This document shows positions 1 to 42,463 of a DNA stretch of 42,463 nucleotides, one piece after another (the stretch's first letter is position 1; each line of letters opens with the position of its first letter). Made by a program: the position numbers and the translations under genes. Under the pieces are notes generated by a model. The model searched no databases and had not been told where the DNA came from. It worked only from the letters and a program-made list of their open reading frames with translations. The DNA lies in assembly GCA_020629195.1 (NCBI GenBank), contig JAHDDT010000003.1, positions 2,569-45,031 on the forward strand, written 5' to 3'. This stretch comes from Hellea sp. Its GTDB lineage: Bacteria; Pseudomonadota; Alphaproteobacteria; Caulobacterales; Maricaulaceae.

Positions 1-380
1 GGCGTACGCGCAGACATGCGGCGCGTGACAGAGGCATCATTGGCGTCGCGGTCTTCACCTTGGTCTTCCATGCCAAATGTATCCTGCGGACGCGCCCAGC
101 ACCCCACACCGTGCGGGAAGTTCTCTTTCATTTTCTCAGGATTAAATGAGCCGTCTTTTTCAAGGACTTTGGCTTTATCGAACCAGATACAGCTAATTTG
201 AGCGAGCTTTTCATCCAGTGTCATCTCTGCCAGTATTGATTCAACTTTGGGGTTTGATGATTTCTGGAACATCTGTATCGCTTGATCTGATGTTTTCTCT
301 GGCGCCGTTTCCGTAGCCACAGAGCACCCTAATAATAGCGCTGAAGTGGCAACGGATAAGAAAAGATGACGAATGGACAT
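1..380 (-). CDS. GH3-family beta-glucosidase-like lipoprotein, N-terminal part only (runs off the left edge)
   Basis: Open minus frame from ATG at 380 to the window edge: MSIRHLFLSVATSALLLGCSVATETAPEKTSDQAIQMFQKSSNPKVESILAEMTLDEKLAQISCIWFDKAKVLEKDGSFNPEKMKENFPHGVGCWARPQDTFGMEDQGEDRDANDASVTRRMSART. It has a lipobox (LLLGC) and GH3 N-terminal motifs (MTLDEKLAQ, PHGVGCWARPQD). Absent from the ORF track because it is edge-truncated. Confidence 0.8.
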   Translation of the reverse strand, partial: MSIRHLFLSVATSALLLGCSVATETAPEKTSDQAIQMFQKSSNPKVESILAEMTLDEKLAQISCIWFDKAKVLEKDGSFNPEKMKENFPHGVGCWARPQDTFGMEDQGEDRDANDASVTRRMSART

Positions 381-450
381 GATATTCCCCTGAGTAATTG
401 CAGTTTGCACATATAAAATGCGTCTTTTGTCCACCTTGATTAAAAATATA

Positions 451-464
451 TGACAACGTTGTCA
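451..464. promoter_or_regulatory. Putative LacI-family operator, variant core TGACAACGTTGTCA
   Basis: Perfect 14-bp palindrome between the divergent GH3 and lacI genes; outer arms TGACA/TGTCA match the sites at 1506, 9663, 13413 and 14577. Confidence 0.75.
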
Positions 465-507
465 AATTTTTATTTTACAGATAGTAATTTATGTGAAATG
501 AGGACTT

Positions 508-1488
508 ATGCCTACAATTATTGATGTCGCAAAAGAAGCTGGTGTTTCGTTTAAAACGGTTTCACGCGTCCTTAATGGCGAGTCTCGCGTTCGGAGCGAA
601 ACTAAGGACAAAGTCCTCGCTGCGGCTAAAGCGCTTGATTACCGCGTAAATACGGCTGCGAGAACGCTGCGGTCTAAATCGGCAAAACGCCTTGCCCTTC
701 TGATAGATAATCCTTCGGGAAGTTATGTTGAGGCCACCCAAATCGGAGCTATGCTGGCTGTGCAGCCCGTCGGCTTTCAGCTCTTCACGGGGACATCTTT
801 GTTGGAAATTGAAGGCTTTGACGACCTCGTGGGCGTGATTTTATCACCGCCGCTCTCTAATAACCTTGATGTTTTAGCTCAACTGGAACACCGAAAAATT
901 CCATTTGTGCGCATTGGGGCGGAAAAAATAAGTGAGGCAGGTGACCGTATAGGAATCGATGATCGCGCTGCGGCGAAAGACATGACAAATTATTTATTGG
1001 GATTGGGTCACCGCGATATTGGCTTCATCAAAGGAGACCCGGATTACGATGTGTCTCGCAGACGCTTTGATGGCTTTATGGATGCGATGTCTGACGCAAA
1101 TATTTTTGTAAATGAAGACTGGTGTCCCATAGGGAGTTTCTCTTATGAGTCTGGGCTTAGATGCGCGGAAGCCTTATTAGATAAAAAAACCAGACCCAGC
1201 GCTATTTTTGCCAGTAATGATGAAATGGCGTCTGCGGCACTTGCGACAGCCTACAAGCTCAATATTCGCGTGCCAGATTCGCTTTCTGTTGTAGGTTTTG
1301 ATGATGCGCCAATCTCCCGCGCTATCTATCCGAGGCTCACAACGGTTCAGCAATCCACACAAGATATGGTTGGGGAGGCTGTGCGTATTCTAGCGGAGCG
1401 TATATCTCGTAAAGACGGGCCTTTAGCGAATGTGACTTTGTCTCATAAAATATTAGAACGGGAGTCTTCGACCAGGCCACCTCAATAA
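508..1488 (+). CDS. LacI-family transcriptional regulator
   Basis: N-terminal HTH TIIDVAKEAGVSFKTVSRVLNG, hinge NTAARTLRS, periplasmic-binding-like C-terminus (AIFASNDEMASAAL, VPDSLSVVGFDDAPIS); RBS-like gagg upstream. Confidence 0.95.
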   Translation: MPTIIDVAKEAGVSFKTVSRVLNGESRVRSETKDKVLAAAKALDYRVNTAARTLRSKSAKRLALLIDNPSGSYVEATQIGAMLAVQPVGFQLFTGTSLLEIEGFDDLVGVILSPPLSNNLDVLAQLEHRKIPFVRIGAEKISEAGDRIGIDDRAAAKDMTNYLLGLGHRDIGFIKGDPDYDVSRRRFDGFMDAMSDANIFVNEDWCPIGSFSYESGLRCAEALLDKKTRPSAIFASNDEMASAALATAYKLNIRVPDSLSVVGFDDAPISRAIYPRLTTVQQSTQDMVGEAVRILAERISRKDGPLANVTLSHKILERESSTRPPQ

Positions 1489-1505
1489 CGTTAACAGCAA
1501 AGTGT

Positions 1506-1519
1506 TGACAGCGCTGTCA
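1506..1519. promoter_or_regulatory. Putative LacI-family operator TGACAGCGCTGTCA upstream of the SSS transporter
   Basis: Perfect palindrome in the lacI/SSS intergenic region; identical to the cores at 9663, 13413 and 14577. Confidence 0.85.
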
Positions 1520-1583
1520 CAATAAGAGAATGGTGAACGTTAAGAGCGATAATCGCCGAACATATTTCGAGGGGACAGATTTT

Positions 1584-3179
1584 ATGTCATTAGCAGGATT
1601 AGATTTATTCGTATTAGCGGCTTATGCTGTCATGCTGTTTGCTGTCGCAATGTATGTGTCACGCGAAAAAGATGGGCACTCAAAAAATACCGAAGACTAT
1701 TTCCTTGCGGGTAAGTCTCTGCCTTGGTGGGCAATTGGCGCTTCCCTCATTGCAGCGAATATTTCTGCCGAACAAATCATTGGCATGTCGGGGCAGGGTT
1801 ATGCCGTGGGTCTCGCAATTGCAGCCTATGAATGGCAAGCCGCTATTGTGTTGATTATTGTCGCGAAATATTTCTTGCCAATATTCTTGAAACGCGAAAT
1901 CTACACGATGCCGCAATTCTTGGAGACCCGTTACGGGCCAGGCGTGAAAACTACAATGTCACTTTATTGGATCGCGCTCTACACGGCGGTTAATTTAACA
2001 GCTGTCATGTGGCTAGGTTCCTTGGCCGTCAATTCGCTAACGGGTGTCTCTGAGTTTTGGGGCATGGCTATGCTAGGCGGATTTGCTTTGGCTTATTCAA
2101 TGTATGGTGGTTTGAAAGCCGTTGCGCTTACAGATATTATTCAAGTTGTTATTCTTGTGCTTGGCGGCCTCATCATTGCTTGGCTCACAATGGGTATGAT
2201 TGGTGGGGATAATGGTGTGCTTGGTGGCTTTAAGCGGCTCTATACTGAGCTACCCGGAAAATTTGATATGATCCTATCCAAAGACCATCCGGCCTATGGC
2301 GATCTTCCAGGGATTTGGACACTTCTTGGCGGCCTTTGGGTGCTTCACTTCTCTTATTGGGGATTTAATCAATATATCATCCAGCGTGCATTAGGCGCTA
2401 AAGACGTTGCCGAAGCGCAAAAGGGTTTGGTTTTCGCAGCTGCGTTAAAGCTTGTTATGCCTTTGATTATTGTTCTTCCCGGAATTGCCGCAATTATGCT
2501 TGCCGCGCCCGAGATGAACGTTTTGGATAAGAGCGTTTTAGATGCGACAACAGATCGGGCTTACCCTGAAGTCATGAAAATTATGCCAGCAGGTTTGCGT
2601 GGATTGATTTTTGCAGCACTAATTGCCGCGATTGTGTCTTCTCTCGCTTCAATGGTGAACTCGATCTCAACCATTTTTACAATGGATGTTTACAAAGACA
2701 AAATCGCACCAGCAAAAGATGAAAAGCATTATGTGATGGTGGGCCGCATCACGGCTGTTGTTTCTATGGTCGTTGCACTGTTTCTTGCACAACCTCTTCT
2801 AGGGAGTATGGCAAGTGCGTTCCAGACCATACAAGAATATACAGGCTTTATCGCGCCAGGCATAGTAGCTGTGTTCTTGATGGGCATGTTCTGGAAGCGC
2901 ACAAATGCTGAAGGGGCTTTCGCTATGTTAGCGGCTTCGGTTCTCCTGTCATTGGCCTTGAAATTAGGATTATCTGATATGCCATTTGTAATCCGTATTT
3001 GGATTATCTTCCTTGGCTGTTTGGTCATAGGCGCGGTTGTTTCAGCTGCAACGTCTCAGCCTAAGGACGGTCAATCTGTTGTGTTGGGTGATATCAATTT
3101 CAAAACGTCAAGCAGTTTCAATCTGTGGACACTCATTATCGCTATTGTTTTGATCGCACTTTATGCTGTGTTCTGGTAG
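1584..3179 (+). CDS. Sodium:solute symporter (SSS/SGLT family), probable sugar transporter
   Basis: ORF 1530-3179; the start at 1584 is preferred because of the RBS gagggg at 1569-1574. Multiple TM segments; EDYFLAGKSLPWWAIGASLIAANISAEQIIGMSGQGY is typical of SSS sugar transporters. Confidence 0.9.
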   Translation: MSLAGLDLFVLAAYAVMLFAVAMYVSREKDGHSKNTEDYFLAGKSLPWWAIGASLIAANISAEQIIGMSGQGYAVGLAIAAYEWQAAIVLIIVAKYFLPIFLKREIYTMPQFLETRYGPGVKTTMSLYWIALYTAVNLTAVMWLGSLAVNSLTGVSEFWGMAMLGGFALAYSMYGGLKAVALTDIIQVVILVLGGLIIAWLTMGMIGGDNGVLGGFKRLYTELPGKFDMILSKDHPAYGDLPGIWTLLGGLWVLHFSYWGFNQYIIQRALGAKDVAEAQKGLVFAAALKLVMPLIIVLPGIAAIMLAAPEMNVLDKSVLDATTDRAYPEVMKIMPAGLRGLIFAALIAAIVSSLASMVNSISTIFTMDVYKDKIAPAKDEKHYVMVGRITAVVSMVVALFLAQPLLGSMASAFQTIQEYTGFIAPGIVAVFLMGMFWKRTNAEGAFAMLAASVLLSLALKLGLSDMPFVIRIWIIFLGCLVIGAVVSAATSQPKDGQSVVLGDINFKTSSSFNLWTLIIAIVLIALYAVFW

Positions 3180-3182
3180 TTT

Positions 3183-3196
3183 TGACAGCGATGGCA
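3183..3196. promoter_or_regulatory. Degenerate operator-like site TGACAGCGATGGCA upstream of the MFS transporter
   Basis: Left half identical to the operator, right half with two substitutions; intergenic, upstream of the ATG at 3234. Confidence 0.5.
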
Positions 3197-3233
3197 AAAG
3201 GCGAGTAAGCTTGGAAAAAAAGGGGACAGATTT

Positions 3234-4640
3234 ATGTCAGATAATACAGTAGCCGCTGCCGAGAAGGGAAATATGGGCTTTATCGTCCTGATTTGTCTTG
3301 TTGCGACTTTAGGCGGATTTCTTTTCGGGTTTGATAGTGGCGTTATTAACGGCACGGTCAAAGGGTTAGATGCCGCCTTTGGGGCCACAAATTTTGCCAG
3401 TGGCCTTAATGTTGCGTCGATGCTGCTCGGTTGTGCGGCGGGTGCGTTCTTTGCTGGACGTCTCTCGGATATGTTCGGGCGCCGCAATATGATGATGCTT
3501 GCCGCTATTTTCTTCCTTATCTCTGCATGGGGCTCAGGGATAGCAGGAAGCTCAGGCACATTTATCTTCTTTCGTATTCTTGGCGGCCTTGCTGTGGGGG
3601 CAGCGTCTGTTATGGCGCCAGCTTACATCTCTGAAATCGCGCCAGCCCGTTTGCGCGGTGGCCTCGCGTCATTGCAGCAAATTGCAATTGTTGTCGGTCT
3701 TACGGCAGCGTTCTTTTCTAACTATTATCTCGCGAATACTTCGGGTGGCGCGACAGCTGAATTTCGCGGCACCGAAACGTGGCGTTGGATGTTCTGGGTA
3801 GAGATTGCGCCTGCAGCTCTGTTTTTCTTGCTTCTGTTTTTTATCCCGAAAAGTCCGCGCTTTTCTATGGTCAAAGACGATGAAGCGGGGGCGCGCAAGA
3901 CTTTGACGAAACTCTTTGGCGGCACTGTAGCTGAGCGTAAAGTCAATGAAATTAAAGCATCTCTTGCCAGTGATCATAAGCCTCGTTTGTCAGATATCTT
4001 CATGGGCGGGAAGCTTCGTCCTATCGTTTGGGTGGGTATCGGCCTCGCCGTTTTCCAGCAGCTCGTCGGTATCAATGTCATTTTCTATTACGGCGCTGTG
4101 ATGTGGGAAGCGGCTGGCTTTACCGAAGCTGACGCGCTTAAGCAGAATGTCTTTATGGGCGTTATGTCCATTTTTGCGACAGGCCTCACCGTATTCCTCA
4201 TCGATAAGTTTGGCCGTAAACCATTCTTGATGATTGGCTCTGTGGGTATGGCAATTATGCTGGCTATTGTCGCTTGGGCATTTGGTACAGGAGAGTTGGT
4301 CAATGGTAGTTTGGAGTTAAGCGACTCAATGGGTCGCACGTCGCTCTATGCAGCTATGGCATATGTGTTCTTCTTCAACATGACATGGGGCCCTGTCATG
4401 TGGGTTTTGCTGGGCGAGATGTTCCCGAACCAAATTCGTGGTTCTGCTTTGGCAGTCGCAGGTTTGGCGCAGTGGATGGCGAACTTCCTTGTTACGATGA
4501 CATTCCCTTGGATGCTCGCCAATTTGGGCCTCTCGGTCTCCTTCTTTATTTATGCGGCTTTCGCTTTCATCTCTATCTTCTTTGTCAAGATGGCTGTCAA
4601 AGAAACCAAAGGCATGGAGCTAGAGGACATGGTGGGCTAG
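3234..4640 (+). CDS. MFS sugar porter family transporter
   Basis: GFLFGFDSGVINGT, GRLSDMFGRRNMM, PKSPR, QQLVGINVIFYYG, FGRKPFL and WVLLGEMFPNQIRGSALAVAG match sugar porter signatures. Confidence 0.95.
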   Translation: MSDNTVAAAEKGNMGFIVLICLVATLGGFLFGFDSGVINGTVKGLDAAFGATNFASGLNVASMLLGCAAGAFFAGRLSDMFGRRNMMMLAAIFFLISAWGSGIAGSSGTFIFFRILGGLAVGAASVMAPAYISEIAPARLRGGLASLQQIAIVVGLTAAFFSNYYLANTSGGATAEFRGTETWRWMFWVEIAPAALFFLLLFFIPKSPRFSMVKDDEAGARKTLTKLFGGTVAERKVNEIKASLASDHKPRLSDIFMGGKLRPIVWVGIGLAVFQQLVGINVIFYYGAVMWEAAGFTEADALKQNVFMGVMSIFATGLTVFLIDKFGRKPFLMIGSVGMAIMLAIVAWAFGTGELVNGSLELSDSMGRTSLYAAMAYVFFFNMTWGPVMWVLLGEMFPNQIRGSALAVAGLAQWMANFLVTMTFPWMLANLGLSVSFFIYAAFAFISIFFVKMAVKETKGMELEDMVG

Positions 4641-4643
4641 GCC

Positions 4644-6362
4644 TTGCTTAAGTCGCTAAAATTCTGGATCGTAGCGCTTGTTGCTGCGGTCTTTTTTTTG
4701 GGGTGTTCGCAAGGGGCTAGCGATGATGAAGCCCTCGGTAGCGCAAAGATGCTTGGGCGATATACGGTCGAGAATTTTGCCGATGGAACTCGTCTAATTC
4801 ATATGGGATGGCCCGGAAGTGGATTCGCGCTTCGTTACGAGGGGGAGGGCTTACTTGTCAGCATCAAAGATGATGGCCGGGGCATTATGGATTTGCGAGT
4901 TAATGGCGTAGATTCGACAATAAAGCTCAAAAAAGGATTACATGAGTACAGACTTGTTGAGGCTGACACATTTGGTGTTTTTGACGTTAGATTGACCCGA
5001 CGTTCTGAGTTCTATGACACGGGGCTATTTTCAATCAGTGTTATTACCAATGACTCGAGAACTATGGGCTCTTATAAAGCTTTAAAACTCCCCCTTAAGG
5101 ACCGTAAAATCCTATTTCTCGGGGATTCCATCACGGCAGGTTTCGGCGTGGGCGGCGATACGAAAGACTGTCTCAACACACCCGCCCTGCATTCACCGAC
5201 CGAGAGCTACGCGATGCTGACGGCAGATATGTTTGGCGCTGAGCCGCATCTTATTGCGATTTCAGGACGAGGTGTGGTGCATAACTGGGACGCTAATCCA
5301 GCACCCGTCATGCCTGCTCAAATCGACTTTGCATTGCCTGATGACTCTGATGGACCTGACTGGGACCATAGCCTATTTACACCTGATGTCGTCGTAACCT
5401 TGTTAGGCACCAATGATTGGTCGGTAATTAATCCAGGACAGGAAAGATTTCGCAAGGGGTATCGTGATATGCTCTCGGATCTTCGCACACGCTTTCCAAA
5501 AGCACATATCGTTACAGTTGGTGGACCGCTTCTTGACGAAGAGAAGGCGGCGGCGGCTCGTGATGGCATTGACTGGGCTATGTCGGAACTGCAAGATTCA
5601 AACATCTCCACATTAGATTTGACTCTCTATAATGGCCTACTCAAATGGAGCTGTAACTATCATCCTGGGCGCAATTCGATGCGCAAAATGGCGAATGAGC
5701 TATCCGCACATATTGCTGCGGTGAAAGGCTGGACATATGAGCCCTTAAAGCTTCCAAAAGCGCATCCAATAGCTCCGCCAAATTATATGCTGGAGGGTGG
5801 AAAAGCACATTTTAATACGCGTTTACCGCAAATTGATGCGCAGCCTGTCTTGAAAGGCGGTGTTTTATTAGCAGGTGATAGCATTACGGAAGGCTGGCTA
5901 GGGTATGATATAGATTTGGGAGCAACTGTTTCCAACCACGGCGTTAGTTGGGATACAGTAACAGGACTCAAACTACGTCTGCCGCAAATATTGGCCCATT
6001 CTTCTGATAAGATTTTTATACTCATTGGAACGAATGATATTGGATATGATCGTGATCCTCAAATCATGGTAGATGAGTTATCTGAGATTATATCGGCGAT
6101 TAATAATGAGAGTCCGAAGACTAAAATTTATATTCAAAGTCTGCTGCCACGCGAGTTATCGGCAATGGGGGCCGTTAAGGAGATAAATGCTAGCTATGCC
6201 CGTCTCGCTTTGGAAATGGGTGTCAATTATATTGATCTAACCCCCATTTTCTCGGCGCCTGATGGGACGTTGAAAGCAGACCTTACCTATGACGGACTTC
6301 ACTTGAACGAAATGGGATACAAAGTTTGGGCGGAGACTCTTAAACCTTACATTCAAAACTAG
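4644..6362 (+). CDS. Two-domain SGNH/GDSL esterase lipoprotein (CE2-like N-terminal half plus second SGNH domain)
   Basis: TTG start 4 nt after the MFS stop; lipobox FFLGCS; first GDSIT (ILFLGDSITAGFG) with GTND, second GDSIT (VLLAGDSITEGW) with GTND and DGLH (LTYDGLHLNEMGY). N-terminal beta-rich segment resembles the CE2 jelly roll. Confidence 0.85.
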   Translation: MLKSLKFWIVALVAAVFFLGCSQGASDDEALGSAKMLGRYTVENFADGTRLIHMGWPGSGFALRYEGEGLLVSIKDDGRGIMDLRVNGVDSTIKLKKGLHEYRLVEADTFGVFDVRLTRRSEFYDTGLFSISVITNDSRTMGSYKALKLPLKDRKILFLGDSITAGFGVGGDTKDCLNTPALHSPTESYAMLTADMFGAEPHLIAISGRGVVHNWDANPAPVMPAQIDFALPDDSDGPDWDHSLFTPDVVVTLLGTNDWSVINPGQERFRKGYRDMLSDLRTRFPKAHIVTVGGPLLDEEKAAAARDGIDWAMSELQDSNISTLDLTLYNGLLKWSCNYHPGRNSMRKMANELSAHIAAVKGWTYEPLKLPKAHPIAPPNYMLEGGKAHFNTRLPQIDAQPVLKGGVLLAGDSITEGWLGYDIDLGATVSNHGVSWDTVTGLKLRLPQILAHSSDKIFILIGTNDIGYDRDPQIMVDELSEIISAINNESPKTKIYIQSLLPRELSAMGAVKEINASYARLALEMGVNYIDLTPIFSAPDGTLKADLTYDGLHLNEMGYKVWAETLKPYIQN

Positions 6363-6393
6363 CGTTTGGACTGTAATATAAAGCTTATAAGGC

Positions 6394-6405
6394 TTTCGCG
6401 CGAAA
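6394..6405. other. 12-bp perfect palindrome TTTCGCGCGAAA
   Basis: Direct reading, intergenic, between the esterase stop and the small ORF at 6460. Confidence 0.5.
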
Positions 6406-6459
6406 AATGTTTACTTTTTGATGTTTCAGGCTAATAAAGAGATATTACAGAGAGACATT

Positions 6460-6537
6460 ATGACAACACTTATGAAAATTAAGGAAGCCCTTATCGTTTT
6501 TGTGGCATTCCTAGTTGCCCTTTTCTTAGGGCTTTAG
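6460..6537 (+). CDS. Candidate 25-aa hydrophobic small protein
   Basis: ATG at 6460 preceded by agagag; translation MTTLMKIKEALIVFVAFLVALFLGL*. Charged N-terminus followed by one hydrophobic helix; shorter than the ORF-track cutoff. Confidence 0.4.
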   Translation: MTTLMKIKEALIVFVAFLVALFLGL

Positions 6538-6634
6538 ACACGCTCAGACTTAATTAGTCTTATCCCTATATGGTGCTCTTGCCCGTGAGCTTAATGTCTG
6601 TTGGCCAAGTAAAAGCCCGATTCCATTGCGAAAC

Positions 6635-7975
6635 TCACTTATATGCAAATCTGCGGGCCGCACACTGCTTCGCTATGAACTCTTCATGCCTTGGCATAGA
6701 TCTTAAGGCCTGAGTTATAATTTTCTCAATGGCATTAAGTTGAGGGTTTACGTCTTTGGCTTTTAAGTTTTCGGCGAAAGGGTCTATGCGCTGAGGGGTA
6801 ATACCTTGACCCAAAAACAATGTTGTCCAATTATCCCGAAATAGCATGTCTTCTTCATATGTCACGATGCGGCCTCGCGCTGCAAAGACGTCTCTTTTAT
6901 GGGTCGCTTTGGCCGTAAGAGGAAAGTCGCGCTGCCACGCGGATGAGCTGGCATATTGCAGAGCATGATAATCCCACAGCCGATCATAGGTGCTGACGGT
7001 TTGTCTGTTATATTCTTCGCGTTCTATAGGGTCGGTTAGATTTGGTGGAAAGAGCTTTACAAGGCGTTCAATATCGTGCTGCATCAAGCGCAACGGAGAT
7101 CCCATAAGCGGTTCCACGCAAATCGCCGCAAAGCCAATATTCAAAACCCTATCTGACCAAGGCTTAGAGAGACGCCCGCAATGATGCTGATGTTCTCCCA
7201 TCTCCTCATCAAAAAAGAAATCAATCACAATATCTTGGGTCTGATCGGATGCAGTCAGAGTCCACCCTTTGTCCTTAGCGGTGATGTCTGTGGTAAGGCT
7301 AAGTTTGCTGGATTGTGGGGCCAAGCTGCGTGCTGTATAGCTCTTGCATCCTATCCAACTCATGAAGTTATCAGTCTCATTAAGAGGCGTGCCTGTCGCG
7401 TTTATAATTAAGTCTGCAGATTCGCTAATGCTACGGGTTTGAACCATTTCAACGCCGAAACTTTTAGCTCTTCCCAAAAGTAAACTTGCGTAAGCTTGCG
7501 GGTTGAAATGATAGCCATAGTCAAAATCTGAGACTATAGGGCGGCCTTTTGTGTCGGGCGGTAGAAATTTCCCTTCCTTCGCCGCGCGAACGGGAAGTGA
7601 GTAAGGAATTAAATCATCTATGGAATTATAGAGACCTTGCTGAAGCATTAGGTCGATAAAGTTCACGCCCATTATATTCGCGCCATAATCGACAAAGCTA
7701 TTTATATAGGAGGAAGGGCCCCATCCCGTATAGTTTTCGCCAAGCTTCAGACTTGCCGCGCAGCTTTTGGCAAATTCAGCTTCGCCAATTTTGATTTTCT
7801 GATTAAACTTCCTGAGGTCGCTATAGCTGCTTGCGCACCATTCGGATTTAACGAGGGGTCCATTATTGACATAGAAAATCTCGTAAGTCTTGGATGGTAG
7901 GTGATGGCCTAAATAAGCCGCAGCCATAGCGCCGGATAAATCACCCCCCAGAATTACAATGCGTTGCCGTGTCAT
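6635..7975 (-). CDS. Tryptophan-halogenase-family protein, motif-degenerate paralog
   Basis: 446 aa; aligns by eye with the neighbouring halogenase, but GGGTAGW is GGDLSGA, GVGEAT is lost, WxWxIP is absent and EPLESTG is EPLMGSP. SLKLGENYTGW retains the Lys. Confidence 0.75.
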   Translation of the reverse strand: MTRQRIVILGGDLSGAMAAAYLGHHLPSKTYEIFYVNNGPLVKSEWCASSYSDLRKFNQKIKIGEAEFAKSCAASLKLGENYTGWGPSSYINSFVDYGANIMGVNFIDLMLQQGLYNSIDDLIPYSLPVRAAKEGKFLPPDTKGRPIVSDFDYGYHFNPQAYASLLLGRAKSFGVEMVQTRSISESADLIINATGTPLNETDNFMSWIGCKSYTARSLAPQSSKLSLTTDITAKDKGWTLTASDQTQDIVIDFFFDEEMGEHQHHCGRLSKPWSDRVLNIGFAAICVEPLMGSPLRLMQHDIERLVKLFPPNLTDPIEREEYNRQTVSTYDRLWDYHALQYASSSAWQRDFPLTAKATHKRDVFAARGRIVTYEEDMLFRDNWTTLFLGQGITPQRIDPFAENLKAKDVNPQLNAIEKIITQALRSMPRHEEFIAKQCAARRFAYK

Positions 7976-9477
7976 GCGGCGTTACAATATTGGCGTATAT
8001 AGTCACCGTGCCGGCTCATGCTTTCAACAGCTTGGGCCACTTCATTCTCCACTTTGCCAAGGTGTTGCGGCAAAGATTCAAGCGGAATGTGATCTGCAAC
8101 GGGATCATAGGCACGAGGTATAATGCCTTGGCCATAATAAACGGCGAGCCATGAGGGGTCTTTAAAGGCGCCGACATCGTAAGATACGACACGCCCGCTC
8201 GATTTAAAAAGCTCCATTTTATAGGTTAGACTTTCAGGCAGTTCCATATCGCGGATATGTCGCCAAAACGGGCTGTCATCACGCGTAGTGGCTACGTAGT
8301 GCAAGAGCAGAAAGTCTCGCACGCGCTCAAAATTTAGATCCATAATGCGATTATATTCGTCTTGGTCAATTTGAGGGCAATCCTTAGTCGGAAACATTTC
8401 AATAAAATTGGTTATAGCTTCTTGAATAAGAAAAATTCCTGTCGATTCCAGTGGTTCTAAAAATCCTCCCGATAGGCCAATGGCGATACAGTTCTTATGC
8501 CAGCTTTTATTGCGTTGGCCGGTTTTAAACCTGAGCGTTTTCGGCTCGCTGCGTTGATCTCCTTCCAAATCAGCCAGCATCGATGCTGCGGCCTCATCAT
8601 CACTTATGTGGTCAGAACAATAGACATATCCGTTGCCAGTTCTGTGTTGGAGTGGAATGCGCCATTGCCATCCCGCTGACTTTGCGGTGGCGGTTGTGTA
8701 AGGTAGGCTCGGGCCTTCATGCTCACAAGCAGCTGTCACGGCACGGTCACATGGTAAGAAATTAGTCCAGTCTTTATAGCCCGTTTCTAGGGCTTGTTCT
8801 ATCAACAGACCGCGAAAACCAGAGCAATCAATAAAGATATCTGCTTCTATGTCGGAGCCGTCTTCAAGTTTAACGGATGAAATAAATCCATTTTCACTGC
8901 GCAAGTTTACGTCAATTATACGTCCCTCAATACGTTTAATGCCGCGTTTCTCAGAAAAGGCTCTGAGGAATTTTGCATAGAGACCAGCATCAAATTGATA
9001 GGCAAAGCCAAAACTGGACAAAATATTATTGGGGTCAGGGTGAGGTAATTGAAATTTCCCATGACGTGCTGCCATGACGGGTAGAGACCATTTATCTAGG
9101 TGAATATCAAAGCCCTGTTGCGCCGCGCGGCTGACGTAGTGATGAAATCCAACCCGAGCGATATCTTCGCCGAAATTGCCAAAGGGATGAATGTAACTAT
9201 CCCCAATTTTTCCCCAATCTTTAAATTCAATGCCAAGCTTAAATGTAGCTTTTGTCGCCTTCATCAGTTCAGCTTCGTTAATACCTAGTCTTTGATTGAA
9301 AAATCGAATGTGAGGGAGTGTCGCTTCGCCAACGCCTACTGTGCCAATAGCTGCTGATTCAATAAGTGTTATAGATAGCTCTTGGTTACGTAAGGTGGCG
9401 CATAATCCCGCAGCCGTCATCCAACCCGCAGTACCGCCGCCCACAATGACTATTGATGTGACCTTCTTGTTATCCAA
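7972..9477 (-). CDS. Flavin-dependent tryptophan halogenase family protein (intact motifs)
   Basis: VIVGGGTAGWMTAA, GTVGVGEATLPHIRFFN, ATFKLGIEFKDWG (catalytic Lys region), GWQWRIP (WxWxIP), GLSGGFLEPLESTGI. The ORF extends to 9555, but a TTG at 9477 preceded by AGAAGG is the likelier start. Confidence 0.9.
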   Translation of the reverse strand: MDNKKVTSIVIVGGGTAGWMTAAGLCATLRNQELSITLIESAAIGTVGVGEATLPHIRFFNQRLGINEAELMKATKATFKLGIEFKDWGKIGDSYIHPFGNFGEDIARVGFHHYVSRAAQQGFDIHLDKWSLPVMAARHGKFQLPHPDPNNILSSFGFAYQFDAGLYAKFLRAFSEKRGIKRIEGRIIDVNLRSENGFISSVKLEDGSDIEADIFIDCSGFRGLLIEQALETGYKDWTNFLPCDRAVTAACEHEGPSLPYTTATAKSAGWQWRIPLQHRTGNGYVYCSDHISDDEAAASMLADLEGDQRSEPKTLRFKTGQRNKSWHKNCIAIGLSGGFLEPLESTGIFLIQEAITNFIEMFPTKDCPQIDQDEYNRIMDLNFERVRDFLLLHYVATTRDDSPFWRHIRDMELPESLTYKMELFKSSGRVVSYDVGAFKDPSWLAVYYGQGIIPRAYDPVADHIPLESLPQHLGKVENEVAQAVESMSRHGDYIRQYCNAA

Positions 9478-9661
9478 AGCGCTCGACCTTCTTGAATTTA
9501 ATTTCCTAATTGATGTCACGCCGTGTCGATGGACGCAATAAAATCTCTTCCACAAGCGACATTTTGGCGGGAAAAATAGCCCTGAAATCGCAGAATTTAT
9601 GAGATTTTGGAGAGTCTAAGACCCAAAATGGCTCATAGAGTGGAATGTAGTGAATAAACAA

Positions 9662-9677
9662 TTGACAGCGCTGTCAA
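9662..9677. promoter_or_regulatory. Putative LacI-family operator TTGACAGCGCTGTCAA between halogenase and GH3 genes
   Basis: Perfect 16-bp palindrome in the divergent intergenic region. Confidence 0.85.
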
Positions 9678-9765
9678 TATTCTCATTTTATACGCTGACT
9701 GAAATATTATATATTAGCGCGGATAAGCATTTGCTATAATGCATCTATATCATGGGGATTATAAA

Positions 9766-12330
9766 ATGACACATTCACATCTTCTTAAAAGCGTAGCTAT
9801 TTGCAGCTTGGCTGCCGTCCTTATAGCGTGCGGTGGACAAAGCGAGATGGCGGCCTCGACGGCAGAAACAAAGCCCGTTCCTCGCGCTCCAGGTTCAGTC
9901 GATACGTCAATCTGGCCTAAGGCAAAAAGTCCTGTTGGATTGGATGCTGCCATGGAGGCCCGCATTACAAAATTGATGTCGCAAATGAGTCTGCGTCATA
10001 AAGTTGGACAAGTTATTCAAGCTGATATCGGATCTATCACGCCTGAAGACATCAAAACTTATCCCTTAGGCTCTATCCTGAATGGCGGTAACTCGGCGCC
10101 AAATGGCGATAACCGTTCTCCAGCTTCTGCATGGGTGAAACTGGCCGATGAGTTTTATGAAGCGTCTAAAGAGGCTTATTCTGACGGGGTCCCCTTTATA
10201 CCGATGATTTGGGGAACAGATGCTGTGCATGGTCATAATAACATTCCTGGCGCAACGGTCTTTCCACATAATATCGGTTTGGGAGCCACGCGTAATCCAA
10301 AACTCTTGGGTCAGATTGGGGCTATTACAGCGCAAGAAATTCGTGTGGGTGCCCAAGAGTGGACCTTCGCGCCAACAATCGCGGTGGTAAGGGATGATCG
10401 CTGGGGCCGGACATATGAAGGTTACTCAGAAAATCCAGATGTAACAGCCTCATATGCAGGCGAGCTTATACGCGGTATTCAAGGTGAGCCGGGGTCAGAT
10501 ACATGGCTAAAGGGTAAAAAGGTTATCGCGACAGCCAAACACTTCTTAGGTGACGGCGGAACTAATCAGGGCCGTGATCAAGGTGATAATTTGGACACTG
10601 AAGAGCAATTGCGCGATATTCACGGCGCGGCCTATCCCGTCGCTTTAGATGCGGGTGCTCAGTCCGTCATGATTTCATTCTCAAGCTGGCAGGGGACGAA
10701 ACTGCACGGTCATAAAGGTCTTATTACAGATGTTCTCAAAGGCCGCATGGGCTTTGATGGTTTCGTAGTAGGGGATTGGAACGCTCATGGTCAGCTCGAT
10801 AGCTGCACAAATGAAAATTGCCCAGATGCGCTTCACGCTGGTCTGGATATGTATATGGCCCCTGATAGTTGGCGCGGTCTTTTTGACAACACTTTGGCAC
10901 AAGCGGAGAGCGGCGAGCTTGATCTTGAGCGGCTCGATGATGCGGTGCGTCGTATTCTGCGCGTTAAATTGCGTTCGGGTTTGTTCGAAGCGGGAAAACC
11001 GTCCTCCCGACCAGGCGCGGCTGAATATGCAGTACTACGTGACCCGGCTTCAAAAAAGGTAGCACGTCAGGCTGTCCGCGAAAGCCAAGTTCTCCTCAAG
11101 AATGACGGTGTTTTGCCGATCAACCCTGCAGCTACCGTGTTAGTAGCGGGTGATGGCGCAGATAATATCGGAAAGCAATCAGGCGGTTGGACACTATCTT
11201 GGCAAGGCACAGGAAATGAGAATTCAGACTTTCCAGGCGGATCATCATTCTTAGATGGCATTAAGCGTCATGTAGAGAAAGCTGGCGGTTCAGTTATCGA
11301 AGCAGACGCTGAAGGAATTTACCTTGGTAATCCAACCGTTGCGATCGTTGTTTTTGGCGAAGAACCTTATGCTGAGTTTAAAGGCGATATTGACAATCTT
11401 GCCTATAAGCCAGGCGACGATAGTGATTTGGCGCTTCTGAAAAAATATCAAGCCGCAGGTATTCCGACAGTGGCCGTATTCTTATCAGGTCGTCCGCTCT
11501 GGATGAATCGAGAGCTTAATGCGTCCAATGCTTTTGTGGCGGCTTGGCTTCCAGGGTCAGAAGGTGGCTACGCAACTGATCTTTTATTCACTGATAAGGA
11601 CGGCAAAGTCAGCCATGACTTCAAGGGGACGCTACCATATTCTTGGCCGCGTACAGCGATACAAACGCCGCTTAATTATGATGATGAAAATTATGATCCG
11701 CTATTCGCCTATGGTTATGGCTTGTCTTACGCGAAGCCCGGTAAAGTTGGAGTGCTTTCAGAAGAAGCAGGAATAGAATTATCAGCGAAAAATGATAGTG
11801 ACTTTTTCAAAGCTGGTAAGGCCGTCTTCCCGTGGGCTCTCGTAATTGGTGACCCGTCCGGGAAGACAACGGTGAAAACAACCAAGGCCGCTTCCCCGGC
11901 TGGTGTCGTCTCTATTGTATCCGCTGATGATGGCGTTCAGGAAAATATCCGGACGCTGAGCTTTGACGGAAGCGGCAAGGGCCGCTTTGAAGTCCGCGGC
12001 ACGCCCGTAGATTTATCGCGCCAGAATACGGGTGACATGGCAATTTATATGCGTTTGCGACCTGAATCAGGGACTGAAGCTGCGAACGTGTCATTGACCT
12101 TGGATTGCGGCAAAGGATGCGATCCCGTACAGCCATTGGGCAAAGTTCTTAGCGGTGTGAAAGCGGGTGAGTGGACTGAGGTGTCCGTGAAGCTGTCTTG
12201 CTTTGCAGAAGGCTCTTCAATGGAATATGTCTCTGCGCCATTTGCCGTTGAAACTGCTGATAAGGTGAGCTTTAGCTTATCCGATGTAAAGCTTGTCGCC
12301 AATGAAGGGCAAGCTGTCTGTCTTGACTAA
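9766..12330 (+). CDS. GH3 beta-glucosidase/exo-beta-glucanase lipoprotein (ExoP-like, with C-terminal accessory domain)
   Basis: Signal peptide/lipobox LAAVLIACGG; GH3 motifs MSLRHKVGQVIQADIGSI, PFIPMIWGTDAVHGHNN, KHFLGDGGT, FDGFVVGDWNAHGQ; C-terminal beta-rich extension. Start at 9766 preferred over 9739. Confidence 0.93.
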   Translation: MTHSHLLKSVAICSLAAVLIACGGQSEMAASTAETKPVPRAPGSVDTSIWPKAKSPVGLDAAMEARITKLMSQMSLRHKVGQVIQADIGSITPEDIKTYPLGSILNGGNSAPNGDNRSPASAWVKLADEFYEASKEAYSDGVPFIPMIWGTDAVHGHNNIPGATVFPHNIGLGATRNPKLLGQIGAITAQEIRVGAQEWTFAPTIAVVRDDRWGRTYEGYSENPDVTASYAGELIRGIQGEPGSDTWLKGKKVIATAKHFLGDGGTNQGRDQGDNLDTEEQLRDIHGAAYPVALDAGAQSVMISFSSWQGTKLHGHKGLITDVLKGRMGFDGFVVGDWNAHGQLDSCTNENCPDALHAGLDMYMAPDSWRGLFDNTLAQAESGELDLERLDDAVRRILRVKLRSGLFEAGKPSSRPGAAEYAVLRDPASKKVARQAVRESQVLLKNDGVLPINPAATVLVAGDGADNIGKQSGGWTLSWQGTGNENSDFPGGSSFLDGIKRHVEKAGGSVIEADAEGIYLGNPTVAIVVFGEEPYAEFKGDIDNLAYKPGDDSDLALLKKYQAAGIPTVAVFLSGRPLWMNRELNASNAFVAAWLPGSEGGYATDLLFTDKDGKVSHDFKGTLPYSWPRTAIQTPLNYDDENYDPLFAYGYGLSYAKPGKVGVLSEEAGIELSAKNDSDFFKAGKAVFPWALVIGDPSGKTTVKTTKAASPAGVVSIVSADDGVQENIRTLSFDGSGKGRFEVRGTPVDLSRQNTGDMAIYMRLRPESGTEAANVSLTLDCGKGCDPVQPLGKVLSGVKAGEWTEVSVKLSCFAEGSSMEYVSAPFAVETADKVSFSLSDVKLVANEGQAVCLD

Positions 12331-12355
12331 GCGATTGTTTATATGAATGAATATT

Positions 12356-12380
12356 GCCAAGCCTTAGGCTTGGCTTTTTT
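12356..12380 (+). terminator. Rho-independent terminator downstream of the GH3 gene
   Basis: GCCAAGCC-TTA-GGCTTGGC stem-loop followed by TTTTTT. Confidence 0.9.
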
Positions 12381-12385
12381 CTTGG

Positions 12386-13354
12386 CTATGTAGAGGAGGC
12401 TGCACCTATAAGCGGGGCTGTAGAATCAATAAGTAGCCTCAGAGGCACGCGCTCCATGCGCGATTGCATTTTACCCTTGCGGGTGAATCTTTCAATTGCG
12501 GACGGCCTTGATAAATATGGTAACAGATGTTGTGTTACGCCTCCGGCCAAGACAGCACCTTGCCAAGACCCGCTCGCCAGAACAGTATTGCCGATAAAAT
12601 TCATTAAAGCATTTGCGGTGAATTCACATGTGTCTTCTGCAATTTTATGGCCTGAATTTGCGCGTTGCGTGATGTCATTGGCTTTGAGCTCTGCGCAGGA
12701 GAGGCCGTTCACGGCAGATATAGCATTATGAACAATTTCCAAACCTCGCCCTGAGCAAATGAGCTCGAAAGAAACATAGCCATATTTGGCATTTAAAAAC
12801 GCTTGAATTTCACGTTCATAATCATCCAGCGGCGCAAAGGGTTGGTGGCCACCTTCCGTGGGTAAAACAGTCCATCCTTTCACGGCGTCACCCAAAAGCA
12901 AAGCTTGTCCTAAGCCCGTTCCTGCTCCTGCGACCGCAAGGGTTTTGAGAGGAGACAAGTATTCGCCCTGATGCCCGCGTTGTAGCATATGAAATGCATC
13001 ATCAGGCAATTCGGGAATAGACCGTGCCATGGCCGCAAAGTCATTCATAAAAACAAGGTGGTCAAATCCAAACCGTGACATCAAATCAGAGCGCCGCACT
13101 GTCCAGTCTTTATTCGTCAAACTGACTGAGTCTTCATCCATAGGCCCCGCTAAGGCAAAGACGGCTTGGTTTGGATGATCATTGCCTGTGGTATTGTCTA
13201 GGAAACATGCCAAAGCGTCACTGAACTTTTCAAAGTCATTGGCAGGTGCGCGCCAAATATGAGACAGGGACGGCAGCCCTGATGGGCGCCGCTGCGCGAC
13301 TGCAAAGCGGATATTTGTCCCGCCTATGTCGCCTACTAAGACGCGGTTTTGCAC
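12386..13354 (-). CDS. glk: Glucokinase (first copy)
   Basis: VLVGDIGGTNIRFAVA, FALAGP, LVFMNDFAAMA, AGAGTGLGQALL, LPTEGGHQPFAP. Confidence 0.92.
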   Translation of the reverse strand: MQNRVLVGDIGGTNIRFAVAQRRPSGLPSLSHIWRAPANDFEKFSDALACFLDNTTGNDHPNQAVFALAGPMDEDSVSLTNKDWTVRRSDLMSRFGFDHLVFMNDFAAMARSIPELPDDAFHMLQRGHQGEYLSPLKTLAVAGAGTGLGQALLLGDAVKGWTVLPTEGGHQPFAPLDDYEREIQAFLNAKYGYVSFELICSGRGLEIVHNAISAVNGLSCAELKANDITQRANSGHKIAEDTCEFTANALMNFIGNTVLASGSWQGAVLAGGVTQHLLPYLSRPSAIERFTRKGKMQSRMERVPLRLLIDSTAPLIGAASST

Positions 13355-13412
13355 TATTTTCCCTTTTACCGATTTATCGGATATTATCGTTTTAACATGA
13401 CATAAACTTGAG

Positions 13413-13426
13413 TGACAGCGCTGTCA
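13413..13426. promoter_or_regulatory. Putative LacI-family operator TGACAGCGCTGTCA in the divergent glk/lacI intergenic region
   Basis: Perfect palindrome identical to the other three sites. Confidence 0.85.
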
Positions 13427-13560
13427 ATATTGCTTAACGTATTGTTACAGCTGACACTTAAGAGATGAGGATAAAAGCAGGGTCTTTATTGACCTTTTAA
13501 GGGCTCTAAGCCATTGTTATTACTCAATGGACGGGGGCCCGTATTCGCGGCGTAAAGACA

Positions 13561-14568
13561 ATGAAGTCAACGATCACAGATGTAGCCAAACAGGCCGGTG
13601 TCTCAATGAAGACAGTCTCGCGCGTTTTAAACAATGAGCCGAATGTGGCTCAAAAAACGCGTGAACGTGTTTTGGCTGTTGCAAAGGAATTACGCTATTC
13701 TCCAAATTTGGCGGCAAGGGGGTTAGCCAGTTCAAAATCTTATTTACTCGCGCTCCTTTATGATAATCCGAGCCCGAATTATATTGCGAATATACAAAAG
13801 GGGGCCATAGATGCATGCCGAGATAGTGGGTATCATCTCGTTATTGAGCCGCTAAATATGAATATGGACGATATAGGGGATGCTCTTGAACTGCGTTTAG
13901 AGCGACTTCCTGTTGACGGTATCATCCTAACGCCGCCACTTTGTGATGATGAAAATCTTTTGGATGTTTTAAAGCGCCTGAAAATACCTTATGTGCCAGT
14001 TGCGCCGTCCCGTGAGCCTGATGATGTGACCTCTGTGAAAATGGATGATGTGCAAGCCTCATTTGAAATGACGGAATATATGATCCGTAACGGCCATAAG
14101 AAACTAGGTTTTATTAAAGGACACCCTGAACATAGCGCGAGTACACTTAGATATTTAGGCTTTGTCAAAGCTGTAGAAGCAGCTGGATTAGAGGTCGATT
14201 TGGACGCCGTCGTCGATGGAGATTTCTCGTTCAAATCAGGTGTTAAGGCTGCGGAAGTTTTACTGACTTCTAAAGAGCGTCCCACGGCTATATTTGCGAG
14301 TAATGACGATATGGCTGCAGCAGTCGTGTCAGTTGCTAGTCGTCTGGGTATTTCTGTACCAGGCGATCTATCTGTTGGGGGGTTTGATGATACTCCGCTC
14401 GCACAAATTTTATACCCGCAACTGACAACAATTAAGCAGCCCATCTATGAAATGGGGCATATGGCGGCGAGTTTGTTAATAAAGCCTCCAAAACCAGAAG
14501 ATCGCCTACCTAGCTATTGTCTTGATCACAAACTTATTATACGCGACTCCACTCAGAAAAGTGAGTAA
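13561..14568 (+). CDS. LacI-family transcriptional regulator (second copy)
   Basis: STITDVAKQAGVSMKTVSRVLNNEPNVAQKTRERV, hinge NLAARGLASSKS, AIFASNDDMAAAVV, VPGDLSVGGFDDTPLA. Confidence 0.95.
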   Translation: MKSTITDVAKQAGVSMKTVSRVLNNEPNVAQKTRERVLAVAKELRYSPNLAARGLASSKSYLLALLYDNPSPNYIANIQKGAIDACRDSGYHLVIEPLNMNMDDIGDALELRLERLPVDGIILTPPLCDDENLLDVLKRLKIPYVPVAPSREPDDVTSVKMDDVQASFEMTEYMIRNGHKKLGFIKGHPEHSASTLRYLGFVKAVEAAGLEVDLDAVVDGDFSFKSGVKAAEVLLTSKERPTAIFASNDDMAAAVVSVASRLGISVPGDLSVGGFDDTPLAQILYPQLTTIKQPIYEMGHMAASLLIKPPKPEDRLPSYCLDHKLIIRDSTQKSE

Positions 14569-14575
14569 AGTGCAA

Positions 14576-14604
14576 TTGACAGCGCTGTCATTTTCATTTC
14601 TAAT
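14576..14604 (+). promoter_or_regulatory. zwf promoter with embedded operator (TTGACA-N17-TCTAAT; operator core 14577-14590)
   Basis: TTGACA at 14576-14581, TCTAAT at 14599-14604, 17-bp spacer; the palindrome TGACAGCGCTGTCA overlaps the -35 and spacer. Confidence 0.8.
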
Positions 14605-14627
14605 CGTGTTTGATAAGGATCGAAACC

Positions 14628-16136
14628 GTGACATCATCCAACAAAAATACTGAAAATATCGAAACCTCTTCGGGGTCCACATTTGTCCCCGTAGAGCCCT
14701 TTGAAATTGTCGTGTTTGGCGGAACGGGTGACTTGGCGCGACGTAAGCTTTTACCCTCACTTTATCACCGTTATCGCGACGGACAAATTTCAGACGATAG
14801 CCGTATTGTAGGAGTTTCAAGGTCCAAACACTCACGTGCCGATTACCAAGCATTGATTGAAGCAAATTATCATGAGTTCGCCAAGGACGAAGAGTTTGAC
14901 CCAAAGCTTTGGGCAAAGTTTATTAAGCTTGTAGATTACGTTTCGATTGACGTTATGGCGGATAAAGATTGGTCAGCTCTTGGCGGGGCGCTTACTAAAG
15001 ACGCTGATCTTATTCGAGTTTTCTATCTTGCCATGCCGCCGCGCATGTTCGCGGATATTTGCGAGGGTTTAAAAGCGGCAGATTTGGTTCATGAAAAATC
15101 ACGCGTTGTTCTCGAAAAACCTTTGGGAACGGATTATGAATCTGCACGTGAAATTAACGCAGGTGTTGGGCGCGTATTTAAAGAAAACAACATCTATCGT
15201 ATCGACCATTACCTTGGAAAAGAAACGGTACAAAATCTGTTAGTTCTTCGCTTCGGGAATATTCTTCTTGAACCACTATGGTCTAATCAAGCGATTGATC
15301 ACATTGAGATAACAGTAGCAGAATCCATTGGTGTCGGTGGACGCGGCTCTTATTATGACGGAGCGGGAGCCCTACGCGATATGGTGCAAAACCATCTGCT
15401 TCAGCTCCTATGTTTGACGGCTATGGAAGCCCCAAGTTCGTTGGATGCAAATGATGTGCGGACTGAGAAAATCAAAGTTCTCAGAGCCTTGCGTCCTATT
15501 ACAACTGAAAGCGCAAAACGCAAAACAGTGCGCGGTCAATATGCACGCGGTAAAGTCGATGATGAAGCGGTCACAGATTATATGAGCGACGTTGATGTGA
15601 CCGAAAGCTCAACTGAAACCTATGTTGCCATCAAGGCAGAGGTTGATAATTGGCGATGGGCGGGCGTTCCGATTTATTTGCGCACAGGCAAACGTATGTC
15701 GTCGCGTCGTTCTGAAATCGTTATACAATTTAAATCCGTTCCGCATTCCATATTTGGCGATACCCAAGTGAATCCCAACAAGCTTGTGATTCGTTTGCAG
15801 CCTGATGAAGCGGTTAAGCTCTGGTTTGAAGTTAAGGAGCCTGGGGCCGGGGGGATGCGTTTGAAAACGCTTCCACTCAATTTGAGTTACGCAGATAATT
15901 TCACAGTCCGTTATCCCGATGCCTATGAGCGCCTTTTAATGGATGTGGTGCGCGGTAATCTCAGCTTGTTCATGCGCCGTGATGAAGTCGAGTCAGCTTG
16001 GAAATGGGTCGATGGTATTTTAGAAGCTTGGGAGGCATCGGGACAAAGAACTGAGCTCTATGCGGCAGGTAGCGAAGGTCCAGCAGAAGCCGATGATATG
16101 TTAGCCGGCTATGGTCATAGATGGTCTGAGGGATAA
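14628..16136 (+). CDS. zwf: Glucose-6-phosphate 1-dehydrogenase
   Basis: VVFGGTGDLARRKLLPSLYH, YRIDHYLGKETVQNLLVLRFGN. ORF from 14610 (TTG), but a GTG at 14628 preceded by aagga fits the RBS and promoter position better. Confidence 0.96.
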   Translation: MTSSNKNTENIETSSGSTFVPVEPFEIVVFGGTGDLARRKLLPSLYHRYRDGQISDDSRIVGVSRSKHSRADYQALIEANYHEFAKDEEFDPKLWAKFIKLVDYVSIDVMADKDWSALGGALTKDADLIRVFYLAMPPRMFADICEGLKAADLVHEKSRVVLEKPLGTDYESAREINAGVGRVFKENNIYRIDHYLGKETVQNLLVLRFGNILLEPLWSNQAIDHIEITVAESIGVGGRGSYYDGAGALRDMVQNHLLQLLCLTAMEAPSSLDANDVRTEKIKVLRALRPITTESAKRKTVRGQYARGKVDDEAVTDYMSDVDVTESSTETYVAIKAEVDNWRWAGVPIYLRTGKRMSSRRSEIVIQFKSVPHSIFGDTQVNPNKLVIRLQPDEAVKLWFEVKEPGAGGMRLKTLPLNLSYADNFTVRYPDAYERLLMDVVRGNLSLFMRRDEVESAWKWVDGILEAWEASGQRTELYAAGSEGPAEADDMLAGYGHRWSEG

Positions 16137-16137
16137 T

Positions 16138-16854
16138 ATGTCGGGCATATTCGCATTTGAAAGCTTTTCCAGTCGTGATGAGATGGTGATCAAAGCTACT
16201 CAGCAAATCTCTAGCGCAATAAGCTCAGCTGTTACCGCAAAGGGTTTCGCTAGCCTTATGTTATCGGGTGGCTCCAGCCCTAAGCCTGTCTATGAAGCGT
16301 TGACACAAATTGATTTGCCTTGGGATAAGGTCACAATCGGCCTTGTCGATGACCGCTGGATTGATCGCGGACTACCGGGCTCTAATGAAACTTTTTTAGA
16401 TGATACACTTTTTAAAGGTAAAGCAAAGGCCGCGAAATTTGTCGGACTGAAAACGTCTGCGCCCAATCCATCCGAAGGAGTCAAAGAAGCTGAAAAAAAG
16501 ATCAGCTCTATCGCTCAACCTTTTGATTTATGTGTTATGGGCATGGGACTGGACGGCCACACAGCGTCATGGTTTCCTAATTCAAAAGGCCTTAAAGAGG
16601 CCTTAGATATTCAGAATCCAAATAACGTTATAGCCATAGACGCACAGGGCTGTCCTGTTGCAGGGGAGCACCCTGAACGGATTACGCTTACATTATCCGC
16701 GGTTATGGGATCAAAACAAATTATCTTGATGATCCCTGGTGCTGGAAAATCAACTGTGTTCAAAGAGAGCGCACAGAAATCGGTTTATGATGCTCCGGTA
16801 AAGGCTCTCCGCGCAGCGGGCGAGCGCTTAACAGTAATGACGGATGAGAGCTAA
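16138..16854 (+). CDS. pgl: 6-phosphogluconolactonase
   Basis: LMLSGGSSPKPVYEAL, VGLVDDRWI-like VTIGLVDDRWIDRG, GMGLDGHTASWFP; ATG immediately follows the zwf stop. Confidence 0.95.
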   Translation: MSGIFAFESFSSRDEMVIKATQQISSAISSAVTAKGFASLMLSGGSSPKPVYEALTQIDLPWDKVTIGLVDDRWIDRGLPGSNETFLDDTLFKGKAKAAKFVGLKTSAPNPSEGVKEAEKKISSIAQPFDLCVMGMGLDGHTASWFPNSKGLKEALDIQNPNNVIAIDAQGCPVAGEHPERITLTLSAVMGSKQIILMIPGAGKSTVFKESAQKSVYDAPVKALRAAGERLTVMTDES

Positions 16855-16858
16855 ACCT

Positions 16859-18703
16859 ATGGCGATGAACTCCACAATTGAAAAAGTTACGGCGCGCATT
16901 CAAAAGCGCTCAGCTGATACGCGTAAGGCTTATCTCGCGGCTGTGAAGACGAATATCCGGCCCGGTCCTCGCCGCAAGCGTCTCTCCGAAGGTAACGTCG
17001 CCCATGCAACTGCGGCCTGTCCCGTGTTGGAAAAGACGGAACTGCTTGGCGCGAAATGGGCCAATATCGGTATTGTGACGGCCTATAATGATATGCTCTC
17101 CGCGCATCAACCTTTTGCCACATATCCTGACCTTATCAAACATGCGGCTCGCAGAAATGGCGCAACGGCGCAGGTCGCGGGCGGTGTTCCGGCCATGTGT
17201 GATGGCGTCACCCAAGGCCAAGACGGAATGGAGCTCTCTCTCTTCTCGCGAGATATCATTGCTTATTCGACGGCGATTGCACTTTCTCATGATATGTTCG
17301 ACTCTGTCATTCATTTAGGCGTTTGCGATAAGATTGTGCCGGGCCTTATGATTGGCGCTTTGCGTTATGGATATATTCCGCAAATATTCGCGCCTGCTGG
17401 GCCAATGCCGTCGGGTATTCCGAACCCAGAAAAAGCAAAAGTGCGTCAGCTTTTTGCTGAAGGGAAAGTTGGACGCGATGAACTTTTGAAGGTTGAGGCC
17501 GCCTCATATCATGCGCCAGGGACTTGCACTTTTTACGGCACAGCTAACTCAAATCAAATGCTGATGGAAATAATGGGGATGCAGTTACCAGGGGCGTCTT
17601 TTGTTCATCCCAATACACCTCTGCGTGATGCGATTACCGCGCAGACGACGCGCCGCGCGGTGCAGATGACGGATATTGGCGGAGATTTCACACCAGCGGG
17701 TCACATCATTGATGAGAAAGCTATCGTAAATGGACTCGTTGGATTAATGGCTACAGGCGGTTCAACCAATCTAACCATACATATGGCGGCTATTGCTGCG
17801 GCTGCTGGAATTATCATAAATTGGGATGATTTTTCGGACATATCACATGCAACGCCGCTTATCTGCCGCATTTATCCAAATGGCACAGCGGATGTGAACC
17901 ATTTCCATGCCGCAGGTGGTATGGCTTACCTCATTAGCCAATTGATAGATGCAGGTCTTGTCCATACTGATGTGACGACAGTCGCAGGCGGTGAGGGTCT
18001 TATAGAATATACACGTGAACCCATCAAAAATTCTCATGCCGAGGCTGATACGGTGCTTTTTAAAGAAGGTCCAAAAGAGAGCCTCGACACAGATATATTG
18101 ACCTCAGTTGATAAGCCGTTCCGCCCGGATGGAGGCTTAAGGCTGCTTGAAGGAAATATTGGACGTTCAGTTATGAAAGTCTCTGCCGTCAAGCGTGAAA
18201 ACTGGCTTGTCGAAGCCCCTGCGATTGTTATCGATGATCAGAATACCTTGATTGACATGCATAAAGCCGGTGAGCTTGAAAAAGATTTCGTGGTTGTTCT
18301 GCGGTTTCAGGGGCCACGCGCTAACGGCATGCCGGAACTTCATAAGCTCACGCCAATTATGGGAGCGTTACAGGATAAGGGCTATAAGATTGCTATGGTC
18401 ACGGATGGCCGCATGTCAGGCGCCTCTGGAAAAGTTCCAGCGGCTATCCATATGCATCCCGAAGCGCTGGCTGGCGGGAATATTGCGAAAATTCAAAACG
18501 GGGATATTGTTCGCGTCGATCCTGCTGCAGAAACTGTTAATGTCGTCTCTGATCCTAACTGGCTTTCACGTCCATTAGCGGATGCACCAAAGGTGAAAAA
18601 TCTTGATGCATTAGGTATGAACATGTTTGCGCCTCTTCGGGGCCAAGCCGACAACTCCGAAGCTGGGGCATCGGTTCTGGGTCGTCCAGAGTGGATGGCA
18701 TAA
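16859..18703 (+). CDS. edd: Phosphogluconate dehydratase
   Basis: [71 protein letters not shown]. Confidence 0.96.
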
Positions 18704-19659
18704 TGGGGCCAACGACGCTTGTTGGAGATGTAGGCGGCACAAATTGCCGTCTTGCTTTGGCTGAGCGTAATTCCTTGGGAACGATAGAACTGCATCATTC
18801 AGAACGTTTTGCAGTCAAAGACTTTAAGCATTTTAATGATGTCGTATCTGAGTATTTAGACCATCAAAAAGCCAAGCCCATGCGAGCCGCCTTTGCTTTT
18901 GCAGGGCCAAAATTTGATGACGAAATTCGTATGACAAATGTGGATTGGATCGTTTCAGAAGAAAACCTAATTCGGACATTTGGTTTCAAAGAGGCGATTG
19001 TTTTGAATGATTTTGTCGCTATGGCCAATGGCGCAACTGTTATTCCTGATGATGGCTTCGACACACTCATCCCCGGTAAAGTCAATTATAACAAACCTGT
19101 TGCCGTTATGGGGCCGGGAACAGGTCTTGGTGTGTCTTGTATTTTGCCGGGAAGGCCGCCGCTTATTATCCCGACGGAGGGCGGACACACCGCTTTCGCG
19201 CCTCAGTCCCAGATTGAAATAGATATTTTGTCATATTGGCTTAAAAAACAGGGTTATGTTTCGGCAGAAACTTTGATTTCAGGACCTGGTCTATTCCGCC
19301 TTTACACCGCCCTTTGTGATATTGCTGGCGAACCCTCTATCTGTGTGCGTGAAGACGAAGTTGTGGCGGCGGCGGAAGCTAATCCAAAATCTATTGCTCG
19401 AAAATCGGTTGTAATGTTCTGCGATATTCTGGCGACTTTTGCTGGGAATACAGCTTTTACAATGGGCGCAGTTGGCGGCGTTGTTTTAGCAGGCGGGGTT
19501 ACGCGTCATATCTCTCCATTTTTTGAAGAGTCAAATTTTGTTCAACGTTTCAGGCAACGTGGTCATGGCAGTTGGTTCATTCAAGATATTCCTGTTCGGC
19601 TAATGAAAGCGCATTTCGTTGCTCTGTACGGCGCTGCAGCTATGGTTTTGGAGCATTAA
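18703..19659 (+). CDS. glk: Glucokinase (second copy)
   Basis: TTLVGDVGGTNCRLALAE, AFAGP, AIVLNDFVAMA, VMGPGTGLGVSCIL, IPTEGGHTAFAP; ATG shares a base with the edd stop (TAATG). Confidence 0.93.
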   Translation: MGPTTLVGDVGGTNCRLALAERNSLGTIELHHSERFAVKDFKHFNDVVSEYLDHQKAKPMRAAFAFAGPKFDDEIRMTNVDWIVSEENLIRTFGFKEAIVLNDFVAMANGATVIPDDGFDTLIPGKVNYNKPVAVMGPGTGLGVSCILPGRPPLIIPTEGGHTAFAPQSQIEIDILSYWLKKQGYVSAETLISGPGLFRLYTALCDIAGEPSICVREDEVVAAAEANPKSIARKSVVMFCDILATFAGNTAFTMGAVGGVVLAGGVTRHISPFFEESNFVQRFRQRGHGSWFIQDIPVRLMKAHFVALYGAAAMVLEH

Positions 19660-20724
19660 ATGAGAATAGTTGCACTCTCCTTTGTGGCACTTGTTTTGTG
19701 CTCGGGCTGTGGTCCTAAGGAAAAAGCCTCTGATACTTCGCTCAACACTCCAGAGTCACAAGTCACAACGAAGCCTGTTAAAAACGCTTACGAAACGGTT
19801 GGGTCGGTTGAGGTCATTGATGACAGCTTGATTTCAGACGACGCCAATATTCAAAAACTGGGCGGCTCTTTCATGTGGTCTGAAGGCCCTGTTTGGATCA
19901 AAGACGGTAACTATCTTCTTTTTACAGATGTGCCCGGAAATACGATATACAAATATAGAGAAAATGAGGGGATTACGACGTGGATGACACCTTCAGGTCA
20001 TTCTGATCCCAAGCCAAGCTACACAAGCTCACAGGGTGCCAATGGGCTTTACCCCTTTGATGAGGCGCATCTCATTGTGCCCGATCATGGCAACAGAACG
20101 CTCTATAAGCTAAACATTGAGACCCAAGAGAAGACCGTTCTTGCGGAACGGTTTGAAAGCAAGCGTTTTAATTCCCCCAATGATGCGGTGAAATCTAAAT
20201 CAGGTATTATATATTTCACAGATCCGCCCTATGGCCTTGAAAAGCAAGACGACTCCGAAGCAAAAGAGCTACCGTATAATGGCGTTTATGCGCTTTATCC
20301 TGATGGCGCGATTGCGCTATTGGAGAATAAGCTTACCCGCCCTAACGGCATCATTCTCTCGCCGGATGAGCAAACGCTATATGTCGCAAATTCTGACCCC
20401 GAAGATGCAAAGTGGATGGCCTATTCATTAGATGAAAACGGTATGCCCGATGACCGCCGCGAAATTTTAAACGTCACGGCAGATGTCAAAGCGGGCGAAC
20501 CTGGACTACCCGACGGAATGGCGATTGACACCGAAGGTAATCTCTATGCCACAGGGCCAGGCGGGGTGCTTATTTTATCACCAGAGGGCAAGCGGTTAGG
20601 CCTAATCCGAACGGGAACGGCCATCGCAAATTGCGCCTTTGGTGATGATGGACATACGCTTTACATGACGTCACATACATTCCTTGCTCGCGTGAAGACG
20701 AAGGCGAGAGGACTGCATTTTTAA
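19660..20724 (+). CDS. SMP-30/gluconolactonase family lipoprotein
   Basis: Lipobox LVLCSGCG; SEGPVWIKDGNYLLFTDVPGNTIYKY, FNSPNDAVKSKSGIIYFTDPPYGL, RPNGIILSPDEQTLYVANSD, LPDGMAIDTEGNLYATGPGGV. Confidence 0.93.
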   Translation: MRIVALSFVALVLCSGCGPKEKASDTSLNTPESQVTTKPVKNAYETVGSVEVIDDSLISDDANIQKLGGSFMWSEGPVWIKDGNYLLFTDVPGNTIYKYRENEGITTWMTPSGHSDPKPSYTSSQGANGLYPFDEAHLIVPDHGNRTLYKLNIETQEKTVLAERFESKRFNSPNDAVKSKSGIIYFTDPPYGLEKQDDSEAKELPYNGVYALYPDGAIALLENKLTRPNGIILSPDEQTLYVANSDPEDAKWMAYSLDENGMPDDRREILNVTADVKAGEPGLPDGMAIDTEGNLYATGPGGVLILSPEGKRLGLIRTGTAIANCAFGDDGHTLYMTSHTFLARVKTKARGLHF

Positions 20725-20771
20725 CAGCCCATCCGACGCTCTTTGCCGTAAGTAAGGTATGGAGATAAGAC

Positions 20772-21419
20772 ATGCGATATATTGTGATAAGCTTTTTGCT
20801 AGCGGTTACATTGCTGAGCGGGAATAATGCGATGGCGATTGAGAAACCAGATTACACGGTCATATTAAGCGACGATAAATTTGAAATCAGAGACTATCCT
20901 GCAATGATATTTGCCGAGGTAACTGTCACAGGAGATCGCGACCAAGCCGCTAATCGCGGCTTTCGGAAATTAGCGGCCTTTATTTTTGGGGATAATCAAC
21001 CCAACGCTAAAATCGATATGACCTCTCCCGTTATGCAAACACCGAAAAGCGTTCAAGACGTCAAGAGCGAGAAAATTGCGATGACCGCACCTGTTGTGCA
21101 AACACCAAATGGTAATGGACAGTGGGTTGTTAATTTCATGATGCCTGCTGAATATTCTCTTGAAACATTGCCTAAGCCAATAGATGAGGATATCCGTATT
21201 TTTAAGACCAAGCCTTATCGCTCAGTGAGCATTCGTTTTTCAGGGCGGGGCACAATCAAGAACCTTAAAAAACAACAAGCCAATCTAGATAGTTTCGTCG
21301 AGAAGCATGGTCTAGTGGTTACGGGCGGCCCAGAATATGCCTTTTATAACCCGCCGATTGTGCCGCCTATGTTTCGCCGCAACGAAGTTCATTACCGCGT
21401 GAGCGCACCGTCAAATTGA
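20772..21419 (+). CDS. SOUL family heme-binding-like secreted protein
   Basis: Signal peptide; YTVILSDDKFEIRDYPAMIFAEV, GFRKLAAFIFGDN, KIDMTSPVMQTP, IAMTAPVVQTP. Confidence 0.88.
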   Translation: MRYIVISFLLAVTLLSGNNAMAIEKPDYTVILSDDKFEIRDYPAMIFAEVTVTGDRDQAANRGFRKLAAFIFGDNQPNAKIDMTSPVMQTPKSVQDVKSEKIAMTAPVVQTPNGNGQWVVNFMMPAEYSLETLPKPIDEDIRIFKTKPYRSVSIRFSGRGTIKNLKKQQANLDSFVEKHGLVVTGGPEYAFYNPPIVPPMFRRNEVHYRVSAPSN

Positions 21420-23284
21420 AGTTCGGCAAGACGTGCATAAAGCCCTTTATTTTCTAACAGCTCCTGATGCGTGCCCGTCTCAACGATGCGGCCTTCATCC
21501 ATCACAATGATACGGTCGGCTTTCAGAACGGTCGCAAGACGGTGAGCGATCACCAAGGTTGTTTTGGATTTGGACATATCTTCGAAGGCTAGCTGGACAG
21601 CACGTTCACTCTCGGCGTCCAGCGCGCTTGTCGCTTCATCAAGTAGCAAGATAGGTGCATCGCGTAAGATGGCGCGAGCAATCGCGAGACGCTGGCGCTG
21701 ACCCCCTGATAGGGTAATCGCAGACTCGCCAAGGTCAGTCTGATAACCCTCCGGCAATTTGTTGATAAAGTCATGAGCAAAGGCAGCCTTGGCGGCCGCG
21801 ATTACATCCGCATCAGTTGCTCCTTCACGGCCATAACGGATATTTTCCATCGCGGAGCCAGAGAAAAGCGGCGTATTTTGTTGAACGATTGCAAATTGAC
21901 GGCGCAAATCTTGCGGTGATAATTCTGTGATAGGAATATCATCAATCGTTACGAGGCCTGATTGCGTATCATAAAAACGCAAAAGGATTTGGAAGATAGT
22001 CGATTTACCCGCGCCAGACGGGCCCACAAGCGCGACAGTCTCACCAGCTTTGATATTGAAACTGATATCCTTAAGAGTCTGTTCTGTGGGACGAGACGGG
22101 TAGACGAAGTTCACCTTGTCAAATCTGATCGTGCCTTCTGTACGAGACAGCGCTGTAGGGCTTTCAGGAGCTTTTATCAAAGGCTCTTCGGCAAGTAATT
22201 CCATGATACGTTCCGTTGCTCCTGATGCGCGCAAGAGTTCGGTCCAAGTACTGGTCAGAAACCCCGTGCTGGATACAACCATAAAGGCCAGGAATGTAAA
22301 TTGGGTTATCTTACCGCCCGAAAGACCATCCGCGCCGCCGCTGGCCTGTGCCGCCGCGACTTCGTTTGCGCCAAACCACATCACGCCAATCATCCCAATC
22401 ATGCCGAGGCCGAAAATAATAAGGGTCATAAAACTACGAACGAGAATTCGTTTCTTGTGCGCGTCAAATGTGCGTTCAACTGCATCATTAAAATCTGAAC
22501 GCTCTTTGGCTTCGCGGGTAAAAGCCTGTACCGTTTGTATAGCGCCTAAGCTTTCACCTGCACGGCCAGAGGCGCTTGCGAGATTGTCTTGGCTAGAACG
22601 GCTTAGGGTACGTATGCGTTTGCCGATAAGTATAGCGGGTACAAGGACAATAGGGCCGATTGCGGCGACGAGCAAAGTCAATTTCCAGCTAATAAAAAAC
22701 ATCCAGATAAGCGCACCAATCGACACGGCAATGGAGCGAATAGCGAATGATATAGAGGATCCGATTACGGTTTCGATCAGAGTGGTATCGGTCGTAAGGC
22801 GCGAGAGGACTTCACCTGTATGGACACGCTCAAAAAACTCTGGGGAGAGACGTGTTAGCTTATCATAAACGGCTGTACGAATATCTGTGATAACCCGCTG
22901 TCCTAAGACACTGATAAAGTAGAAACGAAGAGCGCTAAACAAGGCGAGGCCGAGTCCAATCACCATCCCGAATTTAAAATATGATCCTATCTGATCGATA
23001 TCGCCTAAGGCATAGCGTGAGCAGTTTTCTGAAACGGACTTATCATCGCCAAAGCCGCAATCAACAATGACCCGAAAGGCCTCTGTTATGCCGAGGTTTA
23101 AAAGTGCCGCGAGAGTAAGAAAAATCAAGAAGGCAATAACTGTGAAAGGATATCGCGCAATGAAGGGCCAGAGCTGCCGCAGTGGCTTTACACTACGGGC
23201 TTTACCGCGCTTATCTTTGTCTTCTTCTATTGCGGCTGCCAAGGCCACGCCTGAAGACCGACTCTCATCAATATTATCAACCAT
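21392..23284 (-). CDS. ABC transporter, fused permease/ATP-binding (MsbA/exporter type)
   Basis: Six-TM region; Walker A GPSGAGKS, signature LSGGQRQRLAIARAIL, Walker B ILLLDEATSALD, AHRLATV. Confidence 0.95.
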   Translation of the reverse strand: MVDNIDESRSSGVALAAAIEEDKDKRGKARSVKPLRQLWPFIARYPFTVIAFLIFLTLAALLNLGITEAFRVIVDCGFGDDKSVSENCSRYALGDIDQIGSYFKFGMVIGLGLALFSALRFYFISVLGQRVITDIRTAVYDKLTRLSPEFFERVHTGEVLSRLTTDTTLIETVIGSSISFAIRSIAVSIGALIWMFFISWKLTLLVAAIGPIVLVPAILIGKRIRTLSRSSQDNLASASGRAGESLGAIQTVQAFTREAKERSDFNDAVERTFDAHKKRILVRSFMTLIIFGLGMIGMIGVMWFGANEVAAAQASGGADGLSGGKITQFTFLAFMVVSSTGFLTSTWTELLRASGATERIMELLAEEPLIKAPESPTALSRTEGTIRFDKVNFVYPSRPTEQTLKDISFNIKAGETVALVGPSGAGKSTIFQILLRFYDTQSGLVTIDDIPITELSPQDLRRQFAIVQQNTPLFSGSAMENIRYGREGATDADVIAAAKAAFAHDFINKLPEGYQTDLGESAITLSGGQRQRLAIARAILRDAPILLLDEATSALDAESERAVQLAFEDMSKSKTTLVIAHRLATVLKADRIIVMDEGRIVETGTHQELLENKGLYARLAELQFDGALTR

Positions 23285-23337
23285 AGTCGCGGCTCTTACC
23301 GTTGCAATTTACTTCGCGCAAGGCCACCACATGTGAC

Positions 23338-25137
23338 ATGTCAACAGCTGAGTCGATAATTCAAAATACCTTTGGCTTTCCTGGCTTTCGGCCCGGCCAG
23401 AAAGAGGTGATTGATGCGTTGATAGGCGGAGAGTCTGTTCTGGCCGTTATGCCGACAGGTGCGGGCAAGTCTCTCTGTTACCAAGTGCCCGCGCTGCTCT
23501 TTGACCGACCGACTATTGTTATCTCTCCGCTTGTTGCGCTTATGGATAACCAAGTCGCAGGCCTTCGCATGAATGGTGTTAAAGTGGGCTGCCTGCACTC
23601 GGGTCAATCGCGCGAGGAAAATATCGCTGAATGGCAATCTGTGACGCATGGCGGGGCAAAGCTTCTTTATATGTCGCCTGAACGTTTGATGACGGGACGT
23701 ATGCTCTCGGCGATGAAATCATTAGACCCTGCTATGTTTGTTGTAGATGAAGCGCATTGTGTGTCGAAATGGGGACCAGCCTTTCGTCCTGAATATGCAG
23801 ATTTACAGCGGTTGAAAGATCTATTTCCTAATGCACGTATGGCCGCATTCACAGCCACAGCAGATGAGTTAACTCGCAAAGACATCGCGGAAAAACTCTT
23901 TGGCGGACAGGGCAGGACATTGGTACAAGGTTTTGATCGCCCGAATTTATCGCTATCTGTTTCGCCGCTTCGAAATCGATCGCAACAATTGCTCGAATTT
24001 ATGAAAACCACTGAGGGTCAGTCGGGTATTGTTTATTGTCTGTCGCGTAAGAACACTGAAAAATTCGCGGGCGTCTTAGAGGCAGCAGGATATAAAGCGC
24101 TACCCTATCATGCAGGTATGCCGCCTGAACTGCGTTTCGAAAATCAAGAGCGATTTATGGCTGAAGATGGAGTGGTCATGGTGGCGACTATTGCTTTCGG
24201 GATGGGAATTGATAAGCCCGATATTCGTTTTGTTTATCATATGAATATTCCAGGCAGCCTCGAAGCTTTTTATCAAGAGATTGGCCGCGCAGGGCGTGAC
24301 GGACAACCGGCAGTGACGGCGCTGCTCTACGGTCTTGATGATATCCGCATGCGCCGACAATTTATTAGCGATGATGGCTCTGATAGTGACCACCAAATGC
24401 GTGAGCATAAGCGTTTAGACGCATTGCTTGGCTATGCGGAAAGTTCTGGTTGTCGTCGTCAGGTTCTGTTGAATTATTTCGGAGAGACACAGGCGCCTTG
24501 TGGAAATTGCGATAACTGTATCAGTCCGCCCGAGATGATAGATGCGACAGAACCCGCCAAGGCGCTCTTCTCAGCAATGTCTCAAACAGGTCAACGTTTC
24601 GGCACAACACATGTGATTGCCGTGGCCCGCGGAGAGTCCACAGATCGCATTATACAGTTTTCTCATGATAACTTGGATGCTTTTGGCAAAGGCAGTGATT
24701 ACGCCAAGCCCTATCTTCAAGCACTCATCCGCCAAGCGGTGGCCTCAGGTATTATCTCCATGGATATAAGCCGCTATGGCGCGTTGACACTCGAAGCTGG
24801 GGCGCTAGATATTTTAGCAGGACAAGCCAAGTTTAAGTGTAAAGAATTAGCGACAGGCCGCGCCTCAAAATCTTCCCGCAAAGTCCGTAAGGCTCTTGAA
24901 GAGACCGCACTTAGCCCCGATGAACAGAGCTTGCTCGCCAAATTAAAATCATTGCGCATGGAGTTTTCGCGAGAGATAGGAAAACCAGCCTTCGTCGTCT
25001 TCTCTGACGCGACGCTTATGGATATGGTGTCCAAGACGCCGACAAACCGAGAGGAAATGCTCGATGTGTCCGGTGTGGGCGAGACCAAATTTGACCGTTA
25101 CGGCGAAGCTTTCTTAGACGCGATTAGGACAGCTTAG
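23338..25137 (+). CDS. recQ: RecQ-family ATP-dependent DNA helicase
   Basis: VMPTGAGKSLCYQVPAL, VVDEAHCVSKWGPAFRPEY, MGIDKPDIRFVYH, QEIGRAGRDGQP, CRRQVLLNYFGE-CGNCDNC zinc region, C-terminal HRDC-like segment. Confidence 0.94.
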   Translation: MSTAESIIQNTFGFPGFRPGQKEVIDALIGGESVLAVMPTGAGKSLCYQVPALLFDRPTIVISPLVALMDNQVAGLRMNGVKVGCLHSGQSREENIAEWQSVTHGGAKLLYMSPERLMTGRMLSAMKSLDPAMFVVDEAHCVSKWGPAFRPEYADLQRLKDLFPNARMAAFTATADELTRKDIAEKLFGGQGRTLVQGFDRPNLSLSVSPLRNRSQQLLEFMKTTEGQSGIVYCLSRKNTEKFAGVLEAAGYKALPYHAGMPPELRFENQERFMAEDGVVMVATIAFGMGIDKPDIRFVYHMNIPGSLEAFYQEIGRAGRDGQPAVTALLYGLDDIRMRRQFISDDGSDSDHQMREHKRLDALLGYAESSGCRRQVLLNYFGETQAPCGNCDNCISPPEMIDATEPAKALFSAMSQTGQRFGTTHVIAVARGESTDRIIQFSHDNLDAFGKGSDYAKPYLQALIRQAVASGIISMDISRYGALTLEAGALDILAGQAKFKCKELATGRASKSSRKVRKALEETALSPDEQSLLAKLKSLRMEFSREIGKPAFVVFSDATLMDMVSKTPTNREEMLDVSGVGETKFDRYGEAFLDAIRTA

Positions 25138-25639
25138 TTTCGCAGCTTGCGGCGACATCAAATTTTCTAGCCTTCTTTTCAGATAGAATTTTAAAATTTG
25201 GCTTTATATCTTCAGCGTAACGAATTTCCAGGATAATAGCGCGCGTTAAGACATCGCCTTCAGCGGCATCAATCTTGCGTGTGGCTTCGTAGATTTTTGC
25301 GGCAGAGCGCGTTAATTGTGCGGCGCAAGCTTTAGGATCGCCTGGCATTTGTGCATTTTTGCCAAAAGCCGCTCCATTTAAATCACCATTAAGCTGAATG
25401 TTGATATCGAATTGCCCTATTTCACCCTCTGAGATCACGGCAAATGGGGCGTTGGAAGACACAAGGAATTTTGCAATGCCTGGCTGTTCAATTGGAAAAG
25501 CAACAGCAACAGTGCGTTGTGAGGGCTCATATTTGAAATCTTTAAGAGCTTTGGCCGCAACAGGAATGGCGGCGAGCTCAGCTGCAATAAGTCCAAAAAC
25601 AATGTAGCGCTTTTTGAAGGCTTTTGCTTTAAATTTCAT
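25124..25639 (-). CDS. Hypothetical protein with N-terminal signal/anchor
   Basis: ORF 25124-25807; MKFKAKAFKKRYIVFGLIAAELAAIPVAAKA start at 25639 with RBS AGGTGAG preferred, since longer starts overlap queC. Confidence 0.65.
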   Translation of the reverse strand: MKFKAKAFKKRYIVFGLIAAELAAIPVAAKALKDFKYEPSQRTVAVAFPIEQPGIAKFLVSSNAPFAVISEGEIGQFDINIQLNGDLNGAAFGKNAQMPGDPKACAAQLTRSAAKIYEATRKIDAAEGDVLTRAIILEIRYAEDIKPNFKILSEKKARKFDVAASCETKLS

Positions 25640-25751
25640 TTTGGGCTCACCTGTATGGTTTGAAGACATCTTCAATTTCTCTTCACAAGCGATACAAGAA
25701 TGATGCCAAGCGGACTGGTCATGAAGGTGTTTTGGCGATATAGGCGCGGCC

Positions 25752-26450
25752 ATGAATATGACGCGCAAAGCCCTCATCTTATTTTCAGGCGGCCAAGACT
25801 CTGCCACATGCCTTGCATGGGCCCTTGAAAATTATGATTATGTTGAAACCGTTGGCTTTAATTATGAGCAGCGCCATGCCATCGAAATGCAATGCCGTAA
25901 GGTGGTTCTTGAAAATGTAGCTTCTGCTTTTCCCAAATGGGGTACAAAATTAGGAGAAGACCACATTGTTGATTTATCTGCTTTGGGCGCGATTAGCGAA
26001 ACGTCTCTTACCCGCGACGTTGAAATAACGATGGATGATGAAGGGTTGCCCAGCACATTCGTACCCGGACGCAATTTGATATTTTTGAACTTCGCAGCGG
26101 CTGTTGCTTATCGCCGCGGAATTACTTCGCTAATTGGCGGTATGTGTGAAGCTGATTTTTCAGGCTATCCAGATTGCCGCAAAGAGACATTGGACGCGCA
26201 AATGCAAGCCATCTCTTTGGGGATGGATAAAGCTTATGTGCTTGAAACCCCTTTAATGTATTTATCTAAAGCGGGAGCTTGGGACTTGGCAGAGACGCTT
26301 GGCGGGCAAAAGCTTATCAATATTATCCTCGAGGACAGTCATAGCTGTTATAAGGGCACGCGCGGTAAGCGTTTTGATTGGGGGTATGGTTGTGGGGATT
26401 GTCCAGCCTGTGATCTGCGGGCTGCTGGCTGGGCGGAATATAGCGCATGA
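25752..26450 (+). CDS. queC: 7-cyano-7-deazaguanine synthase
   Basis: [41 protein letters not shown]...[17 protein letters not shown]. Confidence 0.96.
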
Positions 26451-27103
26451 CCTATAGCGTCAAAGAAATTTATTTAACGGTCCAAGGAGAGGGCGCGCAG
26501 ACAGGCCTCCCGGCTGTCTTCTTACGATTTTCTGGATGCAATTTGTGGAGCGGGCTTGAAAAAGACCGCGCATCAGCGGTGTGTCAGTTTTGTGATACGG
26601 ATTTTGTAGGTACGAACGGCGTTGGCGGAGGGAAATTCAAAACAGCCAAAGAGCTTGTTTCTGCAGTCTCAGAACATTGGCCTAGCCTTGGAAAAAAGGA
26701 AGGCGGTCAACCTTGGGTAATCTGCACAGGCGGAGAACCTCTTTTGCAATTAGATGTCCCACTCATCGAGTCTTTTCATGATGCTGGCTTTAAAGTGGCT
26801 GTTGAAACAAATGGCACAATCAAAGCGCCTGAGGGACTTGATTGGATATGCGTCTCACCCAAAGCCAACGCAAAGCTCATTCAGACATCAGGTCACGAAT
26901 TAAAACTGGTTTACCCGCAAACGGAAAATAAGCCTGAAGACTTCACACATTTAGCGTTTGAAAATTTCTGCCTTCAGCCGCGTGATGACTCTTATCTAGG
27001 CACAAAAAAAGCGTCCCATGAAAAGGCCGCTTTTGATTATTGTTTAGCTAATCCGCAATGGCGTCTCAGCGTGCAAACTCATAAATATTTGGGTGTTCCC
27101 TAA
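26447..27103 (+). CDS. queE: 7-carboxy-7-deazaguanine synthase
   Basis: [32 protein letters not shown]...[19 protein letters not shown]; 4-nt overlap with queC. Confidence 0.95.
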
Positions 27104-27708
27104 CGCGCTAAAGTTTTAGCGGCTTTGCTCGCAAAACGGCTAAAAGCGCGGTGAGCATCGCTCCACGTTCCGCCGAACTGTGCGTCGCGAATATCCGTCT
27201 CATAAAACCTATAAGACATTGTCCCGAGAGATTGGCCGCCAGCCGCTATCAAGTCCGCTTGAAGTTCAGCCCCGCCATTGCCAAAACTTTGGAAAGACAA
27301 ACCTGGTTCGACGCTGAGCTGTTTGAAGGTCGGGCGGTTAGGTTTGGCATCTTCGATGGTGATCCGCAGAACTGTCGGGGCCGTTTCAGAAACTTGAATG
27401 CCTTTCTTTTCGAAACGTCTTTCAAGCTTGGACGTTAAGCGCTCAGTTAGCCGCTGAATGTCTTTATCTCCATAAAAACCGTTTCCAGCAAAGCCGCTTC
27501 TAAATCCTCTCGCGCCGCTCCGATCACTAAGTTTTTCTGGCAGATTATTCGCGCGATGTGCCATATCTTCGCTGATAATAACTTCAATTTTGACAGCTGT
27601 ATTCAAAGGTGATGTAACTGTCGTGTCAAAACCGTAGCTTTTAGCGAGAGCAGGGGTCGCAATTGAAAATGAAAGAGCCAAAAATGACGAGGCTAAAAGT
27701 GAGCGCAT
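27100..27708 (-). CDS. Hypothetical secreted protein
   Basis: Signal peptide MRSLLASSFLALSFSIATPALAKS; no family confidently recognised. Confidence 0.75.
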   Translation of the reverse strand: MRSLLASSFLALSFSIATPALAKSYGFDTTVTSPLNTAVKIEVIISEDMAHRANNLPEKLSDRSGARGFRSGFAGNGFYGDKDIQRLTERLTSKLERRFEKKGIQVSETAPTVLRITIEDAKPNRPTFKQLSVEPGLSFQSFGNGGAELQADLIAAGGQSLGTMSYRFYETDIRDAQFGGTWSDAHRAFSRFASKAAKTLAR

Positions 27709-27741
27709 AATAATTCTCCTATTATGAGACTCTTATAACAC

Positions 27742-27767
27742 AAAAAAGGCTGCATCTCAATGCAGCC
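27742..27767 (-). terminator. Rho-independent terminator downstream of the repeat lipoprotein
   Basis: Minus strand GGCTGCAT-TGAG-ATGCAGCC followed by TTTTTT. Confidence 0.88.
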
Positions 27768-27793
27768 CGTTTGTCACGTCTTTGTGAGTTTAA

Positions 27794-28267
27794 CTATGCG
27801 ATTGCGTCGACAACGACATTAAGTATATTTTTTGCCCCTTTAAGGGCAGCCAATTCAGCCTCTAATTCGGTAGCTTGAATTGTGCGAGCTGTGGTCACAA
27901 CTTTGCCGCCGACATCAAGGGCCTGTGTTGTAACTGTTAGCACTCTTGCTGTCGTGTCTAAGGCCTTATCCGTAATTTTTACAGGAACCGTTCCCATATA
28001 ATAGACACCTTTACCGACACCAACTGCCGTCTTTCCAGCAAATTTTCCGGTTTCATAAATGCCTTTGCCCGTATATTTTCCTGTGTAGTAAACGGACTTT
28101 CCCGCGAGTTCGCCCGTCTTATAAACTGTTTTACCCGCAAATTCCGTCGTTTTATAAACGCCTTTAAAGGGGAGGGCCGCGACCTTGCCCGTCGTTTTAG
28201 CGACCTGACATCCCGATAGTGTGACAGCACAAAGGCCTGTGATAACGATCAGTTTTAAAATATGCAT
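27794..28267 (-). CDS. Lipoprotein with 11-residue tandem repeats
   Basis: Lipobox LSGC; repeats PFKGVYKTTEF / AGKTVYKTGEL / AGKSVYYTGKY / TGKGIYETGKF / AGKTAVGVGKG. Confidence 0.8.
   Translation of the reverse strand: MHILKLIVITGLCAVTLSGCQVAKTTGKVAALPFKGVYKTTEFAGKTVYKTGELAGKSVYYTGKYTGKGIYETGKFAGKTAVGVGKGVYYMGTVPVKITDKALDTTARVLTVTTQALDVGGKVVTTARTIQATELEAELAALKGAKNILNVVVDAIA
28007..28171 (-). repeat. 33-nt period coding repeat (about 5 units) within the lipoprotein gene
   Basis: Protein-level 11-aa repeat A-G-K-x-V-Y-x-T-G-x-x; nucleotide copies are diverged. Confidence 0.75.
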
Positions 28268-28373
28268 GAAAGCCTCTGTAATATCCCCAAAATAGTCTCT
28301 GAAAAGCCTTAGACTAATAAGGGTAAAAAACTTTTAAGTCTTAGGGTTAAAAAGAGCCTAACGTTCAATAGGG

Positions 28374-28961
28374 TCAATAGCCTTGGCGGCGCTGCTGATC
28401 GCGGCGACCTTGACGGTTGATACGCTCTATCGGGTCCTCTTCATCCTCAATGACTGGACGACGCGGCATTTCAAAGACTTTAACAAGTTCAGAGAATTCC
28501 AAGATACCATCATTATTTTTGTCACCAGCTTTAAAGACAAACCCCAAAGCGTGGTCAAATTCACTGCGAGTGACACGCTGATCGTAATCTTTATCAAACG
28601 CCAAATTTCCCGGCGCAGCATCAAGTGAGCCCAAAGCGGCTTTGCGCCAATCTTCAAGCTCAAAGAGGCTGAGTGTTTTGGAAAGGTCTTTATCAGCCGC
28701 CTTAAAAGCCGTTGATAGGCCTGACGTAAATTCAATCTGGGTAACGCGGTAATCAGAGTCCTTATCGAAACTGGCAAAGAGCATGCCACCCGCGCCAATT
28801 GACGTGATAGGGCCCTTAATGCGCTCACCTCGGCGTTCTAGCTTTTTATTTGGAAGCGTCTCAAGTTCCATGTCGTCTTCTAATAAAGGGTCATTGGCCA
28901 GAGCTGCATATGGACAGGCACAAAGAAGTGCCGCCGTTAAAATGAGTTTTATAAATGTCAT
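28374..28961 (-). CDS. EF-hand domain secreted protein
   Basis: Signal peptide; Ca-loop-like motifs DKDSDYRVTQIEF, DKDYDQRVTRSEF, DKNNDGILEFSEL. Confidence 0.85.
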   Translation of the reverse strand: MTFIKLILTAALLCACPYAALANDPLLEDDMELETLPNKKLERRGERIKGPITSIGAGGMLFASFDKDSDYRVTQIEFTSGLSTAFKAADKDLSKTLSLFELEDWRKAALGSLDAAPGNLAFDKDYDQRVTRSEFDHALGFVFKAGDKNNDGILEFSELVKVFEMPRRPVIEDEEDPIERINRQGRRDQQRRQGY

Positions 28962-29040
28962 AACAGATCCCGCTAGTCTTGGCCTTCATAAACAGATTTT
29001 GGCGACATTGCCCGTTAAATACCAGACAGAATGACAGTCT

Positions 29041-31131
29041 CTATTTACCTTCGCGCAGCCACGCTCCGCCCATAGCTAAAAGCGCTAAGATGAAGAACAG
29101 CCAACCCGGGGCAAGTGGGGTACGCTGAGACGCCGTGACCGCATAATCTTCATGGGCAAGGAGTCCCATCCAATTATCTGATCTTGTGGACTTACCCGTT
29201 TTGACGCGCCGTATTTCGGGGACGGCACCCGTCAAGCCTTGCGAAAAAAGACCGCCGCCTGTGCCATCCGCCAAGGGTTGTAAAATGTCTGTTGTCGGGA
29301 GAAGCTTTGTATATTCTTTGGGGTTCAAAGCCCCAATAGCCGCAATTGTTGAAACTTCGCCGCTGCTGAGGCGGTAAGCGCCTTGACCCGCAGATTTAAC
29401 ACTGCCGCGATAGACACCATTTGCCGTTTTTGACAAGCGCACAGTCTCTTTTGTACCGTCAGGTTTTTCAATGAGGACTGTTTGGTTGCGGTCTTCAAGT
29501 GTGCGGCGCTCAATGGCTAAAATACCGCTTTCTGCACTGGCAGAGAGTTTTTCTGCATCCAGATCTGGTTCACCCATTAACCAATGGGCTGTGCGACGAA
29601 ACATCTCTGAATAGGGGCCTCCGCCGTCAAAACCTTTCGACCAGAGCCACGCTTGATCTGACATCAACATGGCCACGCGGCCATCGCCGATTTTGTCGAT
29701 CACCAAAAGGGGTGCGGCCTCTGGGCCCTCCATCAATACGTTGCCGCTGATTGGCTTATTATCAATAATACGAAACCATTTGCCCCAATTTTTTTCCTCT
29801 TGTCCTGAAAAACTCGACGTGATGGGGTGACGGCGGCCCTTTTCATTAAGTTCGGGTTTAAAGGCTTCTTGGGTTGTTTCGCCTGTGGGACGCGTAGGTA
29901 AAACCGCGGCGAGGGGAGAACGGTAGATACTTTCCTGCTCTGCAAAAGCGGGTCCTGTTGCAACAAGTAAGGCGCCGCCGCTTTCAACATAACGTGCAAC
30001 ATTTTGCAGATAAACTGGCGAGAGGATAGGGCGAGAGCGCCCACTACGGCTTGGTGCAAATCGGCGGCGGAAATGATCAAAGATGATCAGATCAAATTCA
30101 TCCAATTTTTCTTCAAAGAGCTGCCGCGTTGGGAAGGCAATAAGCGACAATTCACTTTGCCGCGCATTTGTGTTTTTAACGCGAGGGTTTGTCAAAATTG
30201 TAAATTGAACCAGCTCAACAGCAGGGTCACTTTTGAGCAAATTGCGCCATGATCGGCCGCCATTATGCGGTTCACCTGTAACGAGCAGAACTCGCATACG
30301 GTCACGAATGCCCGAAATTTCGGCCACAAACACATTATTATTCAGGGTAAGTTCGCCTTCTGCCGCGCGGACTGTGAGCTCCACCGTGTTAGGGCCGCGC
30401 CGCTCAATCTCGATAGGAATAGAAATACGGTTCCCAATTGTAGCTGGAAAGCGCGCCTTGGTTTCGCCATTGAGTTTAATCTCAATATTAGCACGCTCAC
30501 CTTCAAAGCCAGGGTCATCAACGCGGAGTTCAAACTCGGCTTGTTCTCCAACGAGCCCAAATTTCGGAGCAACAATCGCGCTAATACGGCGGTCACGCGC
30601 TGTTTCCTCGCCAATAATAAGACTGTGAAAGGGAACGCCTTTGGGCAATAAGGTCTCTGGTGCCTCAGGTAAGTCATGCACCTGTCCATCGGTAATCGCG
30701 ATGACTCCCGCTAACCTTGCGGCAGGTAAATTACCGAGCCCATCAATGAGCGAGTTCGTTAGCCGGGTGCCATCACTATCTGGCCGAATAAAGCTTGTCG
30801 TCACATCAATGGAGGGGTCCGCCTTTAGCTGTTCCATCAAAGCTTGATAAGAGGCTGTAGAGGCCTCTTGTCGTCCGCCAACATTCATGGATTCTGACTC
30901 GTCTTTAATAACAAGAACAACATCTTGTAACGGTGTGCGTTCTTCGACCACCGTTTGGGGGTTTAGCAGCGCCAATACCAAAAACAGTCCCGCCAATAGA
31001 CGCAGAAAATAGCTGCGCAGTTTCCCCAGTCCCGCTGCAAGGGCCGCAACGAACATGATAATGCCAAGCGCAATGATCCATCCCATGGGAAGGAGAGGGT
31101 CAAAGGCAATATTTGGAAAGCCGTCAAACAT
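29041..31131 (-). CDS. Membrane protein, glutamine-amidotransferase-like/VWA-like, of the MoxR operon
   Basis: N- and C-terminal TM segments; LLVTGEPHNGGRSWRNLLKSDPAVELVQFTILTNP ... YVESGGALLVATGPAF. Confidence 0.75.
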   Translation of the reverse strand: MFDGFPNIAFDPLLPMGWIIALGIIMFVAALAAGLGKLRSYFLRLLAGLFLVLALLNPQTVVEERTPLQDVVLVIKDESESMNVGGRQEASTASYQALMEQLKADPSIDVTTSFIRPDSDGTRLTNSLIDGLGNLPAARLAGVIAITDGQVHDLPEAPETLLPKGVPFHSLIIGEETARDRRISAIVAPKFGLVGEQAEFELRVDDPGFEGERANIEIKLNGETKARFPATIGNRISIPIEIERRGPNTVELTVRAAEGELTLNNNVFVAEISGIRDRMRVLLVTGEPHNGGRSWRNLLKSDPAVELVQFTILTNPRVKNTNARQSELSLIAFPTRQLFEEKLDEFDLIIFDHFRRRFAPSRSGRSRPILSPVYLQNVARYVESGGALLVATGPAFAEQESIYRSPLAAVLPTRPTGETTQEAFKPELNEKGRRHPITSSFSGQEEKNWGKWFRIIDNKPISGNVLMEGPEAAPLLVIDKIGDGRVAMLMSDQAWLWSKGFDGGGPYSEMFRRTAHWLMGEPDLDAEKLSASAESGILAIERRTLEDRNQTVLIEKPDGTKETVRLSKTANGVYRGSVKSAGQGAYRLSSGEVSTIAAIGALNPKEYTKLLPTTDILQPLADGTGGGLFSQGLTGAVPEIRRVKTGKSTRSDNWMGLLAHEDYAVTASQRTPLAPGWLFFILALLAMGGAWLREGK

Positions 31132-33863
31132 TAGGGAGTGTTCTCCCCATCTTTACCAAGATCTTGCGGCGCACGTTTCTGGCGGCCTAGACGCTCAACT
31201 AAAGCTGCCGCATGAACTTGGTCAGCTTTGTAATTCCCAGATAACGCATACATGGCGACATTGACGCCAAACCGAATAGACATTTCACGTTGACGCGGTA
31301 TGTCTTTTTCAAGCTCGGCCAGATCATTTCCGTCTTCATCAATGGCCCACCCAGCGGCCCAATCATTACTGCCTAATATAACAGAGCTTACGCCGTCACG
31401 AGCGGAGCCATTATTATCTCGGTCAACCCAAACAGGCCCATTGGCCCAACGTCCTGGAAAAGTTTGCAATAGATAAAATGATTTTGTCAGGACATGCTCT
31501 TCAGGGGCTTGGATGAGAGCAGGGATGTCGAGATTAGCCGTTATAGCCGCTATGCCGGGATGTGTTTCGCCGCCGCGTAAGGCTCGCTCGCCTTCGTCTT
31601 GGGTATCAAATACTATTGTGCCGCCGCCCGCCATATAGTCATTCAGGTTAGAAGATGCTTCTTCAGAGAGAGGCTGTGCATCGCGCGTAACAGGCCAATA
31701 AAGGAACGGGTAGAAGATTAAGTCATCTGTTTCTGGATTTACCCCTTTTGCGCCAGCGGGTTCAATCGTAGTGCGGGCGGTAAGTTGGCGCGAAAGACTT
31801 TCCATCGCAGTTTCACTCATGCGGTCAATCCGTCCAATACCGGTTTTTACATAAGCTAGGTGTAGAGCAGTCGCAGCTTCGAGATTTTTATCTTGTGCGT
31901 AGCTTTCGTTAGGCACCATTAGGCTAGCGGTTAAGATCAGAGCTGCGGCGGCGCGGCCAATTTTGGGCTTTAGGTAAGTCATGCGGCCCGATGCTGAGAG
32001 CGCAAAAATGGCATCCAAGGCTAACATGAGGAGGGCTGCGCCTAAAAGCCACCCGCCAATTGTGCGGTCTTTGGTCTTACCATAACTTTCAATTGTCATA
32101 TTGGCCGTGTTTCCTATGGATTTCAAATCGTCAACATTTTTAACTGTATTAAGGGCTTGGCGTCTTGCCCCTTGGCGGTAAAGGCCGGGCAATGTCTCGG
32201 GGCTAACGTCAGTGTTAGCAAAAGCCTCATCTGCAATGCTGGCCGCTTCAACTGGAGGTGCCTCTAACCGTCCAAAGCCGTTTAAGACGCGCTCTGGTAC
32301 CCAATCGCCTGTGCTTTCCAGAGTTCTTCCGGGCGTCGCGCGGGCAAGAGGTAGAATACGCCGCAACATCTCTACATAAAGGCCGCCGACGGGAAGGTTT
32401 GACCAATCGGGGCCTGCTGTCACATGAAAGAGCACAAGACGGCCCAAGCCTTCAGTGGATGACGTAACAATCGGGGAGCCATCTTCGAGGCGTGCCCATG
32501 TACGTATATCTGTTTCTGTCCCCGGCTCAGCCATAACTTGGCGGCGCACCGTAATATCATCGGGTATGGCAAGGCCAAAGAAGGGGCTCTCACTGGGAAA
32601 GCTTGCAAGGCGCTGCGGGTCTTCCCATGTCAATGCGCCGCCCAAAGCGCGTCCGCCGCCGCGCAGAGCAACAGGCAAGAGGCTATCAGGCCGCTCGGCG
32701 AGTTTTTCGCCTGCAAAACGAATGAGCAGACCACCTGTTTTAACGTAAGTTTCGACTTCCTCATTTATTGTGCGGGACACATCGGGCATGATGATAACGC
32801 TTGGGGATAGCGGCAGGAGATCTTCAATCGTGCCTTCAAAAATATCAGCATAAGGCGCAAGTGCTGTCTTGGCGTAAAAGGGTTCAGAGAGGAGAGGCGT
32901 TGAGCTGTCTTTAGAAGGCGTTACGACGCCAATCAGAGGCCGGCCCCAACTATCATCCAGTAATTTAACAGCGCCTGCTGAAGCTACGCCATTCGCGCGG
33001 ATTTGACTTACCCGAGAGCGTAATTCGCTTGGGAGCGTAAATGAAGCTTCAGCGCGAGATACGCCCGGCGCGAAACTAATGTCAGCCCGTCCAATGACGC
33101 GGCCATCTTTTCCGCTTGCGATAATTTCAACGCTACGGAGTCCAGCTGTGTTTGTCCTGTGCCAGACAGACTTAAACCCATCGGGCGTTTCTCGGGTTTC
33201 GCCCGGAACTAAAATGGATAAGTCTGAAAGGGGATCAAGGCGCGTGACTTTTTCGGCAGAATTCAATGCGTCCGCAAAAATATCTGACTGCCCAAAGTCA
33301 ATACCAGAAGACAGCCATACTGCATCACTTCCCGATAAATCTATGCCGTCTAAAGTCCGTGCAGCTTTACCGCGCTGCGGCGCTACGGCTTGAGGTCGCA
33401 ATGCTTTTACTGCGCGCATGACATCTTGAGCTGGGGCGAATTTTGGCTCGTCTATCGGCTCTGCTGTTGTGAGCAATAAAACATCAACATTTTTGCGCCG
33501 CGCATCCGAAACCTTGGCTTCGGCTTCGCGAATAACGTTACTCCAATTGGGGGCTGAGTCCCAGCCATCATCGATGATAAGTGTAAGGGGGCGCGTCGTT
33601 ATACCTTCGGCTTGTTGGAGAATAGGGCGTGCTAGTGCGATAGCAATTATCGCGCCCATCGCAATTCGAAAGAGTAAAAGCCACCAGGGTGTGCTATCTG
33701 GCGTTTCCTCCTCTGTGACGACATCCTGTAAAATTCTCAGGGGTGGGAAGGTTGCCTTTTTCGGGCTTGGCGGTGTAACCCGCAAGAGCCACCAAATAAG
33801 CGGCAGGATAAGCAGCCCTAGAAGCGTTAGAGGTGCCAGAAATGTGATGCCGCCTAAAGTCAT
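31131..33863 (-). CDS. BatA N-terminal domain plus DUF4159 membrane protein
   Basis: FLAPLTLLGLLILPLIWWLLRVTPPSPKKATFPPLRIL...ALARPIL (BatA-like); C-terminal DDLIFYPFLYWPV...GGTIVFDTQDEG (DUF4159-like). Confidence 0.82.
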   Translation of the reverse strand: MTLGGITFLAPLTLLGLLILPLIWWLLRVTPPSPKKATFPPLRILQDVVTEEETPDSTPWWLLLFRIAMGAIIAIALARPILQQAEGITTRPLTLIIDDGWDSAPNWSNVIREAEAKVSDARRKNVDVLLLTTAEPIDEPKFAPAQDVMRAVKALRPQAVAPQRGKAARTLDGIDLSGSDAVWLSSGIDFGQSDIFADALNSAEKVTRLDPLSDLSILVPGETRETPDGFKSVWHRTNTAGLRSVEIIASGKDGRVIGRADISFAPGVSRAEASFTLPSELRSRVSQIRANGVASAGAVKLLDDSWGRPLIGVVTPSKDSSTPLLSEPFYAKTALAPYADIFEGTIEDLLPLSPSVIIMPDVSRTINEEVETYVKTGGLLIRFAGEKLAERPDSLLPVALRGGGRALGGALTWEDPQRLASFPSESPFFGLAIPDDITVRRQVMAEPGTETDIRTWARLEDGSPIVTSSTEGLGRLVLFHVTAGPDWSNLPVGGLYVEMLRRILPLARATPGRTLESTGDWVPERVLNGFGRLEAPPVEAASIADEAFANTDVSPETLPGLYRQGARRQALNTVKNVDDLKSIGNTANMTIESYGKTKDRTIGGWLLGAALLMLALDAIFALSASGRMTYLKPKIGRAAAALILTASLMVPNESYAQDKNLEAATALHLAYVKTGIGRIDRMSETAMESLSRQLTARTTIEPAGAKGVNPETDDLIFYPFLYWPVTRDAQPLSEEASSNLNDYMAGGGTIVFDTQDEGERALRGGETHPGIAAITANLDIPALIQAPEEHVLTKSFYLLQTFPGRWANGPVWVDRDNNGSARDGVSSVILGSNDWAAGWAIDEDGNDLAELEKDIPRQREMSIRFGVNVAMYALSGNYKADQVHAAALVERLGRQKRAPQDLGKDGENTP

Positions 33864-34747
33864 ATTTGTGAGCCCGCCATGGCTGTATAAAGAGCCGTGA
33901 GAGCCACATTGGCAGGTTTATCTGTGTAATGGCGCACGACGGGCCAGCCCAAACGAGAGGCCGTACGGTCGAGCGCCTCGCAATGGGCGGCAAATTTTAC
34001 TTGATATTCATCGCGCGCTTTTTCGGCGCGGCCGACTAGTATAGGTTCGAGTTTCGACAGGCCTGGAATGCGTAATTGGACTCGACCTTTAAAGGGAAAC
34101 TCCCGTTCGGCGGGATCAATGACATGAAGCAATATACCTTTGGCTGGGCGTCCTGAAAGACGGGCTAATCGGCTCCGCCAAATTTCAGAGGGTTCCAGAA
34201 AGTCTGATGCAATAACAAGCCTTGCAAAGGCTGGGATATCAGCATCTAGATTGCGAACAGGCCCTTTTGAAAGTGCTAGTGTGCGGGATATACGTTCTTG
34301 ACCGACACGCCCGCTTCGGGCGCGTTCACTTTCGCCCATAACGGCGCAGCGCTCTCCAGCCCGCATTAAAAGCGATGTCATGGCCATGCATAGAACTGAA
34401 GCGCGGTTCATTTTCGTCGCGTGTTTCTTAGAAGAGGTCCAGTCCATGCCTTCGGAGCCATCCCGCCAAAAATAGACCGTATTTGCGGCTTCCCATTCAT
34501 TCTCGCGGACATAGACTTGGTCGCCGCGTGCAGAGCGCCGCCAATCAATTTGGTTAGCTGAGTCAGAGGGCTGGTAATTTCGGTACTGCCAAAAGGTCTC
34601 GCCTTGGCCAGGACGGCGGCGTCCATGCACGCCTTGCGCGACAACTGCGGCCACGCGTTCAGCTTCGGCTTGGAGAGCCGGATAACCTGCGGCGAGCTGT
34701 TCAGCGCGGCGGCGAAGCTCAGTCGGAGTGGGCGCAAGAGCAGCCAT
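33860..34747 (-). CDS. DUF58 domain protein
   Basis: GRRRPGQGETFWQYRNYQPSDSANQIDWRRSARGDQVYVRENEWEAANTVYFWRD. Confidence 0.9.
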   Translation of the reverse strand: MAALAPTPTELRRRAEQLAAGYPALQAEAERVAAVVAQGVHGRRRPGQGETFWQYRNYQPSDSANQIDWRRSARGDQVYVRENEWEAANTVYFWRDGSEGMDWTSSKKHATKMNRASVLCMAMTSLLMRAGERCAVMGESERARSGRVGQERISRTLALSKGPVRNLDADIPAFARLVIASDFLEPSEIWRSRLARLSGRPAKGILLHVIDPAEREFPFKGRVQLRIPGLSKLEPILVGRAEKARDEYQVKFAAHCEALDRTASRLGWPVVRHYTDKPANVALTALYTAMAGSQI

Positions 34748-34753
34748 AGCTGT

Positions 34754-35758
34754 TTAAGCGATGCTTTCTTTCAATTTCGCGATTGTCTGCGTTATGGATT
34801 TGCCATCTGCGCGTGCTGCAAATGTTAGCGCCATACGATGCTGAAGCACAGGGGCAGCCAAATGAAGGACATCGTCTATCGAAGGTGATAAGCGGCCATC
34901 CATCAAGGCACGAGCGCGGGTGGCGAGCATCAAGGCTTGACCCGCGCGGGGTCCAGGGCCCCATGCAACCGTATCTTTAACCTCACTCAAGGCTGTTTGA
35001 TCAGGACGTGCATTTCGGACGAGTGTTAAAATGGCTTCGACGACCTTTTCGCCAACAGGAAGTTGACGCACAAGCTTTTGCATATCCATCAGCTGTTTCG
35101 GGGTCATAACTTTCTTAGCAACATTATCTTTTGCGCCTGTCGTCGCGATGAGAATGTCGCGCTCGGTTCCAAGCTCAGGGAAACCAACATCGATTTGGAA
35201 GAGGAAACGGTCAAGCTGCGCTTCGGGGAGTGGATATGTACCTTCTTGCTCAATCGGGTTTTGCGTGGCGAGAACGTGGAAAGGTGCAGGAAGATCATGC
35301 CTTTGTCCTGCAACCGTTACAAAACGTTCTTGCATGGCTTGAAGAAGCGCGGATTGCGTGCGCGGTGAGGCGCGGTTGATTTCATCAGCCATAAGAAGTT
35401 GGCAAAAAACGGGACCAGGAATGAAACGGAAAGAGCGCTTGCCTTTGGTTGTCTCTTCAAGAACTTCTGAGCCGACAATGTCAGCGGGCATAAGGTCGGG
35501 CGTAAATTGTATACGTTTTTCATTCAGGCCCAGAACCGTACCAAGCGTTTCCACGAGAAGTGTTTTAGCTAATCCAGGAACACCGACAAGCAGGGCATGT
35601 CCACCCGATAGCATCGCAGCGATGGAAAGCTCTACAACATTATCCTGCCCCAGAATAACAGTCCCGATTTCCGCTTTGGCTTTGGAAAGTTGGTCGGATG
35701 CTTTGGCTGCGGCTTTTTCGATATTTGCGGGAACTGTGAGGTCGGTTTGCATGTTCAT
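34754..35758 (-). CDS. MoxR-family AAA+ ATPase
   Basis: HALLVGVPGLAKTLLVETLG, DLMPADIVGSEVLEE, MADEINRASPRTQSALLQAMQE, VLATQNPIEQEGTYPLPEAQLDRFLF. Confidence 0.95.
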   Translation of the reverse strand: MNMQTDLTVPANIEKAAAKASDQLSKAKAEIGTVILGQDNVVELSIAAMLSGGHALLVGVPGLAKTLLVETLGTVLGLNEKRIQFTPDLMPADIVGSEVLEETTKGKRSFRFIPGPVFCQLLMADEINRASPRTQSALLQAMQERFVTVAGQRHDLPAPFHVLATQNPIEQEGTYPLPEAQLDRFLFQIDVGFPELGTERDILIATTGAKDNVAKKVMTPKQLMDMQKLVRQLPVGEKVVEAILTLVRNARPDQTALSEVKDTVAWGPGPRAGQALMLATRARALMDGRLSPSIDDVLHLAAPVLQHRMALTFAARADGKSITQTIAKLKESIA

Positions 35759-35815
35759 TAAAAGAATCCGTTATTATCAGTACGTATTGAAAAGTGATGG
35801 AATAAGCATAAGGTA

Positions 35816-36421
35816 ATGTCCATGGAAAACACGTTAAATGGCGGTAAGTCGCAGTTCTCTTTACAGGACCTCATGAAAGCTCTGGCTGATACTGAAGGTG
35901 GACAGCGTCCCGTCGAAAAGTGGAACCCTGATTATTGCGGCGAGATGGATATGGTCATCAAAGCAGATGGGTCATGGTGGCATGAAGGCTCGCCTCTAAC
36001 ACGGCGGGGGTTAATTGATCTTTTTGCGTCGATTTTGCGCAAAGATGCTGACGGCGAGACTTATCTAGTGACGCCTGTTGAGAAAATCAAAATTGCCGTT
36101 GAGCGTGCGCCTTTTGTGGCTGTTCGCGTGGATATTGAAGGTGAAGGTAAGTCGCAGCGTATTTTTTTTACAACGAACCTTGATGACGTTGTTGAGGCAG
36201 GGCCCGAAAACCCTATCCGTGTTGAGACCGACCCTGAGACTTTGGAACCTGCCCCCTTTGTGACGATTAGAGGCCGCTTAGAGGCCTCACTCAAGCGTTC
36301 AGTATTTTATGAATTGGTTGAGCACGCCGTGGAACGCGATACAGATGAGGGTAAACAACTCGGGATATGGGCTAGTGGCACATTTTTCCCGCTGGGCCCC
36401 GCAGGGGCGCATGAAGTATAA
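35816..36421 (+). CDS. DUF1285 family protein
   Basis: RPVEKWNPDYCGEMDMVIKADGSWWHEGSPLTRRGLIDLFASILRKDADGETYLVTPVEKIKIAVERAPFVAV. Confidence 0.85.
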   Translation: MSMENTLNGGKSQFSLQDLMKALADTEGGQRPVEKWNPDYCGEMDMVIKADGSWWHEGSPLTRRGLIDLFASILRKDADGETYLVTPVEKIKIAVERAPFVAVRVDIEGEGKSQRIFFTTNLDDVVEAGPENPIRVETDPETLEPAPFVTIRGRLEASLKRSVFYELVEHAVERDTDEGKQLGIWASGTFFPLGPAGAHEV

Positions 36422-36427
36422 GCTGTC

Positions 36428-37045
36428 ATGAGCTTTGATTCTGACCCCACAATAGACCAGCTACTTAAAGGCCTTTTGCCGATTAAGATTTCAGATGGGA
36501 CAGACGCCGTTAAACGCAAAGGACAGCGCGGCGCCTCTGTTTTAATGCCGTTGGTTTCGCGCGGCGAGTGGCAGGTTATTCTCACGCAGCGGCCACAGAC
36601 AATGCCTCAACATGCAGGTCAGATTGCCTTTCCCGGAGGTAAACGTGAGGCTGGCGAAACAGCTTTACAGGCAGCGCTTCGAGAGACGGAGGAAGAGATT
36701 GGTGTGCAGGCCAAAGATATTCAGATAATAGGCCGCTTGCCGTCTTTTAATGCAGTCAGCGAGTATCGCGTGACGCCCTTTGTTGGGATTGTCAGTCCAA
36801 CGGCCAAAATCAATCCCGATCCGCGCGAAGTAGATGATGTCTTTGAGGCGCCCTTATCTTTTTTAATGGATCCTCAAAACCATGTGGCGCGAGATGTTTT
36901 TTTTGAAGGAAAAAATCACCGTCTCTATGATATGCCTTATAAAAGCCTAGATGGGACGCATAGAAATATTTGGGGTATGACCGCGATGATAATGTACCGA
37001 CTCTATCAACGCAGTTACCAAGCTGTCTTTGAAACGGAGTATTAG
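36428..37045 (+). CDS. NUDIX hydrolase, CoA pyrophosphatase type
   Basis: ILTQRPQTMPQHAGQIAFPGGKREAGETALQAALRETEEEIGV contains the Nudix box and the CoAse-type flanking motif. Confidence 0.92.
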   Translation: MSFDSDPTIDQLLKGLLPIKISDGTDAVKRKGQRGASVLMPLVSRGEWQVILTQRPQTMPQHAGQIAFPGGKREAGETALQAALRETEEEIGVQAKDIQIIGRLPSFNAVSEYRVTPFVGIVSPTAKINPDPREVDDVFEAPLSFLMDPQNHVARDVFFEGKNHRLYDMPYKSLDGTHRNIWGMTAMIMYRLYQRSYQAVFETEY

Positions 37046-37052
37046 GGCCTAA

Positions 37053-37967
37053 ATGTTGAATAGACGTCATTTCATTATTGGTAGTTTAGCGCTGGGTGGG
37101 TGTGGCCCTGCCATTGTTACAAAGCCGTCAAAGCGTCTTGCTGTGACAATGGATGATTTCAATATTGGCTTCAATGTTCGTCTGAATCCACGGGAACGAA
37201 ATGAGCGTATCCTTGCCGCATTTGAGACCCATAATCACAAAGCCGCAGGGTTCGTAACTGGCCGATTTGTGGACAGTATGTTCGGGGATGAGGTTGTAAA
37301 GAGTTGGTCAGACGCTGGACATTTAATTGGTAATCACAGCTATTCTCATATGAATTCAACAGAGGAAGCCGCCAATCTTGTTACGGCCGACATTTTAAAA
37401 AACCACGCTTTTCTGTCACGATATAATGGATATGAAAAAATTTTCCGTTTCCCATATTTGGCCGAAGGCGGGTCTGTTGAGAAAGTTAAAATCTACCGTA
37501 ATTTCTTGAGAGCTAACGGATTTCAAAATGGCGCTGTAACGATTGATACTGTGGACTGGTATATTTCAAGCCGGCTCGAAACTCGCTTAAAAGCAGATAA
37601 GAACGCAGATATTGAGCCCTATCGCGATTACTATGTGAAAGCTGTGGTGACTTTAGCGGAGCATTTCCAAGCTTTGGCAGAGCGAATTGGTCAAATTGAT
37701 GTGCCGCACTCTATGTTGATGCATCATAACATTTTAAATGGCTTGTTCTTGGGCGATGCTCTGAGCGCTCTTAAGGAGGCAGGTTGGTCTCTGATTGATG
37801 CTAAGGAGGTTTTTGCACACCCCCTTTATGATCTTGAACCTAAAACACCAACGCGAAGCCGTAGTCTATTATCTGTCTTGGCCCAAGAAAAAGGCATAGA
37901 AGATACGGGTTATCCCGAAGCTTATCGAAATTGGGGTAAAAAAACGATGGACGCTTTGAGGCTCTAG
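37053..37967 (+). CDS. Polysaccharide deacetylase family lipoprotein
   Basis: Lipobox LALGGCG; RLAVTMDDFNIG, GNHSYSHMNS, FRFPYLAEGG. Confidence 0.85.
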   Translation: MLNRRHFIIGSLALGGCGPAIVTKPSKRLAVTMDDFNIGFNVRLNPRERNERILAAFETHNHKAAGFVTGRFVDSMFGDEVVKSWSDAGHLIGNHSYSHMNSTEEAANLVTADILKNHAFLSRYNGYEKIFRFPYLAEGGSVEKVKIYRNFLRANGFQNGAVTIDTVDWYISSRLETRLKADKNADIEPYRDYYVKAVVTLAEHFQALAERIGQIDVPHSMLMHHNILNGLFLGDALSALKEAGWSLIDAKEVFAHPLYDLEPKTPTRSRSLLSVLAQEKGIEDTGYPEAYRNWGKKTMDALRL

Positions 37968-37980
37968 TCTAAACAGATAA

Positions 37981-39213
37981 GTGATGAGCTCTATAAATCC
38001 GAACACACCTTGGCTTAGCAGTAAAGCCGTCGCGGCTATATTTAATGCCTTGCCCAAAGACAGCACGCGCTTCGTTGGCGGCTGTGTGCGCAATGCACTT
38101 ATGGGCCAAGAGGTGGGTGATATTGATCTTGCGACACAACTTAAGCCGCATGACGTTGCTGCGGCATTGGACGCCGCGAAAATTAGATATGTGCCGACGG
38201 GAATAGATCACGGAACTTTAACAGCTGTAATAGGCGGTGAACCATTTGAGATCACAAGTTTACGCAAAGATGTTGAAACCGATGGCCGCCGCGCGGTCAT
38301 CGCCTTTACCCAAGACTGGGCTGAGGATGCGCAGCGCCGTGATCTGACGATAAATGCGCTTTATGCAGATATTGATGGCCAAGTTTTTGATCCAACTGGC
38401 CAAGGTTTGGACGACTTAAAGGCCATGAAATTTCGCTTTGTTGGAGAGGCCGAAGACCGCGTGAAAGAAGACTACCTGCGTATCCTGCGCTTCTTTAGGT
38501 TTTTGGCGTGGTATGGCGGTAAGGGCAAGATTGATGCGAAAGCCCTGAAGGCCTGCCGTGAAAACCGCAAAGGCCTTAAAAAACTCTCCGCCGAACGAGT
38601 CTGGTCTGAGATCAAGAAAATGCTCCTTGCGCGCGATCCGTCCCGTGCGGTTGGGATTATGCTGACAAATGAGATTCTCGATACATTATTACCCGAAGCC
38701 AGTAACGCAGATGGCCTGACACGCATGATCGCGCTGGAACAGCGTGAAGCCATAGAGCCTGACCCGCTCTTGCGGCTTATGGCGATGAGCGCGAGAGAGC
38801 CCCTCCAAATGGCGCTCTTATGTAAGCGCTTGAAAATGAGCACAAAGGAAACGGCGCGCTTACGGGGGTGGGCGGATAGTTCAGCCGCGCTTGATCCGCA
38901 TGCAGAGGAGCGAGAGAAACTAAAGGCCATTTATCTTGCAGGAAAACAAGTTGTCATTGATCGTGCGCGGTTAAGAGCCGCTGGCGAAGAGGATGCTTTA
39001 TTAAGTTCGCGTTGGATGAGTTTGGCTGATTTGGCCATGGGCTGGACAGCTCCGGAGTTTCCGCTGACCGGAAAAGATCTAAAAAAAGCGGGTGTAGAGC
39101 CCGGACCGCAAATGGGTAAAAAACTTGAAGCCTTGAAAGCTTTGTGGGTGCGGAGTGGTTTTACGGCAGATCGCGATAAACTTCTTATGGCTCTTAAACT
39201 CTTAAACCGTTAG
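37981..39213 (+). CDS. cca: CCA tRNA nucleotidyltransferase / poly(A) polymerase family
   Basis: TRFVGGCVRNALMGQEVGDIDLATQLKPHDV, AQRRDLTINALYADIDGQVFDPTGQGLDDL, EDYLRILRFFRFLAWYG. Confidence 0.92.
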   Translation: MMSSINPNTPWLSSKAVAAIFNALPKDSTRFVGGCVRNALMGQEVGDIDLATQLKPHDVAAALDAAKIRYVPTGIDHGTLTAVIGGEPFEITSLRKDVETDGRRAVIAFTQDWAEDAQRRDLTINALYADIDGQVFDPTGQGLDDLKAMKFRFVGEAEDRVKEDYLRILRFFRFLAWYGGKGKIDAKALKACRENRKGLKKLSAERVWSEIKKMLLARDPSRAVGIMLTNEILDTLLPEASNADGLTRMIALEQREAIEPDPLLRLMAMSAREPLQMALLCKRLKMSTKETARLRGWADSSAALDPHAEEREKLKAIYLAGKQVVIDRARLRAAGEEDALLSSRWMSLADLAMGWTAPEFPLTGKDLKKAGVEPGPQMGKKLEALKALWVRSGFTADRDKLLMALKLLNR

Positions 39214-39221
39214 GCGGCATT

Positions 39222-39866
39222 ATGTCTTTGAAACTCTATATAGGAAATTATAATTATTCGTCTTGGTCGCTTCGGCCTTGGCTCGTGCTGCGGAAAGCTG
39301 AATTGCCCTTTGAGGAGGAGGTGATTGATCTGGATATACCAGGATATAAGGACAAGCTTTTGTCACTTACGGATGCTGGCACGGTGCCTGTTCTGCAAAT
39401 CAATGACGATATGTTGCCCGATAGCCTTGCGATTTCAGAATTTTGCGCGAAAGCCGTTCCTAACCTTTGGCCCAAAGACCCCGTGCAAAAGGCCGAAGCC
39501 TTGCGCGTTACTAAATTGATGCATGAGGGCTTTCAGGCCCTTCGCGATGAAGCGCCGATGAATTTGCGCCGCCGCACCTCAAAGCCTGTGCCGCAAAACT
39601 GTCTGGACGACGCCGCCGAAATGGTGGCGCTTTGGGATGAGCTTCTTTCGCGTCATGACGGGCCGTTTTTGTTTAATGACTGGTCTATCGCGGACGCATT
39701 CTACACTCCCGCAGCGACGCGTTTTGCAAGTTATGATCTGCCCAGAACGGCACGTTCAGATACTTATATATCTGAACTTATGTCCGATGCGGATTTTCAG
39801 GACTGGGAAGCACAAGCTTTCATCGAAACCCATATTTTGCCAGAGACAGATAAGGTCAATCAATGA
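39222..39866 (+). CDS. Glutathione S-transferase family protein
   Basis: LYIGNYNYSSWSLRPWLVLRKAELPFEEEVIDL, GTVPVLQINDDMLPDSLAISEF. Confidence 0.9.
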   Translation: MSLKLYIGNYNYSSWSLRPWLVLRKAELPFEEEVIDLDIPGYKDKLLSLTDAGTVPVLQINDDMLPDSLAISEFCAKAVPNLWPKDPVQKAEALRVTKLMHEGFQALRDEAPMNLRRRTSKPVPQNCLDDAAEMVALWDELLSRHDGPFLFNDWSIADAFYTPAATRFASYDLPRTARSDTYISELMSDADFQDWEAQAFIETHILPETDKVNQ

Positions 39867-40390
39867 ACTTAAAAGACGCTATTCGTACGATACCAGATTT
39901 CCCAAAGCCCGGAATTATGTATCGTGATATCACCACGCTTTTGACAAATCGTAGGGCTTTGGCGGAAGCTGTGATACGGCTGGCTGAACCTTACAAACAC
40001 AAGGATGTTGATAATATTGCAGGCATAGAAGCGCGTGGTTTTACCTTTGGAACGGCCGTTGCCTATGAGCTTGGGGCGGGATTTGTGCCCGTTCGTAAGA
40101 AAGGGAAATTGCCTTTTGATACCTTTGAGCAAGACTATAAATTAGAATATGGCGAAGATACTCTAGAGGTTCATGCGGATAGTATTCGCAAAGGTGAGAA
40201 TGTGGTTATCATTGATGATCTGATCGCGACGGGCGGAACGGCCGAAGCGACTGTGAAGCTCTTAAGGCGGACTGGCGCGAATATTATTGGCGCAGCTTTT
40301 GTAATTGATTTACCTGAGCTTGGGGGCGTTGAGCGGTTAGTTAAAATGGGTATCCCTGTGACAACGCTTGTGAAATTTGAAGGGCATTAA
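39863..40390 (+). CDS. apt: Adenine phosphoribosyltransferase
   Basis: IRTIPDFPKPGIMYRDITTLL, GIEARGFTFGTAVAYELGAGFVPVRKKGKLP, VVIIDDLIATGGTAEA; 4-nt overlap with the GST gene. Confidence 0.96.
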   Translation: MNLKDAIRTIPDFPKPGIMYRDITTLLTNRRALAEAVIRLAEPYKHKDVDNIAGIEARGFTFGTAVAYELGAGFVPVRKKGKLPFDTFEQDYKLEYGEDTLEVHADSIRKGENVVIIDDLIATGGTAEATVKLLRRTGANIIGAAFVIDLPELGGVERLVKMGIPVTTLVKFEGH

Positions 40391-40391
40391 A

Positions 40392-40844
40392 ATGACGAGA
40401 CCTATCAGTAGTTATCTTCTCTTTTTCGCATTGGCTTATGTCGGAATGCTTATTCTGTTTGCAGTCATTTCGATGTTCCTGTCGTCTGCGGGGAGTTCTG
40501 GAACAGTTATCGCGCCGTTTTTAGCCGCTATGATGATTGGCGAATTTTTTATTAAAAAAGAAAGGCGCGCGCCAAATGATGCGGAGCGCAATGCCTTAAC
40601 GATGGGGAGTTTCTTTATATTCGCTGCTATAAATATTGTTTTGCTGGTTCTGGCTTTTGTTGGCGGGGCTTTGGGGGATATTGAAGTTGATGGAAATGGG
40701 TTTGCGCTGATTTCAGGACTGCTTATCCTATTTTTAGGTGTTCTTTTCTTGATTGTCTTTTTTATGATGCGTTGGGCTTATGGCGGTCTCACCCGTAAGC
40801 GGGCCGAGAAGCTTTTAGGCGATCAAAATAGCACATTTGACTAA
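40392..40844 (+). CDS. Small integral membrane protein, four predicted TM segments
   Basis: Hydrophobic segments throughout; start at 40392 directly after the apt stop. Confidence 0.7.
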   Translation: MTRPISSYLLFFALAYVGMLILFAVISMFLSSAGSSGTVIAPFLAAMMIGEFFIKKERRAPNDAERNALTMGSFFIFAAINIVLLVLAFVGGALGDIEVDGNGFALISGLLILFLGVLFLIVFFMMRWAYGGLTRKRAEKLLGDQNSTFD

Positions 40845-40864
40845 CCCGCTGGAAAAGAGGGTTA
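40842..40864. other. Short inverted repeat TAACCC...GGGTTA spanning both convergent stop codons
   Basis: 6-bp arms; the stop codons of the plus and minus genes lie in the stem arms. Confidence 0.35.
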
Positions 40865-42463
40865 CTTAATGAGGGCGCGAATTTGAATTTCGCCTGTTGC
40901 GTTAATAGGTAAGGTCGCATTTGAAAAACGCACCACACATGCACCGCCATCGCAATCCGTATTCGCAGCGGGTAGGGCAGGAGACCCAAAGCTTCCGCCC
41001 GTAAAGCCCGTTGTTGTAGCGGATACAAACCGAACATTGCCCGGAAGTGTGTCAGATAAATCTATGTCTTCTGCCTGAGCGGTCGCAGACGCGTCATTAT
41101 TGACGGTAATTCTGTAAAGAACCTCATTGCCAGGAGTCATATAAAGCCCTGCGCTTGCAGGGTCATAGACTTCAACCGTTTTTACAGCGGTCACATTTGC
41201 CAGCAAACGCGGACACATTGAGAATTCATGGACAGACATGATTTGAAATGCGGGGTTTGCGGGTGCAGAAACATCATTTCCGTATTCAATTGTTACCCTG
41301 TCTATGGGAGAGTTAAATGTTACAGTGACATTGCCCGTCCCTTCAGTATTACCTGCATTGCCGCCTTGGCCAATGGCTGAATTCCCTGAGACATAATTTC
41401 GGGCGCTTGGCGTTAGTGTCGGGAATACTGTTGTGCCGTTAAGCTCACCCGTCACGGTCAGGCGGTCTGTCCAGCTTCCAAGATCAATGTCAAAGAGAGT
41501 GAATTGCAAAGCTTGAACACCTGTTCCGTCATCAATATCGGCTGTCAAGACGATTTGTTGAGACGTGTTTGCGTGATCCGCGGCAAATGCCAAGCTGAAT
41601 TCTGCGGGTGTTATGCCCCCGCTATAGGTGCTTTGCGTCACAGGTGTATTTACGCCCCCAATTTGCCCTAAATTCGCAGTGTCTCCGGTCACCGTAAAGA
41701 CGAGCGGAATACCGGCGACAGTATAGCTGTCCGTTAAATCGCCTCCGTTCCAACCATTTGTTCCGCCCGGGGCTTCCCATGCGTGAACGAATTGATCAAC
41801 AGCCGGGCAGCTAAGTGCTGGAGGTGTTGGCGGGGGCTGTACAAAAATTGTTGTGCTATCATAATCATCTTCTCCAGTGTCATTATTGCCTGGAGTAGAG
41901 TCAGAATCAGTTTGTGACGAAGAGGCAACTTCCGCTGTGACGGCGCCGCTGCTTTGCGAGATGACATCAAGTGTGAGCGTAATGGACGTGGTTCCTAAGC
42001 CCACAGTCCCCGGGATTGTCCATATGCCAGTGACGTCATTATAGCTTCCTGTTCCAGAAGAAGACGTAAAGTCCAGAAATGGTGGTAAGTCGATATCTAC
42101 AGTAACGCCTGATGTTGTCGATGGGCCGCTATTGTTGAGGTTATAGGTTATTGTAATCGTTTCCCCGGTCTCGGGGAAGCTGTCGGACACTGATGATGAA
42201 AGTGATAGATCTGCGCCTGTCGGGTTAGAGAAAATAAGAGAGGCCTCTAAGAAGGTTCCGTTTTCTGTATTAAAATCATCACACATCGTCAGGATCCAGG
42301 TTCCATCTGCGTTTTGTCCCGTAAATGCCGAGAGCGGATTGCTCGGTGTTACTGTATGTTGGTAGAGAGGAGCATTAACGTTATGAGGGCCATCCGCTGA
42401 GCCTGTGTTGATTGCTACTGTAGCGCCGTCATCCATCAGAATGTTATAATCATCATCATTACC
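40862..42463 (-). CDS. Surface/secreted protein with proprotein-convertase P-domain-like segment and DUF11 domains (5' end outside the window)
   Basis: The frame is open to the right edge (GNDDDYNILMDDGATVAINTG...). P-domain-like PLSAFTGQNADGTWILTMCDDFNTENGTFLEASLIFS; DUF11-like DLSLSSSVSDSFPETGETITITYNLNNSGPSTTSGVTVDIDLPPFLDF and C-terminal VLYRITVNNDASATAQAEDIDLSDTLPGNVRFVS. Confidence 0.8.
   Translation of the reverse strand, partial: GNDDDYNILMDDGATVAINTGSADGPHNVNAPLYQHTVTPSNPLSAFTGQNADGTWILTMCDDFNTENGTFLEASLIFSNPTGADLSLSSSVSDSFPETGETITITYNLNNSGPSTTSGVTVDIDLPPFLDFTSSSGTGSYNDVTGIWTIPGTVGLGTTSITLTLDVISQSSGAVTAEVASSSQTDSDSTPGNNDTGEDDYDSTTIFVQPPPTPPALSCPAVDQFVHAWEAPGGTNGWNGGDLTDSYTVAGIPLVFTVTGDTANLGQIGGVNTPVTQSTYSGGITPAEFSLAFAADHANTSQQIVLTADIDDGTGVQALQFTLFDIDLGSWTDRLTVTGELNGTTVFPTLTPSARNYVSGNSAIGQGGNAGNTEGTGNVTVTFNSPIDRVTIEYGNDVSAPANPAFQIMSVHEFSMCPRLLANVTAVKTVEVYDPASAGLYMTPGNEVLYRITVNNDASATAQAEDIDLSDTLPGNVRFVSATTTGFTGGSFGSPALPAANTDCDGGACVVRFSNATLPINATGEIQIRALIK

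Follow-up and report, generated by a model that had tools for sequence, protein, structure and literature searches.

Copies of a 14-bp palindrome, TGACAGCGCTGTCA, in a 42,463-nucleotide stretch of Hellea DNA (here called the window) are probably operators of LacI-2, a GluR-like repressor of the LacI family, and its paralog LacI-1 would read a variant, TGACAACGTTGTCA; judging from sequence, we put the probability of this reading at roughly 0.78. The sites mark a genuine sugar-use regulon, most likely run by the GluR-related repressor. A predicted central-carbon regulon of Caulobacter is thereby extended in silico to marine Maricaulales, with a likely regulator and its targets named.

Palindromes and genes of the window

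Searching the window returned exactly four copies of TGACAGCGCTGTCA at the positions given by a preliminary description, together with the core variant that it had noticed at 451. All six sites of that description are intergenic and lie before the sugar genes it named, and its estimate of about 1.6e-4 chance occurrences of a given 14-mer per 42 kb is arithmetically correct. The features are as follows.

3..434, minus strand: GH3 beta-glucosidase-like gene, 5′ part only, divergently oriented to lacI-1 and continuing beyond the window (homology to L195:3539-5938)
451..464: TGACAACGTTGTCA, predicted LacI-1 operator with centre AACGTT, between the divergent GH3 gene (minus) and lacI-1 (plus)
508..1488, plus strand: LacI-1, local LacI-family regulator (PF00356, PF13377)
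1506..1519: TGACAGCGCTGTCA operator of LacI-2 type, exact match, before the SSS transporter gene
1530..3179, plus strand: SSS-family sodium:sugar symporter (TIGR00813, PF00474)
3183..3196: TGACAGCGATGGCA, two mismatches, probable MFS sugar porter operator, decayed
3234..4640, plus strand: MFS sugar porter (TIGR00879, PF00083)
4644..6362, plus strand: two-domain GDSL/CE2-like carbohydrate esterase (PF13472, CE2_N)
6635..7975, minus strand: tryptophan-halogenase-family flavoprotein 2 (PF04820)
7972..9555, minus strand: tryptophan-halogenase-family flavoprotein 1 (PF04820)
9663..9676: TGACAGCGCTGTCA operator between halogenase (minus) and GH3 (plus)
9739..12330, plus strand: GH3 exo-beta-glucosidase-like lipoprotein (PF00933, PF01915, PF18559)
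12386..13354, minus strand: glucokinase 2, glk2 (PF02685)
13413..13426: TGACAGCGCTGTCA operator between glk2 (minus) and lacI-2 (plus)
13561..14568, plus strand: LacI-2, GluR-like regulator (PF00356, PF13377; tree)
14577..14590: TGACAGCGCTGTCA operator of zwf, exact, present in nearly all LacI-2 orthologs
14610..20724, plus strand: zwf-pgl-edd-glk operon, then an SMP-30/gluconolactonase-like gene (TIGR00871, PF08450; gene order in relatives)

The GH3 gene at 3-434 was assigned on the extended contig L232 through the homologous GH3 protein L195:3539-5938, and zwf more likely starts at the GTG at 14628 than at 14610. With up to three mismatches allowed, the window holds nine matches, against 1.5 ± 1.2 in dinucleotide shuffles, 0 of 100 of which reached nine. 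The degenerate copy reported at 3183 before the MFS gene is indeed present as a two-mismatch site, but it cannot stand by itself because this class is mostly background genome-wide (50 matches with up to two mismatches versus 34 for the reversed control); such sites were excluded from the extension of the regulon. An exact site lies directly before the MFS gene downstream of lacI-1 in H. balneolensis (L246), and the interval between these two genes yielded no SSS gene there; the 3183 copy could thus plausibly be an MFS operator that has eroded.

The sites had been taken for CG-centred palindromic operators of the LacI family, and they do stand 5′ of both lacI genes and of neighbouring operons and are conserved in relatives. 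Both LacI proteins combine a LacI-type helix-turn-helix with a periplasmic-binding-protein-like core (PF00356 and PF13377 above cut-off). The recognition helix and hinge position 55 are MKTVSR and Ala in LacI-2, FKTVSR and Arg in LacI-1. An exact site between lacI-2 and zwf occurs in 20 of 21 further orthologs and in most of the first ortholog set.

At zwf, the operator and the T preceding it contain TTGACA as a -35 box, with TCTAAT following after 17 nt. That T precedes TGACA in all 28 zwf contexts compared, where the -10 box matches best at a distance of 17 nt; this suggests steric repression through overlap of operator and -35 box. The -35 claim rests on these 28 contexts, since a generic scan of the window for promoters found no excess over shuffles (27 sites versus 23.2). 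A T also precedes the 9663-9676 operator on both strands, creating TTGACA toward both halogenase and GH3.

Sites in the genome and in relatives

Genome sites were located by pattern searches with the reversed motif as control. The Hellea genome (Alphaproteobacteria, Maricaulales) carries nine exact copies of TGACARCGYTGTCA and none of the control. The assembly is 76.5% complete. Nearly all nine sites lie at genes that take up sugars, hydrolyse polymers or serve central carbon metabolism, namely zwf-pgl-edd-glk, the second glk, GH3, the SSS transporter, TonB receptor/halogenase, gap and GH10. The regulon is wider than sugar entry, with gap, gap-pgk-fba, galTKE and pckA added, some of them through one-mismatch sites; those at gap-pgk-fba and galT are the same letter for letter in H. 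balneolensis. TonB receptors and further GH genes outside the window, both anticipated in the preliminary description, are among the genome sites; eda, also anticipated, is absent from those listed. The link it drew between polymer hydrolysis, uptake, phosphorylation and the Entner-Doudoroff pathway is supported by LacI-family operators at those genes. Its single regulator gives way to two LacI-family genes, AGCGCT being assigned to LacI-2 and AACGTT to LacI-1.

Among 119 family genomes, those with LacI-2 have a mean of 4.71 sites versus 0.48 in those without it (Mann-Whitney p about 1e-15, uncorrected for relatedness), and the reversed control gave two matches in total. Some genomes without a LacI-2 ortholog contain three to six sites. 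In H. balneolensis (99% complete) we counted eight exact sites and found just two LacI genes; three two-mismatch places there (L247-L249) gave no match to the target genes used as queries. The cultured strain DSM 19091 of this species has the same sites, which makes the idea testable there. In another Hellea genome, G004, lacI-2 is a frameshifted remnant, exact sites number zero, and mutated operators sit inside conserved flanks (TGATAATGCTGTCA at zwf, TGACAGC-CTTTCG at gap). LacI-1 and the neighbouring sugar genes are lost as well, so G004 fails to isolate the effect of LacI-2. Two genomes keep LacI-2 with zero (G003) or one (G009) exact site, and in both the Entner-Doudoroff operon no longer adjoins lacI-2. 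Taken as sequence patterns, the AGCGCT sites are most likely read by LacI-2.

Proposed mechanism, competing readings and the hinge residue

We propose that LacI-2 would bind TGACAGCGCTGTCA at the divergent promoter that it shares with glk2 and at zwf-pgl-edd-glk, GH3/halogenase and the sugar transporters; outside the window, it would bind at TonB receptor and gap genes, and probably at gap-pgk-fba, pckA, galT and GH10. At zwf, where operator and -35 box share sequence (TTGACAgcgctgtca), bound repressor would exclude RNA polymerase until a sugar signal released it, the likeliest signal being glucose or one of its early products. LacI-1, with a similar recognition helix (xKTVSR), would read the same TGACA half-site, and Arg55 in place of Ala would bias it toward A:T at the position second from the centre, and hence toward TGACAACGTTGTCA. 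Its main targets would be its own gene and the divergent GH3 gene, to which the separate, conserved variant at 451 belongs.

That the palindrome lacks a dedicated reader and repeats by chance or for structural reasons is improbable to the point of being nearly negligible: the simplicity of the motif is all we found in its favour, set against the zero and two exact reversed-control matches in this genome and in the 119 family genomes, letter-for-letter conservation at orthologous promoters, and the decay of sites where lacI-2 is lost. LacI-2 might instead act mainly in catabolite control, as a dual regulator like Cra/FruR or CceR that represses glycolytic and activates gluconeogenic genes in response to a phosphorylated metabolite. 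Sites at pckA and gap would fit, as would G009 with its exact site at pckA and one-mismatch site at gap-pgk-fba, and in related bacteria the signal sensed by CceR is 6-phosphogluconate (PMC5507952). However, most sites point to genes of sugar entry, and the zwf site overlaps the -35 box, as that of a simple repressor would, and we consider dual control doubtful, at about one chance in four.

Still less likely, in our estimate, is that LacI-1 and LacI-2 are interchangeable at all sites, forming one regulon with two sugar inputs. The similarity of their recognition helices, the TGACA half-site common to both operator classes, the existence of mixed AACGCT/AGCGTT sites and an AGCGCT site directly 3′ of lacI-1 all speak for exchange. 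Yet the two classes stay separate across the family: four genomes (G000, G006, G001, G002) each have exactly one AACGTT site, at lacI-1, and G005, which has LacI-2 and lacks LacI-1, keeps five AGCGCT sites and zero AACGTT. LacI-1 appears to keep AACGTT at its own promoter, and mixed sites (AACGCT) may be shared by both regulators.

Residue 55 was placed by sequence alignment to PurR and CcpA. In E. coli PurR, the Lys55 hinge contact links this residue to the base that lies two positions from the centre of the operator (Glasfeld et al. 1999, as cited in PMC2978694), and LacI-1, with Arg55 and A:T, follows that pattern. Ten of the 11 Arg55 paralogs with an upstream site have AACGTT at their own promoter, the remaining one being T..T, and regulators with Ala55 have no symmetric AACGTT (A..T) site at theirs. 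The pairing of a basic residue with A:T is found here in one clade only, since the Arg55 paralogs are monophyletic in the tree, and the covariation therefore counts as about one evolutionary event. A strict two-way rule was ruled out by Caulobacter GluR, which has Ala55 and an AACGTT zwf operator; Ala55 would thus permit both centres and only Arg55 looks restrictive. Tentatively, at somewhat below even odds, a pair of paralogous sugar repressors whose recognition helices are similar may be separated in one genome mainly by Ala55 or Arg55 reading a single near-centre base pair (AGCGCT or AACGTT), with the gene beside lacI-1 passed to LacI-2. Unlike in PurR, a natural paralog pair in one genome would then be kept apart by a single hinge residue, and with it two regulons.

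Relation to known regulators

The closest solved relative of LacI-2 is CcpA of Bacillus, with hinge NAVARGLAS versus NLAARGLAS in LacI-2. The corepressor of CcpA is HPr-Ser46-P, and nothing suggests corepression of this kind for LacI-2. CceR/GapR of Rhodobacteraceae and PckR of Rhizobiales, likened here by published description, are LacI-family regulators of central carbon genes including zwf-pgl, edd, gap and pckA, and are described as non-orthologous to GluR, with other motifs (PMC4052901). The same account predicts a role in beta-glucoside use for BglR1-3, GluR paralogs of Caulobacterales; by description they may resemble LacI-1 in subfamily and in their GH3 beta-glucosidase targets. A literature search returned nothing direct on regulons combining halogenase, TonB receptor and sugar genes.

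The nearest counterpart is in Caulobacter, for which Ravcheev et al. 2014 (PMC4052901) predicted a regulon of GluR (CC2053); their account reports GluR orthologs in Caulobacter only and gives glucose as the predicted effector. LacI-2 is about 50% identical to Caulobacter GluR and belongs to a neighbouring clade: in a quick tree, the two form separate clades (98% each) within one 48-row group (83% SH-aLRT). In both systems the regulator gene adjoins zwf-pgl-edd-glk, sites occur at the operon and at the regulator's own gene, and the gluR loci share the TGACA half-sites and a site before a GH3 gene. Gene order has changed, lacI-2 lying upstream of zwf beside the second glk, whereas gluR is downstream of glk; the centre of the zwf operator is AGCGCT here versus AACGTT in Caulobacter. 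The GluR targets pykA, gnl-gfo, ppdK and sucABCD were not evident beside the sites examined. Predicted targets here that go beyond those of Caulobacter GluR are gap, TonB receptor/halogenase, gal and probably pckA.

Sites of the palindrome and their gene setting

All positions given in the preliminary description, for four exact copies of TGACAGCGCTGTCA and for variants at 451 and 3183, were confirmed, as were its gene identities. The gene set comprises LacI-1 (508-1488), an SSS symporter, an MFS sugar porter, a GDSL/CE2-like esterase, two tryptophan-halogenase-family proteins, GH3, glucokinase, LacI-2 (13561-14568), zwf-pgl-edd-glk and an SMP-30-like gene. Matches with at most three mismatches number nine in the window against 1.5 in shuffles, a clear excess, and nine were reached in 0 of 100 shuffles. 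GH3 and glk2 converge on a strong inverted repeat with a T run (12356-12374), which resembles a terminator.

Genome-wide, TGACARCGYTGTCA occurs exactly nine times and its reversed control not at all; one-mismatch sites are little above control (four beyond the exact sites versus four). Because the assembly (2.18 Mb, 144 contigs) is only 76.5% complete, target lists are incomplete.

Sites beyond the window, by place in the genome
C18, exact: gap
C61, exact: Gfo/Idh oxidoreductase operon, including genes for a TIM-barrel isomerase-like protein and an MFS protein
C84, exact: TonB receptor with divergent halogenase
C130, exact: DsbD-like gene with divergent GH10
C27, one mismatch: gap-pgk-fba
C77, one mismatch: galT, galKE-like genes behind (Pfam check: galT alone)
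C84, one mismatch: CBM4_9 protein
C105, one mismatch, two adjacent sites: pckA

A TonB receptor and a further GH gene (GH10), classes anticipated for such a scan, were found; eda, also anticipated, was not seen among the motif sites. In Hellea balneolensis the variants at gap-pgk-fba and galT are found again with identical sequence, the position at gap being confirmed. Among relatives, the motif stands at gap in five genomes, at TonB/halogenase in four and at GH16 in three, and pckA has an exact site in genome G009. Before pckA, locus L020 carries a near-perfect 28-bp inverted repeat made of two adjacent imperfect operators (1774-1801). At gap (L014, 877-890), the start codon follows the site by about 20 bp and TTGACA points away from the gene; therefore, repression there may act as a roadblock.

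LacI-2 as candidate reader of AGCGCT sites

This genome yielded only two LacI genes, as did H. balneolensis (99% complete; Robiginitomaculaceae, Maricaulales in NCBI taxonomy), whose strain DSM 19091 has a protein 93% identical to LacI-2. Of 21 further genomes with a LacI-2 ortholog, 20 have an exact site separating lacI-2 from zwf, as does most of the first ortholog set. Across 119 family genomes, motif sites average 4.71 in the 34 with an ortholog (at least 52% identity, a threshold of our choosing) versus 0.48 in the 85 without, shared ancestry not being corrected and part of the counts coming from related, hence non-independent, genomes. G005, which has LacI-2 and no LacI-1, contains AGCGCT sites only. 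In G009 (L070, 10001-11693) and G003 (L231, 9621-11356), LacI-2 is kept and zwf-pgl-edd-glk no longer lies alongside; a more distant zwf (57% identity) is found elsewhere, and hardly any copies of the motif occur in either genome.

Genome G004 represents a natural loss. Its lacI-2 is reduced to a frameshifted C-terminal remnant, and its genome holds no exact palindrome site. Its zwf is 86-88% identical to that of the window, and the operators of zwf and gap are changed to TGATAATGCTGTCA and TGACAGC-CTTTCG, respectively, between conserved flanks. This loss supports LacI-2 as the putative reader without isolating it, because LacI-1 and the neighbouring sugar cluster are missing too.

Hinge residue 55 and two operator classes

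LacI-1 and its relatives carry FKTVSR with Arg at position 55, and 10 of 11 own-promoter sites of such lacI genes read TGACAACGTTGTCA, a covariation limited by the fact that these proteins form a single clade. No symmetric AACGTT was found at the own-promoter place of Ala55 regulators. In the numbering of Camas et al. (PMC2978694), with bases counted from the centre, bases 5/4 are linked to residues 15/16 and base 2 to residue 55; for PurR, the role of residue 55 was demonstrated by Glasfeld 1999, as cited there. Arg55 aligns with Lys55 of PurR, and Ala55 with an alanine of CcpA. The rule has a limit in Caulobacter GluR, which has Ala55 yet AACGTT at zwf. The site after lacI-1 is AGCGCT in most genomes; therefore, the adjoining transporter would fall to LacI-2.

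Promoter overlap and likeness to GluR

All 28 zwf contexts have a T immediately before TGACA, creating TTGACA, with the best -10 match at 17 nt. Operator symmetry does not account for this T, because the palindrome is usually followed by T, not A. TTGACA is present on at least one strand in 70 of 80 non-redundant sites. A repressor bound over it at zwf would probably block RNA polymerase. Glucose, the effector guessed for GluR (PMC4052901), fits the transporter-glucokinase-zwf targets and is a candidate effector here.

Among known systems, the nearest is the GluR regulon predicted for Caulobacter (PMC4052901), in which the loci examined have sites before zwf-pgl-edd-glk, gluR and a GH3 gene; LacI-2 and GluR fall in neighbouring clades. 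By sequence comparison, from which binding, expression and effector are all predicted, the putative Hellea regulon is a further system of the GluR kind, in which the layout differs and more targets are included.

Tryptophan-halogenase-family flavoproteins lie beside GH3 and TonB-receptor genes with the same motif (6635-9555; L016, 4659-6173); a literature search found no paper explaining their role in sugar loci. A SOUL-type haem-binding-like gene (20772-21419) follows the zwf operon, a position kept in some relatives.
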